From Streptomyces sp. BA2 (GTDB taxonomy: Bacteria > Actinomycetota > Actinomycetes > Streptomycetales > Streptomycetaceae), in the NCBI RefSeq assembly GCF_009769735.1, contig NZ_WSRO01000001.1:310001-374000 (forward strand): DNA of 64,000 bases, written 5' to 3'. Shown piece after piece: positions 1-64,000 of this stretch. The notes under the pieces were generated by a model, which was not told where the DNA came from, ran no database searches, and worked only from the letters and a program-made list of their open reading frames with translations. The position numbers and the translations under genes were made by a program. Positions within the stretch are counted from its first letter, which is position 1; every line of letters begins with the position of its first letter.

Positions 1-2
1 CG

Positions 3-500
3 GTGAGTTCACCTGGCGGCGTGTTTTACCGGCAGCCGCGCACAGGTCATGGCGGCCAGACGTTCGCCATGCTCAAATTCCGCACCATGCGGCACGGAGC
101 GCACGCACAGCGAGCCGCCCTCGCGGCGCAGAACGAATCCGGGGGCCAGCTGTTCAAGATCCGCGAAGACCCGCGCGTCACACCCGTCGGACGGATGCTG
201 CGCCGCCTCTCCCTCGACGAGCTGCCGCAGTTGGTCAATGTCGTACGCGGTGACATGTCCCTGGTCGGCCCGCGGCCCCTACCGGTCGAGGACTCCGGGT
301 ATGGCGGCCCGGCACTTGGCCGCCTCGCCATGCCGCCCGGTATCACCGGTCTCTGGCAGGTCAGCGGCCACTCCGAGCTGTCCTGGGACGAGATGGTGGG
401 GCTCGACCTCGACTACGTGCAGCACTGGTCGGTCCGCCTCGACCTGAAGATCCTCGTCCGCACCCTGCCCGCCGTACTCGCCGCGCGCGGCGCCCACTGA
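3..500 (+). CDS. Polyprenyl-phosphate sugar-1-phosphate transferase, C-terminal part
   Basis: This is the C-terminal catalytic domain of a bacterial sugar transferase (PF02397, WcaJ/RfbP type). Such enzymes move a hexose-1-phosphate from a UDP-sugar to undecaprenyl phosphate at the inner membrane face and prime polymer synthesis. Visible family signatures are FYRQPRTG, LKFRTM, the block DPRVTPVGRMLRRLSLDELPQ, the block DMSLVGPRP, and PGITGLWQVSG near the end. The reading frame is open to the left edge, so the N-terminal membrane part lies outside the window and the GTG at 3 is not the true start. It is the first visible gene of the glycopolymer locus. Family assignment is secure; the sugar is unknown. 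Confidence 0.93.
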   Translation: MSSPGGVFYRQPRTGHGGQTFAMLKFRTMRHGAHAQRAALAAQNESGGQLFKIREDPRVTPVGRMLRRLSLDELPQLVNVVRGDMSLVGPRPLPVEDSGYGGPALGRLAMPPGITGLWQVSGHSELSWDEMVGLDLDYVQHWSVRLDLKILVRTLPAVLAARGAH

Positions 501-731
501 ACCGCAGCCCCGTCCCCCACGGCAGGGCCCGCCCGTTCAGCGTTGGAGTCTTCGGTGTCCTGCATCCCGGCCATGTCCAGCCGCCACTCGCGTGAATAGA
601 CAGGCCTTCTTGTGTTGAGGGGCGGTATCGCCGTCCATGGCTTACCTGTCATCGCGATCACGCAAGGCGCCTCGAGGAAACACGAGCGCCCGCGCAGCGG
701 AGCGAGAGCGCACGAGAGATGGGGCTTCTTG
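501..731. other. Intergenic spacer before the epimerase gene
   Basis: About 230 bases with no convincing gene. The only useful signal is a purine-rich GAGATGGGG just before the ATG at 732, which supports that start over the upstream in-frame start at 612. Confidence 0.5.
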
Positions 732-1706
732 ATGAGAGCGGTAGTGACCGGCGGCGCGGGGTTCATCGGCGCGCATCTGTGCGAGAGGCTTCTGAATTCC
801 GGATTCGATGAACTGCTGTGCCTGGACAATTTCCTGACGGGGCGCCGGGAGGATGTCGAGTTACTGGCCGGGCACCCGGGATTCGAGCTCGTCGACTGCG
901 ACGTCAGCGAGCCCCTCGATGTGGTGGACGAGGCCGACGTGATCCTTCACTTCGCCTCCCCCGCGTCGCCCGCCGACTATCTGCGTCACCCCCTGCAGAC
1001 GCTACGGGTGGGCGCCGAGGGCACCCGCCGCATGCTCGACCTCGCAACCCGTACCAGCGCCCGCTTCGTCCTGGCCTCCACCTCGGAGACTTACGGGAAC
1101 CCGCAGGTCCATCCGCAACCGGAGACGTACTGGGGGCATGTGAACCCGATCGGCCCGCGGAGCTGCTTAGACGAGGCAAAACGATTCGCCGAGGCGACCA
1201 CGATGGCCTACCGACGCAGCCGCGGCACCAACACCGCGATCATCCGGATCTTCAACACCTACGGTCCGCGGATGCGCTCCGGAGACAGCCGCGTGGTTCC
1301 AACCCTCATTCACCAGGCGCTGGACGGTCAGCCTCTGACGGTCACCGGTGACGGCAGCCAGACACGGTCACTGTGCTACATCGACGACCTCATCGACGGC
1401 GTCGTGCGTATGACCGAGTCGGACATCGCAGGGCCCGTCAATCTGGGCAACCCGGAGGAGGTCAGCATGCTGGAACTGGCCCGCATCATCCGCGACATGA
1501 CCGGTACGGGCTCCGACATCGTCTCCGTCCCGCTGCCGCAGAACGACCCGGAGCGGCGCAAGCCCGTCATCAGCAGGGCGCGCACACTGCTCGGCTGGGC
1601 TCCGCGTGTCCCACTCGTCGAGGGCCTGGACCGCACCATCAGGTGGTTCGCCGAACGGGCCGACGCGCAGCTCTCGGATTCGGCGCTGGCAGCGCCCAGG
1701 GGGTGA
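732..1706 (+). CDS. NAD-dependent epimerase/dehydratase (UDP-glucuronate decarboxylase-like) lacking the catalytic Tyr
   Basis: This 324-residue protein is an extended short-chain dehydrogenase that should act on a nucleotide sugar. The Rossmann motif TGGAGFIG (residues 6-13) binds NAD, and the substrate-side blocks ASTSETYG and IRIFNTYGPRM match UDP-xylose synthase/dTDP-glucose dehydratase relatives. The start at 732 puts the nucleotide-binding strand at the N-terminus as usual. The family active site is YxxxK, normally in a context like RSCYDEGKR. Here the sequence is RSCLDEAKR, so the Tyr is Leu146 while Lys150 remains. That Leu is encoded by TTA, the rare bldA-dependent codon (1167-1169). 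Loss of the Tyr usually abolishes or alters chemistry, so the protein may be inactive or work differently. It sits between the priming transferase and the polymerases and probably once supplied a sugar precursor. Confidence 0.85.
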   Translation: MRAVVTGGAGFIGAHLCERLLNSGFDELLCLDNFLTGRREDVELLAGHPGFELVDCDVSEPLDVVDEADVILHFASPASPADYLRHPLQTLRVGAEGTRRMLDLATRTSARFVLASTSETYGNPQVHPQPETYWGHVNPIGPRSCLDEAKRFAEATTMAYRRSRGTNTAIIRIFNTYGPRMRSGDSRVVPTLIHQALDGQPLTVTGDGSQTRSLCYIDDLIDGVVRMTESDIAGPVNLGNPEEVSMLELARIIRDMTGTGSDIVSVPLPQNDPERRKPVISRARTLLGWAPRVPLVEGLDRTIRWFAERADAQLSDSALAAPRG

Positions 1707-1848
1707 AGCGGGCTGCTGCCGGGGCGTGGCACGAGAAGGCTTCGCCACCACTGCTTTACGGTCCGACACGTGCTCGCCCCGAGATGGCCCGGGAGAGGCG
1801 AAGTGCGCACGAAACCCTTCTCACCGTGGAATTGGAGGCTCAACTCCA

Positions 1849-2212
1849 GTGAATCTGCACGAACTTCTTCGTACGCTGCGCCACCGTTGGCGCATTGTGA
1901 TGGCTATCGCTGTGCTCGGCCTCGTTGGTGGGGGTGACGCTGGCCTCGGTGATCACCTCTGAATACGAGGCCGCCGGGCCCACGTGGGCCACGGGTGCGA
2001 GTGCCTCACCAGGGGCTGTGGTTCATGATGGCGGACGGAGAGCACTGCACTGTGGCGTGGCTGCTCTCGGGCCGCCACGAACAGTTGGAACTGGAGCGGC
2101 CACTGCCCGAGCCGGCCCAGCAGCCGTGGGAATGTCCGGCGTCGTCATGGGCGGCCAAATCACGGCCGCGGCGAGCGCCGGCGCCCTACGCCGGATGCCA
2201 TATTCGGCGTAA
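1849..2212 (+). pseudogene. Frameshifted Wzz/chain-length-determinant-like gene
   Basis: A GTG at 1849, preceded by a GGAGG-type ribosome site at about 1836, opens a frame reading VNLHELLRTLRHRW then a hydrophobic stretch IVMAIAVLGLV. This is the typical cytoplasmic lead and first membrane segment of polysaccharide chain-length proteins. The frame stops at 1962. The expected continuation GVTLASVITSEYEA is in the +1 frame from about 1928, so an indel in the run GGTGGGGGTG (about 1928-1937) broke the gene. Downstream the second frame soon loses family character, so more decay or a large deletion is likely. It was probably a polymer length or export regulator for this locus. Confidence 0.7.
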
Positions 2213-2345
2213 CCGGTCCAACTACCGGGTCGTTCTCCGCTCCACGAGACCCGGCAGGACGTCTGCAGCGATGTGCCAGGCCAGTCCTGGGCGTACCGCC
2301 AGGCTCTCCATACGGCCGCTTACCGCGTCCGTCCACAGGTCAGTT

Positions 2346-2353
2346 GGAGAGGG
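2346..2353 (+). promoter_or_regulatory. Ribosome-binding site deciding the TTG start at 2362
   Basis: GGAGAGGG lies eight bases before TTG 2362. All five fusion genes of the locus begin [M/L/V]PRF[ST] at this point, so this site favours 2362 over the upstream TTG at 2344. Confidence 0.7.
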
Positions 2354-2361
2354 ATCAGCTC

Positions 2362-4590
2362 TTGCCTCGTTTCAGTGTCATCGTTCCCGTTTACAGAGTG
2401 CAGGGGTACCTGCGGGAGTGCCTCGACTCCATTCTGGACCAGTCGTTCACCGACCTTGAGGTGATCGCGGTGAATGACTGCTCCCCGGATCATTCCGGGG
2501 AGATCCTCTCCGAGTACGCGGCCCGGGACCATCGGGTCAAAGTGATCCACATGAGCGAGAACGTTGGGCTGGGCAAGGCCCGCAACGCCGGAGTGGCCCA
2601 GGCCACCGGTGACTACCTGTTGTTCCTGGACAGCGACGACACTCACACGCCGGGTTCCTTGCGGGCCATCGACGACCGGCTCCGCCTGGCGGGGTTTCCC
2701 GATGTGCTCGTCTTCGACCACGTACGTACGTCATGGAAGGGACGAGGCGGCCGCAGCATGACCCGTGACCTACTGGAGTCGCCGGGCACCGCCACCTTCA
2801 CCATCGCCGAGAACCCGGAGTACTTACATCTCTTCCTGATCGCCTGCAACAAGGCGATCAGGCGAGAATTCTTCGTCCAACACGGCTTTGCCTTCGCTCC
2901 AGGACTGTATGAGGACGCGCCCGTCATCTACGAAGTCATGGCTCGCGCCAAGAGCATCGCGTGCCTGCCACGGGTCTGCTTCGAGTACCGCAACCGAGCT
3001 GGCGCGATCACTCATACCCCCGGTCGTCGGCACTTCGACATCTTCGACCAGTACGCCCTACTGTTCGACCGCATCGACGAAGACCCGGAGTTGGAACCGG
3101 TGCGCGCCGCACTCTTCGAGCGCGCCGTCAATCACTTCCTGGTCACACTGCCTCTCGGCGATCGCGTGCGCCCGGAGGATCGGCCCGAGTTCTACCGCAG
3201 GATCCTGGAGTTCTACCGCCGCCACGCCCCGGCGGGTTTCATCCCGCCGCGGGACGAGCTCCACGCGCAGTTCCAACTGCTCGCTCTCGACAGTCCCTAC
3301 CTCATCTTCCAAGCCGTCGTCTCAGGGCGCAAGCAAGGAGCGAAGGTGGCCACGGGCATCCGAACCGGGGCCGCGCGCAAGGCCCGCGGGTTCACCGGAC
3401 GGGTCGGCGCCACACGACCGTTGGACCCGCATCTCGCGGTGTACGGCGCGCACAACCTCGGGGGCGTGCTGGGTGATCCGGCAGCCGTGTACGCCCAGGC
3501 CGCCGAACTCGCCCCGGACATCCGGGGGGTGTGGGTGGTGCGGCCCGACGCCGCGGAGCACGTGCCGGAGGGGTGCGACTACGTGGTGCGCGGCTCTCGG
3601 GACTACTCCCGCCTCATGGCCCGTGCGACGTACTTCTTCAACGACGGCAACTGGCCCGGTGACGTCATCAAGCGGCCCGGAGCAGTGTGGGTCCAGACGC
3701 ATCAGGGCACGCCCATCAAGCACATGGGAACCGACCTGCTGGGACGGCCAACGGTGATGCCTCGCCACAAGGTGCGTTCGCTCCTGCATCTCTGTGACCG
3801 CTGGGACTACAGCCTCGTGGCGAACGACCACTCCCACCGAGTCTGGGACCGCGCCTACCCCTGCCACTTCACCTCGCTGCCGACGGGCAGCCCCCGCAAC
3901 GACGCGCTCGTCAAGGCACAGCCAGAGCACACGGCGGTGTTGCGGCGGCGCCTCGGCATCCCCACCGACAGCACCGTGGTCCTCTACGCGCCAACGACTC
4001 GCGAGTACCGCAAACGGTATGTGCCGCGCATCGACCTGGAAACCCTCGCCCGTCAGCTCGGCCCCTCCGTCACCCTGCTCGTGCGCCTGCACCCCCGATA
4101 CCGGTCGGACCCCTACCGGCAGCGGGAGCTGCGCGACCTGCACGAGCGCGGCCTGCTCATGGACGTGTGCCACGAACCCGGCGCGCCCCGCGTCGAGGAC
4201 CTGATGCTGGTCGCCGACGTCCTGGTCAGTGACTACTCGTCGCTGCTCTTCGACTACGCCCTCCTGGACCGGCCCATCATCGTGCACGCCGACGACTGGG
4301 ACACCTACCAGGCCACACGCGGTGCCTACTTCGACGTGCGCGAGCAGGCACCCGGCCATGTGACCACGTCCACCGACGAGCTGACGAAGGTCTTGACGTC
4401 CGGCGCCTGGCTGGACAACACCTCCACCGGACGCCGGACAGCCTTCCACCACGCCTATCCCACCTTTGACGACGGACAGGCCGCCGAACGGGTCGTGCGG
4501 CACATCCTCAGGCAGGAGGAGCTCCCCCCGGCCCAAGGCCTGGCGAGGATCCCCGCTCCCGGACGCGGCACAGCCGAACTGTCGCGCTGA
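2362..4590 (+). CDS. GT2 glycosyltransferase fused to TagF-like CDP-polyol phosphotransferase, copy A (HQG class)
   Basis: This is a 742-residue bifunctional protein. The first ~220 residues are a GT2 (GT-A fold) glycosyltransferase: PRFSVIVPVYRVQGYL at the start, VNDCSPD near residues 37-43, GKARNAG, and the metal-binding LDSDD with Asp90/Asp92. The C-terminal half is a CDP-glycerol/CDP-ribitol phosphotransferase-like domain (PF04464, teichoic acid polymerase family): HLAVYGAHN, FFNDGNW, THQGTPIKHMG, LYAPTTREYRK, and SDYSSLLFDYALLDRPII. The canonical HGTP histidine is Gln448 here and a His stands one place earlier (447). Family members act at the cytoplasmic membrane face on a lipid-linked acceptor. 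Residue 155 is encoded by TTA (2824-2826). It is closest in motifs to copy E. The polyol is unknown. Confidence 0.88.
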   Translation: MPRFSVIVPVYRVQGYLRECLDSILDQSFTDLEVIAVNDCSPDHSGEILSEYAARDHRVKVIHMSENVGLGKARNAGVAQATGDYLLFLDSDDTHTPGSLRAIDDRLRLAGFPDVLVFDHVRTSWKGRGGRSMTRDLLESPGTATFTIAENPEYLHLFLIACNKAIRREFFVQHGFAFAPGLYEDAPVIYEVMARAKSIACLPRVCFEYRNRAGAITHTPGRRHFDIFDQYALLFDRIDEDPELEPVRAALFERAVNHFLVTLPLGDRVRPEDRPEFYRRILEFYRRHAPAGFIPPRDELHAQFQLLALDSPYLIFQAVVSGRKQGAKVATGIRTGAARKARGFTGRVGATRPLDPHLAVYGAHNLGGVLGDPAAVYAQAAELAPDIRGVWVVRPDAAEHVPEGCDYVVRGSRDYSRLMARATYFFNDGNWPGDVIKRPGAVWVQTHQGTPIKHMGTDLLGRPTVMPRHKVRSLLHLCDRWDYSLVANDHSHRVWDRAYPCHFTSLPTGSPRNDALVKAQPEHTAVLRRRLGIPTDSTVVLYAPTTREYRKRYVPRIDLETLARQLGPSVTLLVRLHPRYRSDPYRQRELRDLHERGLLMDVCHEPGAPRVEDLMLVADVLVSDYSSLLFDYALLDRPIIVHADDWDTYQATRGAYFDVREQAPGHVTTSTDELTKVLTSGAWLDNTSTGRRTAFHHAYPTFDDGQAAERVVRHILRQEELPPAQGLARIPAPGRGTAELSR

Positions 4591-4681
4591 CTGGGCAGGG
4601 CCCCGTCCTACCCCTCTGACCGACCACCGAGCGGAACCCACCCTTCTGTGTGGGCCCGAATCAGTTTCGAAAGAGACCACC

Positions 4682-6937
4682 ATGCCGCGCTTCAGCATCA
4701 TTGTTCCCACCCATGACGTGTCTGGTCGGCTGTCCGACTGCCTCGAGTCGGTGCTGGCTCAGTCCGGCGACCTCGAACTGCTCACCGTCCTGCCGACTGC
4801 CTCAGGACCAGCCGCCCCCATCGTGGCCCGATACGCCGAACGCGACGCCCGGGTGAGATCGGTGTGCACAGACCCCGCCGACGGTCTGGGTGCCGCCCGC
4901 AATGCCGGAGTTGCTGCCGCCCGCGGTGACTACCTGCTGTTCCTCGACGGCGACGACACCTTCACACCGGACGCGGTACTGCGGATCGACGAACGCCTGA
5001 ACGCGACACACGACCCAGATCTCCTCCTGTTCGATCACGAGCGGATCCACTGGTTTGACGGCGGCCAGGGCTCAGCCCTGGAACGCGTGTGGGCTGGCGC
5101 ACCCGTCGGCGCGTTCTCCCTGAAACAGCACACCGCACTCCCCGATCCACTCCTCCCGGCGTGGAGCGCCGCCTATCGGCGCCAGTTCGCCACACGTCAC
5201 ACCCTGACGTTCGCGCCCGGCATGTTCACCGACTTGAGCTGGTGCCTGCCCGCGGCGCTCCACGCCCGCGATCTCGCCGTGCTCGACCAGATCTGCGTCC
5301 GGCACCATCTCCGTCGCCAGGGGCGCAGAACACATCTGCCGGGGCCTCACCACATGGACTTCCTGGACCAGCTCGACCTGGTCATGCGCCAGGCCAACGA
5401 GTTGGACCCTCCCACCGCCGTGCGGGAACGGCTCTTCCTGCGTCTCTTCCACGAGGTACTGAAGACCGCCGCAGAACCCGCCAGGCTCGGCTCCAGCAGC
5501 CTGCAACGGCAGTTCTTCAAGCGGGCCTCGCACCTGTACCAACTGCACCGGCCCGCCGGGCTCACCGTGCCCAGTGGCTCGCTCGGCGTGCAGCACCGGC
5601 TGCTCGCCGCGAACGCGCACACAGCGTCCCGGGCACTGCGCTCTCTGCGCAGGTCCAGCCGGATCACGCTGCCCGTGCCCAAACGCGCACGGCGCAACGC
5701 GAACCCCCGTACCACGCTGTACAGGACATTCCTCGAAGAGCCGGTCGACGAGAACCTCGCGGTGTACTCCGCCTACTGGGGCCGTGGCTACACCTGCAAC
5801 CCGGCCGCCATCCACACCGCTGTCCGCCGGCTCGCCCCCCACATCAAGTCGGTGTTCCTCGTGACGGAAGACACCCAAGGGCACGTTCCCGACGACGTGG
5901 AGTGCGTCGTGATCGGCAGCGCACGCTACTGGGAGGTCATGGCGCGCGCCAAGTACACCTTCAACAACGTCAACTTCGAGCCCGCGGTGCGTAAGCGATC
6001 CGGCACCGTTCACGTCCAGACCCAGCACGGCACCCCCCTGAAGCGCATGGGGCTGGACACATCCGAGTACCCGGCCGCCTGCTCGACGATCGGCAACTAC
6101 CAGCATCTTCTGCAACGCATCGCGCGCTGGGACTTCAACCTCTCCTCGAATCGGCATTCGACCGAGATCTGGGAACGTGCCTACCCCGGCGGCTACGAAA
6201 CGCTCGACTACGGCTATCCGCGCAATGACGCCTTTTACAACACCACGCTGGCAGGCGTCCAGGAGTTGCGCCGACGCCTGGGCATCCCCGAGGACCGGAT
6301 CGCGGTGCTGTACGCGCCCACCTACCGGGACTACGCCGGCGGGTTCGACGCACGCCTCGACCTCGCCTCGTTCTGCGAGGCACTCGGCGACGAGTTCGTC
6401 GTGGTGCTGCGCGCCCACCACTCCGACGAGGGCTCCCCGGGGCACCTTCAGGCCCTCCACTCCGGAAAACTGATCGACCTGACCGAGCACTACTCGCCGG
6501 AGGAAGTGTGCCTGGTCTCGGACGTGCTGATCAGCGATTACTCGTCCATCACCTTCGACTACGCGAACCTCGACCGCCCGATGGTCACCTATGCCCCCGA
6601 CTGGGAGATGTACCGCGATACCCGGGGCACCTACTTCGACCTGCCCGCCGCGCCGCCCGGACCGTTGGCCCGCACTCCGCAGCAGCTCACCGAGATCTTC
6701 CGCACCGGCGAGTGGAACGGTGACCGCGCCCGCGCCCTGCGCAGCGCCTTCCGTGGCCGGTTCTGCGACTTCGACGACGGGCGGGCTGCCGAGCGGGTCG
6801 TGCGACGCGTGCTCCTCCAGCAGGCCGCCGAGGACATCCCCCCCGTCATCCCGTTGGCGAGCCGCACCCCCGCTCCGGCCGCCGGTCTCGCCCACGCACC
6901 GCTCCGAGAGGTTCCCTGCCATGACGCACACACGTGA
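4682..6937 (+). CDS. GT2-like domain fused to TagF-like CDP-polyol phosphotransferase, copy B (HGTP class)
   Basis: A 751-residue fusion beginning MPRFSIIVPTHDVSGRL at ATG 4682; a longer upstream frame is open but overlaps copy A and lacks homology. The C-terminal half has intact TagF-family motifs: TQHGTPLKRMG with His449, YAPTYRDYAGG, RAHHSD, and SDYSSITFDYANLDRPMV. The GT2 half keeps GAARNAG and LDGDD but lacks the acidic DD/ND-S-PD segment expected near residue 40, which is replaced by TVLPTASG. Nucleotide-sugar binding may therefore be lost or changed, leaving mainly a polyol-phosphate polymerase. It shares the PTHxVSGRL lead and HLRRQGRR segment with copy D. The next gene starts inside its last codons (6921), so translation is probably coupled. 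Confidence 0.87.
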   Translation: MPRFSIIVPTHDVSGRLSDCLESVLAQSGDLELLTVLPTASGPAAPIVARYAERDARVRSVCTDPADGLGAARNAGVAAARGDYLLFLDGDDTFTPDAVLRIDERLNATHDPDLLLFDHERIHWFDGGQGSALERVWAGAPVGAFSLKQHTALPDPLLPAWSAAYRRQFATRHTLTFAPGMFTDLSWCLPAALHARDLAVLDQICVRHHLRRQGRRTHLPGPHHMDFLDQLDLVMRQANELDPPTAVRERLFLRLFHEVLKTAAEPARLGSSSLQRQFFKRASHLYQLHRPAGLTVPSGSLGVQHRLLAANAHTASRALRSLRRSSRITLPVPKRARRNANPRTTLYRTFLEEPVDENLAVYSAYWGRGYTCNPAAIHTAVRRLAPHIKSVFLVTEDTQGHVPDDVECVVIGSARYWEVMARAKYTFNNVNFEPAVRKRSGTVHVQTQHGTPLKRMGLDTSEYPAACSTIGNYQHLLQRIARWDFNLSSNRHSTEIWERAYPGGYETLDYGYPRNDAFYNTTLAGVQELRRRLGIPEDRIAVLYAPTYRDYAGGFDARLDLASFCEALGDEFVVVLRAHHSDEGSPGHLQALHSGKLIDLTEHYSPEEVCLVSDVLISDYSSITFDYANLDRPMVTYAPDWEMYRDTRGTYFDLPAAPPGPLARTPQQLTEIFRTGEWNGDRARALRSAFRGRFCDFDDGRAAERVVRRVLLQQAAEDIPPVIPLASRTPAPAAGLAHAPLREVPCHDAHT

Positions 6938-8702
6938 GGGATCATCTGCTCCGCAGCGGTCGACCATGGCTCGCGTCAACGCCCAGCGGACCGTGTCCAA
7001 CCCCGGCGACCGGGGACACAGCCACGTACGCATCTGGGCCAGGATCGCTGTGCTGGCGCCGGCCGCGGCCATCCTGATCCTGGGCTACGGACATCGCTGG
7101 GCAGGCGACGACTCGCTCATCTACACCCGCGCCGTCCGGCAGATCCTCGCCGGCAACGGGCCGGTGTTCAACATCGGGGAGCGCGCCGAGTCTTCCACCG
7201 GGACACTCTGGCAGTGGCTGGTTGTCCTGGGGCACCTGATCAGCGGTGCTGACCCACTGCTAGTGGCCGTGGTCTTGGGCCTCATCACCACCACCCTCGG
7301 GTACGCGCTGGCCGGGCACGCGGCGCTGCGGCTGCACGGCTCCCGGCAGATGCCTCTTCCGCTCGGCGTACTCCTGGTCCTGCCGGTCAGTGCCTTCTGG
7401 GACTACGCGTCCTCGGGTTTGGAGACGGGTCTGGTCCTGGGCTGGCTTGCGCTGTGCTGGTGGCTCCTTGTCACGACCTCCAGGGACGCTCCGCCCGTCC
7501 GCCACGCGGCGACAGCCGTCGGCTTCGGCCTCGGTCCGCTGGTTCGCCCCGACCTCGGCCTGGTCACCGTGGTCTTCCTGGCCATCTGGCTGGTCCTGCT
7601 CCGCACCGGAATCCTGCGGGCCGGTGGCTACCTCGCCGCGGCTGCCGCGCTCCCCGTCTCGTACGAGATCTTCCGGGCCGGATACTACGGCGTACTGATC
7701 CCTCTTCCCGCCGTCTCGAAAGAGGCATCGGAGTCCCTCTGGGGACGCGGTCTGTTCTACGCCCAGAATTTCCTGCTCCCGTACAAACTCTGGATTCCCC
7801 TCCTGGTCCTGATCGCACTGGCCTTGACCCAGCTGTGGAGGTGGCGGCTGCCCCTGCCCTCCACCACGCTCCTGCGGTGCGCCGCGCCGGTCCTGTCAGG
7901 ACTGCTCAGCATGGTCTACGTGGTGCGCGTCGGTGGGGACTTCATGCACGCTCGCATGCTCCTCCCCGGCCTGTTCCTGATGATGCTGCCGGTCTGGTTC
8001 GTACCGATGAACCGCAGGACGGCAGCCTCCGCCGTGACGGTCGGGGTCTGGAGTCTGTGCTGCCTCCTGCTGTGGCGGCCGCCCTTCGTGTCCCCGCGGT
8101 ACGAGATCTACGACCAACGCCGCGGGTACCAGGGCATCACCGGATCGGCGCACCCGACCACACAAGCGGACCACCTCCGTAATCGGACACCGTTCACCGG
8201 GAGGGTCAAGCGGGCGGCCGGGCCCGATGGCCAGAGGCTGGTCCTGGAAGCCAAGTTCAACCGTTCCTATCTCGAACTGCCGCTGGCCGACCGGTTCCAG
8301 GCCAGCGTGGCCGGCTCCCGGGTGATGCTGGGGCACAATGGCCTCGCCGTGCCGCTGGACGGGCTCTCGATCGATCCCATCGGCCTCTCGTACCCCCTCG
8401 CGGCCCATGTCGAGCGCACGGGCCGGTTCAAAGCAGGCGCCGACAAGCGCCTGAGCCTGCCTTGGATCATCGCCGATTACACGGACCCGGGGGCCCGGCT
8501 GCCCGGTTGGGTCGACGAGAAGGCAGTGGCCGCCGCTCGGCGCGCGCTCTCCTGTGGCCGCCTCGCGGAGCTGCAGAATTCGGTCCGCGAGCCCCTGTCC
8601 GCTGGGCGGTTCTGGAAGAACCTCACGGGCTCGGTGCAGCGCACGACGTTCCGGTTTCCCGCTGACCCAGTGGCCGCGGAGGCATCAGCCTGTCGCGATT
8701 AG
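6921..8702 (+). CDS. Polytopic membrane glycosyltransferase-like protein (GT-C type, AftB-like)
   Basis: A 593-residue integral membrane protein with about eight to ten hydrophobic segments in the first 400 residues and a large soluble C-terminal domain. After the first membrane segment it has WAGDDSLIYTRAVRQILAG followed by GPVFNIGERAESSTGTLW. This resembles the first extracytoplasmic loop of GT-C enzymes such as the mycobacterial arabinosyltransferase AftB, where an acidic pair binds the polyprenyl-phosphate sugar. The expected role is transfer of a sugar from a lipid donor to the polymer outside the membrane. The ATG at 6921 overlaps copy B by 17 bases. The N-terminal ~30 residues before the first membrane span are basic. 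The exact sugar and acceptor cannot be told. Confidence 0.72.
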   Translation: MTHTREGSSAPQRSTMARVNAQRTVSNPGDRGHSHVRIWARIAVLAPAAAILILGYGHRWAGDDSLIYTRAVRQILAGNGPVFNIGERAESSTGTLWQWLVVLGHLISGADPLLVAVVLGLITTTLGYALAGHAALRLHGSRQMPLPLGVLLVLPVSAFWDYASSGLETGLVLGWLALCWWLLVTTSRDAPPVRHAATAVGFGLGPLVRPDLGLVTVVFLAIWLVLLRTGILRAGGYLAAAAALPVSYEIFRAGYYGVLIPLPAVSKEASESLWGRGLFYAQNFLLPYKLWIPLLVLIALALTQLWRWRLPLPSTTLLRCAAPVLSGLLSMVYVVRVGGDFMHARMLLPGLFLMMLPVWFVPMNRRTAASAVTVGVWSLCCLLLWRPPFVSPRYEIYDQRRGYQGITGSAHPTTQADHLRNRTPFTGRVKRAAGPDGQRLVLEAKFNRSYLELPLADRFQASVAGSRVMLGHNGLAVPLDGLSIDPIGLSYPLAAHVERTGRFKAGADKRLSLPWIIADYTDPGARLPGWVDEKAVAAARRALSCGRLAELQNSVREPLSAGRFWKNLTGSVQRTTFRFPADPVAAEASACRD

Positions 8703-9012
8703 TGACTCCGAAGAAGTCAGTAGCAGCGGTGGCGCCATCAAGCGGTGCGGACGGCAGAACGAGTCCCCGGACTTGCTGGTTTCCGAGGGTGCGACGACTC
8801 CAGCTACGAAGGACCGCGGGCACGTGCGCAGTCCGATTCATGGTCCTCGGCCGTGAGCTCGGACAGGGCGCCATCGGAGGCGAACGGTCATGAACCGGTT
8901 CTCACAGGATCGCTTCACTCGTACCCATCCCCCATATGCCACATACGGCGTAACTCGACCGGCCGCCGGGGCGTTTCCGGGCAGTATGCCCGCGCCGACC
9001 CATGGATGTGCC
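8703..9012 (+). other. Spacer before copy C
   Basis: About 310 bases without a convincing gene. The segment CCACATACGGCGTAACTCGACCGG (split here as CCACATACGG and CGTAACTCGACCGG, about 8938-8961) is similar to a stretch near 2192-2210 upstream of copy A, suggesting that both fusions were duplicated with part of their leader. Confidence 0.4.
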
Positions 9013-11304
9013 TTGCCCCGGTTCAGTGTCATCGTGCCCGTGTACAAGGTGCAGGCATATCTGCACGCATGCCTCGAATCCGTCCTCGAGCAATCGTTCA
9101 CGGACTTCGAGCTGATCGTGGTCGACGACGCCTCACCCGACGCATGCGGCGCCCTCATCGACGAGCGCGCGGCCCGTGACACCCGCATGAAGGCCGTCCA
9201 CCTCAAGGAGAACGTCGGTCTGGGCCCGGCCCGCAACGCCGGCATGGAGCGCGCCAGCGGCGACTACCTGATCTTCCTCGACAGCGACGACACCCTCACC
9301 CCCCACTCCCTGCACGCGATCTCCGACCGCATCAAGGAGACCGACGAGCCGGACGTCCTGATCTACGACTACGCGCGCACCTTCTGGTCGGGCGAGGCCG
9401 TGCGCAACCAGTTCGCGAGCCTCCTGAAGGAGGAGGGCCCCGCCCCCTTCCGGCTGAGCGAGAGGCCCGGCCTGCTGCGCCTCCTGATGGTCGCCTGGAA
9501 CAAGGCCTACCGCCGCGACTTCATCGAACGCGAGGGCTTCACCTTCCCGCCCGGCCTCTACGAGGACACGCCCTGGACCGCTCCGGTCCTGATGAAGGCG
9601 GGCTCGATCGCCACCCTCGACCGGGTCTGCGTGCACTACCTCCAGCGCCGCCGCGGCAGCATCCTGCGCACCACGACCCGCAGGCACTTCGAGATCTTCG
9701 ACCAGTACGAGCGGGTCTTCGCGTTCCTCGACGAGCACCCGGAACTCTCGGCGGCCTGGCGGCCCGTCCTCTTCAGGAAGATGGTCGACCACCTCTCGGC
9801 GGTCTTCAGCAAGCGGGACCGCCTCCCGCGCGGCAGCCGCGCCGAATTCCTGCGCAAAGCCCGCACCCACTACCGCCGATACCGCGTCCCCGGCGCCCGC
9901 CCACGCGCCCGCGTCCGCGCCCGGGTCCGGCACGGCCTGGTACGCCTTGGCACGCACCGCACCTACCGGACCCTGTGGACGGCGCTGCGGGTCAGGTCAC
10001 GGGCCAAGCGGTACGCGGCGAGAGCGCGGCACCGCGCCAAGGGTGCCGTGCTGCAACTGCACTACCGCATCCAGCTGCGCCTGCCGCTGCGCGCCGACCG
10101 CGCGGTCTTCTCCTCGTACTGGGGGCGCGGCTACGGCTGCAACCCCGGCGCCCTGGAGGCCGCGGTGCGCGAGCACGCCCCGCACATCCGCACCGCGTGG
10201 ATCGCGGACCCCGCCCACCACCACACCCTGCCGACGGCCACCCGCAGGCTGCGCCCCGGCACGGCCGCGTACTGGAGCGCCCTCGCGCGCTCCAAGTACC
10301 TCGTGAACAACGTCGACTTCGACCGCAGGCTCATCAAACGCCCCGGCCAGATCATGATCCAGACCCAGCACGGCACCCCCCTGAAGCTGATGGGCCTCGA
10401 CCTCCAGGACCGGCCCGCCGCCGCCCGGGGCATGGACTTCGCCGCCCTCCTGCGCAACGCCGACAAATGGGACTACGTCCTGTCGGCGAACCGGCACTCC
10501 ACGCTGGTCTGGGAGCGCGTCTACCCCGCCTCGTACACCACGCTCGAGTACGGCTACCCGCGCAACGACATCTACCAGCGGGCGAGCTCCGCCGACGTGG
10601 CCCGCATCCGCGAGTCCCTCGGCATCCCCCCGGGCGCCGTCGCCATCCTCTACGCGCCCACCCACCGCGACTACCGCCACACCCAGCTGCGCTCCCTCGA
10701 CCTGGAGCGGATGCTGCACAACCTCGGTCCGCGCTTCGTCGTCCTGACCCGCGCCCATCACTCGTACGGGGCGCCCCTGGCGCCCAGCTCGGGCCGCCTG
10801 ATCGACGTGTCGGACCATCCGGACGTCGAGTCCCTCTGCCTCGCGTCCGACGCCCTGGTCACCGACTACTCCTCGCTCATGTTCGACTACGCCAACCTCG
10901 ACCGCCCCGTCGTCCTGCACGCCACCGACTGGGAGGCGTACGAAGCGGCCCGCGGCACCTACTTCGACGTGCGCGAGTTCCCGCCGGGCGCGGTCGCGCG
11001 CAGCGAGGACGAACTCACCGACATCTTCGAATCAGGCCGTTGGCGAGAGGCACGCTCCGCGCAGCTGAGGCACGCGTTTCGGGACAGGTTCTGCCCCTAC
11101 GACGACGGACATGCCGCGGAACGGATCGTGCGACATGTGGTGCTCGGCGAAACGACCCCACGGCCTGCGGTCGTGCCGCTTTCGGAGCGGCACCCCGCGC
11201 CGGCGCCGCGGGCGCTTGACGCCCTGTCCGGATCGGACCCTTCCGGGCTGCCGCTGTCCTCCGCCCGCCTGCTGCAGCGCACTCCCCCCACCCCCGGGAG
11301 CTGA
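9013..11304 (+). CDS. GT2 glycosyltransferase fused to TagF-like CDP-polyol phosphotransferase, copy C
   Basis: A 763-residue fusion. TTG 9013 gives LPRFSVIVPVYKVQAYL, matching the start of the other copies; ATG 8986 and ATG 8890 are in-frame alternatives and cannot be excluded because the ribosome site at 9013 is weak. The GT2 half is complete, with VVDDASPDACG and LDSDDTLTP. The TagF-like half has TQHGTPLKLMG with the canonical His, YAPTHRDYRH, RAHHSYG, and TDYSSLMFDYANLDRPVV. It therefore combines the intact glycosyltransferase of the A/E type with the canonical phosphotransferase site of the B/D type. A very basic linker (about residues 290-350, rich in Arg and Ala) separates the halves and may contact membrane phospholipid. 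Confidence 0.88.
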   Translation: MPRFSVIVPVYKVQAYLHACLESVLEQSFTDFELIVVDDASPDACGALIDERAARDTRMKAVHLKENVGLGPARNAGMERASGDYLIFLDSDDTLTPHSLHAISDRIKETDEPDVLIYDYARTFWSGEAVRNQFASLLKEEGPAPFRLSERPGLLRLLMVAWNKAYRRDFIEREGFTFPPGLYEDTPWTAPVLMKAGSIATLDRVCVHYLQRRRGSILRTTTRRHFEIFDQYERVFAFLDEHPELSAAWRPVLFRKMVDHLSAVFSKRDRLPRGSRAEFLRKARTHYRRYRVPGARPRARVRARVRHGLVRLGTHRTYRTLWTALRVRSRAKRYAARARHRAKGAVLQLHYRIQLRLPLRADRAVFSSYWGRGYGCNPGALEAAVREHAPHIRTAWIADPAHHHTLPTATRRLRPGTAAYWSALARSKYLVNNVDFDRRLIKRPGQIMIQTQHGTPLKLMGLDLQDRPAAARGMDFAALLRNADKWDYVLSANRHSTLVWERVYPASYTTLEYGYPRNDIYQRASSADVARIRESLGIPPGAVAILYAPTHRDYRHTQLRSLDLERMLHNLGPRFVVLTRAHHSYGAPLAPSSGRLIDVSDHPDVESLCLASDALVTDYSSLMFDYANLDRPVVLHATDWEAYEAARGTYFDVREFPPGAVARSEDELTDIFESGRWREARSAQLRHAFRDRFCPYDDGHAAERIVRHVVLGETTPRPAVVPLSERHPAPAPRALDALSGSDPSGLPLSSARLLQRTPPTPGS

Positions 11305-11410
11305 CGTGTCTGAAGCTCCAGGCCCCACGCCCACCCCGCCCATGAAAAGGGCAGGCTCCAGCCGCGGCGCGTGCGCCCAACAGAGAAGCCGACCCCACGA
11401 GGAGGCAGTC

Positions 11411-13684
11411 TTGCCGCGCTTCACCATCATCGTTCCCACCCACGGAGTGTCGGGGCGGCTCGCCGACTGCCCGGGCTCGGTGCTCGGACAGTCCTTCGAG
11501 GACCTCGAACTGATCGCGGTCGTCGACGACATCGAAGGACCGGCGGACCTGTGCTCGACGATCGTCGCCGAGCACGCGGAGCGCGACCCACGCGTACGCC
11601 GCACACAGTCCCCGTCCAGCGGCGGCCTGCCCCGGGCGCGGAACGCCGGGGCAGAGGTGGCCAACGGCGAGTACGTGTTGTTCCTCAACGGCGACGACAG
11701 GCTCGTGCCCCGCACGCTGGCGGCCATCGACGCCCGGCTCGCCGAGACCGAAGACCCCGATCTGCTGTTCTTCGACCATGAGCGGGTGCACTGGTTCGAG
11801 GGCTCCCAGGGCCCAGCCCTCCAGTGGCTTTGGAAGGGCGCTCCGGCAGGCGCCTTCTCTGTGGAGCAGCATGCCGCTCTGCCCGACCCCATGGTGCCCG
11901 CGTTCTGTGGCGCCTACCGGCGGCGTTTCCTGACGGAGCACCGGCTCTCCTTAGCGCCGGGCATGTTCACAGACACGGTGTGGAGCGTGCTGTGCGCACT
12001 GCGGGCCGAGCGGATCGCCGTGCTCGACCGGGTCTGCGTACGTCATCTGCTGCGCAGGCAGGGCGAGCAGAACCGGGGCGCGGGCCTGCACCACCTGGAC
12101 CTGCTAGACCAGTTCGACCTCGCGATGAACGAGGCGGCCGTGCTCACACCACCGGCCTCCGTGCTCGCCCGGACCTTCGGCGGGTTCACGCACGAGGTGC
12201 TCAAGACCGCATCGACGCCCTCGCGGCTGCCCTCCGCGATTCTGCGGCGGCGCTTCTTCCGCCGGGCTTCACGGCTGTACCGGCGGCACCGGCCCGCAGG
12301 GTTCCGACAGCCTTCGGGGCGTCTCGGAGCGCAGCACCGGCTGCTTGCCTCGGGCCACTACGTGGTCTTCTGCGCGTTGCGCGCGGCGGAGAAGAGGCCG
12401 ACCGGATATCTCGCCCCCGCCTTCCAGCGCGCGGGGAGCCTCTGGCAGCGTCGCCGCCACCCCTACCTGACCTTCCTCAGGCGGCCCATCGACGAGCACC
12501 TGGCCGTCTTCTCGGCTTACCGGGGGCGCGGCTACGCCTGCAACCCTGCCGCCATCCACGCCGCGGTCCAGCGCCTGGTCCCACACATCAAGACTGTCTT
12601 CCTCGTCGCCGACGGCAGCGGCCAACAGATGCCGGACAGCGTGGAATGCGTGGTGATCGGCAGCCGCCGCTACTGGGAGGTGATGGCCACTGCCAAGTAC
12701 ACCTTCAACAACGTCGACTTCGAGATGGCGGTCAAGAAGCGCCGTGGCACCGTCCATGTGCAGACCCAGCACGGCACGCCGCTCAAGCGGGTGGGCGTGG
12801 ACCAGGTGGGCTTTCCTGCCGCTGCCGCCGCCGCGGGACCACTCGGCAGACTCCTGGAGCGGGTGGACGGCTGGGACTTCATTGTCTCCTCGAACCACCA
12901 TTCCACCGAGGTCTGGCAGCACGCCTACCCGGGAGCGTACGAGAGTCTCAATGTCGGCTATCTCCGCAACGACACCTTCTACAGCGCGACGGCCGACGAT
13001 GTGTCCACCATCCGCAAGCGTTTCGGCATCTCCGAGGGCAAGACCGCCCTCCTGTACGCGCCGACCCACCGCAACTACCGCACCGGTTTCGCACCACAGC
13101 TCAACCTGCCCGCCTGGTGCGACGCCCTCGGTGAGGACTTCGTGGTGCTGTTGCGCGCCCACCACTTCGACGAGGGTTCGGCGGGGCATGAACGGGCCGT
13201 GCACTCCGGCAAGTTGATCGACTTGACGGAGCACCGCTCCGCCGAGGAAGTCTGCCTGGCAGCCGACGCCCTGATCACGGACTACTCGTCAATCATGTTC
13301 GACTACGCCAACCTCGACCGGCCGATTGTCCTGTACGCCGATGACTGGGACATCTACCGCGCGACCCGCGGCGTCTACTTCGACCTGCTCGCCGAGCCGC
13401 CGGGCGCCGTGGCCCGCACGCAGGACGAACTGACGCGGATCTTCCGCGAGGGCGAGTGGGACGGGGAGCTTTCGGGGCGGCTGCGGGCCGCGTTCCGTGA
13501 GCGGTTCTGCGACCTGGACGACGGGCTCGCGGCGGAGCGGGTGGTGCGGCGGGTGCTGCTCGGCGAGCCGGCCGACCGGCTGCCGCCGATCGTGCCCCTG
13601 AGCGGGCGCGTTCCCGCGCCCGCCCCGCCCCGTGTCCCACCGCAACGTCCCGCACCCAAGGGTGTCCCGCCGTGCCACATCTGA
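11411..13684 (+). CDS. GT2-like domain fused to TagF-like CDP-polyol phosphotransferase, copy D (HGTP class)
   Basis: A 757-residue fusion starting at TTG 11411 with a strong GAGGAGG ribosome site at about 11399-11405. It begins LPRFTIIVPTHGVSGRL. The phosphotransferase half is canonical: TQHGTPLKRVG, YAPTHRNYRT, RAHHFDEG, and TDYSSIMFDYANLDRPIV. The glycosyltransferase half has VVDDIEGPAD in place of the usual DD-S-PD and LNGDD in place of LDSDD, so the first Asp of the DxD metal motif is Asn. It resembles copy B along its length (HLLRRQGEQN, RGYACNPAAIH). Residue 181 is encoded by TTA (11951-11953). The C-terminal tail is Pro-rich. Likely a polyol-phosphate polymerase with an impaired or divergent sugar transferase half. 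Confidence 0.87.
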   Translation: MPRFTIIVPTHGVSGRLADCPGSVLGQSFEDLELIAVVDDIEGPADLCSTIVAEHAERDPRVRRTQSPSSGGLPRARNAGAEVANGEYVLFLNGDDRLVPRTLAAIDARLAETEDPDLLFFDHERVHWFEGSQGPALQWLWKGAPAGAFSVEQHAALPDPMVPAFCGAYRRRFLTEHRLSLAPGMFTDTVWSVLCALRAERIAVLDRVCVRHLLRRQGEQNRGAGLHHLDLLDQFDLAMNEAAVLTPPASVLARTFGGFTHEVLKTASTPSRLPSAILRRRFFRRASRLYRRHRPAGFRQPSGRLGAQHRLLASGHYVVFCALRAAEKRPTGYLAPAFQRAGSLWQRRRHPYLTFLRRPIDEHLAVFSAYRGRGYACNPAAIHAAVQRLVPHIKTVFLVADGSGQQMPDSVECVVIGSRRYWEVMATAKYTFNNVDFEMAVKKRRGTVHVQTQHGTPLKRVGVDQVGFPAAAAAAGPLGRLLERVDGWDFIVSSNHHSTEVWQHAYPGAYESLNVGYLRNDTFYSATADDVSTIRKRFGISEGKTALLYAPTHRNYRTGFAPQLNLPAWCDALGEDFVVLLRAHHFDEGSAGHERAVHSGKLIDLTEHRSAEEVCLAADALITDYSSIMFDYANLDRPIVLYADDWDIYRATRGVYFDLLAEPPGAVARTQDELTRIFREGEWDGELSGRLRAAFRERFCDLDDGLAAERVVRRVLLGEPADRLPPIVPLSGRVPAPAPPRVPPQRPAPKGVPPCHI

Positions 13685-13780
13685 GCGAGCAGCCATCTGA
13701 GCCGCCCAGGCTCCACACGCGCCTGCCGCCGCCCAGTGCACCACCCACGTCCCCGCCCATCACGACCCGTGGAAAAGCCC

Positions 13781-16024
13781 GTGCCCCGTTTCAGCATCAT
13801 CGTCCCCGTCCACAGGGTGCAGGGCTACCTGCGTGCGTGCCTCGACTCGGTCTTGACGCAGTCTTTCGCCGACTTTGAAGTCATCGCGGTCGACGACTGC
13901 TCGCCCGATCACTGCGGCGCGATCATCGACGAGTACGCGGCGCGCGATGCGCGGGTCCGGGCGGTCCACCTTCCCGCGAACGTCGGCCTCGGGCGTGCCC
14001 GCAATGTCGGTGTCCACGACGCCACCGGCGACTACCTGCTCTTCCTTGACAGCGACGACAGCTACACGCCGGGCGCGCTCGCGGCCATCGATCAACGGCT
14101 TGCCGTCACCGAAGATCCCGATGTGCTGGTGTTCGACCACGTGCGCACGTACTGGTGGGGCCGCGCCGGGCGCAGCACGACGGCGGACCTGCTCGCCGCC
14201 GCGGGCAAGGACACCTTCGACATCCTCACGAGCCCCCAGTACCTGCGCCTGTCCCCGGTGGCCTGGAACAAGGCCTACCGCCGCGACTTCTTCACTGGCC
14301 ACAAGTTCGCCTACAAACCAGGTCTTTACGAAGGCGCTCCGATCACCTTTCAGGCGTTGGTCGCCGCCCGCCGTATCGGCTGCCTGGACCTGGTATGCAT
14401 CGAACACCGGCAGCGCAGGCAGGGCGCGATCACCCAGACCTCGGGCCGCAAGCACTTCGACATCTTCGCGCAGTACGCCGGTCTGTTCACGTTCCTCGAC
14501 GAGCACCCGGAGCTCGACGCGGCCCGGCCGCTGCTCTTCGAGCGGATGATCAATCACTTCCTGACGACGCTCTTGGCCACCGCATGCGTACTGCCCGGCG
14601 ACCGCGGCGACTTCTACCGCATGATGGTGCGGTTCTACCGGCGCTACAAGCCGGCCGGCTTCGCCCCGCCCGACGACCGCTACCGCGTCCAGTGGAGGCT
14701 CACCGCGACGAGCCCCTACGCCGTCTTCCAGGCCTGGGCCCTGGCCGATTCAGTACGTTCCGCCGCCCGCCGCAAGAAGCATGAGCTGCGTAAATCGGCC
14801 GCTCGCAGGGCCAAGCGCACACTCGCTCGGATCGAGCGCAGGCGTCCGCTCAACCCACATCTCGCGGTGTACTCGGCGTTCTCGCACCGCGGTGTGGCCG
14901 GCGACCCGGCCGCGATCCAGCAGGCGGCCGGGACGCTCGCCCCGCATGTCCGCCCGGTGTGGGTAGTGCGGCCCGAGGCCGTGGAGCAGGTGCCGGAAGG
15001 CGTCGAGTTCGTCCTCCCTGGCACCCCGCGCTACCACCGGGTGATAAGCCGGGCCACGTACTTCTTCAACAACGTCAACTGGGCCCCGGGCCTGGTGAAA
15101 CGCGAAGGGCAGATCCACGTCCACACCCACCAGGGGACGCCGCCCAAACGCATGGGTGCCGATCTCCTGGGCCGTCCCGCAGCGATGTATCACCTCGACA
15201 TCGCCGCGCAGCTGCGGCGTTCGGACCGCCGGGACTACAGCCTGGTGTCCGGTCGGTACGCCCAGCGGGTCTGGGATCGCGCCTATCCGTGCCGCTTCAC
15301 CTCGCTGGCGACCGGCGCGCCACGCAACGACGTGCTCGTGCGGGGCGACGTGCTACGCGCGGCAGCCGTGCCCACCCGCCTTCGCATCCCCGATGGCAAC
15401 ACCGTCGTGCTCTACGCACCGACACCCCGCGACCACAGCAAATGGTATGAGCCACGGGTGGACTTCGAGCGGCTGGTGCGCGAGCTCGGGCCCGGCGTCA
15501 CGCTGCTCGTGCGGCTGCACCGGCAGTACGCCCGCGCCGCCGCCCGCAGCCTGCAACTGCGCGACCTGGAGCAGCACGGACTGCTGCGCGACGTCACCGA
15601 CGAGAGGTGCGTCGAGGACCTGATACTGACCGCCGACGCCCTGGTGACCGATTACTCCTCGCTGATGTTCGACTACGTCCATCTGGACCGTCCGGTCATC
15701 ATCCACACCGACGACTGGGCGGCCTATCAGGCGGCACGCGGCACGTACTTCGATCCGCTCGCCACGTCGCCGGGTCATGTCACCACCCGAACCGCTCAGT
15801 TGGCGCATCTGTTCGCCTCGGGGGTGCGGCGGGACGACCGTTCCGCCGCCCTGCGGTCCGACTTCCGCGCACGGTTTTGCGAGTACGACGACGGGGACGC
15901 GGCCGCTCGCGTGGTCTCCCGGGTCATGCTCGGCCAGGACCCCCCGCTGCCGTCCCTCCCCCAGCAGAGCCTCGACCAGCACCACACCTCCCCGCTCTCC
16001 CCCCTCCGGAACGGCACGCGATGA
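13781..16024 (+). CDS. GT2 glycosyltransferase fused to TagF-like CDP-polyol phosphotransferase, copy E (HQG class)
   Basis: A 747-residue fusion. GTG 13781 gives VPRFSIIVPVHRVQGYL; GTG 13769 is four codons upstream and also possible. The GT2 half is complete: VDDCSPDHCG and LDSDDSYTP. The TagF-like half reads HTHQGTPPKRMGADLLGRPA, so the canonical His is Gln451 with His450 beside it, exactly as in copy A, and the partner block is WDRAYPCRFTSLATGAPRND. Copies A and E thus form one active-site class. The stop codon overlaps the next start in ATGA (16021-16024), so the two are co-translated. Function is inferred as polyol-phosphate or glycosyl-phosphate backbone synthesis. Confidence 0.88.
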   Translation: MPRFSIIVPVHRVQGYLRACLDSVLTQSFADFEVIAVDDCSPDHCGAIIDEYAARDARVRAVHLPANVGLGRARNVGVHDATGDYLLFLDSDDSYTPGALAAIDQRLAVTEDPDVLVFDHVRTYWWGRAGRSTTADLLAAAGKDTFDILTSPQYLRLSPVAWNKAYRRDFFTGHKFAYKPGLYEGAPITFQALVAARRIGCLDLVCIEHRQRRQGAITQTSGRKHFDIFAQYAGLFTFLDEHPELDAARPLLFERMINHFLTTLLATACVLPGDRGDFYRMMVRFYRRYKPAGFAPPDDRYRVQWRLTATSPYAVFQAWALADSVRSAARRKKHELRKSAARRAKRTLARIERRRPLNPHLAVYSAFSHRGVAGDPAAIQQAAGTLAPHVRPVWVVRPEAVEQVPEGVEFVLPGTPRYHRVISRATYFFNNVNWAPGLVKREGQIHVHTHQGTPPKRMGADLLGRPAAMYHLDIAAQLRRSDRRDYSLVSGRYAQRVWDRAYPCRFTSLATGAPRNDVLVRGDVLRAAAVPTRLRIPDGNTVVLYAPTPRDHSKWYEPRVDFERLVRELGPGVTLLVRLHRQYARAAARSLQLRDLEQHGLLRDVTDERCVEDLILTADALVTDYSSLMFDYVHLDRPVIIHTDDWAAYQAARGTYFDPLATSPGHVTTRTAQLAHLFASGVRRDDRSAALRSDFRARFCEYDDGDAAARVVSRVMLGQDPPLPSLPQQSLDQHHTSPLSPLRNGTR

Positions 16025-17214
16025 CCGACACGACAGCCCCCATTCCGGGGCTGGTCACCCAACCGGGGCAGATTCTGCCTCTGGAAGCATCCAACAACCT
16101 TTCCCTCTGGGCCCGCTGGCGGGCCGACGGCGCAGCCATCGCGTTGGGCACCGCCCTCATCACCTGGCACGGCGCCCGTTTCGGGCAGTGGGTGGTCGAC
16201 GATGCGGCCATCACCTTCGCCTACGCGCGCAGCATCGACGAAGGACTTGGACCCGTACAGCAGCCGGGCGCTGAGCCGGGCGAGGGCTACTCCAATCCTG
16301 CCTGGCTCGGTCTCCTCGTCGCCGGCAGGCGCCTTGGCCTTTTCGACCATCGAACCATCTTCGACGTGCCGGATCTGGTGCTGTATCCCAAGATGCTGGG
16401 AGTGCTGTGCACCGTCGGGATCCTGGTCGCGGTCGCGAGCGCGGCTCGAAGCCTGGTGTCCCGCTCCTGGTTGGTCACGGGCCTGGCGGGCTTCCTGCTC
16501 GCCGGCAATGTGTCGTTCGTTGCCTGGATGTTCTCCGGCCTGGAGGGCCCGCTGTACGCCCTGCTCGCCACCATCCTCGCGGCCCTGCTCATCCGGGCGG
16601 CCACTGGCGTCCCGCACGCTCCCGACGTCGCGGTGGCCTCCGGCCTGCTGGCCCTGGCCGCCGCGTTGACCAGGCCGGACGGTGCGGTCCTCGCGGGCGC
16701 ATACCCCCTTCTGCTTCTTCTGTCGCTGCGGCGCGGGGAGCTGTGGCCGCGGGTAGGGGCGGCGGCCATGAGCCTGGCAGTCTTTACCGTGCCGTACGCG
16801 GCATTCCTCGCCTGGCGTTACGCGTTCTTCGGTCGCCTGGCGCCCAACACGGCCGTGGCCAAGGCGCAGGAGCCGCCGGACGCCGAGCTGTTCACGCGGA
16901 CGACCGGCGGCCTCCTCACGTTCATGGGCTGGGGCGCCGTGCTCCTGACCGCCGCGCTCGTCGGGGCGGTCCTCGCCCGTCGCACGATGCCCCGCACCGC
17001 GATGGCCGCCGTCCTGCTGCCGCTCACGCTGACCCTTTGCGCGTTCGGCATCCTGGAGCCGGACTGGATGGGAACGCATCGGTTCGCAGCTCCCGTCTGG
17101 CCATTGGGAGGCTTGGCTCTGACGCTCAGTGCCGTGAACCTGGCCGAGCGGAGCACGCCCACCGCGGGCACGACTGACGGCGGCGGTGGCTGGGTGCGGG
17201 CCCAACGCCGTTGA
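16021..17214 (+). CDS. Polytopic membrane protein, GT-C glycosyltransferase-like
   Basis: A 397-residue protein starting at ATG 16021 in a 4-base overlap with copy E. It has about eight hydrophobic segments. After the first segment it carries VVDDAAITFAYARSIDEGLG and GEGYSNPAWLGLL, the acidic loop layout of GT-C enzymes, and the same architecture as the protein encoded at 6921-8702 although without the large C-terminal soluble domain. It probably transfers a sugar from a polyprenyl-phosphate donor to the glycopolymer outside the membrane. Two such proteins in one locus, each coupled to a different fusion gene, suggest two decoration steps. Substrate cannot be read from sequence. Confidence 0.68.
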   Translation: MTDTTAPIPGLVTQPGQILPLEASNNLSLWARWRADGAAIALGTALITWHGARFGQWVVDDAAITFAYARSIDEGLGPVQQPGAEPGEGYSNPAWLGLLVAGRRLGLFDHRTIFDVPDLVLYPKMLGVLCTVGILVAVASAARSLVSRSWLVTGLAGFLLAGNVSFVAWMFSGLEGPLYALLATILAALLIRAATGVPHAPDVAVASGLLALAAALTRPDGAVLAGAYPLLLLLSLRRGELWPRVGAAAMSLAVFTVPYAAFLAWRYAFFGRLAPNTAVAKAQEPPDAELFTRTTGGLLTFMGWGAVLLTAALVGAVLARRTMPRTAMAAVLLPLTLTLCAFGILEPDWMGTHRFAAPVWPLGGLALTLSAVNLAERSTPTAGTTDGGGGWVRAQRR

Positions 17215-17222
17215 CCGCTCCG

Positions 17223-17238
17223 AGCGGCTGAAGCCGCT
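17223..17238 (+). terminator. Short hairpin after the membrane protein gene
   Basis: AGCGGCTGAAGCCGCT folds into a six-base stem with a TGAA loop nine bases after the stop codon. There is no clear T run, so it may only be a weak terminator or a 3' end stabiliser. Confidence 0.35.
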
Positions 17239-17348
17239 GCGGTGACGTCCGCAGGCCCGGCCAAAGCGCCGCTACCGCACCCCCGCCCCCACTGACCCGA
17301 CACCCTGCACACCCCAGATGCCCCAGATGCCCCTTACGGAGAACCACC

Positions 17349-18272
17349 ATGACGACCACGGCCAACGAAGCGGTCACCGCCCCCAGTCAGCACCGCCAGA
17401 CCGAACTGCCCCGCCCCACCTGCCTTGAAGATGTACCGGGCTGGTTCTGGCCGCTCGACCAGCGCCTGTTCGCCTGGTTCCTGGGCGCGGGCGCCGCGGG
17501 CACCGACCCCGGCAACCTTGTGGAAATGGGTTGCTACCTCGGCAAGAGCACCATCGTGATGGGCGAATTCCTGCGCCCCTGCGAGAAGATGACGGTCTGC
17601 GACCTCTTCGGGGCCGATGCGGGATACACCAAGGAGGCCACCATGGCCTTCTACCAGAAGTCATTGACCCGAGAGGCCTTCGAGGCCAACTACTCGGCCT
17701 TCCACAACACCTTGCCCGAAGTGGTCGAGGGCCGCACCGACATGCTGGCCTCGCTGCTCGGCGAGAACTCGTGCCGGTTCATCCACATCGACGCCTCACG
17801 CGCCTATGACGACGTACGGGAGGACATCTTGACGGCGAAGAGGGCACTGCGCAGGGATGGCATCCTCGTCCTCGACGACTACCGCACCGAGCACACACCC
17901 GGCGTCGCCGCCGCGTCCTGGGAAGCGGTGTTCCGCCACGACCTGCGCCCCGTCATGCTCTCGTCGAACAAGATGTACGGCACGTGGGGTTACCCCGGTT
18001 CGCTCTCGGCCGCGCTCCTTCAAGAGCTGTGCGACATGCCGGGCTGCCGCCCGGAAGTCCAGCGCATCGCGGGCCTTGATGTCATTCGCGCCACGCAGGA
18101 GAAGATCCCCACGCCGTCGCTGGTCACGTCCCGCTACGCCACTCCCGCCGGATCCCGCGCCCTCCCCGCCCCCAGGGACGAGGACCCGCAGACGCCGTCG
18201 CTGGCCCGCAAGCTCGCGGCCGAGCTGCTGCCGCCCGTGCTCACACGGGCGGTACGGCGAGCGCGAGGCTGA
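17349..18272 (+). CDS. Class I SAM-dependent methyltransferase (Methyltransf_24 type)
   Basis: A 307-residue soluble enzyme starting at ATG 17349 with a CGGAGAA ribosome site. The SAM-binding motif I is NLVEMGCYLGKSTIVMG (about residues 56-72). Downstream are FIHIDASRAYDDVREDI and GILVLDDYRTEH, the acidic segments that bind a metal or position the acceptor in TylF/CmcI-like and sugar O-methyltransferases. It probably methylates a sugar hydroxyl in the glycopolymer repeat or caps the chain. O-methylated sugars are known from streptomycete wall polymers. It is separated from the previous gene by 134 bases that contain a weak hairpin, so it may have its own promoter. Confidence 0.8.
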   Translation: MTTTANEAVTAPSQHRQTELPRPTCLEDVPGWFWPLDQRLFAWFLGAGAAGTDPGNLVEMGCYLGKSTIVMGEFLRPCEKMTVCDLFGADAGYTKEATMAFYQKSLTREAFEANYSAFHNTLPEVVEGRTDMLASLLGENSCRFIHIDASRAYDDVREDILTAKRALRRDGILVLDDYRTEHTPGVAAASWEAVFRHDLRPVMLSSNKMYGTWGYPGSLSAALLQELCDMPGCRPEVQRIAGLDVIRATQEKIPTPSLVTSRYATPAGSRALPAPRDEDPQTPSLARKLAAELLPPVLTRAVRRARG

Positions 18273-18326
18273 CCCCATCGGGGCCACGGCAGTCGGCCCA
18301 CTTGCCCACGAAATAGAGGTGATCTG

Positions 18327-18560
18327 GTGGCGTATGCGACGCGGGAACGTATGCGTGAAAAAGAGGAACGGTCAACGGAATTCGATGCTCTTGATTTCGA
18401 AGACGAGGAAGAGAGGGATACGCCCACGGAGCCGGAGAGCGTCCCAGGGCGGAGTGCCGCCGACGAGGCACTATCGGATGGCGAGGAGCTGGCATACGCG
18501 ACCAACGTGGATGGCGTTGTGCGGTGGGTAGCAGCTCTAGCGTCTGAACGGTCCCCCTGA
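18327..18560 (+). CDS. Small acidic protein, unknown function
   Basis: A 77-residue frame from GTG 18327 with an AGAGGTG purine site just upstream. It is strongly charged: a basic/Glu-rich N-terminus (RERMREKEERS), then a run DFEDEEERD, then a neutral C-terminal tail ending VRWVAALASERSP. No signal peptide, membrane segment or cysteine is present. No family was recognised. It lies between the methyltransferase and the deaminase in the same orientation. It may be a disordered adaptor or simply a spurious frame; the good ribosome site and biased composition give modest support. Confidence 0.45.
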   Translation: MAYATRERMREKEERSTEFDALDFEDEEERDTPTEPESVPGRSAADEALSDGEELAYATNVDGVVRWVAALASERSP

Positions 18561-18644
18561 GGCGCACCCCCGCATGCGTGAGCTGCAATCAACCTGCTAC
18601 ACCATCCCTCTACGTAGGAGCGGTGTCAGATCACCTCTTCCCAA

Positions 18645-19022
18645 ATGTCCAAATATCTCGCACTCGCCATAAAACAAGCAGCCAACTCGCAGTGCAGATA
18701 CCGTGTTGGCGCTGTCTTAGTGAGGGGTGGGAGGGTACTTGGAGGCGCGTGCAACAAGTACCGAAATCACCCAATCATCGATTTTCAGAACGCGTCGTTT
18801 CATGCCGAGGAAGTAATCCTGCGCCGCACACGCAGACCTCAAGGCGCCGTGGTCTACGTCGCGAGAGTAGACAGCCAGGGGAGGCCCCTACTGGCCCGCC
18901 CTTGTGAGCGCTGCCAACAGGCCCTGGCGGCGTACGGAGTGGTCCGTGCCCACTACACCACCGCCACGGGGTCGGCCAGCATGCGCATCGCTCAGCCTGC
19001 CAGCCAGGGGGCGAGGTACTGA
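18645..19022 (+). CDS. Zinc-dependent nucleoside/nucleotide deaminase-fold protein
   Basis: A 125-residue protein of the cytidine/deoxycytidylate deaminase superfamily. The zinc and catalytic signature is complete: FHAEE with His53 and the proton-shuttling Glu55, and PCERC with Cys87 and Cys90. The N-terminal strand block RVGAVLVRGGRVLGGA is typical of the fold. The start is ATG 18645; the ribosome site is poor. The protein is shorter than housekeeping dCMP deaminases and could act on a free nucleoside, a nucleotide or a modified base. Residue 25 is encoded by TTA (18717-18719). Its link with the glycopolymer genes is unclear. Confidence 0.78.
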   Translation: MSKYLALAIKQAANSQCRYRVGAVLVRGGRVLGGACNKYRNHPIIDFQNASFHAEEVILRRTRRPQGAVVYVARVDSQGRPLLARPCERCQQALAAYGVVRAHYTTATGSASMRIAQPASQGARY

Positions 19023-19084
19023 AGATCGTGGTGCAGCGGGTCATGTTCGGCGTTGGCGTGCTCGGGTCCAACTCACCGACAGGA

Positions 19085-19119
19085 GCCCCCTCTTTCGGGG
19101 GATCCTCAGCGGGGGGGGG
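19085..19119 (+). terminator. Small GC hairpin followed by a G homopolymer
   Basis: CCCCCTCTTTCGGGGG forms a five-base stem about 65 bases after the deaminase stop. A run of about nine G residues follows near 19111-19119. The pair may end transcription, although a T run is missing. Confidence 0.4.
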
Positions 19120-19354
19120 CGGGCGCCGCAGTAGGTCGCACCACCCCCGCAAGCATGCGTCGAGACCCCTGCCACGCACGATGAGAAACGCTCAGCGGAA
19201 ACGATCAGCAAGTTCTGGAGGAAATGAGGCGCTACTGCATCGGGGGGACAATCCCTCACGAACGAGATCTCGCAGCCATCCTTAGCAGCACACAATGCAG
19301 CGGAAGCTGCACACGCGCTCCCGACGTCGAGCGGGCAAAAGGAAGGCAGCTTTG

Positions 19355-19981
19355 ATGTATCCCTATCTCGTGATCCTGGCGGTCGTTGCCGCGCTGGCGG
19401 TGGCCGCTGCCACCGCGCCGGCCAGTCGTTCGAAGCGAGCCGCAGGGAGGTCAGCCTCCCCTATGTCGCTGCGCTCGTCGATCGACGCTGAGGCTTTCGT
19501 CGAACTGGCACGGTCAGCGCAGTCGCGCGCCGAAAGCGCAGCCGCAGGCCAAGAGAGCGAGCGGATGGCCGCCGCGGTGGAACGGGCCGGCACTTCATTA
19601 TCTGCGGCAAAAGAAGAACAGGAACCACGTGGGGCCGCTGAGGCCTACACCGACACCGCTCTCTCCGCTTACATCACCTCAACACTCGCCTACAACGATT
19701 CTTTCCTGGGGCAGTGGGCCATCAGAGCCTCGAATCGGGCTTATTTGGCAGCTGTATGCGCCGACAGCCACCTATGCATTCGGTGCTACTGGAAGGCCAC
19801 CAGAGCAGAAGATGCCGCAGTGGAGTGGATCGAGCGGATCCGTCCCTTCGTCCGAAGCGACAGCGAGAGGGCTGCAGACTATCCAACGGCCTTGGCGACG
19901 GTGGATCCCTCTGGTGCAGCAGCACCGGGTTACCCGGACACGTTGGACCGAGTTCAACCGGAGGGCCGAGCAAACGAATAG
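19355..19981 (+). CDS. Membrane-anchored protein of unknown function
   Basis: The ATG at 19355 follows a strong AAAAGGAAGG ribosome site (19337-19346), which favours it over an in-frame start at 19295. The 208-residue product begins MYPYLVILAVVAALAVAAAT, a single N-terminal membrane anchor, followed by a basic stretch and an Ala/Glu-rich, probably helical extracytoplasmic domain of about 120 residues. The middle contains two cysteines close together (DSHLCIRCYWK). No family was recognised. Residue 82 is encoded by TTA (19598-19600). It lies 86 bases upstream of the LCP gene in the same orientation, so a role at the membrane or wall with the LCP ligase is plausible but only inferred. Confidence 0.55.
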   Translation: MYPYLVILAVVAALAVAAATAPASRSKRAAGRSASPMSLRSSIDAEAFVELARSAQSRAESAAAGQESERMAAAVERAGTSLSAAKEEQEPRGAAEAYTDTALSAYITSTLAYNDSFLGQWAIRASNRAYLAAVCADSHLCIRCYWKATRAEDAAVEWIERIRPFVRSDSERAADYPTALATVDPSGAAAPGYPDTLDRVQPEGRANE

Positions 19982-20067
19982 ACCGCTGCGGATCCCGTGG
20001 CTCGGCCCTGGCGCCGCCACGGTCGTTTAGGGAAGACACTCGCCATTCAATCGAAAAGGAGAGCTCC

Positions 20068-21129
20068 GTGGCCAAGAGTTCGATGGCCGACCGGTTCGCA
20101 CGCGGAGCGAAAGGGCTCCCCGTTTCACGCATCCTCAAGATCTTCGCTATTGCGACAGCACTGATTCTCTTGATCGCGGTGGCCATCAGCTGGTTAATCT
20201 ATGCACAACTCGACAGCAACACCCGCACCGATGAGGCGACTCAGCGCGCGCTCGACGCCGATCATGGTGCACGGCCTACGGTGGTAGCAGGCAAGGCCCA
20301 GAACATCCTGCTGCTCGGCACTGACAGTGAAGCCGACTGGGGCAGCACACGAGCGGATACGACGATCTTGCTGCATCTGGCTGCCAACCGGCGCAGCGCC
20401 TCTATGACGAGCGTGCCGCGCGACCTCATGGTGGATATCCCTGCCTGCCTGCGACCGGAGGGGGGCCGCAGCCGCGCACAGCACGCGCAGTTCAACTGGG
20501 CGTACCAGTTCGGCGGAGCGGCCTGCTCGATCCGCACATTTGAAAACCTCACGGGCATCCGGATCGACCACCACCTCGTGGCCGACTTCTCCGGCTTCAT
20601 CAAAGTCGTGGACGCGGTCGGCGGCGTAGAGGTCGATGTGGCGGAGCGGGTACGCCAGTCCCAGTACGGCATCACACTCCAGCCAGGACGGCAGACGGTG
20701 AATGGAAAGGAGGCTCTCACCTTCGTCCGTGCCCGGCTCGGAGTCAGCGATGGCAGCGATCTCCAACGCGTCGAACGGCAGAAGCAGTTCATGCATCAGC
20801 TGCTATCCAAGATCAACTCCACCGGAACGCTCTACAATCCGACACGGCTTTACCCGGTGCTGGACGCGGTCACCTCAAGCCTGGTGGCAGACCCAGGACT
20901 CGACTCTCCGGCTGAGCTGTATTCCCTCGTGAACACGGCGCGAATGATTCCTCCCAACCGGGTACGCGCCGTCACCGTCCCCAGCGTTGAGGACCCTGAT
21001 CACTGGGGTCGGTACGTAACCGTCAAGAAGCAGGCGAAGGCCCTGTTCAAGGCATTGCGCCGGGATACCGCGCTGCCAAAGCACCTGTACAACGCCTACC
21101 GCCCAGACGGCCGCGTAGCCGACGAATGA
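20068..21129 (+). CDS. LytR-CpsA-Psr (LCP) family cell-wall glycopolymer ligase
   Basis: A 353-residue membrane-anchored LCP protein. LCP enzymes transfer lipid-linked glycopolymers such as teichoic acids to peptidoglycan outside the membrane. GTG 20068 has a GAAAAGGA ribosome site. A cytoplasmic lead is followed by one membrane segment (about residues 24-48). The LCP core shows NILLLGTDSE, STRADTTILLHL, MTSVPRDLMVDIP, an NWAYQFGG block, IDHHLVADFSGFIKVVDAVGGVEVDV, and the FVRARLGVSDGSDLQRVERQKQFM block with Arg and Asp residues that bind the pyrophosphate lipid. The membrane segment contains a TTA codon (residue 43, 20194-20196). It is the natural last step for the polymer made by the upstream genes. 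Confidence 0.93.
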   Translation: MAKSSMADRFARGAKGLPVSRILKIFAIATALILLIAVAISWLIYAQLDSNTRTDEATQRALDADHGARPTVVAGKAQNILLLGTDSEADWGSTRADTTILLHLAANRRSASMTSVPRDLMVDIPACLRPEGGRSRAQHAQFNWAYQFGGAACSIRTFENLTGIRIDHHLVADFSGFIKVVDAVGGVEVDVAERVRQSQYGITLQPGRQTVNGKEALTFVRARLGVSDGSDLQRVERQKQFMHQLLSKINSTGTLYNPTRLYPVLDAVTSSLVADPGLDSPAELYSLVNTARMIPPNRVRAVTVPSVEDPDHWGRYVTVKKQAKALFKALRRDTALPKHLYNAYRPDGRVADE

Positions 21130-21270
21130 CCACCTGGGTCACCGCCAGGTCAGCGAAGCTGCGTGCGTTGGTGACCACTGCCGACTGAGTGAGGGCGCGG
21201 CACGGCGGGGTCGACGGGTGGGCAAGTCTCCCAGCGGCCCGCAACCATCCGCGCCCGCTTCGGGCGGCGT

Positions 21271-21654
21271 TTAACGTGGCCTTCGGGACGGCGCGGCATG
21301 CGATGCACCAAACGGCGACGGGGGTGCGGATAGCGGGTGCCTGGAGCGAAGTTGGCCAGCGGCTGGTACGGCGTCTCTCGGAGTGCCCGGGGTATCACTC
21401 GAAGCCGCGGCCGATGGCCGTTCCTCCCTGGGGGTCTCGTTCCGAGTCGACAGCAGTAGGTCGCTCGGGGTGCAGGCCAAGACCGCGCACAACACCTCCA
21501 GATCATCCAGTCGGATAGTGGTCGGGGTCTTGGACCAGAGCATTGACATCTTGCCCGTACTGATCTTCAGTCCGGCTTCGGCCAGTCGGCAGCGCATCGT
21601 GCTGGCTTGCCAGATCCCGGCCTCTGCCGCCTTCATCCGTAAATTCCACTGCAC
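21271..21654 (-). CDS. Small Cro/CI-type helix-turn-helix regulator
   Basis: The GTG at 21654 has an AAGGAG ribosome site seven bases upstream, which selects it over the longer frame reaching 21747. The 127-residue product starts VQWNLRMKAAEAGIWQAS and continues TMRCRLAEAGLKISTGKMS, then LDDLEVLCAVLACTPSDLLL. This is the XRE-like helix-turn-helix found in many actinobacterial mobile elements, where it commonly lies beside recombinase or transposase genes. The C-terminal ~55 residues are low-complexity Pro/Ser/Arg. It converges with the LCP gene, and no recombinase was seen next to it. Confidence 0.75.
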   Translation of the reverse strand: MQWNLRMKAAEAGIWQASTMRCRLAEAGLKISTGKMSMLWSKTPTTIRLDDLEVLCAVLACTPSDLLLSTRNETPREERPSAAASSDTPGTPRDAVPAAGQLRSRHPLSAPPSPFGASHAAPSRRPR

Positions 21655-22316
21655 TGCGGGCTCCTTCCACTCATAGCCGCAACCGCTGCGCGGTCCGGAA
21701 GTTGGTCTATATCCGTCCCAGCCTGCCCGCGTCCTGGCCCCGCCCATGAGAAACCAATCGTGCCCTCCACCGACACGGCGGCCGCCCTGGGCAAGGCGGG
21801 CGAGAAGCCGTGGGCAAGTTCAGCAAACACCCCATCAAACCCAGTGTTAGCGTCTGCTATTCGGATAGATGAGACATAACCCATATTCTTGATCAATAGA
21901 CACAGTTCACCATAGACCTTCAGATATCAAGTCTCACAGCGCGCTCTGGCCGCCGATCCACCCAACAGGCGCAGCCATGCCAACGGGTTGACGCTTCACT
22001 AGAACACCGGAAGGGCCAGCTCGACCGGGGGGCCTCTGGCCTGCGGGAGGCCGCGATGCTGATTGAGCCTCAATTCGAGCAACTGAACAGGCACGTAAAT
22101 CACAAGGTATTTGACTAAGTAGTGGCCAAATGAGCTTATTTCGAGCACAGGCGTGGCCAGCACGTTGTTATGATTCCATTACTGTGGGTTCGCATCGATC
22201 CCCAGTACCCAGCCGTGCACACCAGGGGCACAGGCGACTGCATGCCGGCCTAGGCGTTTCATGCCCCCCCCTGGGCAGCGAGCGGCACTTTCAATCTTTC
22301 ACCGCGAGGAACTCGA
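21655..22316. other. Intergenic region, no gene seen
   Basis: About 660 bases between the divergent helix-turn-helix and ATPase genes. The stretch around 21845-21945 is noticeably AT-richer than its surroundings and probably holds the promoters. No repeat or complete small gene was found. Confidence 0.4.
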
Positions 22317-22730
22317 ATGGTTGTACGTACATCTCATCAGTGGCACGACCAGACAGTTCCGGCCGTACCTGAGTCAGTCCGGCTCGTGCGCTACACCACA
22401 GCACTCGCCCTGACTGCATTCGGAGTCATTCCTGGTAGCCCCATTGCGGACGCGATGCTGCTGAGCGTCAGCGAGCTGGTCTCGAACGCGGTCCGCCACG
22501 CCGCAGACCGTTCGCCCGCGATCGGCGTCAAGCTCACGGTCACCGGGAGCTGCTTAACCGTCGCCGTGGCCGACACCCACCCGAGCTTCCCCAGCCTCAC
22601 AGGAGAGACCATGGGCTCCGGTCTGCAGACCATCTTCGAGCTGGCTAGTCGGCACAGCGGCATGGTGACCGTCGAGCCCGTCCCCATCGGAAACGGAAAG
22701 ACCATCTTCGTATCGTTTCCTTACGGGTGA
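22317..22730 (+). CDS. Anti-sigma-type ATP-binding protein (HATPase_c_2, RsbW/SpoIIAB-like)
   Basis: A 137-residue single-domain GHKL ATPase. The N box LLSVSELVSNAVRHA (about residues 49-63), the G1-type VAVADTHPSFP and the MGSGLQTIFELAS block are all present. Streptomyces has many stand-alone members that regulate sigma factors or anti-anti-sigma proteins by binding or phosphorylation. ATG 22317 follows a GAGGAA purine site. No sigma factor or STAS protein is next to it, so its partner is not visible. Residue 80 is encoded by TTA (22554-22556), suggesting developmental control. Confidence 0.87.
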   Translation: MVVRTSHQWHDQTVPAVPESVRLVRYTTALALTAFGVIPGSPIADAMLLSVSELVSNAVRHAADRSPAIGVKLTVTGSCLTVAVADTHPSFPSLTGETMGSGLQTIFELASRHSGMVTVEPVPIGNGKTIFVSFPYG

Positions 22731-23565
22731 TCGACTAGACCGAGCGTTCAGTCCGCCAAGCCAGTGTGGTCCTGCCCGAGTTCGCTCAGCCGCGTCGCAC
22801 AGGGGCCAGGAGCATGCTCCGCCCTGGATTCCTGGCTGCCATCGGGGCTTGATCGCCCTCGGCGCCGATGACGCCCCCTCGGCCCCAGTGCCGTGCACTC
22901 GGATGAGCAATCCGACTGCCTCTGCCGAGCGCCCCCTGAGCCCGGGAACATGGGGCACGTCCGTCCGGTCGACCGAAACCGCCTGACCAGCCCGCGGTAC
23001 TCGCCTCAGATACATCTGGAAGTTGTTGACCTTCCAGCACGGTAGGAGGCCTCGGCGCCTCTATGTACGCGCATGCGCACAGGGCAGGCTCCCTTCCAAA
23101 GGCGCCCTCGCCATCGCCGGCTGCCGCGCCACATGTCCCTGGCCCCTGGCCCCCGGGACGATGCCACGAGCTCACACCTCCCGTCACCCGCGTGGCACAG
23201 AGCCCACCAGCCACATATTCAGCCAAGCTCAAGCAGCTGAACTGGTCTCCCTGACAACGGGATAACCTTGCTGACTCGTTGTCAGCTCCGGGGTACATGC
23301 CGGCCACCGCGAGAAGCCCCCTCGCGCGCTTCGCCCGCACGTCCAATCCGGCCGCTAGATTGCTGCGCCCCCAGACCTGATGTGGCTACGGCCCTGCTCA
23401 AGCCGCGTTCGCTCGAGATTGGCGACCCCCTCGAGCACGGCCAGGAACAGAGTCTTTCTCTATCAGTATCTGAAAACTCGACCCTTGCCATATCCCCGAG
23501 CACATGCTTCTACCTTCGCGAACGAAGTGCAGAAGCGGATCGGCAATCACGTCGGCAACCGACGA
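22731..23565. other. Intergenic region, no convincing gene
   Basis: About 830 bases. A 186-codon frame on the - strand (22786-23346) has no ribosome site and no recognisable family features. I see no repeat or structural RNA signal here. Confidence 0.4.
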
Positions 23566-23740
23566 TTAAACGCATTAAACAGGTTCGCTAGCCGGTTACA
23601 CTCCCCCACCCCTAGCACCCCACCGTTAAGTTTTCACTCCACCAGCAAATGGAGATACTGATCACTCCCGAGGAGTTTTGAATTTGAGTCAAGAGGCGAG
23701 CCCTTCAACTCGAATACTTGTTCAGTGCAGCCTCTGCCTA
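23566..23740 (+). repeat. Leader repeat, copy 1 (partner at 44567-44735)
   Basis: This ~170-base segment aligns in order and almost equal spacing with one 21 kb downstream. Shared blocks are TTAAACGCATTAAACAGGTT at 23566, GTTAA near 23625, TGAATTTGAGTCAA at 23679, and TCGAATA near 23711. Both copies place a purine-rich ribosome site before the same TTG-AGT-CAA start. It looks like a duplicated leader plus the beginning of a small gene. Confidence 0.65.
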
Positions 23741-23878
23741 GAACAGCCCATGCCGACTGAATCCGGAAACATGCACTCCAGTTTCGCCCTCTACAGCAGC
23801 GATGCGATCCGAAGCGGACCTGGTCTCCAGTCCTTCAAGGAGCTCCACGGTGTCGATACACCTGGCCGTGCAGGCTAG
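23684..23878 (+). CDS. Small hypothetical protein behind the leader repeat
   Basis: TTG 23684 follows GAGGAG (23670-23675) at eight bases, giving a 64-residue product beginning LSQEASPSTRILVQCSLCLEQ. A CxxC pair lies near residues 15-18. The same start context recurs at 44684, where the frame stops after 18 codons. No family was recognised. The conserved leader and start argue that this is a real translated gene with a decayed cousin. Confidence 0.4.
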   Translation: MSQEASPSTRILVQCSLCLEQPMPTESGNMHSSFALYSSDAIRSGPGLQSFKELHGVDTPGRAG

Positions 23879-24204
23879 AACAAGAAAAGCGAGATGACTC
23901 TCGGCTTGCTCAACCCAGCCTGTCGTGACTCATGACGAGCCCCTGTGGGCGTGCTGCTCCGCCAGCCCAAGCCCCACAACGCGTTTGACGACTGCAGCCT
24001 GCCATCGAGAGACCTGGGCCACTGGGGCGGCGTTGTGCGACCGGACATGCACGCTGCCCGTCCCGTGTTCCTGCAGAACCCCCAATGGTCTTGAAGAACT
24101 CATCTGCTTTCACGGGCACACCGGCGCAACAGGATGGCCATGCACGTCAATTGATGCATTTCTATTTCATGTCGCTGCCTGTCCAATCCAGAAAGGGAAT
24201 CAAG

Positions 24205-24417
24205 GTGAAACCTTCCCATTATCCGACTGAGCAACAAGTGCGCGAAGCTCTGCGCCAACAACAAGACCGAGCCCGCGCCAGCGGCCGACGACCCAGCACC
24301 CTGGCTCTTGCCCGTCATTTCGGCCTGCCGAACACGAGCTTTCGACGCGCCTTTCCCGACATTGCACACGAGGTCTCCCGCGCCCGCTACGACCACTCTG
24401 GCGTGAATGCGACTTGA
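24205..24417 (+). CDS. Small helix-turn-helix protein
   Basis: GTG 24205 with a GAAAGGGA ribosome site (about 24191-24198) begins a 70-residue protein: KPSHYPTEQQVREAL, then SGRRPSTLALARHFGLPNTSF. The second part is a helix-turn-helix, with LALARHFGL and NTSFRRAF as the two helices. Short proteins of this kind are common beside mobile genes in actinomycetes, and their targets are generally unknown. An upstream in-frame start at 24085 would add 40 residues without homology and is not favoured. Confidence 0.65.
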   Translation: MKPSHYPTEQQVREALRQQQDRARASGRRPSTLALARHFGLPNTSFRRAFPDIAHEVSRARYDHSGVNAT

Positions 24418-25482
24418 CGCAGACTCGATGGCAAACAGAGGGCCACGCTGCGCTCTGACGGGTGCGCAGCCGGACGGAACTCTCCCTTTGCCTTCGCTCA
24501 GCCACCCACCGGGGTGCTGCTCGACAGGACGGCCTGGACCCTGCCGCCCTGCCGAGCATGACGGTCCCGCTTCCAGCACGCGCAGCCCTGGCCCGTTGCC
24601 TGACGGCAGCGTTCCCTGACACAGGCGCGCGGCTCACGGCGCCCTGCCGATCTAGCTCAGCTAGGGGCGCGCCGTTGCCAGAAATTCTCCTACCGCATGT
24701 TGGTATTCCGCTGGTTGGCGATCCCCTCGACCGATCCTGGTGCCGACCCGGGACGCCAATCGGTCTCCGAGGCCCCCCGCGGTTCAGGTGACCGACCACT
24801 CGAACCCGGTGGCAATTCGCCGCCTTGATGGCTGGCACAGCGACTACCGCCTTGACGCCCCGACGGTGGAACTCCTGCCCCTGCCCGGCATGTTGCCTCC
24901 ACGCCGCCACTCCGTGCGGAGTCATGTGCGCCGAACCCGGGCGGGTTCCTCAGCCGTGAAGTCTGGGTGAGAGTGTTACCGGCGGTCAGTTCCGGCGCCG
25001 CCTCACGCGTGGCGCAGGATCTCGCAGTCCTGGGCGAGTCTGCAGGGCAGCTGAGAACGGAACGTCTGCTGACCGTCCACCGCCCGGGGGACCAGAGTGA
25101 ATCCTGGCCCGGCGCCGAGCTCGGCGCACGACCCCGAAACGTAGGTGCCAAGGCGCGTGCCGTGCGCGCTCGCGTCGGTCTCGGCAAGGCGATGTGCAGA
25201 GCCATACTTGCTACACACAACAGGCTCACCCGTGGCAGCACCTGACTTGGCCGTCGCCTGCATCGGCGAGACTGCCGAATGCGGTACCGCGCACGGGCTA
25301 GGCCGGGGAGCGACAGCCTCTTCACACGAGGTCAAGGCGTGTCGACCCGCCGAGCGCACGGAATGGGCAATCCGGGCGAACCGCCCGCGCGCCAATCCTC
25401 CCGTCACTCGGTTTGCGGATTAACTGCATATGTGAGATGAGCCTCTCTTGGCCAGCACTCCGCAAGAAAGGTTGCGTGCCAC
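24418..25482. other. Intergenic region, no gene seen
   Basis: About 1.06 kb between two + strand genes. Frames on the - strand (24690-25325 and 25003-25407) lack ribosome sites and family features. A segment near 24650 has a chance resemblance to a tRNA D-arm but no acceptor or T arm. Confidence 0.4.
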
Positions 25483-25911
25483 GTGAGTGCGTTCGACCCC
25501 GAAGCCGAGATTGAGCAAATGGGGATCCCCATTTACTACCTCAATCTCCAGGACACGATCGCCGCCTGGGATGCTGAACACCGCAAGGTCTACTGCACTC
25601 TTGGGCTCAGTAGTGCGCAAAGGCGCTCTGCACTCTGTCACGAGCTCGGCCACATTACGCTCGGGCACCGGGAATGCATGTTCGGTGGCAGTACTCCAGT
25701 TGCTGCCATCGTTCAGGAGCGGAGTGCGGAACTGTGGGCTGCCCGGAAGCTGATCAGCGTCGTTGAACTCGCCATCGCCCGGGATTCCGGGCTCCCCAGG
25801 AGAACCATCGCCCAGGCCTACGGGGTCACTGAACGCATGTATCACGCGCGTCTCTTAGCCGAGGAAGAAGACGAGCGACGTTGGCTCAGCCCTCTGGACC
25901 TATACCGCTGA
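25483..25911 (+). CDS. ImmA/IrrE-family metallo-endopeptidase
   Basis: A 142-residue protein with the zinc-protease signature HELGH (residues 53-57), preceded by an alpha-helical lead and followed by TLGHRE, ERSAELWAARKLI and a helical C-terminus. ImmA from ICEBs1 cleaves the ImmR repressor and IrrE of Deinococcus cleaves DdrO, so the family role is proteolytic relief of an XRE repressor. The start is GTG 25483, with AAGAAAGG upstream. No XRE repressor is directly adjacent; the nearest DNA-binding proteins are at 24205 and 21271. Residue 125 is encoded by TTA (25855-25857). A switch for a mobile element is plausible. Confidence 0.88.
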   Translation: MSAFDPEAEIEQMGIPIYYLNLQDTIAAWDAEHRKVYCTLGLSSAQRRSALCHELGHITLGHRECMFGGSTPVAAIVQERSAELWAARKLISVVELAIARDSGLPRRTIAQAYGVTERMYHARLLAEEEDERRWLSPLDLYR

Positions 25912-25941
25912 GAAATCCTCGCTGTTCTCGCAGCGCACCGA

Positions 25942-26349
25942 TCACTTACATGGATCTAGATCATTGGCATGCGCATGCTTGAGTGTACGGGCGCACGGCG
26001 GGGAATCGCTGTGCCCACAGGCCCAGGCCAAGACGTCATAAACGCCGAGCGTGTACTCGCAGTGTGAGGGGTCACTAAAATGTTGGTGCTGACGCTCAAG
26101 GAGTGCGGCTTGCTCCTCAGCTAAAAGCTGAGCCGAACAAGGCGCACTCGATCCCATGGTTGTGCTGGCAGTCGTCGGTGAAATACGAGAGAGTCCAAGT
26201 AGCCATCGGTAGCACGCTAACGCCCCATAGAAGTAGTAAGGGTGTCCAAGGTGGGCATCCAGAGTTTTCATCCAACAGGCGCAGGCATGCTCAATTTGCT
26301 TACGACGGCGTACTCCTATACGCGACGCAGTCGCCTTACTGGTAGCCAT
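25942..26349 (-). CDS. Hypothetical protein
   Basis: A 135-residue frame convergent with the ImmA-like gene and ending 31 bases from it. It starts MATSKATASRIGVRRRKQIE, a basic N-terminus, followed by ACACWMKTLDAHLGHPYYFYGALACYRWL and, near the end, YDVLAWACGHSD. Aromatic, Cys and His residues are unusually frequent. The ribosome site is weak. No family was recognised. The amino-acid composition is more protein-like than in the neighbouring spurious frames, but the call is tentative. Confidence 0.45.
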   Translation of the reverse strand: MATSKATASRIGVRRRKQIEHACACWMKTLDAHLGHPYYFYGALACYRWLLGLSRISPTTASTTMGSSAPCSAQLLAEEQAALLERQHQHFSDPSHCEYTLGVYDVLAWACGHSDSPPCARTLKHAHANDLDPCK

Positions 26350-26696
26350 GTAGCACAGTAGGCATACTTAACCAACATCGGCACGCCGGATTGCCCTGTT
26401 TGGGGTTCTTCGCCTTTCGCACGAGCCCGCCATGTCTGTTGCAGGTGCGGTGTCTCTTCCGGGCTCGTTTGGCTGGTTTGCGTACCACGCCATCGTTTGG
26501 CCGCCGACACCATCGGGTGCACGCATCACGGCAGCATGGCAAGGCACGGTCGTGGAGACGGCATGCCCCAGAGAGAAAAGAGCCGGGTGTGGGTGTCCGC
26601 ACTGGTCCTCATCCAGGTCTTGATGCGTCACAGCCATGCTGAGTCAGCAGTACTTGGAGAACCCTGCTGGCATCGTCCGCCCCGAGTAAGGTGCGG
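26350..26696. other. Intergenic region, nothing recognised
   Basis: About 350 bases downstream of the DivIVA-domain gene. No hairpin, repeat or complete small gene was evident. Confidence 0.35.
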
Positions 26697-27302
26697 TCAC
26701 GCAAAGGGCCCAGACCACGCCATGGATTCTCGAGCTTCCGCCGGCCGGGGCCAACTGGGAGTCGCCTCAGAGGATTCGTAGTAGTCCAATTGATGGAGTT
26801 GGCTCTGAAGGTATGTCTTCAGCCGACTCCGGCAGTCACGCTCGAACCCACGTAGCGCGCTAGCCTTTCGCTCCATCGCGTATGCGCTGGCGTGGGCTTC
26901 CTGGCGGAGTCTGTCGGCGAGACCCTCTGCCTCAGCAATGATTCGGTTGGCGTCGGCTCGAGCTTCGGCGATGGCCTGATCCGCCGTTTGCTGGGCTAGG
27001 CGCAGAACACCTACGCTGCAGCAGTCCTCGGTCGACGGTGTCTCCCCCTGGCCCGCGGCATCTTCATGAAAACTCCGGGGAGGGACAGTCGGCGAGTTGA
27101 GCTGGGGGTCGTCATATCCGTTGAGATCCCTCTGTCTTGTGACGACAAGTTCGAACTCCAGCTCCTCGACTCTCCGGCGAAGCCTGCTCACTTCCACCTC
27201 GACGTCATCGAGAAAGGCATCGACCTCTTTCTCGTCATAGCCTTGCCTGAACAGTACCGTCGTGAACTTTCGCTGCCGGATGTCGTTGGGGGTCAACAGC
27301 AT
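26697..27302 (-). CDS. DivIVA-domain protein (accessory copy)
   Basis: A 201-residue protein with a clear DivIVA N-terminal domain: MLLTPNDIRQRKFTTVLFRQGYDEKEVDAFLDDVEVEV, then a coiled coil (about residues 36-55), a variable linker, and a second helix-rich segment with QTADQAIAEARADANRIIAEAEGLADRLRQEA (about residues 106-137). The family binds negatively curved membrane and organises polar growth; in Streptomyces DivIVA directs tip extension. An AGAGGG ribosome site precedes the ATG. This is shorter than the chromosomal DivIVA of streptomycetes and is probably an accessory paralogue that might tie replicon or wall synthesis to the hyphal tip. Confidence 0.85.
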   Translation of the reverse strand: MLLTPNDIRQRKFTTVLFRQGYDEKEVDAFLDDVEVEVSRLRRRVEELEFELVVTRQRDLNGYDDPQLNSPTVPPRSFHEDAAGQGETPSTEDCCSVGVLRLAQQTADQAIAEARADANRIIAEAEGLADRLRQEAHASAYAMERKASALRGFERDCRSRLKTYLQSQLHQLDYYESSEATPSWPRPAEARESMAWSGPFA

Positions 27303-28729
27303 TCGTTTCCCTCTGCTTTCCTGATGCGCACGGTCAGGTCCAGGCGTCTAGTACCGCGAGGGCAAGACACTTCGACTCTGTCCTGTCGGTCCTCGTGAGA
27401 GCGAGGCAGGACCCGGGATGCAATCTAACGACCTACCCACACACGCAGACACGGCGAATCCGTGAAAGTGACACCCGGTCTGCCACAGGACGAGGCCCGA
27501 AACGGAAGGTGGGATCCTGCCGGGCTCACCTTAGCGGGGCAGGGCACTCGACCCCAACTCGCTCTCTCGCAAGTCGGGTTGACTGTCGCAGTGACAGCAG
27601 GGAAGGCGTAACGCGAACCGCTGACAGTAATTCCAATGTAATCACATAGGCAGTACCTCGAACGAGGAGGATCCGCATTCAGGGTCGAAAGGAGCGGTAG
27701 GCTCCGCTCTCCCGAAATGGCACACCGTCGCGATTTTCAGAGTTGTCGGATATTCGGCATCAGGAGTTGTTCCCCTGCCACGAGCGAGCAGCCGGCCCAC
27801 GCGAGGACGCGCACAGATTCGCCGTCGATCCTCGTAGCCGAGTATTCCGGGCGGGACGGCCCTACCTGCCGACGAACTCAGCCGCTCGTGACGTGGCGCA
27901 TCGCCGTCGACGCCACGTCCCGGTGTTCGCCGACTCAGCGTCAACTCTGCGCCCCCAGTGCGCTAATTCGAGGTCGTCCCGAGGTATCGGCCACACGAGC
28001 AGGGCCTCTCCCTACGTCGTCAAAGCCATGCTCGATACGCCATGCAGCGTTTACCCTGCTCACAGGCCCCTCAGTCACGTGGTTTGCAGAAGCCTGTCGC
28101 AGGTCCTCATGCGTTCGCTCGCCTGCGGCATTCCTGATCTCCTCAGGCCGGTGACTGCCTGGCGGGCTACCGCAGTTAGTAGACGTAGCTGGTGCGCTAC
28201 TCTCCCCCGCAGGCATTGACCGCTACGTTCACATGCCACTCCAGCCTTGCTAGAAGCCCTGCGGCGCAGCGCCTGGCGTTTCACGGAGGGAGGCGAGATG
28301 GGAGAACGCCTATGCGAAAGCCGGTGAGGGAGATCGCTTCTCGGCGAGAGGGCTCCGTGTGTTATGGCGCAAGTGCCGGAACGCTGAAGTGTCCCACCCA
28401 TATCGGGGTGCCGCGCGGCGGGAGCAGCTGCGCTACTGCGTGGTACAGGTCGCTGCCAACGGTTGGAGTTTCGGGAGCGGTCCGGCATGGCATCGGAGAA
28501 CAGGACCGGAAAGACACAGCTTTTGACGCAAGATGCTCGTGTCGGCGAGCGTTAGCGGCGCCGCTAACCTGATTCTGCCACCCCTTCATTCCCTGAGCCA
28601 ACGCCGGCGGCAAAGGCGCCGCGAAGGGCGACGCATTCAAATTTCACCTGCAAGGTTGCGATCGATCTTCAAATCGCCATCCCGCTAATACGCGTACCCT
28701 TTCACCCACTCCCCCACCGGGACCCATTG
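27303..28729. other. Intergenic region, no gene seen
   Basis: About 1.4 kb. Several open frames exist on both strands (for example 27743-28219 +, 27941-28216 -), but none has a ribosome site with family-like sequence. It may be decayed DNA. Confidence 0.4.
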
Positions 28730-29341
28730 ATGCATGAAACCGGAGAACTCCTCGACAGCACTCCCGACTTGAGGAGGATTAATCACGAACTGGACATCGA
28801 GGCAAAGTGGGATCTATTCCCGCCGGCCGCGTATAGCCGACAGCCAGATCCAATCCACCAGCCACGCGCAGGCTCCTTGGTAACAAATCGTCCACGCAAG
28901 CGACGGCATCGGGCCCGCAGAGCCAGCGGTAGATGGTCAAGTTTCGCCAGCCTCAGCGTCACAACCCTCACCGTGATCATGGTCATGTCCGTCGTTTCTC
29001 TCGGAGGATTGATTTCATATGAGACCCTCCATGTCCTCGGCACATCAGATCTACCGCAAGGCGTAGCACACTGGTGGCCGCTGCTGATTTATGGGCCTTG
29101 GATTGTCGCCTGCCTGACAATTCTACGATCGGCTTTGCACGGGCGGTCAACCAAAGGGTCTTCATGGACCATCATGATTTTCTTTTCCTTGATCAATGCC
29201 ACGCTATGCGCGGTGAACGCACTGGGCGACGCGGTCACCGCAACTGTGGCTGGCCTTCCACCTATCGCAGCCCTCGCCTGTCTACATCAACTTGTGGACC
29301 AGCTGACTCATAAGGTGACGCGGATCCCGGATTCCCGTTAG
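28730..29341 (+). CDS. DUF2637-type membrane protein (SpdB-like)
   Basis: A 203-residue protein with a polar, basic N-terminus of about 65 residues (RPRKRRHRARRASGR) and about four membrane segments: VTTLTVIMVMSVVSLGGLISY, a WWPLLIYGPWIVACLTIL segment, SWTIMIFFSLINATLCAVNAL and a C-terminal AGLPPIAALACLHQLV. This layout fits DUF2637, a family often encoded on Streptomyces conjugative plasmids and related to the spread proteins that help DNA move between hyphal compartments. ATG 28730 is preferred over the adjoining TTG 28727. No Tra/FtsK-type translocase is in the window. Confidence 0.7.
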   Translation: MHETGELLDSTPDLRRINHELDIEAKWDLFPPAAYSRQPDPIHQPRAGSLVTNRPRKRRHRARRASGRWSSFASLSVTTLTVIMVMSVVSLGGLISYETLHVLGTSDLPQGVAHWWPLLIYGPWIVACLTILRSALHGRSTKGSSWTIMIFFSLINATLCAVNALGDAVTATVAGLPPIAALACLHQLVDQLTHKVTRIPDSR

Positions 29342-29391
29342 GGGTGCGCCCGAACCTCAGCTCGCATGCGCTGGTCAGCACATGCGACGAC

Positions 29392-29458
29392 ACGACAGAG
29401 GCCCTCAACCGACGCGGTGATTTCGCTCACCGACCCCACGATTGAGGGCCTCTGTCGT
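29392..29458. terminator. Long perfect inverted repeat, likely bidirectional terminator
   Basis: A 17-base arm ACGACAGAGGCCCTCAA at 29392-29408 is perfectly repeated in reverse at 29442-29458. A nested CGGTGA/TCACCG stem lies in the loop. It starts about 50 bases after the DUF2637 stop. It could end transcription, but the length and nesting also fit a protein-binding site. Confidence 0.6.
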
Positions 29459-30360
29459 TGACTACCTTCCAAGCTGGATTCCCGTATCAGCTCGCGCTGC
29501 ATCTCCCTCGGCATCCGCACTCCAGGTACGAAACGAGCTCCAGGTGACGTAAGTCAGCCCTGGCCGCGGACACCGGTGAAGGAGAGTCCTTCACAAGCGG
29601 AATCTCACTGTTCTGTTTACACCGCGCCTGTCAAGGTGGCGGGAACAAGGGAACACGGGAACATCCCAGGTCATAGCCTTGAGCGCTGTTCCCATGGCAG
29701 CTGACGTGACGCGCGTTAATGCTCCGATCGAGGCTCCCTTACGCCTATTGAGTGACCTCCTGCCGACCGGATACCGCGCTCCCCCTGCTGGAAGCTCGAG
29801 GCACACGTCCTACGCCTGCGCCTCGGAACTTGCGGACGCACTTTCGCCCGTAGCTGGCGCACTCAAGGGCCGCTCACGCCATGACGATGTCATGCCGAGA
29901 AGCCCCCGACCGCATGGGCTCGTGCCGGGGACCTCGCCACCGCCCTTTAGGAGCGTCGACATGCCAACCTATGTTCTTCGAATCGTCGAGCCACTGTTGG
30001 GACTACTGTTGCCCGCGGCGGGCCGCCACCGATCAACCGCTGTACAGCCCACGCCGACGTCCGCTCCTCGTCGGCCATGCGTACCTGCGCTGCGGGGTGA
30101 GGACATTGGGCTTGTGCGCCCGTACCTCGTCGCGCACGAGCGACGGCAGCGAGAACTCCAAGAACGTCAGGCAGCCTAGCCACAGCGCACCCGGCGGTTG
30201 GCGGGCAAGCGGAGACCATCACTCCCCGAGGAGCACACGCTGGCCCGAATTCCGGTGCAAGACGACGCCTCAATCTGGTCCAGAGCTGGGCCAGCTGCAG
30301 GGACGGCCCAGCTCTATCGCTTCACGGCTCCGACGTGCGTCTTGGAGGACGGGTTGGACG
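29459..30360. other. Intergenic region with a tandem octamer
   Basis: About 900 bases between the inverted repeat and the 3' end of the DUF927-like gene. Apart from the GGGAACA repeats at 29641, no gene or structure was recognised. Confidence 0.4.
29641..29664 (+). repeat. Three tandem GGGAACA repeats, first site
   Basis: GGGAACAA, GGGAACAC and GGGAACAT follow each other with an exact 8-base period. The same heptamer occurs as a triplet at 45201-45224. It may be an operator or iteron for a replicon-encoded protein. Confidence 0.55.
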
Positions 30361-32445
30361 CTACAGGTCCCACACAAGGTCGGCTTTGACTAGGAGCAGC
30401 CGGAGATTGTCTGCGCCTACGCGTACTCGATGGGAAGTTACTCGCTCCTTCTGTGCAGTGTTGCGGAGGGTTGCACCGGCCTGCAGCAAGGTGTCGGGGA
30501 GCGAGCGGTCCACGTAACTGTTCACACGGGGGTCACCACTGGCCTTGAGCAGCATGTTGAGGTTGCTGTTGGTGATGCCGATTGCGGGGCCGCGGTCCGG
30601 GAGCCAATAGGCGGCTGGTCCTTGGCCTCCCCAGGCACCGCCTCGTTGTCTGCGCAGTCCCTGATCCTGCTCGCTATGGCCTGGGACCACAGGGCCGATG
30701 TTCCCTTTGCTGTCGCGGATGTGGGCGTCTCGGCGGGAGAACGCGTTGCGGAGGACTTCGCCGACGGCGGCGGCCACTCCGTCTTGCGTGATGTGCTGTT
30801 CGTCCATCCGCAGGGCCTGTTTGGCAAGCGAGCCGGCAAGTGGAGGAGCCACGACGCTGATGAGGTCGTCCATCTCCATGTCGGTCACGGCGGCTACGAG
30901 TCCCAGTCCGGCGAGCATGGCGGCGGCAGCGGTGACGACGCCGTCCATTGTGCCGCTCCGCTGGGGCAGTTGGCTCTCCACATGGGGGAAGAACTGGTCG
31001 AGGGCCTGTGCTTCGAGGTCTGCGAGGTAGGTATCTACGCTGCTGTGAGCGTGTAGATGCGCGATGATCCGGTCGCCGATCGTGCGCAACGGAAGGGACA
31101 GGCTCTCGCCGCCACCGGCTTTGTACCAGCGCCAGTCGACATCCCCGCTGTCACGCCCAAGGTAGGCCACAACTGCCCGGCGGTATAGGGACTCCTGCAT
31201 GGACGGCGGGAGCATCTGGGCGGCGATGGTGGGGATGGACCGGATGCGATTGCCGGGCTTGGCCGTAAGGTCGCGGTTTCGGCGGCCCTTGATCTCTGTC
31301 GCGTTGCCGGCGGCGCGGATGATGAGTTCGAGCTTCTTCTCCATCTCGCGGACCTCCACCGTGGACGACGTCCGGGTGAGGGGGATGTCGTCCAGCAAGG
31401 TGGGCATGTCGCCTTCGAAGTCGATGGCGCACTCAATGTCGGTGACAGTGCTGTTCATCCCCTTGGTCGGCACAGGCGGCCAGGCACTGGGGCGCGGAGT
31501 CATCAGCAAGCTGCGGCCGGTATTGGCCGCCGAAGTCTTCCCGGAGTTGGGGGCGGCATCGAGAATGAAGGTCGCGGCCACGGGGCGAAGACTATGGGCG
31601 AGCGAGCGGGCACCGACCGCGAGACCCATCAAGGGGGCCCAGCCATGGCTGGCGATGTCGCGGACGGCACGGCAGCAGTCCTCGAAAGTTGCGGTGCCTT
31701 CGAGGGGCTCAGCGGCTCGGCGGAGGGGATCCGGCGCACCGATGATGCGGACGGGTCGGCCGGCAGGGTAGGTGCGCCCGTCGGCGTGGACGTAGGTGAG
31801 GCCGGCACCGGGAAGCTGATGCCATCCGGTATGGGTGACCACGAAGGTGCGGGGCAGCCGTTTGCCTTGGTCCGTGATGACATTGATGAGGACCTCGCGG
31901 ATGGCCCGGGACGCGGCTCCAGCGTCGTCGCTGAAGTCATTCCATCCATCGGCGGTTCGCAGGTCCGCGAGGCTCTTAGTGAGGGTGTCGGCTCCGATGG
32001 TGATGGTGTAGTAGCGCCCGGAAGACTTGCCGTCGTCGCCGAGGACGACGAGCCGCTCGGAAACATATGGCGCCCAGTCCAGGATGAGTTCCCAATCCTC
32101 GGTCTTGCCCCGGCGAAGCTTCCGGAGTGCGCCGCCTCCGCATTCATCGACTTCGTAGCACCAGCCCGGCGAGCCGATTACCGGCCAGCCGGGCAGCTCG
32201 CCGCTTTCGTCACGGTCGGCCTGATGATCTGGGCGGGCGTGATCTGCGTTCTGATACGACTTAGCCGCCGGGTGCAGCGATGGGTGGGCGGGGCCGCGCA
32301 GAGCAGCAGCGGCCGGAGGGCTCGCTGGGCCGTTGGCGAGGTCGGACCGGCGTTGCCGGGGACTTCGGTATTCGCGTGCACCGGCGTCGCTGAACGTTCC
32401 GTCGGAGAATGAGGCAGTTACATCGCGCAGTTGTGGCCTCGTCAT
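30361..32445 (-). CDS. DUF927-like plasmid/phage helicase-type ATPase
   Basis: A 694-residue protein starting at ATG 32445 (GAGAGGA ribosome site; ATGA overlap with the upstream gene). An N-terminal region with PGWCYEVDECGGG and RYYTITIGADTLTKSLADLRT precedes FVVTHTGWHQLP, typical of DUF927 proteins. The ATPase core has a Walker-A-like DAAPNSGKTS (residues 296-305) and Walker B PTLLDDIP (348-355). A long helical C-terminus follows. DUF927 ATPases belong to the phage/plasmid primase-helicase group and are linked to replication or DNA handling on mobile elements. With the small upstream genes it forms a three-gene - strand operon. Role as a replication helicase is inferred. Confidence 0.68.
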   Translation of the reverse strand: MTRPQLRDVTASFSDGTFSDAGAREYRSPRQRRSDLANGPASPPAAAALRGPAHPSLHPAAKSYQNADHARPDHQADRDESGELPGWPVIGSPGWCYEVDECGGGALRKLRRGKTEDWELILDWAPYVSERLVVLGDDGKSSGRYYTITIGADTLTKSLADLRTADGWNDFSDDAGAASRAIREVLINVITDQGKRLPRTFVVTHTGWHQLPGAGLTYVHADGRTYPAGRPVRIIGAPDPLRRAAEPLEGTATFEDCCRAVRDIASHGWAPLMGLAVGARSLAHSLRPVAATFILDAAPNSGKTSAANTGRSLLMTPRPSAWPPVPTKGMNSTVTDIECAIDFEGDMPTLLDDIPLTRTSSTVEVREMEKKLELIIRAAGNATEIKGRRNRDLTAKPGNRIRSIPTIAAQMLPPSMQESLYRRAVVAYLGRDSGDVDWRWYKAGGGESLSLPLRTIGDRIIAHLHAHSSVDTYLADLEAQALDQFFPHVESQLPQRSGTMDGVVTAAAAMLAGLGLVAAVTDMEMDDLISVVAPPLAGSLAKQALRMDEQHITQDGVAAAVGEVLRNAFSRRDAHIRDSKGNIGPVVPGHSEQDQGLRRQRGGAWGGQGPAAYWLPDRGPAIGITNSNLNMLLKASGDPRVNSYVDRSLPDTLLQAGATLRNTAQKERVTSHRVRVGADNLRLLLVKADLVWDL

Positions 32446-32885
32446 CGCCGGTCCTCTCGGAAGCAAACCGGGTTCAGGCCGACTGCCTGGCTGTAGACGA
32501 CGCTTGCCAGCACCCTGCTCAGGGGGAGGCATTCCCACAGGTCGATGGCGGGGAATTGCTCCCATCCTTTGCCCTGCGTCAATTCTGCAGCGGAGAGCGT
32601 CGCCACGCGGCCGCGCAGCCGAACCGTGAAGTACTGCTCGCATAGCTGGCTGTCGCCATCGAGCGCGGTCAACTGGGACAGGACTTCAGGACACCAGGGC
32701 AGAGCCCGACTCAACCGACCGCAGGATCTCCGCCAGATGCCACCGAAGTTCTCGGCAGCATCAAGTCGGTACCACCAACCGGCTGTTGCCCTGACCTGGG
32801 TGAGACCCAGGGCAAGGGGGCCCTCCTTGACTGAGACGTCTGGCCAAGGAAGGAGGCGTTTAAAGTCGTGAACTGCCTGTGTCAT
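32442..32885 (-). CDS. Small protein resembling the N-terminal region of the downstream DUF927-like ATPase
   Basis: A 147-residue protein with an AGAGGG ribosome site before ATG 32885. Its stop overlaps the next start in ATGA, so translation is coupled. The segment EQYFTVRLRGRVATLSAAELTQGKGWEQFP lines up with RYYTITIGADTLTKSLADLRTADGWNDF in the downstream protein, and the following helix PLSRVLASVVYSQAV matches SRAIREVLINVITDQ. It also has WWYRLDAAENFGG where the ATPase has CYEVDECGGG. So it looks like a free-standing copy of the ATPase N-terminal domain, perhaps a loader or modulator. No named family was recognised. Confidence 0.7.
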   Translation of the reverse strand: MTQAVHDFKRLLPWPDVSVKEGPLALGLTQVRATAGWWYRLDAAENFGGIWRRSCGRLSRALPWCPEVLSQLTALDGDSQLCEQYFTVRLRGRVATLSAAELTQGKGWEQFPAIDLWECLPLSRVLASVVYSQAVGLNPVCFREDRR

Positions 32886-33048
32886 AGGTACCCTCTACTT
32901 TCAAGAGGTATTGGCCCGGCCGACCGAGCCATCCGGTGATCTGACGCGCACGCATGTCCGCACAGCCCATCTCGGCTCGGTCAGCCAACTGTCGGCGAGG
33001 CCCGGTAGCTTCTTGGCGGGAGTACCCGGGCCTCCGCCGTGTTCATCG

Positions 33049-33381
33049 CTATGCCAGCATCTGCTGGTCTACTTCCTCCAATTGGGCCGTCATGATCTCC
33101 AAGACAAGGGCTTGGAGTTCCTGTGCTCCCCTCAACACGGCCTGTGGATCTTCGGCAATGGCTCGGGCCGATCGTTCCGTAAGCAGGCCCACGGACATGG
33201 CTGCGGCCATACGCTGCCCGTTCTCCTGCGAGATACCCCTGCGGGCTTCATGCCCCGGAACACGGGCAGTAGCCGCCACTGATGCAACAGTTGGCCTCGT
33301 GACCACCCCTGACAGTTGGGCGATCTCCGCAGCGGTGATGCCGGGACGCCGATCGGGACCACGATGAACGAGGGGTTCCAC
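33049..33381 (-). CDS. Small helix-turn-helix-like protein
   Basis: GTG 33381 follows GAGGGAG at about seven bases. The 110-residue product has a start segment GITAAEIAQLSGVVTRPTVAS, similar to the first helices of actinobacterial proteins that begin VTAAEIA-LAGV and bind DNA through a helix-turn-helix. Its C-terminal half is helical (RAIAEDPQAVLRGAQELQ). It lies 163 bases upstream of, and in line with, the DUF927-like pair, so it may regulate or assist that unit. Confidence 0.55.
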   Translation of the reverse strand: MEPLVHRGPDRRPGITAAEIAQLSGVVTRPTVASVAATARVPGHEARRGISQENGQRMAAAMSVGLLTERSARAIAEDPQAVLRGAQELQALVLEIMTAQLEEVDQQMLA

Positions 33382-34446
33382 CTGGTGCTCCCTCTGATCC
33401 GATGGAAAATTGGTCAGCCATCAACGTAGTGCGCTCCACCTCCCTTAGCGCGCCAACCGCCGATCTCGCGGCAAGTTTCACCCCATCGATACGCCGGGAT
33501 ACACATGACTGAGCGTTACTGACCGGGTTGTTGCTAGTTGGTTTTATGTCCGAGCGGTCAAGAGACCGTCATCCGGTCGGGCTTTTTGCTCGGTCGGGTG
33601 TAGGTACCAGGCAGTCGGGCAGGGGAAGGTTGGTAATCCCGGCCGCCGCCGAACAGACTTGCGTGTGGCGGACTGGAGCGCCGGTCAGACTGCGTCCGAT
33701 CACCACTACAGGTACCCGCCCACGGGAACCTCTCGGTCCCCTCCCCCAGGGGCCCGCCCCAAGCCAACCGCCGATGGCGCCCCGCCTTCGTCCTCGGCGC
33801 GCCGGCACATCACCGGGCGACCCTCCTCCCCTCTGACGACGAGCTACCCCTCTATTTCCGCGCGAGGCGCCTGTGTGGATGCACCGGCACCGAAGATTTC
33901 TCAGCGGCCTGTATGCCCAGACGGATAGACGAACGGCGAATGTCGCGCCGCACATGACGTTCGACCCAACTTCTCCGAACCGATGGCCTGGACACCACGC
34001 CGGGTGGTGCGGAGACGTCGGCCACAACGGTCCGACGTGGATCAAGGCCGGAGCCCCACAGCACTCGCGGCGCCCACGGAGTGCGAGCTCTATGCGAGAG
34101 GGATGTGTGCAGCCTGGCGGGCTTCATTGGTAGGCGGGGTAGCAGGCTGACCTCACTGCCGACGAGTAAACAGTTTCGGTTTGCCGCCCTTGAGCGTAAT
34201 GCAGCCGACTGGAGCCCGAACAGGCGCGTTTGAGGCAGACCGTTCAGGGCGCGTGCTTCAACACCACGCCGGTTCATGCCAGTTGGCACATCGCGCAACG
34301 CGCTCTGGAAATGGGAGTTCGAGGGTGGCGTCGTGTTTGACCGTGGATTGGGCCTCGAGCTGGAGGGAACTGGCTTCAACTGCCGGGAGCTCAGCGAGGC
34401 CCTGTCCTTGTGCGCTCTGCCCCGCGCCCACAGGCGCCGGCTGATC
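33382..34446. other. Intergenic region, no gene seen
   Basis: About 1.06 kb between two - strand units. It must contain the promoter for the DUF927-like operon. Frames such as 33569-34045 (-) are open but compositionally biased and unsupported. Confidence 0.4.
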
Positions 34447-35934
34447 TCAGGCATCAGCGGTTCGGCAGGTCGGCGAGCGTTCAGCTTCCCAATTGCTGAG
34501 TTCGGCGCGCAGGGCGGTACACGCCCTTTCAGCCTCAAGATGATCGCGCATCTGTTCCAGCCACCCCTGGTCGGTCTCAGGAGCGGCACGGCCGGTAGGG
34601 ATGGGCAGGCCCAAAGCCCTGGCTTGGTAGATGTCACGTGGCGATACATCCGCCCACGCCTGGATCGGAAGACTTTCAGCAAAGGCCTGGTCGCTCCCAC
34701 GCAAGAGCGGCTCACGCTCAAGCCGCCGTGGGGGCTCTTCCTCGCCAGAGAGACGGACTTCGGCCAAGCGGCGGCGCAGTTCAGGACGGAGTTCCTCGGC
34801 GTAGCGGCGCCAGACCGGGGTATTGCTCTTTTCGCGCCGGCGCAGTATGGCGGTGTAGCGAGTGCCCGCGTCATCGGCCCGCTCATCCGGCAGGGCTGGC
34901 GGTGCACAGACGGCCAGACCGTCGAGCCGTCGGCGTCGTTCGAATTCGTGACGTAGGTAGGCGGCGGGATCGCGCAGGTAGCCGGGTACTCCCCAGGTGA
35001 GCAGCTCTGCTGCGAGGCTCTGCCACGTCCAGCCGGCAGCGAGCAGCGGTCTCAGCATGTATCCAAGGCGGCGGGCGCAGCCGCGACCAAGCCACCACAC
35101 CTCGCGCTGCACCTGCTCGGCCAAGGCGACGGCCTGGGCACACTCCGCGGGCGAAGTGTCCGGGCGACTGGTGGTGTTGCCGCGGGAGGTGTTCTTCGCA
35201 CCTGCCGCGCGCTTGCGCGGGGTGTATTTCTTACCCCCCACTACCTGTAACTGGCGATGGTCCTGGGGGACCATCACAGAAGGGGTGCACGCACTGTCTA
35301 GGGCGGAAGCTCTTTTTTTCGCCTCCTTGCAGAGGGCTTCCCTGCACGCGTGAGCCCGCCCGTTGTCGGTGAAACCGACAACGCGTGACGTATACCCAGT
35401 GCCACTGATCCGGCGGCCCATCGCCTCGTCCCACACGCGCGGTGCCACCGCGGCAAAGATGGTCGCCGTGCCACGGTAGCCGTTGCCCGGCTGCCAGGCC
35501 GTGCCGAGCCGGGTACGGATCGCGTTCGTCTTCGAACCATGCTCGACATACGCGAGGAGGCCCAGTTCGCGCAGATACAGGGCATGATTGAGGATCGCCC
35601 GGCGTTTGAGTCCGAGTTCACGCGCAGTCTGTTCGATGCTGAACGCGAAGTGTCCGTCCTTGTTGCATCGCATGCGTCGCGCGAAGACGTCGGCCAGACG
35701 CATCGTCGTACGGCCGGCCTTCGGGTGAAGGCCGGCGTCAACCATGAAGCGGGCGGCAGCGTAGAAGTCATCGGCGCGGCGCAGCTGTCGAGAAGCCGTC
35801 GTAGCTAACTCGTGGTCCGCAGCATCGGCCAACGGGGTGAAACCTCGGCGTGATGGCCCCGTGGCCGACCGGGTTCCGGTCACATTCCGCTGTGTCGTCG
35901 GGTCGCTATGGCGACATGCCGAAACGTCGTGCAT
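34447..35934 (-). CDS. Helix-turn-helix plasmid replication-type protein
   Basis: A 495-residue protein. ATG 35934 has GAGGC at a suitable distance and is preferred to TTG 35976. The conserved part is a winged-helix region: TTMRLADVFARRMRCNKDGHF, then FSIEQTARELGLKRRAILNHALYLRELGLLAYVEHGSKTNA. A second helical domain (about residues 260-360) includes WWLGRGCARRLGYMLRPLLAAGWTWQSLAAELLTWGVPGYLRDPAAYLRHEFERR. The C-terminus is Arg/Glu-rich. Such proteins are common on Streptomyces plasmids and chromosome arms and are thought to be replication or regulatory proteins. Direct evidence for initiation cannot be read here. Confidence 0.65.
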   Translation of the reverse strand: MHDVSACRHSDPTTQRNVTGTRSATGPSRRGFTPLADAADHELATTASRQLRRADDFYAAARFMVDAGLHPKAGRTTMRLADVFARRMRCNKDGHFAFSIEQTARELGLKRRAILNHALYLRELGLLAYVEHGSKTNAIRTRLGTAWQPGNGYRGTATIFAAVAPRVWDEAMGRRISGTGYTSRVVGFTDNGRAHACREALCKEAKKRASALDSACTPSVMVPQDHRQLQVVGGKKYTPRKRAAGAKNTSRGNTTSRPDTSPAECAQAVALAEQVQREVWWLGRGCARRLGYMLRPLLAAGWTWQSLAAELLTWGVPGYLRDPAAYLRHEFERRRRLDGLAVCAPPALPDERADDAGTRYTAILRRREKSNTPVWRRYAEELRPELRRRLAEVRLSGEEEPPRRLEREPLLRGSDQAFAESLPIQAWADVSPRDIYQARALGLPIPTGRAAPETDQGWLEQMRDHLEAERACTALRAELSNWEAERSPTCRTADA

Positions 35935-36142
35935 TATTGCCTCTGTTCGCCGCTTTGCATTGCTGTGCGGCAACACAAAGCCCGCTATCGGCCTTGCGGC
36001 CTCTGTGGGTTCTTTGGGAACCGAAAATTTGCCCGGTTACAGGCGGGCACTTCGCTCGACCGGGGACTGCACCCCTGGACAGAGCGGTGGCAGATTGGCC
36101 AGCTGGCCCGATGGGGATCGGGCGAGATGGCCGGGGCGGCAG

Positions 36143-36241
36143 TTACAGGCCTGGTAGGCCGTACCGGGCAGCCCCTGGGGCGGCTAGGTCATCCAACTCC
36201 TCTACTGAGAGGAGCGCAGGGGCCTGCATGCCGGAGGGCAT
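36143..36241 (-). CDS. Possible 32-residue peptide
   Basis: An open frame begins MPSGMQAPALLSVEELDDL and ends RYGLPGL. Composition is leader-peptide-like, but the ribosome site is weak and no modification enzyme is close. It may be chance. Confidence 0.2.
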   Translation of the reverse strand: MPSGMQAPALLSVEELDDLAAPGAARYGLPGL

Positions 36242-37123
36242 GGAGGAGTCCGCCCGGTGGCCGGATTGACACGGCACTCGCCTGGCGGTGTCTGTTGTGT
36301 CCCGAGGGACAGTTGCGGGTACGCTGCATTGCAGCGAGACCTCGTTTCCCAACACCTCGGTCTCGCGCTGTGTGCGAGACCTTTCGCCAAAGACTTTCTC
36401 GCACCGACTGGCCCCAGTAGCGTTTCTCCAGGTTTGCCGGCCTGGAGCTACTAGGGGCCTTTGTCGTGTTCGAGATGCCGCTTCCCACGTCCGGCGGACA
36501 CAGCGAGCGACGCGGCACCACTTTAGACCTTTACATCGCAGCAGTTGGCACACGTTTCATGAACCCGTCGCGCGTGTCGTGCAGGTGTTCTTGGCGATAC
36601 GTTTCTTCGCCCACTTGCACACACCGATTCCATCGCCCAGCGAATGGTGCGGATCAGGAAGCAAGGGGGGTGTTCCCGACGCTGGGCTGGACTTTCGCCG
36701 GTGCACGTCGCGGAAGTGATCTTGGAAGGCGTATGCCCACCTGCCGTGAACGAACGCGGTGCCCGCAACGAGGATTGTTGACCAACCGTGGTCTGCCTCG
36801 GCGTGTCAAACCCCTGAGCCAGGGAGTCCTCAGGCATCACACGCTGCTGAACACTCTGCGTGCTTCCCACCCCGACAGCCGTTCGCCGATCGACTGGATC
36901 GCGTTACGCCTCCCCCTTTGCACGGTTACTGAGGCGCTACCTGGTGCAGGGCCTATGGCTGTCGTCCCAGGTAGCGCTCTGCCGGCCGTGGTTCCGGGTC
37001 GGCTATCAGGGTCCGGACCTAGTCATCCGTTCCGTGCGGGTTCGTGGTCAGGTCTCGCCGTGCCGGCGGGCAGTCGTTCGCCGCTGCCGCCGTGAAGGAC
37101 GAAATCCCTCGCATAGCCGAAAG

Positions 37124-37152
37124 TTGACAGCTCATCACTCTTGAGCACTTAT
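37124..37152 (+). promoter_or_regulatory. Weak promoter candidate for the ABC/protease operon
   Basis: TTGACA at 37124-37129 is followed after 17 bases by ACTTAT, a poor -10 match. It lies about 140 bases upstream of the first gene of the operon. Confidence 0.3.
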
Positions 37153-37294
37153 CTGCTCACTTCCCCTTTTCAGGATCCGCGGTGCATGCCAGGGTCCTGG
37201 CAACGCCCACCCCTGGCGTACCGCACAGGCCCTGGCAATCGGTGCCGCGTGGGCATGACGTTTTCGCCCGGCCAGCGGCAATCAGAGGAGAGAT

Positions 37295-37627
37295 GTGCCT
37301 GCTTCAACTCCAGTACAGGGATCCGAAAGCCCCCTCCAGACGACAGAGGTAAAGACTGTCAACGCTTTCACCCACGCGTCGATCGGTGTGTACGTGAACG
37401 CGTGCACGGCGCCCGAACGCGCCATTTCATCGATCAAAACGAAGGTCGACAAGGGACTCGTACGCTATGACGCCTGGTTCCTGATATTTACCGCCGTCAT
37501 CCTCGCTCTGGGCGCCGTCATCTACGCCGGGTTGGTCATCTGGTGTGTGGTGCAGCAGCGCAAGAATTTCAGCGGCAGCTGGTCCTTCAGCAACTGGGGC
37601 CTGAAGGTCAGCGCCGAATGCAGGTAG
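37295..37627 (+). CDS. Single-membrane-span small protein, first gene of the ABC/protease operon
   Basis: GTG 37295 has a strong AGAGGAGAG ribosome site. The 110-residue product has a polar N-terminal half (about 58 residues, including YVNACTAPERAISSIKTKVDKG), one long membrane span (about residues 60-86, WFLIFTAVILALGAVIYAGLV), then a basic QQRK and a short tail with aromatic residues ending SAECR. No family was recognised. Position at the head of an export operon with an intramembrane protease makes it a candidate substrate or precursor, but an immunity or accessory role is equally possible. Confidence 0.65.
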   Translation: MPASTPVQGSESPLQTTEVKTVNAFTHASIGVYVNACTAPERAISSIKTKVDKGLVRYDAWFLIFTAVILALGAVIYAGLVIWCVVQQRKNFSGSWSFSNWGLKVSAECR

Positions 37628-37732
37628 CCATCTCACGGCCGCTTCCGCAAGGTAGTCCACGAGACCGGGGTACTGGCCGGGCGCCCTGGGGACCGTATTG
37701 ACCAACGGATTCGATAGAGGAACAACGCGAGA

Positions 37733-38449
37733 GTGTCTCTCCTGGATGTCAACAATGTCAGCTACTCCTACGACGGCGTCGTCAACGTCCTGTCGGAGGT
37801 GTCCTTCACGGTCGAGGAGGGCACGATCGTCGGTCTCGTCGGGCCCAACGGCTCCGGCAAATCCACGCTGATCAAGAATATTTTCGATCTCGTACGCCTT
37901 CAGTCCGGGTCAGTCAGGATCGGCGGCCATGAGCACGCCGGGCCCGAGGCGAAGCTGCTGGCCATGTATCTGTCCAGCAACGACTATCTTCCCGAGTTCC
38001 TCACCGCCCGCGAATACATTGCCATGGTGGGCAATCTGTTCGGCCTCCGTGTTGACCACAATGAGGCCCTTGGCCTGTTCGGCAAGTTTTCCATGGACGG
38101 CCGCTACGACGACCTCATCGAGGACTACTCACACGGCATGCGCAAGAAGACGCAGTTGGTGTCCGCCCTCACCATCCGCCCGCCGCTCATCATCATTGAC
38201 GAGACTCTCAACGGCATCGACCTGGAAGCACTGCGCTTCGCCGAGAAGGAATTCAGCCGAGCCCGCGGCGAGGGCCGCGCGATCCTGCTGTGCACGCACG
38301 ATTTCGCCGTGCTGGAGCGCCTGGCCGACAGGACACTCTTCGTTGACCTCGGGCACGTGGTGTACGACGAGCCGACGAAGGACCTGGTCAAAGAGTTCGG
38401 ATCACTGGCCGCCATGGTGTACGACTATCTCGAAGCGTCCCAGTGGTGA
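37733..38449 (+). CDS. ABC transporter ATP-binding protein
   Basis: A 238-residue ATPase starting at GTG 37733 with AGAGGAA upstream. Motifs are Walker A GPNGSGKST (residues 37-45), signature DYSHGMRKKTQL (around 134-145), Walker B LIIIDETLNGID, and the switch His in LLCTHDF. The Walker B Glu is present, though the usual DEP is DET. The form is that of ABC-2/EcsA-type exporters that serve bacteriocin, antibiotic or peptide systems. Its last codons overlap the permease start (GTGA), so the two are translationally coupled. Confidence 0.93.
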   Translation: MSLLDVNNVSYSYDGVVNVLSEVSFTVEEGTIVGLVGPNGSGKSTLIKNIFDLVRLQSGSVRIGGHEHAGPEAKLLAMYLSSNDYLPEFLTAREYIAMVGNLFGLRVDHNEALGLFGKFSMDGRYDDLIEDYSHGMRKKTQLVSALTIRPPLIIIDETLNGIDLEALRFAEKEFSRARGEGRAILLCTHDFAVLERLADRTLFVDLGHVVYDEPTKDLVKEFGSLAAMVYDYLEASQW

Positions 38450-39981
38450 CGGCGGTGCGGCTGAGACAATCTGCGGCCCTGGCCCGGATGCTCCTCGTCT
38501 TCTTCCGCCGCCGGGTGCTGCGGGCTGGAGCTCTGAAGTCCTTTTCGGTCCGGGTGTTCGTGGCCGTGGCGGCCGTTTTGCTCCTGGGCGCCATGTGCAC
38601 CGCCTCCTACCTGTTCCTGCGTCCCCTGGCGGGCCAAGCGGCCGTGTGGCGGCTGCTGTTCGACGCCTCGACGGTGTCCCTTCTGCTGTGGGTACAGATC
38701 GCGTTCCTGTTGGTGAAGGTGTTGTTCATCAATGCCGAAGGGATGCTCCAGCTCAGCTACCAGCTGCCGGTCACCAACCGGGAACGCACGACGGCGTTTC
38801 TCATGTACGAAGCCGCGATGACCGCCATCGTGGCCGCCGTCGGCCTGTTCTCCCTGGCCGTGAGCGCGCTGGTCCTCCTCGGCCCGTCCGCGGTCGGCTA
38901 CATCACCGCCTCGATCGTCCTGCCCGCCGCCCTGGCCTACCTGGCGCTGTCCGCCCTGTATCAGCTGCTGACCCGGCTGTGGATGCTGATCGGGCTCAGC
39001 GGCATGGCCGGCCTGCTCAACGTACTGGCCCTGTTCGCGGTGCTGGCGTACTACAGCGTGCAGATGACCTCGATGATCCAGGGCCTCTCCGGCGCGTACC
39101 TGGGCCAGCGGACCGACTACACGTGGGTCACGTCCACGTCCTGGGCCTGGAACGAATACGGGCCCTGGACAGCTGTGGCCGCCACGACGGCGTTGTCGAT
39201 CGCGCTCCTGGCCGTGACCTTCACGCTCGCCCCCAACCAGCACCTACGCCAGTCCCGCTACCTGAAGCTTCCCGGAAGTGTGCGGCTGCGAGGCGTGCTT
39301 GGGCCCTACGACTGGTGTCTGCTGCGCAGCGCGCAGACCGTGGCGACCGCCGCCATGGCACTGGCCCTGTTCGTCTACCTGTTGCTGGCCAAACCTTCCG
39401 TGAACCCCCTGTGGGGCCTCTCCGTCCTGTCCTTCGCCGGCCTCTACCATTTCACCGCCACCCAGAAGCTGCGTGCGCTGCCGGGCACACAGGAGTCGGC
39501 TTGGCGGATCTATACGCGGCTCATCAGGGCGCAGTTGGTCCTGCTCGTCGTGTTCGCCGTGCCCGCCCTCGCGATCGCGGTGGGCATCGACCCGGGCCGG
39601 CTCCTGTCCAGCGGGGTGGCTTTGGCATCCTGCCTGGGCGGAGCGGTCGTGAGTACGTGCATCAGCATCGTGTTCCCGGCGGAGCGGGACAACCCTCTCT
39701 CTGTGTTCCTGGGGCTGTCGGTAGTCCTCATCGTCGCGAGCGTGGCAGTGATCGGGCTGGGCCTGCTCAGCCTCCCGCCCTGGGCGGCGGTGGGCTGCCT
39801 TCCCGGAGCTGTCGTCGCGTTCGTCTGGTACGCGGTGCAAGGAATCCGCACGAGTGAGTCGAGGAGACAGCATGTTCCAGGCACGGTCGGTAGTGAAGTC
39901 CGTCATCGGGGCCGCACTGCTGACGCTGGTCACCGTAACGGTGTCCCTCCTGACCCTCATCTTCTCCACCGGAGCCGATAA
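38446..39981 (+). CDS. Large ABC transporter permease
   Basis: A 511-residue membrane protein coupled to the ATPase by a GTGA overlap (GTG 38443 is also possible). It has about ten to twelve hydrophobic segments, starting with a short amphipathic lead and VFVAVAAVLLLGAMCTASYLFL. The single large permease fits the EcsB/ABC-2-like arrangement rather than a two-gene pump. The natural end of the last membrane segment is near residue 470 (AVVAFVWYAVQGIRTSESRRQ). The frame then runs about 37 codons more, inside the following gene, with compositionally odd sequence, so an ancestral stop may have been lost. Confidence 0.85.
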   Translation: MTAVRLRQSAALARMLLVFFRRRVLRAGALKSFSVRVFVAVAAVLLLGAMCTASYLFLRPLAGQAAVWRLLFDASTVSLLLWVQIAFLLVKVLFINAEGMLQLSYQLPVTNRERTTAFLMYEAAMTAIVAAVGLFSLAVSALVLLGPSAVGYITASIVLPAALAYLALSALYQLLTRLWMLIGLSGMAGLLNVLALFAVLAYYSVQMTSMIQGLSGAYLGQRTDYTWVTSTSWAWNEYGPWTAVAATTALSIALLAVTFTLAPNQHLRQSRYLKLPGSVRLRGVLGPYDWCLLRSAQTVATAAMALALFVYLLLAKPSVNPLWGLSVLSFAGLYHFTATQKLRALPGTQESAWRIYTRLIRAQLVLLVVFAVPALAIAVGIDPGRLLSSGVALASCLGGAVVSTCISIVFPAERDNPLSVFLGLSVVLIVASVAVIGLGLLSLPPWAAVGCLPGAVVAFVWYAVQGIRTSESRRQHVPGTVGSEVRHRGRTADAGHRNGVPPDPHLLHRSR

Positions 39982-40192
39982 GGCCGTCGCACGCCAGGCG
40001 TTCTTCGGATCGTTGGTCTTCGAGACGGTAGAGAAGGACAACGGGGCTCTGGCCATCAGCGCGGGCGTCGAGAACCCTGCCCCGCTCATCGTCCTGTTCC
40101 TCGTGCTTACCGCTGTCCTGACGATGATCCAGGCCATATACCGGGGATTGAAACAACGTCGTGAGCGGCTCCTCAACGCATCCAGCAGCTGA
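39872..40192 (+). CDS. Two-span small membrane protein
   Basis: ATG 39872 follows GAGGAGA (about 39858-39864), which decides this start. The 106-residue product has a short basic lead, a first span (about 9-33), an extracytoplasmic or cytoplasmic loop of about 38 residues (ADKAVARQAFFGSLVFETVEKD), a second span (about 71-92), and a very basic tail YRGLKQRRERLL. It overlaps the permease gene by 110 bases and the protease gene by 32. No family was recognised. It could be an immunity protein, an accessory subunit, or a protease substrate. Confidence 0.65.
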   Translation: MFQARSVVKSVIGAALLTLVTVTVSLLTLIFSTGADKAVARQAFFGSLVFETVEKDNGALAISAGVENPAPLIVLFLVLTAVLTMIQAIYRGLKQRRERLLNASSS

Positions 40193-40676
40193 CCTGAAGG
40201 TCCATAGGGTCGTCTGGTCAGTAGTCGTACAGGTGTGGCCGCTGCTGGCGTTCGCCGGTGTCCTTCTGGCGACGGCGCTGGTCTGGATGGCGCACTCCGG
40301 TGACCCGGTCCCGGCCTCTCTGACATGGATGCTGCTGATCAAACCAGCCGCCATGGGCCTGATTGCCTCGTTTGCGCTGCACGAGTCGGCTCATGTGCTC
40401 GTCCTCAAAAGGATCCGCACGGTCACACACATAGCGATCGAGCGGACCGTGTGGCGTACGTCGGTGATCCCTCAGGGGACCATGACCGCAGGGCAAACGG
40501 CGGTGGTAGCCCTGGCCGGGCCGGGGGCCTGCGTCACAGTTGGCGCGCTTTTGTGGATCTCCGGCCTCGACCGGTCCTTGGCCTGGTGGCACCTCATGCA
40601 CATCGTGTTTCTGATGCCGTTCTTCGGCGACGGCCAGGCTCTGTGGCACAGCGTCCAAAAGGCGCTGTCAGGTTGA
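40161..40676 (+). CDS. M50-like intramembrane zinc metalloprotease
   Basis: A 171-residue protein with about four membrane spans. The second or third span carries the zinc motif HESAH (residues 74-78) in the context IASFALHESAHVLVL, and the C-terminal part has PFFGDGQALW with Asp157-Gly158. Both are the signatures of site-2 (M50) proteases, where HExxH and the Asp of the DG motif bind zinc. GTG 40161 overlaps the previous gene; a later start near 40215 would still keep all motifs. In Bacillus the M50 protease RasP depends on the EcsAB ABC transporter, and YydH (M50-like) sits with the YydIJ transporter, so the pairing here is functionally suggestive. Confidence 0.82.
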   Translation: MSGSSTHPAADLKVHRVVWSVVVQVWPLLAFAGVLLATALVWMAHSGDPVPASLTWMLLIKPAAMGLIASFALHESAHVLVLKRIRTVTHIAIERTVWRTSVIPQGTMTAGQTAVVALAGPGACVTVGALLWISGLDRSLAWWHLMHIVFLMPFFGDGQALWHSVQKALSG

Positions 40677-40780
40677 ATACCTGAAGGTCTGCATCCGTCA
40701 GTCCTTTGGTGCCGAGCGAGCTGCACGGTCAGGTCCCGCGGCTACGCTGCGGGCCCCCTCACGCGCCGTCGGGGCCTGGG

Positions 40781-41182
40781 CTAGTGGGGAAGGGTTATGC
40801 CCAATTCCCGCATCGCGGAGGAGAGCGGGCCGCCTTCGGACCGTTCCGTCTTGCAGCCCTTGCGGCCGGGGGCCAGGGTGCGTGGGTCGACAGCCTCGGC
40901 CGGTGCTCCCGTGGAGTAAAGACCTTGGGGCTCGGCGTCTCGATCGTGTGGCAGGAGCCAAAACACCCGTCGGCGGAAAGTTCCCGACGAACGAGAAGGT
41001 TTCGCTGCCGGCGCGAGCAAGGCGTAGCCAACCATGCGGCCGTCGCGGTGGTATGGGGGACGGCTTCGGCGGTTGGGGAGCCGGTCGAGGCTCTGCCGGA
41101 CGTAGTCCAGTTCGGTGGTGTCCTCAAGCCAGACGAGTTCGGCCTCGTGGCTGATCTCGTCCTCTGCGATGAGGGCGCTCAT
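40781..41182 (-). CDS. Small protein coupled to the P4/D5 helicase gene
   Basis: A 133-residue protein whose ATG (41182) overlaps the helicase stop in ATGA, so it is the third gene of the replication operon. It begins MSALIAEDEISHEAELVWLEDTTELDYVRQSLDRL, an acidic helical lead, and then becomes Arg/Pro-rich, ending REGLITLPH-like (RELGITLPH). No family was recognised. The operon position suggests a replication accessory role. Confidence 0.65.
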   Translation of the reverse strand: MSALIAEDEISHEAELVWLEDTTELDYVRQSLDRLPNRRSRPPYHRDGRMVGYALLAPAAKPSRSSGTFRRRVFWLLPHDRDAEPQGLYSTGAPAEAVDPRTLAPGRKGCKTERSEGGPLSSAMRELGITLPH

Positions 41183-42684
41183 GCTCTCTCCTCGTCGGCA
41201 AGCAAGCCGATCCCAGGGTAATACTTCCGCTGATTGGACAGGATCATCTCCTTGGGCGAGGTGAGTCCAACCACATCACGGACCCGGGCAGCGAAGGCTC
41301 GGGATGAAATTGCGGGCGCACCTTCATTCTGACACCAGGACCGGTACACGGCGTAGAGGTGCGCCTGTTCCTCGCGGTGGGCGGGGTGAAGGGTGCAGCA
41401 TTCGCTGAGGAAGCGGCCCGTGTGGTCTTCCGTTTCCGCATAGGCGTTGGTGGCGATGCGCACCCGTTCAGGGCCGGTGAGGTCCTTGTCCCCGCCGAGG
41501 TAGCGGCGCGCGCCGTCGATGAGCCAGTTAAGGATGCCTGGGCCTTCCTCTGTGACGAGGATGTCCGCCAGGTTGTCGATCTTACGGTTGTCGGAGACGA
41601 CGCGTTCGAAGGGGATGAGGCGCATGCGGCGCCAGAACGCGAAGCCGCCGGTGCCGACCTCGGGCCGGTGGTTGCCGAGCAGCCAGAGATGGTGCGTGGG
41701 CGCGAAGCTGAAGAAGTCCTGTCGCATCCGGCGGGCCTTGATGCGGTCTCCGCCGGTGAGCAGTTTGACGCGGGCTTCATCGAACTTGTCTCCCGGTTTG
41801 ACCTCGCTGCACACGATGACTCGGCGGCCATGGAGTTCGGCCAGGTCTGTGGGGTGGCCTTCATAGGGGCGCGCCATGAGGAAGCCCGGTGGGGCGGCAT
41901 CGGCGTAGTCCCCCAGCAGTTTCATGAGAACGTCCAGAAGGACGGACTTGCCGTTCTTGCCCGAGCCGAACAGGAAGGGCATGACCTGGCCGCCGACGTC
42001 GCCCGTGATGGAGTACCCGAGGAGGACGTGCAGGAAGTCGATCATTGCCGCGTCTTCGGGTCCGTCGCCGAAGGTGTCGGTGAGGAACCGGCTCCACCGC
42101 GGGGTGGGCATGGACTGTGGCCCGGCCGAGGTGGAGTGGGAGTGGAAGTCCTTGTTCGGGTCCGGGGTTCGGACCAGGCCAGTTCGCAAGTCGACGATGC
42201 CCGAGGGCGTACAGAGGGCGTACGGGTCGGCGTCGAGCAGTGAGGCGTTGAGGACCATGCCAGGGGCGGACTTGGCTTGGGTCAGCATGGCGTTCATGCC
42301 GCTGGTGCTGAGCGCTCGGCGCCGGTGTTGCTGTAACGCGGTCGTGGTGTGGAGTCCGCGGGGATCGGTGGTGGCGATGCTCTCTGCCAGGTCTCCGGCG
42401 GCCCACAGGACGGTGTCATCCTCGTCGATCTGCCAGCGTGCACTGTCCCAGCGGTACCAGCCAAGACCGGGCACATGCCGGTAGTCGTTGGCGTAGAGCT
42501 TGACGAAGAGCTTGGCGTTGCCGCGATCAGTGAGGGTGTCTGGGAGCAGTCCGCCTGACGTGACTGTCCCTGAAGAGGCGGGCACCCTTTCTTGCGGGGG
42601 GGCAGATGTCTGATCCAGGATCTGCGCCGCCACAGCTCGGGGATCGAATCCGAGAAGGATGTCATCGTTCCCGTTGAGGGTCAT
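41179..42684 (-). CDS. P4/D5-type plasmid or phage primase-helicase
   Basis: A 501-residue SF3-type helicase. The N-terminal third is a D5_N-like region (YANDYRHVPGLGWYRWD, then LNASLLDADPYALCTPSGIVDLRTG). The ATPase core has Walker A FGSGKNGKSV (residues 239-248), Walker B-like RVIVCSEV, the KARRMRQDFFSFAPTHHLWLLGNHRP sensor block, and GGFAFWRRMRLIPFE. A C-terminal winged helix follows. These proteins unwind the origin and act with a prim-pol. The start overlaps the prim-pol stop by ATGA, and the iteron region lies just upstream of the operon, so this is a complete replication module. Confidence 0.93.
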   Translation of the reverse strand: MTLNGNDDILLGFDPRAVAAQILDQTSAPPQERVPASSGTVTSGGLLPDTLTDRGNAKLFVKLYANDYRHVPGLGWYRWDSARWQIDEDDTVLWAAGDLAESIATTDPRGLHTTTALQQHRRRALSTSGMNAMLTQAKSAPGMVLNASLLDADPYALCTPSGIVDLRTGLVRTPDPNKDFHSHSTSAGPQSMPTPRWSRFLTDTFGDGPEDAAMIDFLHVLLGYSITGDVGGQVMPFLFGSGKNGKSVLLDVLMKLLGDYADAAPPGFLMARPYEGHPTDLAELHGRRVIVCSEVKPGDKFDEARVKLLTGGDRIKARRMRQDFFSFAPTHHLWLLGNHRPEVGTGGFAFWRRMRLIPFERVVSDNRKIDNLADILVTEEGPGILNWLIDGARRYLGGDKDLTGPERVRIATNAYAETEDHTGRFLSECCTLHPAHREEQAHLYAVYRSWCQNEGAPAISSRAFAARVRDVVGLTSPKEMILSNQRKYYPGIGLLADEERA

Positions 42685-43793
42685 GTGCGGCTTCCAAGGA
42701 AGAGGGGGCGCAGGGATCCAGCGCTCATGCCGCTGCTGATGATCGAGTGGGACCGGCGTTCCTGCCCGGGGCGTGCGAGATCAGCGGACGCCTTGAGGAC
42801 TTGTTCTGCCTCGGCCTCGGTCATGTGCCCCGCGGCGACGAGGCCTCCAGCGGTATACGCGGCGCGGTTGAGCTTCTCCGAGAAGGCTGCCCCCTCTGGC
42901 ATAGCAGAGCAGTCGGCAACGTCTGCCAGGACCATGGCAAGAGCCCGTGAGGCAGCGTTTCCGCCGCCCCCGGCGGCGACAACTGCCTGTCGGGCGCGGG
43001 GTGGTACCGGGCGCGGAACAGGGGTGTGGAGGGAAGGAATATGGCCGGTTCGCCCTAATTCCCCGGCTAACCAGTCGGGCAGGGGTGCCGGCTCTCGGGT
43101 GCCGCTGAGCGGGGTGTAGGTGCCAGCATCGGTGACGGTGCCGGGGGCGACGATGTAGCCCCCGTGCGCGCGGACATCAACCTGCCAGGCAAGAGCCCGG
43201 TTGGGGCTGGAGCCAGTGGAACACTGCCATCGCTGGCCGCCTTGGGTGCGGTACCACACATGGAGCCCTCCGGACGGGGTGCGCACGCGCAGAGTCGTTT
43301 CATCGTCAGCCGGGCTGGCGGCGTCTCGCAGGGCAGCCAGGACTGCAAGAGTGTGGAAGCCATTGGACAGCCCTGTGAGATCGACGCGGTCGGCGATATT
43401 GATTCCAGGCAAGACTCGGTCCCGAGCTGGCAGGGGCAGGTGGTGCACGTCAATGTCGATGATCACGAGTCCTGCAGGGCCGCAGGCGACTCCGACGCCG
43501 AAGTCGGGATTATTACCCCACCACTGGTCAATGCGGTCAGGGTTAAGGGTAGCGGCGCGGAAACCGTGACACCAGCGACCCTGGACGAGACAGGCGCACC
43601 CGGTGCTGGAGTGGCCGTGCTGACGGCACGCTTCACAGTTCCCCGCAGGGGTCTTGCGGCCCGGGGCCAGCGGATGGACAGGCCATCCGTTGCCCGCACA
43701 CCACTTGGCAGTGGCCAGCAGCGGCGCAGCGGTTAACGAACCAGGGGCTCTCTCGGTTGATTCGCTGCACGAAGGCCGCAGCTCAGGAGCCAT
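42681..43793 (-). CDS. Bifunctional DNA primase/polymerase (prim-pol)
   Basis: A 370-residue archaeo-eukaryotic primase-type protein. Prim-pol motifs are all present: IIDIDVHH with Asp113/Asp115, SGGLHVWYR with His178, and WQVDVRAHGGYIVAPGT with Asp206. The C-terminal helical extension probably links to the helicase. A Cys-rich insert (CEACRQHGHSSTGCAC) near residue 53 is common in actinobacterial members. ATG 43793 has GGGGGGA upstream. It is the first gene of the replication operon and starts 16 bases from the first AGCGACT iteron. It would make primers, and possibly extend them, for replication of this element. Confidence 0.92.
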   Translation of the reverse strand: MAPELRPSCSESTERAPGSLTAAPLLATAKWCAGNGWPVHPLAPGRKTPAGNCEACRQHGHSSTGCACLVQGRWCHGFRAATLNPDRIDQWWGNNPDFGVGVACGPAGLVIIDIDVHHLPLPARDRVLPGINIADRVDLTGLSNGFHTLAVLAALRDAASPADDETTLRVRTPSGGLHVWYRTQGGQRWQCSTGSSPNRALAWQVDVRAHGGYIVAPGTVTDAGTYTPLSGTREPAPLPDWLAGELGRTGHIPSLHTPVPRPVPPRARQAVVAAGGGGNAASRALAMVLADVADCSAMPEGAAFSEKLNRAAYTAGGLVAAGHMTEAEAEQVLKASADLARPGQERRSHSIISSGMSAGSLRPLFLGSRT

Positions 43794-43808
43794 GCGGTCC
43801 CCCCCATC

Positions 43809-44194
43809 AGCGACTGAAGCGACTCAATGACGGGTATAGATTAGCGAACCCTTGGGGCTGGAGTGTGCATCCGGGGAGAATAGCGCTGGACGTGCCGTCG
43901 GTCGCCACACAGCGACTGAGCCGTCGATAAGACAGCGACGGGAGACCCTTTGGTCGCTGTCGGACAGTCATCGACAAGCTGCAGGTCACAGGGCCAGGGG
44001 CGACGCAACAGCGACTCAAGCGACTGAGCTTCTCTGTATATGACGCACACGCACACCCCGGGAATGTCTTCATATATGGCAAGCCACAGTCGCTTGAGTC
44101 GCTCCGGTTTCGTTGAGGCGCAGCCTGACCTGCAAACTTGCCCGCCTGACGCGGAGCGACCGTGAGCCGGCCCAGTCGCTGCCGTTGAGTCGCT
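43809..44194. repeat. AGCGACT iteron region, candidate replication origin
   Basis: Nine exact copies of AGCGACT lie in this 386-base stretch: direct at 43809, 43818, 43911, 44010 and 44019, inverted at 44088, 44097, 44174 and 44188, plus degenerate ones near 43934 and 43953. Three pairs are spaced by nine bases. The 16-mer AGCGACTCAAGCGACT at 44010-44025 is repeated perfectly in reverse at 44088-44103, with an AT-richer core including CTGTATATGAC and CATATATGG between. The position beside prim-pol fits an origin or autoregulatory site. Confidence 0.8.
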
Positions 44195-44566
44195 GTCCCG
44201 GCGGGGAGCGCCGATGGCAGCCGATCTACCAGCGCTTCCCCCACTGGGAGCCGCCACGTATGGCGTTGCACTCCCCCGCTTCGTCGGAGCCTGTCGCCTG
44301 ACGCCAGCACAGGAGATGTGCCCCAACCGCACGGGACGGAACAGTGTCCAACGCTCGCTGGAACGGTGCCTACGGGATCCGATCTGCATGGGTGAAATGC
44401 CATGTACGAACCAAGTCAGAGGCCGCCCGCTCAATCCGCGGGCCTGCCGCGTAAACGGCGCCTGCCGGTTGCCGGCGCGAGACGACCAGCAGGCTGCATT
44501 GCCCGTGAGTTCAGCCCTCCTCCCTCAACAAAGAGCAGGTGTCACCCGGTTCTGCGGCGCTGGGTC

Positions 44567-44735
44567 TTAAACGCATTAAACAGGTTTCCTGGCCATTGAG
44601 GTTCCCCAGCCGTACCCCACGCCCGTTAACTCTTCATTCAAGCAGAGAATAGAGGATGTGATCCATCTCTAGGGGGCTTCTGAATTTGAGTCAACAACCG
44701 CTTCCATATTCGAATATATGTTCATGCGGGGCTAG
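44567..44735 (+). repeat. Leader repeat, copy 2 (partner at 23566-23740)
   Basis: Shares TTAAACGCATTAAACAGGTT (44567-44586), GTTAA near 44625, TGAATTTGAGTCAA at about 44681, and TTCGAATAT at about 44708 with copy 1. A purine-rich AGGGGG precedes the same TTG start, but the frame ends after 18 codons, so the encoded gene is probably decayed here. Confidence 0.65.
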
Positions 44736-45200
44736 GCTTTGACTGAACCGTGCTGACCACATCTGGAATAAACTATTCCCTTTTCACTGCCCTACGGCAG
44801 CGCGTCGCCATAGGCAAAAAAAGAGGCTGCCAATCACTGGACCTTGAGGAGTGCACTGGCTCGGCAATCCCGAACTTCGACGAGACGAGCCAAGGCTACG
44901 GACCATTGCAACCACGGCGGATGCCCCTCGCGGCCATCGGCGCCACCATGTTCAGATCCTGATCGTCCATCTGCTCCACCAAGGGAAGCTGAGAAATTGA
45001 AACGTCTCATTTGCCTGACTGGGCATCAAGTGCACGCAGGGGCGCCCCCAAGGCGGGGCCCGCCCCGGCCACCAGCTACCTTCCCCACCAAAGACGAAGC
45101 CACCCGCGACACCCCTGCTTTGCAGCGGATCTGTTCGCCTCAGGCGTGCTCGTACTCCACGCGGGAGGAGAGCCCCGCACGCCTTCCTTCGCGAAGTTGC

Positions 45201-45224
45201 GGGAACACGGGAACTTCGGGAACA
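45201..45224 (+). repeat. Three GGGAACA-type repeats, second site
   Basis: GGGAACA, GGGAACT and GGGAACA at 45201, 45209 and 45218, spaced by 8 and 9 bases, match the triplet at 29641. They lie about 270 bases upstream of the GAF-ANTAR gene and could control it. Confidence 0.55.
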
Positions 45225-45492
45225 CGCCCTCCCTCTCGTATTCAACTCAGCATGCGACGGCGGTCAGATGCCGACACTCTTGCCTGCACTCTCGTCGCTA
45301 CCTACACCGCAGTGCGCCTCTGCGGCATTCACTCGACCCTTACGCCTCGCCGGGGCGGGTGGGACGGACTGCGTGAACAGGCCTCAGGATGCTCACCCTC
45401 GGCAGTCGCCAAATGCGTATTTCCCGCGCTGGCCAGTATGTTTCCGTCGGGTGGGAGAAGGCGATTTTCAGGTGTGTCCGGGGTGACGCCTG

Positions 45493-46182
45493 ATGTCTAA
45501 TTTCACCGTGACCGACTTCATGGCCCCTTTGGGGCCGGAAGGTCCAGGTCCGTCGCCTGAATGGTTGCAGCGTTGCGCTGCCCTGCTCGATGTGGACGGT
45601 GCAGCAGTTTCGTTGGGCCGGGGCCTCACTGAGTTGGTGTGCTTCAGCGATGAAAAGAGCGCCCGCCTGGACGACTTGCAGTTCACTCTGGGTGAAGGGC
45701 CGGGAGTGGACTCTGCGGAGAATGGTGCTCTGTACCTGGTCGGCGATCTGCAGCAGGATCCTGGCATGAGATGGCCGGTGTTTGCGTCTGAGGCGTCGGC
45801 GCAAGGTGTGCGGGCGGTGTTCGCCTTTCCGCTGAGGCTCGGTACAATCCGCCTCGGGACGCTGGTGGGGCACCGGGGCACGGCCGGACCGATAAGGAAA
45901 GAGGCGGTCTCATACGGCTTTACTATCTCCGATGCGCTTGCCTTGTTCGTCCTGGCGTATGAAGCACCGGCCAATGAGGGCGGCCGCACCCAGCGGTATT
46001 CCCCGTTCGGCGATCTACGCCGCGCGGTGGTTCACCAGGCGACTGGGATGGTCAGTGAACAGCTGGGGCTGCCCCTGCCTAACGCATTGGTGCGGATCCG
46101 CGCTTACGCTTTTGCCCACGGCCAACCGATCATGCTTGTTGCCCGCGGCATCGTCGATGGGCGAGTACGTCTACCCAGCTAG
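45493..46182 (+). CDS. GAF and ANTAR domain transcription antiterminator
   Basis: A 229-residue regulator. The N-terminal ~150 residues form a GAF domain (LLDVDGAAVSLGRG, LDDLQFTLGEGPGVDSAENG, FAFPLRLGTIRLGTL), and the C-terminal ~60 residues form an ANTAR domain (RRAVVHQATGMVSEQLGLPLPNALVRIRAYAF). ANTAR proteins bind paired RNA hairpins and prevent termination. The GAF part presumably senses a small ligand. The ATG at 45493 is followed by a family-like start. No sensor kinase is adjacent, and the RNA target is not obvious in the window. Confidence 0.9.
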   Translation: MSNFTVTDFMAPLGPEGPGPSPEWLQRCAALLDVDGAAVSLGRGLTELVCFSDEKSARLDDLQFTLGEGPGVDSAENGALYLVGDLQQDPGMRWPVFASEASAQGVRAVFAFPLRLGTIRLGTLVGHRGTAGPIRKEAVSYGFTISDALALFVLAYEAPANEGGRTQRYSPFGDLRRAVVHQATGMVSEQLGLPLPNALVRIRAYAFAHGQPIMLVARGIVDGRVRLPS

Positions 46183-46477
46183 TACCGGGTTCCTCGAAGG
46201 GTGTGCCATTCCGGGGCCGTAATAGGCGAGTTGATGGTGTTGGTCTCCCCGGATGCAGCGTCTGGCGTGGGCGTTGCTGGCTTGCGAAGGCGGCTTTGCG
46301 GCAGATGCGCCGCCAGCGTTCCTGCAGGTTGGGGTCTGAGGACCGTCCGTGCCAGATCTCGGCTGCCGTGACGGTAGAGGTCCGGACGGCGGCCGACGCC
46401 TTCAAGCGAGTACCCGAGGCACCAGTACTGAGCGCGAAACCGGCCTGCCTATCACTCATCGACCTCTTGGTCGGCGG

Positions 46478-46730
46478 CTACGTTGGCGCGGCCGACCTCG
46501 GCCGTGTCCTCCCCCGGCCCAGGTCCGCAGCCCCGCGAGCGCGACTTCCAGAGACAACCCGAGGCCGGTGAGTCGGTACAAGACTCGTGGCGGCACGGTC
46601 GGTTGGACCCGGCGCGACACCAGCCCGTCGCGGGTGAGGCTTCGCAGTGTCACGGACAGCATCTTCTGCGAGAGACCGGGCATCCGGCGTCTCACAGAAG
46701 ATGTGAATAAACCTGCCGTCCGCCCGGAAG
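46478..46730 (-). pseudogene. HxlR-family regulator fragment
   Basis: The frame RMPGLSQKMLSVTLRSLTRDGLVSRRVQPTVPPRVLYRLTGLG matches the recognition helix and wing of HxlR-type winged-helix regulators. The N-terminal dimer region with the conserved Cys is missing or out of frame, so this is a remnant. It faces the hydrolase fragment, which may once have been its target. Confidence 0.65.
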
Positions 46731-46778
46731 GCGGACGCAGCTGCACCGGCGAGGTCCCGCCGCGTCCGGCGCCTGGTC

Positions 46779-46990
46779 GTGATGAGGGCTCTGCTCGGCC
46801 GCCTGCCAGGAGCAGAACACGTCTTCGCGGACGGCCCCCGTGGTGGTTCGGCTTCCATGCCGCCCCTGGCCTCGCCGAGTCCGTCCTGGCCGGCAGCGAA
46901 GCCCCGTACATCGACTTCTTCGTCGACTCGGGGACGCTCGGGCGAGGCGTACCCGACGACATACGTCCGCGCGGCCTTGGTCCACGCGTA
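46779..46990 (+). pseudogene. Alpha/beta hydrolase (epoxide hydrolase-like) fragment
   Basis: The frame from about 46841 reads WWFGFHAAPGLAESVLAGSE and then APYIDFFVDSG, the cap-region pattern of epoxide-hydrolase-like proteins (WHFAFH, PGLPE-LLAGRE-YLDWF). Upstream codons RALLGRLPGAEHVFADGPRG are in another frame. Both ends are lost, so only a remnant remains. A second, deleted copy lies at 54489-54570. Confidence 0.55.
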
Positions 46991-47169
46991 CACCGCCCTA
47001 CCCACCAGTGGCGCAGCAGCTCCAGGACGCCGTCGCGACAGCTCGGCTGACCATGCCCACCATGACCATCGGCTCTCCTTGCTCCTTTCCGAGCCGCCGA
47101 GCCGCCGAGCCGCCGATCTGGCGATGTGACCGGAGCGGGGCCGAAGGATCACGGTCGGCGGTTGGGGCG

Positions 47170-47897
47170 TTCGTCCCAGCGGAGAGTTGTCCAGGACCGC
47201 CGGATCAGGCCACGCATCGTGATGAGTGTGGCGGCGAGGTCGAAGAAGGCATCAATGACAGTGACGCGACGCTCGTAGCTCCGGGCGAGACGGTGAAAGG
47301 CGTTCTGCCACGCGTGAGTGCGATTGACGTGCCCACGCAGACTCGCCTGAGTGGGCGTCTTCTCCGCCTTGCGCGCGATGCGTCCGTGCAGGCCGCGTGA
47401 TGGTGTCGGGCAATGGACCGGGACCCTCCAAATGTTTCAGAGTCGGGGCAAGCAGTGGAGAATCGTGGCGTTTGGCACCGGCCAGGACGCGGCCCAGCGG
47501 AATGCCGTATCCATCCGTCATGCCCGAGCGCTTCCGTCCCTGTTTGCCGCGGTCGACCGGTGAGCGTCCGGCGGCCTACCCTCCGCCAGGTGCCTTGGTG
47601 ATCGCTCCGTCGACGGAGATCTGGTCGAGGTCGAGGCCGACGATCCGGTCGTAGGGCTCCAGGGAGAAACGCCCAGTCGTATTCACTCGTCGCGGCGGCC
47701 GCGGACTGTGGTGGCCGAGCAGATCGTGTCAGCGATCGCTTCGTAAAAACAGCCGAATCGCAGCAGTTGCAGCATCTGTCGAAGAGGATGCGGTCGCTGA
47801 TGCGCCGGCGGTGGCAGCCAAGCGGATGGTCCGAGTGGTACACCGGCCGCTCGGCCAGCAGCGCCGCGAATTGGTCCCAGAGTGGTTCAGGCAACCA
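47170..47897 (-). pseudogene. IS5-family transposase, frameshifted
   Basis: Reading leftwards, MPEPLWDQFAALLAERPVYHSDHPLGCHRRRISDR starts an IS5-type transposase. The continuation is spread over frames, including MTDGYGIPLGRVLAGAKRHDSPLLAPTL (47521 downward), so at least two frameshifts inactivate it. The C-terminal catalytic Glu region can be followed only in pieces to about 47205. It is one of several dead insertion sequences in the right half. Confidence 0.7.
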
Positions 47898-48015
47898 TGA
47901 TGGCAGCGCGGGCTCAGATCCCCCTCAGTGATCACAGTGCATCGCAACTCCATGATTGCTGTGACCTGTCACCGTTCCGCAATCGACGTCCCCACCGCAC
48001 CTATTCGCGCAACCT

Positions 48016-49860
48016 CTACGCCGTCTGGCTTCTCTTCGGAGACAGGGGCCCCCACAAAGCGGGGCGTTGGCTCGCCTGCGTAGAGGCCGCGGCGAGCTCC
48101 ACCGCCCGGTGACGGACACAGAACGGTCGGCCGAGCAGAGCCGGACGGCCGCAGGGGACTCCGCCGCAGCCCACGCACGTCGTCGCCCTATGTCGCTGTT
48201 TCTCCTCACCATCGGTGGATTCGGTCAAATCGTCCATGGCCTCTTCGCGGCACAGCCTGCACAATCCATCTTCCGTAGCCCGACCTACGAGGAAGATGCG
48301 AGCACCGCAGCCGCCGCAGGTACCGCGGGCCGGGCCGGAAGCTTCGCGAGACGCAGAGGCTTGGAGCCCTGTCCCTCCGCCATCCGTCACTTCCTTGTGC
48401 TGGCATGGCGCGCACGCCCCGGACGGGCCGGGCCGACATCCGTGGTCGGGGCACAGAGGTTGTTCCAGCCCCTGGGCGCGCCGCCGGGATGCGGATTTCT
48501 CGGCGGTGATCTGAGCACATGCGTCGCACGGGCGGCCAGTTGACCACATCACCCCCGCTTCGCAGTCCAGGTGCCCGCACCCCCAACGGGGCAGAGCTAC
48601 GCCAAGGAGCCAGCGGCCGACATCCCGGATCTCTGAGGTCGTGACTTGGGTGAGGCGGGTGGTCAGGCGGTGGCGGAGGCGGGAGGGGTCCATCCCATCG
48701 CGCAACTGACGGCCGACCTCTCGGGCGATCTTGCGCTGGACGTACGAGTTGTTCACGCCCTTGAGCAGCCAGTGCACGGGTTCCAGGACGGCGTGGATCT
48801 GGGCGCTGAAGGTCAACGGGGGCCCGTCGTAGGGCAACCGAGGTGGTCCCCCTCCCCTGCTGGACCTCTGGTGTTGGCGCGACTGAGGGGAGGAATGGCT
48901 GTGATCACCCGCGCGTAGCGCGAGAGTGCCCGCTGTCGGCGGGAGAGCTGAGGCGTCTGGCGCTTTTCTCATCGGTCCAGCGGCCCCAACTACCCGAGTT
49001 TCGCCTACGGCGGGTGAGGTACGCGCTCCCCCGTCATCAGGTCGGACAGTCTTAGGGTCTTCCTTATTCGCGAGCCATCCCTCACCAACTTGTGCACCCG
49101 ATCCCTCATCAACAACAGGAGGGATGCAGGCATCGGCTGGCGATTCGTGTGGTGTGCCAGGCACTGGTTCGGTGCGCCGAAGGGCGACGCTGGGAGGGAT
49201 CGAGTGCGCGATGTACTGGTGACGGCCCTGCGCTCCGGCTCGGCGCTGCACTGTCAACCAGCCTGCTGCCTCGAGCCCATCGACCACTCCCCCCGCCGCC
49301 GCCGCGGTCAGCATCTGACCGGCTCGCTGGCCCGAAGAATGGCGCAACATCCCGGCGAGCTCTAGCAGGGTCAGTGGCATCTGCTGCGTCTGGGCGTACA
49401 TCAGGGCCGCGTACGCGCGCAGTTGTCGGGGTGTGAGATCTTCAGCTGCTGCTACCGGTAGCCACACGAACCGCTCGGTGGGAGACATCGGGCGCACCCG
49501 CCGTCGCGCCGTTGTGCCCGAACCGCCGGGCAGTGAACGCCGGGTGTTCTGTGGCAGTTCCACCACCCCGTCCGGAGCCGGGCGGCGCAGCAGTGCGATC
49601 CCGCGCTCGACCGACGCCTTCGACATCCCCAGATAGTCCGCCAGCCGTGCGGTGCCGGCCGTGCATCCTTCGGGGCGCCGCGCGAGGGCCTTGACCTTGA
49701 CGTAGACGGCCAGGGCGACGTCGCTGTAGAAGGGGGAGGACACCAGCCGCCATGGCACCCGTACGCGTTGACGACGCTCCGGCTCCTGTGGGACCGCGGA
49801 ACTCCTGTGCGGCTGATGGGGCGCACCAGAGACAGGCGTCTCTTCCGCCACGGAAGTCAC
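48016..49860 (-). CDS. Helix-turn-helix replication-type protein with Cys-rich tail
   Basis: GTG 49860 has AGGAGG at an ideal distance, giving 614 residues and discarding 22 codons of the longer frame. The N-terminal part is a winged-helix module: RVRVPWRLVSSPFYSDVALAVYVKVKALARRPEGCTAGTARLADYLGMSKASVERGIALL, then a second DNA-binding-like region (LTPRQLRAYAALMYAQTQQMPLTLLELAGML). A long Ser/Pro linker follows, and a helical domain (about residues 385-460). The tail has four Cys/His clusters, for example CGHLDCEAG-CDAC, CGGCGARIF-CRLC and CVGCGGVPC, which look like zinc ribbons. Similar proteins occur on Streptomyces linear plasmids. It is unlike the protein at 34447 apart from the general plan. 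Confidence 0.68.
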   Translation of the reverse strand: MTSVAEETPVSGAPHQPHRSSAVPQEPERRQRVRVPWRLVSSPFYSDVALAVYVKVKALARRPEGCTAGTARLADYLGMSKASVERGIALLRRPAPDGVVELPQNTRRSLPGGSGTTARRRVRPMSPTERFVWLPVAAAEDLTPRQLRAYAALMYAQTQQMPLTLLELAGMLRHSSGQRAGQMLTAAAAGGVVDGLEAAGWLTVQRRAGAQGRHQYIAHSIPPSVALRRTEPVPGTPHESPADACIPPVVDEGSGAQVGEGWLANKEDPKTVRPDDGGARTSPAVGETRVVGAAGPMRKAPDASALPPTAGTLALRAGDHSHSSPQSRQHQRSSRGGGPPRLPYDGPPLTFSAQIHAVLEPVHWLLKGVNNSYVQRKIAREVGRQLRDGMDPSRLRHRLTTRLTQVTTSEIRDVGRWLLGVALPRWGCGHLDCEAGVMWSTGRPCDACAQITAEKSASRRRAQGLEQPLCPDHGCRPGPSGACAPCQHKEVTDGGGTGLQASASREASGPARGTCGGCGARIFLVGRATEDGLCRLCREEAMDDLTESTDGEEKQRHRATTCVGCGGVPCGRPALLGRPFCVRHRAVELAAASTQASQRPALWGPLSPKRSQTA

Positions 49861-50126
49861 CAGTGCCTCCTGGCGGCGCGGGTGGCCATCCTCCAACCCC
49901 GCTGCAAGGCAGCAGGTGGTGCGCAATCGATCGGCGGCTGGTCGAGGCGTGGCATGTCCAGGGCGCGCACGGCGTGCGGTCGGCCGGTGGGCAGGGTGTG
50001 GCGAGGGCGGCGCGTCGTGTGGTCAGCGGGAGGGGCGAGGGAGACCGTTTGAGCCGATTCAGGAGTCAGTTGTGACACGACTGAGCCAGCCCTCGTGTGG
50101 GTAGCTATGATGTGCTCCAGACGAGA

Positions 50127-50147
50127 GTGAGGAAGGGAAACCCTCAC
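50127..50147. repeat. Small imperfect palindrome upstream of the Cys-rich replication-type gene
   Basis: GTGAGGAAGGGAAACCCTCAC pairs its ends over several bases. It lies about 270 bases upstream of GTG 49860 and may be an operator. Confidence 0.3.
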
Positions 50148-50247
50148 CGCGACTCGGTGCCCGGCCAGGCGATCGCGAGTTCGGTGAGAGAGGTATTCAG
50201 TTAGGAGTTCTCTGGCTGGGTATCGCCTCCCCTCGACTATGCGAATG

Positions 50248-50276
50248 GCCCGGGATCAGTGGTCCCGGGCTGTTTT
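50248..50276 (+). terminator. Rho-independent terminator-like hairpin
   Basis: GCCCGGGA and TCCCGGGC form a perfect 8-base stem with a seven-base loop, followed by CTGTTTTG. No + strand gene precedes it closely, so it may end a short untranslated RNA from the 50.1 kb region. Confidence 0.6.
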
Positions 50277-50320
50277 GCTGTGCGCCGTACGCCGGATGTC
50301 TGGGCGCGTAGGGACCGTGG

Positions 50321-50366
50321 CGGGGTGCTTGCTGCTGCCCTAGGGAGAACGGCAGCAAGCACCCCG
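50321..50366 (-). terminator. Hairpin terminator of the 50395-50868 gene
   Basis: CGGGGTGCTTGCTGC and its reverse complement pair over about 15 bases, with a short loop and one bulge. It begins 29 bases after the stop codon of the - strand gene. Confidence 0.6.
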
Positions 50367-50394
50367 AGGATGTGTGCGCCTTGCGGCGGCCTGG

Positions 50395-50868
50395 TCAGGC
50401 GGCGTTCTTACGGCCCGAGGCGCGGCGTCGGCGGGCTTTGAGCTGCGTTATGGCATCGGGCAGTTCGGCGACCCACATGCCGATGGGAATCCGCATGGCG
50501 ACGCGTCCGCTGAGATGCGCGAGGTCGAACGCGGCGCGCTCGGCGGGCGTGGTGACCAGATGGACCGAGTCCTCCAGGACCCAAAGGACCGTCTCCGGGG
50601 TCGTCTTGGTGTCGGACACGGCCTGTCGCGCGGCCTCGACGGCGGAGGACTGCCACAGCTCAAGGTCTTGACGGGCACTGCGGGGGCGGCGCGTGCCAGG
50701 CCAGACGATCTGGGAGACGAACGCGTAGACGCGCAGCGCAACGACGGCGTCCTCGAAGTGGGGTTCGTGCAGAACCCCCTGGTTGCGTGCCTTCCAGGCC
50801 CATGACTCGCTCAGACCGGCCGCGGTGGCCACGGCGCTGGTGCTGAGTTGGTCGCTGCTTAGCGACAT
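50395..50868 (-). CDS. Hypothetical protein with helix-turn-helix-like start
   Basis: ATG 50868 follows GGAGAG at a good distance, giving 157 residues. It begins MSLSSDQLSTSAVATAAGLSESWAWKARNQGVL, which reads like a helix-turn-helix (AVATAAGLS turn, SWAWKARN recognition). The rest is mainly helical, with a tail of RRRRASGRK. No family was recognised. It is a monocistronic gene between the Cys-rich replication-type protein and the first partition operon, and may bind DNA on this replicon. Confidence 0.6.
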   Translation of the reverse strand: MSLSSDQLSTSAVATAAGLSESWAWKARNQGVLHEPHFEDAVVALRVYAFVSQIVWPGTRRPRSARQDLELWQSSAVEAARQAVSDTKTTPETVLWVLEDSVHLVTTPAERAAFDLAHLSGRVAMRIPIGMWVAELPDAITQLKARRRRASGRKNAA

Positions 50869-51188
50869 CGCTCGACTCTCCTGACAAGGGTATTGATTGT
50901 TGTCACACCCTAGCGCAGAACAGCCCAGGATTTCTGGCGTCACTAGAACTGCGGCGTGTCGCCAAACCAGCCAAGTCGGCTCGGAAGCCCCTATTTTGAG
51001 GGCCTTTCAGGAGAATGACGATCGACTGTCACGAGTGATAGCTCTAGTGTCACATGGCTTGCAGGAGCGCATGACAGGTCGTCAGTTTGTTTGATCGTTC
51101 GTCATATCGTTGGTTAGAGCGCTGCATGTAAGACAACAGCCAACGCAACATTCAACGTTGCAGCCAGTGATGCAGCCAGTGATGCAAC
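50869..51188. other. Intergenic region with direct repeats
   Basis: About 320 bases. Tandem TGCAGCCAGTGA units (about 51156-51183) and GTTGCA-like hexamers cluster at 51140-51190, next to the partition operon terminator. They may be part of a centromere-like site. Confidence 0.4.
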
Positions 51189-51229
51189 AAAAAGGCGGCG
51201 GGCGCCGACATCGTCGTGCGCCCACCGCC
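51189..51229 (-). terminator. Strong rho-independent terminator of the first partition operon
   Basis: Read on the - strand, GGCGGTGGGCGC and GCGCCCGCCGCC form a long GC stem followed directly by TTTTT. It lies 38 bases after the stop at 51267. Confidence 0.8.
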
Positions 51230-51266
51230 GTGCTTGACGCCCACCCCCAGAGAATCAGGTGCGACG

Positions 51267-52208
51267 TCAGTTGGACCGGCGCCGCCTCTCGGGCCGCTGC
51301 AGCGCGCCATCCGCGTGCAGCGCCTGAAGGTAACGTTCCACCAACGCGGAGACCACCAACGTGCCTCGGCGCCCGTAATCCCTCTCCTGCAACGTCACAT
51401 TGAGGGTCGACACCAGCTCAAAGGCCTGACGGCCCACTCGGTACGACGAGGGCTGGGTCTTGTCCGTGTCCCAAATCCGCTCCCCCGCGAAATCCTGTGC
51501 CATCGCGATGAGTTCATCCACATCATCGGGCGCACTGCGCAGCGCCGCGTCGAGATAGTGCCCGATCGCCAGCTGGGAGTTGCCGGTCGTACGGCGGTCA
51601 GCATTGATCCGGCTCTTGAGGTCTGCCAGCACATCGGGGGTGATCCGGAAGCCGTACGCCTGCCACGACCTGGAACGCAGCTTGGCATCGGCGAAACTCT
51701 CGTGCACCGCGGCATGAGCCCAGCCACTTCCACTGCGCCTTCGGGCGCGGGGTGCCGCGGCAGGAACGGCGGCCCCTCCCCTGGGCTCCGCGGCACCCGC
51801 CTTCGGCGATGCCGAATCTGACGAAGAGGCGGACTTCTTGCGGGGTGCCTTGACCTCAGAGGGTGCTGCCGACGGGGAGGTGGAGGACGCGTCTGCGCCG
51901 TCCCCCGCCGACCGTGTGCTGGGGTCTGGACCGGATGCCGCGCCGGACTGGGTTGCGGGCGCAGAAGCCGATCCCGTGGCGGGATCGGCTTTCGATGGCT
52001 GCGGCGGGAGATGGGAATCTTCACTGGTCTTGGAGGGGGCCGGTACTGGTGAAGGGGCAGGGGCGGCCGGTTGAGGTGGTGCCTGTCCCCCACCAAGGAA
52101 CGAGCGCCCGGCCACATCGTCAGCACCCGCGATGAGCCCCTGCACAAGTGAGGCACCGGCTGGCTTGAAGGTCTTCTTCGCTTTTGAGCGGGGCTTGCTC
52201 TCACTCAC
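51267..52208 (-). CDS. ParB-like partner protein of the first partition operon
   Basis: A 313-residue protein starting at GTG 52208, eight bases inside the ParA gene. A basic lead (KPRSKAKKTF) is followed by a long Pro/Ala/Ser-rich disordered linker (about residues 45-180). A folded C-terminal domain follows: RSRSWQAYGFRITPDVLADLKSRINADRRTTGNSQLAIGHYLDAAL, similar to ribbon-helix-helix-like partner proteins. It lacks the ParBc nuclease/CTPase fold seen in the second system. Its place after ParA makes it the likely centromere-binding partner of a type Ib or atypical system. Confidence 0.7.
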   Translation of the reverse strand: MSESKPRSKAKKTFKPAGASLVQGLIAGADDVAGRSFLGGGQAPPQPAAPAPSPVPAPSKTSEDSHLPPQPSKADPATGSASAPATQSGAASGPDPSTRSAGDGADASSTSPSAAPSEVKAPRKKSASSSDSASPKAGAAEPRGGAAVPAAAPRARRRSGSGWAHAAVHESFADAKLRSRSWQAYGFRITPDVLADLKSRINADRRTTGNSQLAIGHYLDAALRSAPDDVDELIAMAQDFAGERIWDTDKTQPSSYRVGRQAFELVSTLNVTLQERDYGRRGTLVVSALVERYLQALHADGALQRPERRRRSN

Positions 52209-53085
52209 CCGGAGCCTCGCTCTCGATGCGTTCCGGCATCTCCCACTTCTCACGAGGCTGCTGGATACGCTCAACGATCTGCCCCATCAGCTGGCCGTAC
52301 ATCTTGCCCGGGCCGTGGCTCGCATACCGGATCACCGACGGAACCCCGAAGGCGAAGGAATCGCTGATCCGGTTGTCCGTGCGGATGTCGGTGATGAACG
52401 GGGCCAGGTCGTTGTCGAGCAGGCCGTTGCGCACGTTGACCTCTTGGCTCTTCCACCTGGAAGGCGGGTTGGAGCGGTTCAGGACGGCGCCCAGGAACTG
52501 GGGATCGCACTCTCCACCCGTGCGGTCCTTGACGTATCGGACGGTGCCGCGCGTGGCGGCAGCACCCTTGAGGGCCGGGTACTCGGGGATGGAGACCGTG
52601 ATGACGTAGTCCGCTGCTGCCAAGGCCGTGGCAGAGAGAGAGGACACTGCCGGCGGGGTGTCGATGATGACGAAGTCGAAGAAGTCTTCGACGTCAAGGA
52701 GTATCCGCCGCAGGATCGGGGTGGACTGGTACCCCTTCTTGTGGATGAGGTCCTGAGCGGCAGTCATCGTGGATTCTTCGCAGGCGAGCAGATGCAGAGT
52801 GCCGGCGTCCTCGAACTCGCTCAGGAGCTCGCTGCGGTCGAACCACAGATTCGAGAGGTCCATGCGCATGCCCTGCAGTCGGGCCTGGATGATCCACCCC
52901 AATGAGCGGGCGAGTTGGTCCTCCCCCGAGAGATTGACGCCCACGGCCGTGCCGGCCTGGGCCTGGGGGTCTAGGTCGACAGCGAGCACGCGTGCGCCGG
53001 CGAGTGACAGCCCGGCAGCCAGATTGACCGTCGTGCTGGTCTTCCCCACCCCTCCCTTTTGTGTTGCCACGGCGATGACTTTCAT
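52201..53085 (-). CDS. parA: ParA-family partition ATPase, first system
   Basis: A 294-residue deviant Walker ATPase starting at ATG 53085 with a GAGAGAGGCGG ribosome site. The motif is KGGVGKT (residues 10-16), followed by NLAAGLSLAGARVLAVDLDPQAQAG, then DFVIIDTPPAVS (Walker B). It moves plasmid copies on the nucleoid by ATP-dependent binding and release. It has no N-terminal DNA-binding extension, unlike the second ParA. It is translated together with the ParB-like protein. Confidence 0.93.
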   Translation of the reverse strand: MKVIAVATQKGGVGKTSTTVNLAAGLSLAGARVLAVDLDPQAQAGTAVGVNLSGEDQLARSLGWIIQARLQGMRMDLSNLWFDRSELLSEFEDAGTLHLLACEESTMTAAQDLIHKKGYQSTPILRRILLDVEDFFDFVIIDTPPAVSSLSATALAAADYVITVSIPEYPALKGAAATRGTVRYVKDRTGGECDPQFLGAVLNRSNPPSRWKSQEVNVRNGLLDNDLAPFITDIRTDNRISDSFAFGVPSVIRYASHGPGKMYGQLMGQIVERIQQPREKWEMPERIESEAPGE

Positions 53086-53950
53086 CGCGTGTCCGCCTCT
53101 CTCCAGTGAGTCATCCGATTCCACAAGTGCACAGGTGTCACCAGGAGTTTGAGTGACGATGCCGACGACTTCCCCCCGGGGTGAACAGCCGATTTGGCTT
53201 GTTCGCCCGAGTGTGTCTGCTGCCTTGTCTCGTCAAACGCTCTAGTGACACGGGATATCACGGCATGACGATAACAGGAGTTGCTGCGCGAGTCGGGTGT
53301 GACGCGCAGGATCGGCCCTTGCCCCGTGCCCTCTCCTCTATGTCGTCGTTGTGGGTGCGCTTGGCGACGGCGGGGCCACGCGCTAGCGCTCGAGCGGTGG
53401 CACCCAGTGGCACCGGAGCCAGCAGCTGGACGCTCGGCGGGATCGAGGGCTTGATCGCTTCTCACTCTGGTAGAGCAGCAGCACGCTTGTGCGCTCAATC
53501 GTCGGCATGACCGACGGTGACGGGGATGGCTTGCACGATGGTTGGGCCCGCGGTATGTCCGTGAGCTGAGGAGCGCGGACGATCGTTTGAGCGCTAGCTC
53601 CTCGGTACTTGTGATGGCCTGATGGTGCGACAGACGGTGAGAGCGCGTGGTTGACAGAGCCACAGATAGGACGCTCGACCGGTAGACGAGTTGATTGTTC
53701 GGCGGAGTGATCGATAACAAGATCGATCGCTACAGAGAGCGCGCGTGTCGTAGTTCGCGCCATCGGTACATCCATCGCTCGATGCATCGATCAGTTGTTA
53801 GGCACAAAGTCCGCTCGATCCATACAGGGAGAGAACGACAGATGGATATGTCGTTCGAGCGCTCGTTGGACAAGAACATCGTTTGATCGCTCGATAGACG
53901 CATACATGCGTCGCTGCAGACATCGTGTCAGCGATCGCTACTGCCAAGCA
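53086..53950. repeat. GATCG-rich region upstream of the first parA, candidate centromere
   Basis: There is no gene in this ~860-base stretch. From about 53700 to 53940 the tetramers ATCG and GATC recur in CGATCG-like contexts (for example GATCGATAAC, AGATCGATCGCT, GATGCATCGATCAG, TTTGATCGCTCGATAG). Such degenerate iteration beside parA is typical of a partition site. No exact long repeat was found. Confidence 0.4.
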
Positions 53951-54150
53951 GCTATTAGATGTTCTTTAAGAGGTTTGGTAGTTGGCTACTTCCATCCATA
54001 CATGGTTTGTTGCAGCGTTGCAGATAAACCTGCAAGAGATGTTCTTTCATCTGTAGCAGGTAAGAAAACATTAGTCGTAGCGACAGTAGAGACATACATA
54101 GAGAGAGTAGTTGATTCATTGGACACAATATTTACTGAAACATGAGTTGT
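53951..54150. other. AT-rich island
   Basis: About 200 bases are clearly AT-richer than the rest of the window (for example TAGATGTTCTTTAAGAGG and GTAAGAAAACATTAG). The short block GATGTTCTTT occurs twice (about 53957 and 54039). It could be an unwinding element or inserted foreign DNA. Confidence 0.4.
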
Positions 54151-54488
54151 TGCAGTCATGCATGCATGTATCGTTGTACGCGCAACTCTCTGACCAGCAA
54201 TGATGCATCTTGGGGTGATCGCCTGTTGTTCAGCGGGAAAGCCGCAACAGGCCTGGCGGCGAGAGGTAGCGAAGACGCGCGACTGAACCACGTCTCCGAC
54301 GACGGCCTGGCTATCAAGCTGGGGAGGAAAGGGCGGGCCCCTGAAGGGCCTCGCCGCAAGGATCGAAGCCAGCCCACTCTCCCCGTCTTGGACAGTGACC
54401 GCCAGGCGGTCTCGAGGTCGGAACCGATCTGGGCCCGACCACCCCACACCCTCCTGTCCAGCTGCAAAGCCATCGAGAACCGCGCGTC

Positions 54489-54570
54489 GTGATGGAGGCA
54501 CTGCTCGGCCGCCTGCCAGGAGCAGAACACGTACGAAGCCCCGTACATCGACTTCTTGGTCGACTCGGGG
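54489..54570 (+). pseudogene. Second, internally deleted copy of the hydrolase fragment
   Basis: The sequence around CTGCTCGGCCGCCTGCCAGG and then CGTACATCGACTTCTTGGTC repeats the 46779-46935 fragment, but the bases between are missing. So a piece of the same gene was duplicated about 7.7 kb away and then deleted. Confidence 0.55.
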
Positions 54571-54764
54571 CGCACACGACGCCGGAGGCGGCATGCTCCG
54601 TGCAAAGCTCGAAGAGAGAGCCGCCTGGTTTGGGCAGACGTAGGGGTGGTGTCTCGGCAGCTGCCACTCTTGCAGATCGCCCACACCGGCTGGGTCATAG
54701 TCGGGGAGAAGTCCCCGCAGGGCAATCGGTGGACGTATATCGGCTGCGACACGGTGCATGACCG

Positions 54765-55625
54765 TGGTCCCGAGGCAGCTTCCCGCGTCGGTGGCCTGGG
54801 TGCGGTACTGGATACTGCGGAGACCGTGGTGGAGTGCTCGGTTGAAGGTGTCGGGATCGTTGAAGTCTCTGCTGGCCCGGGTTGTTCCTCGCAGTACCGA
54901 CCAGATGCCCTCGACGCGTCTGAGGTCGGGGGCATACGGCGGGAGACAGAAGAGCGTCAGCCAGTCGTGGGCCTCGGCGAAGGCTCGTTGCCGGGCGTCC
55001 TTGTGCACGTTGAGGCTGTCCCAGGCCAGGACGATTGGTCCGCGGGCTGTTGGTGGGCACAGGCAAGGAGGTCGCGGTAGCGCTCCAGGTGAAGATGCGC
55101 CACTGAGTGTCGTTTGCTCTTCCGCGGCCAATGTGGCAATCGAGATCCATCGTCGTGGACGGCCTCGCACCCGGGCTACTTGGAGTGCAGCCGCGCCTGG
55201 ACCAGGTCCTGCGGGTCGGCGGCGTCAACGAGAGCCGGCTTCGTCCTCGAAGACGAGCCAGGCTTTCGGGGCCGCCGCGGCGGTTCCACTTGGGGGCAGG
55301 TTTCCTTCGCTCAGCCGGTGATTGCGTCCTCGTCGCACTCGTTTGCATGGCGGGCAGGACCTGGTGCGAACAGCCGTGCCGCCGCAGCATCTGGGAGTCC
55401 CCGACTGCGTCACGGTCCTTTGGAACCGCCGCCCGATCAGGGACTTGATCCTGGCCAAGGTCCAGGTCTGGTCGCTGAAGCCATGCGCAACCGGGGCTTT
55501 GTCCGACTCCTCCTCCAGCGCGGCGAACGCAACAGCCGTAGACACCCGAAAGCTTGGCCAGCGGGCCTGCGTGGAAGCATCGTCCGGGAACTGAAGAGGT
55601 GCGTACCGCATTGTCCGGGCGCACG
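54765..55625 (-). pseudogene. IS630-family transposase, frameshifted
   Basis: Reading leftwards, the N-terminal part shows IGRRFQRTVTQSG and SEGNLPPSGTAAAAPKAWLVFEDEAG, and the C-terminal part shows GPIVLAWDSLNVHKDARQRAFAEAHDWLTLFCLPPYAPDLRRVEGIWSVLR. These are the DDE blocks of IS630-type transposases (EDEAG, WDNLNVH, LPPYAPDLNPVE). They are in different frames, so the gene is dead. The motif that is usually NPVE reads RRVE. Confidence 0.75.
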
Positions 55626-55640
55626 GCACAGGTCGCGCGC

Positions 55641-56415
55641 TGTCGCTACCCAGCAGACCCGTTCCTTGTGCAAGCTGGGCTGCGTTGAAGGATGAGGGGC
55701 ACTACCCAGAACAAGAGGATCCGATGTGCTCGATGTGGCCCTCTGAAATGTGAAGTGTTCGATGTGTTCGATTCTTCGCTGTAAGCCGTTCTAAGCTCGC
55801 TGGCCTCCTCGGTGCGGAGCGCGGTTTGGCCTCAGCGGCGCAGGGGCCACGTCGGTTTTGGATAGGTGTGGCCCTGTTTCCTGCATCTGCTGCCGTGGTG
55901 AGACGGAGGCGTATACCTCAGGACGACTGGGTCGCCTTGGGCCTAGCGTTCCAGGTAGTCGGCCATCGCACGCAGGATCCGGATTCGCCGTGCCTTTCCA
56001 AGCGCGTGCTCGCAGTCGGCGCAGACGGGGTCGCGTATGGCGCGTCGCGTGATCGTGGCCCCACGCGTTGGCAGTCATTCTCCAGAACCGTTGGAGAGTG
56101 GAGCAGCGGAACCCATGGCGATGATCTCCCGAAACCTCGGGAGACCGGCCAAGTGTCTCTCGGGGTGAGCGGGAGCTACTGGGGCGAGGCACGGCCCTCA
56201 AGGCGACGGACCACGCATGCCCGCGGCAACGAGGTGCGGCAGTCCGCGCATTCAACCTGCTTAATGATCACGACCTTCTGGGTGGGTCGCATCCCGCTCG
56301 ACCACGGGCAGTTGGTGTCCCTGATGACAGCCAGGCTCCTCCGACCGGCGGATCGCCCCGTCCCTCGAAGTGAGGGACGAGCTGGGCTGGTCCGCGAGGA
56401 GGGCGAGGGCGACAG
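55641..56415. other. Region without a recognisable gene
   Basis: About 770 bases between dead insertion sequences. Long frames on both strands look like GC-driven artefacts. Confidence 0.35.
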
Positions 56416-56487
56416 TATTACGCCGTAATAGCTCGTCCGAGCGCACTGGTCGGTGCGGGGGAGGAGGCAGGCTATTACGCCGTAATA
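56416..56487. repeat. Two 15-bp palindromes TATTACGCCGTAATA (parS candidates 1 and 2)
   Basis: Copies at 56416-56430 and 56473-56487, 57 bases apart. They are identical and, apart from the central base, perfectly symmetric. See the copies at 57642, 58205, 58255, 58338 and 60463. Confidence 0.75.
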
Positions 56488-56539
56488 CCTGTCCTCTGAG
56501 CGATAGTTGCTGCCGCCGCGTTGACTTGGGCGGACGGGT

Positions 56540-57590
56540 GGAGACTCTCGTCGTAGGCCTCTCCAACCCGCAACAGTGGAACATCATCCCCATGAAGCAG
56601 TTGAACAGGTGGCGCTGGGCGGCGGTGTGACGGTCTCCGGCAGCTCGAATCGGCGGTCGTAGTGGGGGCCCGGCCGCCCGAGGATGCGCCTTCAGGGAGG
56701 CGAAGGCCACGTAGCCGGCCAGGCGCTGGTTCGTGACTCTGCGGCTGGTCACCACGTGGCTCTTGCCGCTGGCGCGAGCGACGGGTCCTCAGCGAGGCGT
56801 ACGCCTTCATCGGGCCGGCGTATAGCGAACCGGCTGCGGTCTTAGCCGGTCTCGGGCAGCATCCTGGATCCGGTTCAAGGGCCAAGCCCTGCAAAGCCTG
56901 TGGTGATCGATGTGTCTGGGTGCTGGCGGTCTCGAGCTGCTGAAGGAGGGCGGTAGCTTGCTGGCCGAGTGCCTCCTCGACCTGGGAGTTGGTGGAGGTA
57001 GTCGCGGCGGAGAAGTTCGTGGAACTGGTCCGCCTCAGCTTTGATGCCCAGTTGGCGTCCAGCGCGTTGAGCAGTTCCCGTAGCTGGCGGCGTGAGCTTG
57101 GCGCCCGGGTCGGCGCCTGTGCAGCGGCCAGGAGGGCGGGGCCTCGCGTGAGCACAGCCCGCGGCAGTGCTCGGCGAAGGCGGCCAGGATCGCGGGGGAG
57201 AACTCCCTTGCTGGGAGCGGAGCGTGTTGTGGGCCTGGGCGCGGTCCCAGACCGCGTCCTGCTGGGCCCGTGTGAGCCTGTCGGCCGCCTGGGCCAGCCT
57301 GGAGTCCGCGGGCAGCGGCCGGTGGGCGGCCTTGTCGGTGCGCAAGATGTTCGCCAGGGCGGGGGCGTCGATCGCAGCGGACTCCTTGTGGGCGACTGAG
57401 TGTCGGTCGCGGAAGAGGGCCACGGCCAGCGGTTGATGGCGAACACCGGTCGCCCAGTCGCCCGCAGCCCGGGAGGAGACTCGATCGCCACCGGAATTCG
57501 TTTCTGGCAGGAGCCGGCGGGAAGGACGCGGTTCGCTGGGAAGACGACTCGGTTGAGCGGGGCAAGAGACGATGGAGGCCGCCATGGTCT
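56540..57590 (-). pseudogene. IS110-family transposase, multiply frameshifted
   Basis: Pieces in several - strand frames join into an IS110-type transposase: NILRTDKAAHRPLPADSRLAQAADRLTRAQQDAVWDRAQAHNTL, then RRQLRELLNALDANW, then EEALGQQATALLQQLETAST, and near the end HTAAQRHLFNCFMGMMFH. The conserved DEDD and serine-region elements are split, so it is inactive. It lies between parS-like copies and separates the partition site from decayed DNA. Confidence 0.75.
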
Positions 57591-57641
57591 GGTCCGCAGC
57601 GAGCGCGAGATGCGGGCGGATGCCAGTAGAGCGCCGGGGAG

Positions 57642-57656
57642 TATTACGCCGTAATG
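57642..57656. repeat. parS candidate 3 (TATTACGCCGTAATG)
   Basis: One-base variant at the last position, just outside the IS110 remnant, about 760 bases before parA. Confidence 0.7.
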
Positions 57657-58204
57657 GCCATCGTTCCTCGTCTCAACTCGACCGGGGCCTTCGCTGGCAC
57701 ACGGTGATGCGCTCGCCCATGCGGTCCAGAGGCCGTGAGGTGTCGCCCTGGACGAGTAAAGGCTGGCTCCTCGACTGGCTGCGTCCGGAGCAGTTCGCTG
57801 TATCGGAGGACGAGTTGGACCAGGAGGCGTGGCGCCCGCAGCGGCAAGGATCGGCGTTGGACGCCGCTGCGGATGAAGACAGCGCTTGGCTGAGGCCTCC
57901 ACATCACGAGCTCCACATCACGTGCTCCACATCAGTCGTGTGGAAGCTCGTCGTGCTGGGCGCCAACGCAGGGGGCCAGTAGCGCCGACCGTTACGGATC
58001 AGCAGCGACCTCATGCGTCTGCTGACTGGCCCCACCAACCTCAGCGGGGCGGTCGATGACCGAAGAGCGCCAGCCGTCCGAGCGGGGCGCTGCAGGGGCA
58101 GGACACCAGCTTCCCTCCGGGCAGCGATACGGCGAAATGGCGGGCCTGTTCACGGTGTCGGAGCGCGGGGTGAGCTGATCAGGGAGGGAGGGCGAGAGTG
58201 ACAG
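57657..58204. other. Region upstream of the parS cluster, no gene seen
   Basis: About 550 bases with no supported frame. The stretch CACATCACG-type repeats near 57900-57930 (CACATCACGAGCTCCACATC) is a short local duplication. Confidence 0.35.
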
Positions 58205-58352
58205 TATTACGGCGTAATAGCTCTCCCGCGCACAACGGCGAGGGGCGAGCAGGCTATTACGCCGTAATAGCCTGCGGGTGCGGGTGCGGGTGCGGGTGCG
58301 GGTGCGGGTGCTGGCGATGGGGTGTTGTGGGGGTTGTCATTACGGCGTAATA
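58205..58352. repeat. parS candidates 4-6 upstream of the second parA
   Basis: TATTACGGCGTAATA at 58205-58219, TATTACGCCGTAATA at 58255-58269 and CATTACGGCGTAATA at 58338-58352. The last ends 66 bases before the parA start, so it may also act as the operon operator. Confidence 0.78.
58273..58311 (+). repeat. Hexamer tandem repeat GGGTGC
   Basis: About six to seven units of GGGTGC in a row, between two parS-like palindromes. It might space the sites, or be a slippage product. Confidence 0.7.
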
Positions 58353-58417
58353 GCGAGCTGTGAAAACTAACGTGTCGAAGTCGCATATGGGTGACGGACG
58401 TTAGTAAGGTGTCTGCC

Positions 58418-59695
58418 ATGAGCTCGCCAGCCAGCGACCGCGAGAAGGTCGTATCCAAACTCCCCAGCCAACTTCGACACGATCTGAAGATCCGAGCTGC
58501 CCAGCACCGGTTTGACCTGCAGGATGCGGTAGAGCAAGGCATCGCTGCCTGGATGAGCCTTGCAGCCGCGCCCGCAACCGTCGACACCGCCGGCGCCGAC
58601 TCCTTCTCCACCTGGCTTCCCCCTGGCCAGTGGGCCTCCTTCGCTCAGGTGGCCAAGGATCGAAAGCTTTCCCTGATCCAGGGACTTGCCCAGTCGGTAA
58701 TGCTGTGGTTGGACAACAACCCGTCACCCACCGTCCAGCGCCGTAGGTACCCCAAGCGCCGCATCGTCTGCAACCAGAAGGGCGGCGTCGGTAAGACAGC
58801 CGTGACATCAGGCCTCGGCGCAGCACTCGCGGAGGACCCGGACTCACTCCATCCGGTACGGATCTCGCGCCACCTGGCCGACCAGATTGCCGCGCAGGAA
58901 GCCGCCGCCCTTGATGAAGAGGCAACGCGGGGCTCGACGAAGTCGGCGCTCAAGATTGAGGAGTTGCCCGGCTTGGGGCGCCGCATCCTGATGGTCGACT
59001 TCGACCCGCAGCGCCACCTGACCAAGCAGCTTGGGCAGGAAGACATTCCGATGAGCCCGGACTCCGACAGCCTCAGCAAGCACATGTCCGGCGAGGCAAA
59101 GGGCGACATTCACGACCTCGTCGTCACCATCAATGATGACCGCTACGGCAGCCGACTGGACCTGCTGCCCGGATGCAAGGACGCCTTCCTCCTGGATGTC
59201 GCGCTCTCCAAGGTGCGTTTCCGTGAAGCAGCCCTCGAGCGAGCCCTGGCGCCACTCGAAGGCGAGTACGACGAAATCATCGTCGACTGCCCGCCCAGTC
59301 TTGGCCTCAGCATGGACGCGGCGATCTACTACGGTCGGCGGCGCGAAGAGGAGGACACCGGGGTCTCTGGGCCGCTCATCATCGTGCAGGCCGAGGACAG
59401 CAGCGCCGACGCCTACGACCTGCTCATCGAGCAGATCGAGGACCTCCGCGAGGACATGGGCATCGATCTCGACTACCTGGGCATCGTCGTCAACCTCTAC
59501 GACCCGCGCCGGGGATACATCGCCACCTCTTCGCTGGACGCCTGGATCGCCATAAAGGACCCGAGGGTCGTCGCGGTCATCGGCGACCTCGGAGACCAGC
59601 GCAAGGCGGTTCGCATGAAGCAGCCGCTGTTGTCGTTCTCGCCGCGTGGCGAGCAGGCCGTCACCATGCGCGCACTGGCAAGGGAGCTTCCATGA
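58418..59695 (+). CDS. parA: ParA-family partition ATPase with N-terminal DNA-binding-like extension, second system
   Basis: A 425-residue protein. ATG 58418 is nine codons inside a longer frame starting at GTG 58391. The first ~110 residues are an extension with two similar helical segments (SQLRHDLKIRAAQHRFDLQDAVEQGIAAWM and GQWASFAQVAKDRKLSLIQGLAQSVMLWL), which may be ribbon-helix-helix-like and bind the palindromes. The deviant Walker motif is KGGVGKT (121-127), with MVDFDPQRHLTKQLG and DEIIVDCPPSLG downstream. Large type Ia ParAs with such an extension repress their own operon. It overlaps parB by ATGA. Confidence 0.93.
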   Translation: MSSPASDREKVVSKLPSQLRHDLKIRAAQHRFDLQDAVEQGIAAWMSLAAAPATVDTAGADSFSTWLPPGQWASFAQVAKDRKLSLIQGLAQSVMLWLDNNPSPTVQRRRYPKRRIVCNQKGGVGKTAVTSGLGAALAEDPDSLHPVRISRHLADQIAAQEAAALDEEATRGSTKSALKIEELPGLGRRILMVDFDPQRHLTKQLGQEDIPMSPDSDSLSKHMSGEAKGDIHDLVVTINDDRYGSRLDLLPGCKDAFLLDVALSKVRFREAALERALAPLEGEYDEIIVDCPPSLGLSMDAAIYYGRRREEEDTGVSGPLIIVQAEDSSADAYDLLIEQIEDLREDMGIDLDYLGIVVNLYDPRRGYIATSSLDAWIAIKDPRVVAVIGDLGDQRKAVRMKQPLLSFSPRGEQAVTMRALARELP

Positions 59696-60774
59696 GCCGC
59701 GTTGCGGACCAACTGGGAACCGGCGCGTCCTTCGGCAGGACTCGTGGCGGAGTGAGCGCCCGGCGAGCTGCAGTGGCCGCAGCCACAGGCGGCGTTCCGA
59801 CCGAGGGGGTGCCCGACCCGACCACACTCTCTGTCGACCTCATCAGCCCCAACCCCGACAACCCGCGAACGACCTTCGGGGACCTGACGGACCTAGGTAA
59901 CAGCCTCAGGGACCATGGCCAGAAGCAGGCTGTCACGGTCATGAACCGGGATGCCTACGTCACGGCGAACCCGGCCCGTGAAAGTGAACTTGAGGACGGC
60001 ACCACGCACGTGGTCGTCGACGGCAGCAGCCGCCTCTGGGCTGCCCGCGAATGCGGCGTCCCCGAGCTGAAGGTGATGGTCGATGACACCCAGGGCAGCA
60101 CAGAAGACGAACTCCTGGAATCGGCCTTGGTTGCCAACGTCCACCGCCAGGACCTGGAACCGATGGATGAGGCGCGAGCCCTGCAGCGGCTACTGACCAT
60201 CCACAAGACCCAGACCAAGCTCGCCAAACGGCTGCACAGGTCGCAGGGTTGGGTCTCTCAACGGTTGGCCCTGCTGGGTCTGACCCCCGAACTGCAGCAG
60301 AGCCTGGAGGCTGGCACGGAAAGTGTCGATCTGCTCCGGGCTGTGGGTAACAAGCCTGCCGAGCGGCAGCAAGAGGCACTGGAAGAACTGAAGGAGAAGA
60401 AGGCGGCCGAGGAGTCCACCCGCCGACGTGAACGAGGCACTCCACGCACCAACGACGAGTCTCATTACGACGTAATAGAGGACGGCACGGGGGGAGCGGG
60501 GAAGCCCGACCCGCAGGGTGCGCAGCACCGCGCCCCCGAGGCGAGCCTCTCGGCAGACGACGAGCCGACCGTCCGACGGGAGTATACGGCCCCGGCCACG
60601 GCAGCGGCGGCGAAGAACTCGCCAGCGCAGAAGCAGCGAGAGCCACTGCCAGAACTCATCGGCATCAGTTCCATGCCTTTTGGTCGTCCCGAAGCGGTGC
60701 TGCGGATCCTCGAGGAGCACATGCCTGCCGAGAAGCTGGAGCAATTGATCAAGCTGCTCAATAACCGGGCCTGA
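59692..60774 (+). CDS. parB: ParB/Spo0J-type centromere-binding protein, second system
   Basis: A 360-residue protein starting at ATG 59692, overlapping the parA stop. The ParBc domain has VDLISPNPDNPRTTFGDL, then VVVDGSSRLWAARECG, and the CTP-binding-type segment ALVANVHRQDLEPMDEA. A helix-turn-helix follows (KLAKRLHRSQGWVSQRLALLGL). A linker rich in Glu/Arg and a C-terminal dimer segment (PEAVLRILEEHMPAEKLEQLIKLLN) complete it. A seventh parS-like palindrome lies inside the linker coding (60463-60477). Confidence 0.93.
   Translation: MSRVADQLGTGASFGRTRGGVSARRAAVAAATGGVPTEGVPDPTTLSVDLISPNPDNPRTTFGDLTDLGNSLRDHGQKQAVTVMNRDAYVTANPARESELEDGTTHVVVDGSSRLWAARECGVPELKVMVDDTQGSTEDELLESALVANVHRQDLEPMDEARALQRLLTIHKTQTKLAKRLHRSQGWVSQRLALLGLTPELQQSLEAGTESVDLLRAVGNKPAERQQEALEELKEKKAAEESTRRRERGTPRTNDESHYDVIEDGTGGAGKPDPQGAQHRAPEASLSADDEPTVRREYTAPATAAAAKNSPAQKQREPLPELIGISSMPFGRPEAVLRILEEHMPAEKLEQLIKLLNNRA
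60463..60477. repeat. parS candidate 7, inside parB (CATTACGACGTAATA)
   Basis: A variant copy in codons for HYDVIED. An in-gene parS is known for several partition systems, so conservation of the palindrome here is meaningful. Confidence 0.65.
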
Positions 60775-60859
60775 AGCACGGGCGAGAGGAGCGGTCCCGA
60801 GCCCAGCTTGGCTGTGGGCACTGCTGGCTACGGTGGGCGAACTCGAGGAGTCGCTGCAA

Positions 60860-60985
60860 CACCGTGGTTGGTTGAACAGACCGCGAGCAGTTTTAGGCAG
60901 GCGCTCGGCTGGGGTTTCCCAGCCGAGCGCCTTGCGTCGGCAGCTGTTGATTTCGGCGGCGATCGTGGTGAGATCGGCGCGGGGT
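60860..60985 (-). pseudogene. IS30-type transposase C-terminal fragment
   Basis: On the - strand IAAEINSCRRKALGWETPAERL matches the end of IS30-type transposases (LNxRPRKTLGWxTPAE). Nothing upstream of it is in frame, so only this tail remains. Confidence 0.6.
60899..60932. terminator. Perfect 15-bp hairpin after parB
   Basis: AGGCGCTCGGCTGGG pairs fully with CCCAGCCGAGCGCCT across a GTTT loop, 125 bases after the parB stop. It overlaps the IS30 fragment. It can end transcription of the partition operon. Confidence 0.65.
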
Positions 60986-62064
60986 GTTGCGGCGACTACT
61001 AAGCGATCTTGGTGATGTGTGGTGCGGATTGGGTAAGCGGCCCAGCGGGAGGGGTTGCCATGGCGATGAGGCCGCTGCTGGGGGAGTTGTCGCCCAAACG
61101 GGTCGCCGAGCTGCGGCGGTGGTGAGGTTCTTCAGCCAGTGGGTCCTGTAGACGTTGGCCTGGGCGATCGACGTGCTGCCCTCAGGGGGCAGTGGAGGGA
61201 TTGACCGTTTCCGGAACCTGCCGATAGTCCGCGATGAATCGCTCGATGCGTTTGCTGACTGCTTGGTCCGTCGCCACGACGTGGATCTGGTGCGACTCGT
61301 CCGCGCCGGCGTCCTTGGTGCCGAGGAAGACGACGCCCTTGTGACCCCCCTCTCCTGGGTGCCCGGTCCGGGCTGCGGCCAGTAGTGGGCAGGGTCGCCA
61401 CCATGCTGCAGTTGTTCAACCACCCCAGGGCGCGGGCACCCTTTCCGTGTTGGCCAGTTGGGCTGATGTGTGTGCCCTGTGTCGGGGCGCTCCGGATGAC
61501 CAGGTGGGGCTGGGTGAGCGCGCGGACGGTGAGCCACGCGATGCCGAGGCTTGGTCCGGTCTGTGATCTGGAGACCGTTGCCTCCCTGCCTGCCTTCCGG
61601 GTCGGGCGGAACTACTCGCCGCGCGTGGTCTGCCTGTCTCGGGCCGCGAGGTTGTGGGGTCGGTTCGTCGCGGGCGCAGCGCTCCACGGCCGGGGAGACC
61701 GTGCCTGCGCGTAGACCTCGTTGCCCGCTTGCCCGGGCCGTGCGGAGCCGCGGTCTGAACGATCGGGGTGGCCAGCAGACGTATGCCCTGCAGGCCGGTG
61801 CCAAGGCAAGGCCGCACCGGAGGAAAGAGGAAAGGGGACGGTCGAAGCGGTGCTGCTTGTGGCGCATACCCGGAGTCCGGTACCAGCGGGCCGGTACCGC
61901 CGAAGGTAGGACTCCATGGGTGCGCCAGCACCAGCAGAGCGGGACGCCACGCTGGGGCGGTGAGTTCGGGCGCGCCACGGACAACATGGGTCCACAGCAC
62001 CACAACTGTTGGGGCATTATGTCACGGAATGTCCTATTCCTATGCTGTGGAAAGGAGCACGTTC
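60986..62064. other. Decayed region before the response regulator
   Basis: About 1.1 kb without an intact gene. It includes the protein-like fragment at 61182-61385. Confidence 0.4.
61182..61385 (-). pseudogene. Unidentified protein-coding fragment without a start codon
   Basis: A - strand frame reads GHPGEGGHKGVVFLGTKDAG and then VVATDQAVSKRIERFIADYRQV before a stop at 61184-61182. Its composition is clearly protein-like, unlike the other frames around it. No ATG or GTG start is in frame. It is probably the truncated end of a gene, identity unknown. Confidence 0.4.
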
Positions 62065-62757
62065 ATGACACGTGTTCTGCTGATTGAGGCTGATCCAGCC
62101 GTACGCCGGGGTGCGGTCTTGGATTTGGGCCGTCGGGGGTACGAGACCGAGGCGGTTGCCACCGGTGAGGATGGATTGGTGGCATTAAAAACCCTCGAGC
62201 CGGACATTGTGCTCCTCAATCTGATGCTGCCTGGCATCAACGGTCTGGAAGTGTGCCGACGCATCCGCGAGACCAGCCAGTTACCCATCATCATTCTCTC
62301 CGCGCGCGGTGAGGACATCGACGTGGTGGTTGGCCTGGAGGCAGGAGCCGACGATTACGTCGTCAAACCCGCCAGCGGCGAACTCATCGAGGCACGAATG
62401 CGGGCTGTGCTGCGCCGTGTTGCGCCCTCTCATTCCGGTGCCGACGAGCAGTACGGACTCTTCGCCGTGGGGGACCTGCAGATCGACCGTGATGCGCTGA
62501 GGGTGCGCAAGCACGGACAGGACGTGCCGCTGGCCCCCTCCGAGATGAAACTTCTGCTGTTTCTCAGCGCAGCTCCGGAACAGGTCTTCAGCCGTCAACA
62601 ACTCCTCGACGAGGTCTGGGCGCCCAGTTGCTACGGCGACGCCCGCCTGGTCGATGCTTGCGTGATGCGGCTGCGTGCGAAGATTGAGGACGACCCAAAA
62701 GCACCGCACTACATCCAGACCGTGCGGGGATTCGGCTATCGCTTAGGGCCCCTGTGA
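62065..62757 (+). CDS. OmpR-family response regulator lacking the phospho-acceptor Asp
   Basis: A 230-residue protein starting at ATG 62065 with AAAGGAG upstream. The receiver has the acidic pair Glu8/Asp10 (LLIEADP), the switch Ser (IIILSARGE) and the Lys of DDYVVKPA. But the phospho-acceptor position reads IVLLNLMLPG, so Asp is Asn52. A winged-helix output domain follows (APSEMKLLLFLSAAP, VDACVMRLRAKIEDDPKAPHYIQTVRGFGYRL). It may act without phosphorylation. Two TTA codons (residues 73 and 227) suggest bldA control. A sensor kinase remnant lies just downstream. Confidence 0.88.
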   Translation: MTRVLLIEADPAVRRGAVLDLGRRGYETEAVATGEDGLVALKTLEPDIVLLNLMLPGINGLEVCRRIRETSQLPIIILSARGEDIDVVVGLEAGADDYVVKPASGELIEARMRAVLRRVAPSHSGADEQYGLFAVGDLQIDRDALRVRKHGQDVPLAPSEMKLLLFLSAAPEQVFSRQQLLDEVWAPSCYGDARLVDACVMRLRAKIEDDPKAPHYIQTVRGFGYRLGPL

Positions 62758-62835
62758 CGCTGACGCTCCTGCTGACGGCCAAGGACGGCGCCTGCCCATA
62801 GCGGGCGAACAGGAGAAGGCTGTCCGCGTGCCAAG

Positions 62836-62937
62836 CGGATATTCCCGCAGTGGAGCAACCTATGCACCCGCCTGGTTATCGTCTTCCTCCTCGCCGCGGC
62901 GCTGCCCACCATGGCCGAGTTTGAGGAAGTTCATTGA
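62836..62937 (+). pseudogene. Histidine kinase N-terminal remnant
   Basis: The frame reads RIFPQWSNLCTRLVIVFLLAAALPTMAEFEEVH and stops at 62935-62937. This matches the first membrane segment of OmpR-partner kinases (L-TRLV-FLL-AAL). No start codon and no kinase domain are present, so only a stub is left. Confidence 0.5.
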
Positions 62938-63050
62938 CCGGGATATGTTCGTGATCACTCGCCGAAACGGTCAGACCGGGCCAAACTGGCGGGTGAATGT
63001 AATCAGTTCGCCCGGGGGATGGAGCCGGGGAGCGGTGCGGGGGCCTAAGA

Positions 63051-63932
63051 GGCCCTAACAAAGGCGTCGGACGTGGCGGTGGGTGATCAGGCAGACGGCG
63101 AGGCCGAGGAATGCTTCGTGGATGTCGTCGCGTCTCTCCCAGCGGATGCGTAGGCGGCGGAAGCCGTGGAGCCAGGCGATCGTGCGCTCGACGACGTAGC
63201 GGAAGACGCCCAGGCCGGTGCCGTGCGGCTCGCCCCGTTTCGCGATCACGGGGCGGATCCCGCGCTGCCAGAGCAGGCGGCGGTACTTGTCGTGGTCGTA
63301 GCCGCGGTCGGCCAGCAGGGCATCCGGGCGCCGACGAGGTCTGCCGACCTGGCCTGCGACGGCGGGGATCTTGTCGAGCAACGGCTCGAGTTGGGTGACG
63401 TCGTTGCGGTTTCCGCCGGTCAGCGACACCGCGAGCGGGATGCCCTGGCCGTCGACGATGAGGTGGTGCTTGCTGCCCGGCCGTGCGCGGTCGACCGGGC
63501 TCGGCCCGCTTTTGGGCCCCGCCGGGCGGCCCGCACGTGCGAGGAGTCGATCACCGCCCGCTCCCAGTCCAGCTGGTTCTTCGACCGCAGCTTCTCCAGC
63601 AGCAGCACGTGCAGCTGGTCCCACACACCGGCCTCGTTCCAGGCCGCCAGGCGCCGCCAGCAGGTCATGCCCGAGCCGAAGCCGAGCTCCTGGGGCAGGT
63701 ACTCCCACTGGATGCCGGTGTGCAGGACGAAGAGGATCCCGCACAGCGCCTGCCGGTCCGGCACCCGCGGTCTGCCCTCGACCTTCTTCGGCCCCGGCGT
63801 CGGCAGCAACGGCTCGACCAGCGACCACAGTTCATCTGACACGATCCACGGCCGCGACTGACGGGTTCCCATACCCAGACCTACGAGGAAAAGGACCGAC
63901 CGTCTCATGATCAGCAGCTTTCGTTAGAGCCA
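63051..63932 (-). mobile_element. IS5-type insertion sequence
   Basis: An ~880-base element with imperfect terminal repeats: GGCCCTAACAAAG at the left (63051-63063) and CTTTCGTTAGAGCC at the right (63918-63932, reverse complement GGCTCTAACGAAAG). No clear target duplication was seen. It encodes one transposase in two overlapping frames. It has inserted into a LuxR/NarL-type regulator gene. Confidence 0.75.
63055..63872 (-). CDS. IS5-family transposase expressed by -1 frameshift
   Basis: ORF A starts MGTRQSRPWIVSDELW (ATG 63872), giving GIQWEYLPQELGFGSGMTCWRRL and DSSHVRAARRGPK. ORF B continues SGPSPVDRARPGSKHHLIVDGQG and ends HRHVRRLC at 63055. DDE residues lie in VIDSSHV, LLADRGYDHDKYR and VVERTIAWLHGFRRLRIRWE. 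The frames meet at the slippery run CCCAAAAG (plus-strand CTTTTGGG, 63509-63516), and the shift is -1. No other stop interrupts it, so the element may be active. Confidence 0.85.
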
Positions 63933-64000
63933 GTAAGAGCCGTACTCCCGCGATCAGTTGGTCCGGACTGGTGTCCTTGAGGAGGAATCCCAGTGCTCCG
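63933..64000 (-). pseudogene. NarL/LuxR-type response regulator fragment, cut by the IS
   Basis: The - strand reads GALGFLLKDTSPDQLIAGVRLL, the end of a NarL-type receiver (GASGFLLKDT-PEQL). The insertion sequence begins right after, and the rest of the gene lies beyond or is lost. A Lys-Asp-Thr triad is intact. Confidence 0.7.

Follow-up and report, generated by a model that had tools for sequence, protein, structure and literature searches.

A Streptomyces class of GT2-TagF fusion proteins with a shifted active-site histidine: a possible re-wired phosphotransferase

In a locus of Streptomyces sp. BA2 five proteins combine a GT2 glycosyltransferase domain with a TagF-like phosphotransferase domain. 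Three of them (copies B, C and D) carry the motif QHGTP, whereas in copies A and E the motif reads HQGTP. We asked whether this exchange marks an active site that has been lost, re-wired or turned to another reaction, or whether it is an accident of two diverged duplicates. The window analyzed here is a stretch of 64,000 bp (positions 310001-374000 of a 602-kb contig; the genome measures 10.0 Mb). A sequence-only reading of the window had known of no description of this arrangement. Likewise, no title among those listed in a literature search matched it, but this search covered open papers only and is therefore weak.

Composition of the locus

The five reading frames named in that reading exist at their given place on the + strand. 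The features of the locus are listed below; the E-, D- and C-type labels refer to the classes of the tree described further on.

21..500, + strand: polyprenol-phosphate sugar-1-phosphate transferase, partial (PF02397)
744..1706, + strand: NAD-dependent sugar epimerase/dehydratase
2344..4590, + strand: copy A, E-type GT2-TagF fusion (alternative start 2362; HQ codons 3700-3705)
3700..3705, + strand: His453-Gln454 of copy A, at the TagF W443-H444 positions
4682..6937, + strand: copy B, D-type GT2-TagF fusion, QHGTP
6966..8702, + strand: AftB-like GT-C membrane glycosyltransferase of 578 aa with 8 hydrophobic segments, separating B from C
9013..11304, + strand: copy C, C-type GT2-TagF fusion, QHGTP (start at 9013 or 9034 uncertain)
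11411..13684, + strand: copy D, D-type GT2-TagF fusion, QHGTP (Asn in place of the leading DxD Asp in GT2)
13736..16024, + strand: copy E, E-type GT2-TagF fusion (alternative starts 13769 and 13781; HQ codons 15128-15133)
15128..15133, + strand: His-Gln of copy E, at the TagF W443-H444 positions
16021..17214, + strand: membrane protein of 397 aa with 6 hydrophobic segments and no Pfam family
17349..18272, + strand: methyltransferase (PF13578)
20083..21129, + strand: LytR-CpsA-Psr (LCP) family glycopolymer-to-wall ligase

The PF02397 frame appears to start upstream of the window (locus L039, from 19409 on), where it adjoins a WecG/TagA-family gene. The five copies are thus preceded by a WecG/TagA-family gene, epimerases and a polyprenol-phosphate sugar-phosphate transferase and followed by the membrane protein, the methyltransferase and the LCP ligase, and the neighbourhood reads as a cell-wall glycopolymer locus. 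The methyltransferase probably decorates the polymer. Between its gene and the LCP gene a 125-aa cytidine/deoxycytidylate deaminase-like protein is encoded at 18645-19022 (PF00383, 37.4 bits against a cut-off of 25).

The copies had been described as five in tandem. They are indeed five related fusions, but the AftB-like gene at 6966-8702 interrupts the row between B and C. In a profile search its product matched NF041481 with 277.9 bits (E 1.3e-82) against a cut-off of 1050 and is therefore only a distant AftB relative.

Further downstream in the window, a D5_N/DUF5906 primase-helicase-type protein (41179-42684, - strand) suggests a mobile element or a replicon gene on the contig. A protein search of a plasmid collection with copy A gave 1158 records, all below 60% identity and at most 32.7% identical among the 10 listed.

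In total the genome encodes 11 PF04464 domains, namely A-E and six on the 9.4-Mb contig at 3.86-3.90 Mb. The chromosomal copies include WHG forms, and none of the six copies read was D- or E-type by motif. A 1170-aa GT2-TagF protein of this chromosomal locus (L042, 6199-9711) carries QTWNGAP, a natural Asn at the H444 position and the same substitution as in the crystallized H444N variant of TagF. The locus additionally holds a 536-aa relative of the 16021 gene product (58% over 334 aa). Copy C matched a C-type gene of the 9.4-Mb contig at 98.1% DNA identity (window 8911-11147, 2238 bases), and this suggests a recent exchange between both contigs. The chromosomal near-twin is followed by a methyltransferase-like gene and a glycosyltransferase.

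Active-site motifs of the five copies

Each of the five proteins consisted of an N-terminal GT2 domain (PF00535) and a C-terminal Glyphos_transf domain (PF04464; 333-415 bits in the profile search, cut-off 22.1). A domain of GT-A fold lies N-terminal to one of TagF fold, and the AlphaFold2 models had a mean pLDDT of 90.5 for copy A and 85.9 for copy D. TagF of S. epidermidis (PDB 3l7i-3l7m), the poly(glycerol phosphate) polymerase, differs from the window copies, which have a TarS-like GT domain at their N-terminus. In contrast to the wall teichoic acid glycosyltransferases TarS, TarP and RmlT, the GT domain is here fused to a TagF domain. As to the reference structures, the title of 3l7m says H548A while the sequence change sits at 584, so that the number in the title looks transposed.

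Alignment to TagF (3l7i) placed His453 and Gln454 of copy A at Trp443 and His444, and His583 at His584. The motif QTW443-H444-GTP of TagF corresponds to QTHQGTP in A, HTHQGTP in E and QTQHGTP in B, C and D. Both the sequence and this alignment bear out the earlier distribution of HQGTP and QHGTP, and the residue numbers given with it (Q448 in A, Q451 in E, His449 in B) are obtained when the proteins begin at 2362, 13781 and 4682. Likewise, the blocks DLLGRP and AYPCxFTSLxTGxPRND are restricted to A and E among the five. The first catalytic histidine (TagF H444) is present in B, C and D and absent in A and E, where His occupies the W443 position and Gln the H444 position. The equivalent of H584 is kept in all five copies. 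At the second Ser of the DYSS motif both A and E carry Ser.

Within the window the HQGTP codon pattern was confined to 3700 and 15128 (0.02 expected from shuffling) and the QHGTP pattern to 6023, 10366 and 12767 (0.06 expected). These counts, together with the recurrence of the form in 194 of 196 related domains described below, led us to reject a chance origin of HQ.

Conservation within the classes

PF04464 domains were gathered by protein searches with copy A and with a chromosomal copy carrying both histidines (HH; best 120 listed of each search), from 80 named Streptomyces loci matching an E-type alignment query, of which both search peptides lie within the GT2 half, and from genome searches at genus and phylum level. 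The domains were recruited for their overall similarity and not for a motif, yet the set leans towards the kin of A and that of the HH copy. It comprised 604 matches, 580 of them with at least 320 residues and 532 distinct. A FastTree tree divided these into 196 E-type, 85 C-type, 91 D-type and 160 other domains. The two classes proposed earlier thus become three, since B and D on the one hand and C on the other belong to separate classes.

In the E-type, position 443 was His in 195 domains and Gly in one, and position 584 was His in all 196. Position 444 was occupied by Gln (156), Arg (19), Leu (10), Glu (6), Val (3), His (1) and Asp (1). The idea that Gln takes the vacated slot is therefore right for A and E but does not extend to relatives with R, L, E, V or D. 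The combination of H443, a non-His residue at 444 and H584 was present in 194/196 distinct domains. Furthermore, the Arg of PRND, the Arg of RxH, the Asp and Tyr of DYSS and the Asp of FDY were found in 196/196. The first DYSS Ser was kept in 194/196, while the second was replaced by Ala in 152/196. At some positions A and E depart from their class; at residue 498, 90% of the E-type have Glu, whereas A carries His and E carries Gln.

D-type domains had Gln (90) or His (1) at 443 and His at both 444 and 584 (91/91 each). In the C-type, 444 was His in 47/85 and 584 in 75/85. The other domains carried His (135) or Trp (21) at 443, His (159) or Asn (1) at 444 and His at 584 (160). One PF04464 domain belonged to a 1044-aa protein with a CHAT domain (P0128, PF12770), an uncommon combination; the TagF part of this protein was 90% identical to the chromosomal HH copy. 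Two C-type relatives, L195 (THR-GTP) and L199 (THE-GTP), had lost H584 and retained intact GT2 motifs, i.e. the phosphotransferase half has decayed. We rejected them as cases of a convergent histidine shift, since H584 is gone as well and they look decayed.

Within the GT2 half, E-type proteins had the Asp residues of DxD in 190/190 and a Glu-Asp pair, the Asp of which we take to be the GT2 base, in 190/190 and 188/190. The C-type was similar (DxD 85/85; Glu-Asp pair 84/85 and 83/85). In the D-type, the DxD Asp residues were present in 72-74/74, the Glu was replaced by Thr in 73/74, and an Asn-Lys pair occurred in 0/74. As for the single copies, both GT2 motifs of A are intact, and C has all GT2 motifs and both TagF histidines. 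Copy E carries Gly for the putative base Asp, which is seen in 2/190 E-type proteins (the other is L094), and copy D carries Asn for the first DxD Asp (1/74 D-type). By class, the C-type has a sound GT2 half and an often decaying TagF half, and the D-type has an altered GT2 half and a preserved TagF histidine pair; the E-type would join a sound GT2 half to a re-wired TagF half. By dN/dS after Nei-Gojobori, constraint was slightly weaker on the TagF domain than on GT2 in 20 of 30 disjoint E-type pairs, an order that reverses when all pairs are taken. As dS looks compressed by the high G+C content, we do not rely on these ratios.

These data bear on the view that the E-type TagF domain is a pseudo-phosphotransferase, which folds and binds nucleotide or polymer but transfers no phosphate, so that the GT2 half works and D-type proteins supply phosphotransfer in trans. 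H444 is gone in 195/196 domains, the GT2 residues are near-invariant, and the neighbouring C-type decays likewise in many species. H444N (3l7j) is among the crystallized TagF variants. According to the accessible part of PMC5974469, Ala at either histidine of the polymerases Cps1B and Cps7D halts polymer synthesis; the first-His mutants are H587A and H612A, respectively, and these residues are, in our own reading, equivalent to TagF H444. The same part describes trans-complementation between single-domain mutants of GT-A/TagF-like fusions. However, the E-type keeps H584, the two Arg residues of RxH and PRND and the Asp of FDY without exception (196/196), whereas the C-type lacks H584 in 10/85, and a histidine without a role is hardly expected to persist at 195/196. 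Moreover, the doubtful GT2 site of copy E, with Gly for the putative base Asp, fits poorly with a GT2-only role of this copy. Apart from the second DYSS Ser (Ala in 152/196), the remaining catalytic set showed no relaxed conservation. Simple decay is disfavoured by the conservation of H443, H584, the PRND/RxH Arg and the FDY Asp, and we consider the pseudo-phosphotransferase reading rather unlikely.

In addition to the histidine shift, 14 further positions were diagnostic for the E-type (at least 93% in the class, below 10% in each other group). Among them are Glu611 (189/196; His in 85/85 C-type and 90/91 D-type) and a new His at 672 (186/196). They hint at an altered pocket, which would also suit an enzyme that carries out another kind of phosphotransfer in a single step (priming, linkage or capping). 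Its acceptor would do without a His base at H444, and His443 would serve in acceptor binding. The sequence-only reading had suggested two chemistries or acceptors, perhaps with one polymerase class and one capping or linkage class, which we treat as a hypothesis. The priming transferase Cps7A provides a precedent that fits a linkage role, as TagF H444 superimposes on its Tyr94 in the accessible part of PMC11666461; like A and E, it is a PF04464-family transferase with a non-His residue at this position. Unlike A and E, Cps7A is a 380-residue two-Rossmann protein without a GT2 domain. It has Tyr where the E-type has Q/R/L/E/V/D, and the part of PMC11666461 that is accessible mentions no compensating His.

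Phylogeny

Trees were built without positions 443-444, and for a more careful tree 7 long branches were taken out and 11 rows put in. The E-type formed one clade in both (support 100 in the quick tree; 100/100 and 100% of 200 bootstrap trees in the careful one), hence the motif forms do not mix without phylogenetic structure, an outcome that the sequence-only reading had named as one that would refute it. The D-type formed one clade (100/100), and the C-type together with HH relatives another (100/99). In the quick tree the E-type was nested among HH forms, in the careful tree its sister was unresolved. Descent through an HH ancestor is plausible. Over the trees a minimum of 3 to 4 changes was needed at position 444 and of 7 to 8 at position 443.

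Within the E-type, A grouped with P0007 and P0008 (100/100) and E with P0040, i.e. in different subclades, which led us to reject a recent A/E duplication. Copy B grouped with the D-type gene of locus L059 from Streptomyces sp. B-S-A6 (100/99). Given these affinities, A-B appears to be a separate, old pair of E-type and D-type genes and no copy of D-E. A and E share one locus and could for this reason have been mutual copies, HQ being an accident of two diverged duplicates without class meaning. Their different subclades, the identity of 51% between their TagF domains and the recurrence of the form in 194/196 distinct E-type domains refute this view, which we regard as highly improbable.

Gene order and distribution

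Loci reaching up to ~9 kb to each side were compared, and homologues of neighbouring genes were sought by tblastn (E up to 1e-15). A full-length E-type domain was found in 74 of the 80 Streptomyces loci obtained with the E-type query, and the order C-D-E in 64. Within these 64 loci the D-type had QH..H throughout, the C-type retained both histidines in 31, and the E-type showed H-(not H)..H in 62, the exceptions being L094 (GD) and L135 (HH). The HQGTP form, for which recurrence in other Streptomyces loci had been put forward as a check, is thus found in many. A histidine shift with H443 in 195/196 and H584 in 196/196, set in a trio conserved in 64/80 loci, is not noise and looks unlike decay.

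The genus-level search found the E-type in at least 15 of 60 other Streptomyces genomes. A class-level search added 11 newly fetched genomes, all Streptomyces, and among the 30 loci fetched from this search of 394 genomes none carried the E-type beyond Streptomyces. The source name of one E-type protein (P0017) begins with 'Actin'.

The C-D-E trio has its own conserved upstream importer, with homologues of an ABC importer binding protein in 67/80 loci and of the permeases in 69/80 and 71/80. Homologues of the window neighbours were scarce (AftB-like gene in 14 of the 80 loci, 16021 gene in 4, methyltransferase in 3), and tblastn found LCP, WecG and PF02397 homologues near the trio in 0/80 each. 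Most other window neighbours are therefore not regular partners of the trio. For a single-step transfer this cuts both ways. Linkage-type genes (WecG/TagA family, PF02397) lie upstream in the window locus, but with WecG and PF02397 homologues in 0/80 loci within ~9 kb on each side the E-type does not depend on their closeness. We hold this alternative to be unlikely.

Putative donors

In the accessible part of PMC11666461 the QHG motif goes with hexose-phosphate transferases and WHG with glycerol-phosphate polymerases. Teichulosonic acid occurs in Streptomyces walls, as does a poly(diglycosyl 1-phosphate) in minor amount, according to the part of PMC11481543 that is accessible. SCO2997 of S. 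coelicolor, which is a Streptomyces TagF homologue as well, is linked to sporulation by the title of a study cited in PMC7831098.

As a further difference to the TagF system, the window genome has no TagD-type CDP-glycerol enzyme above cut-off. Its best match to TIGR01518 scored 61 bits against 165.4, and this ORF scores higher as RfaE domain II, likewise below cut-off. A divergent enzyme may exist. The IspD family is represented by one strong protein (222.5 bits) and a second marginal one (30.7 against 27), and three CTP_transf_like proteins were found. The missing TagD above cut-off and the single strong plus single marginal IspD-family protein make CDP-glycerol or CDP-ribitol look the less likely donor. 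Together with QHG in B, C and D, the three CTP_transf_like proteins and the known Streptomyces wall polymers, they rather favour sugar-1-phosphate transfer. The chromosomal WHG copies may leave room for a divergent CDP-glycerol route.

Proposed function of the E-type class

The E-type has vacated H444, fixed position 443 as His and kept H584 and most conserved PF04464 core residues. On comparative grounds, A and E would represent a Streptomyces branch of GT2-TagF fusions with a phosphotransferase active site that is re-wired and not lost, a reading we place at about even. For the E-type as a whole, the chances of an active, re-wired enzyme are roughly balanced; it is more likely than a dead domain and than a base-free linkage enzyme, the least likely of the three.

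The role of H444 as the base might have passed to the displaced His443, possibly assisted by Glu611 or His672. Against this, neighbouring residues in a chain often point opposite ways. The C-D-E trio would share the building of one phosphodiester-linked wall glycan. Here the D-type would be the dependable phosphotransferase, while a second phosphodiester of different chemistry, either on another acceptor or in a linkage step, would come from the E-type. The donors would more probably be nucleotide sugars, used for sugar-1-phosphate transfer, than CDP-glycerol or CDP-ribitol, and export and LCP-mediated attachment to peptidoglycan would follow.

Among the nearest known systems are the GT-A/TagF-like capsule polymerases Cps1B and CslB, which, as far as the accessible part of PMC5974469 goes, also carry GT-A and TagF-like domains on one chain. 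Compared with these, one of the two essential histidines, the first, is missing from A and E. The window proteins are also Streptomyces-type, and their locus includes an LCP wall-ligase gene. The trans-complementation described there makes a division of labour workable, and the division itself we infer. The inactive first-His mutants in the same part of PMC5974469 count against an active E-type, and the second DYSS Ser replaced by Ala in 152/196 counts against the re-wired, active reading. To our knowledge, no activity is known for any E-type member. Furthermore, with Gly in copy E and Asn in copy D at GT2 sites the division of labour is not clean in the window, and synteny gives wall attachment no backing (LCP, PF02397 and WecG 0/80, methyltransferase 3, 16021 gene 4).

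A fuller course of events is possible, though we put it forward only tentatively. One bifunctional enzyme may have been split by duplication into three specialised ones, the base having moved by one residue via a two-His ancestor; a fixed class (H443, E611, H672) would make a second kind of phosphodiester link and would stand next to two partners, one canonical with QHG and one that is losing its phosphotransferase domain.

Among the matches listed for copy A, proteins are annotated as CDP-glycerol glycerophosphotransferase, as bifunctional glycosyltransferase/CDP-glycerol:glycerophosphate glycerophosphotransferase or plainly as glycosyl transferase, and none of these names flags the altered motif. 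Should the H444 rule hold, an entire class present in many Streptomyces uses another base, performs another reaction or does not perform the named reaction, and each of these options alters the reading of Streptomyces wall-polymer loci. In the C-D-E trio, moreover, nature has placed three versions of one domain next to each other, the first intact, the second re-wired and the third, in many species, in decay. Comparing them makes the question of the catalytic base testable.
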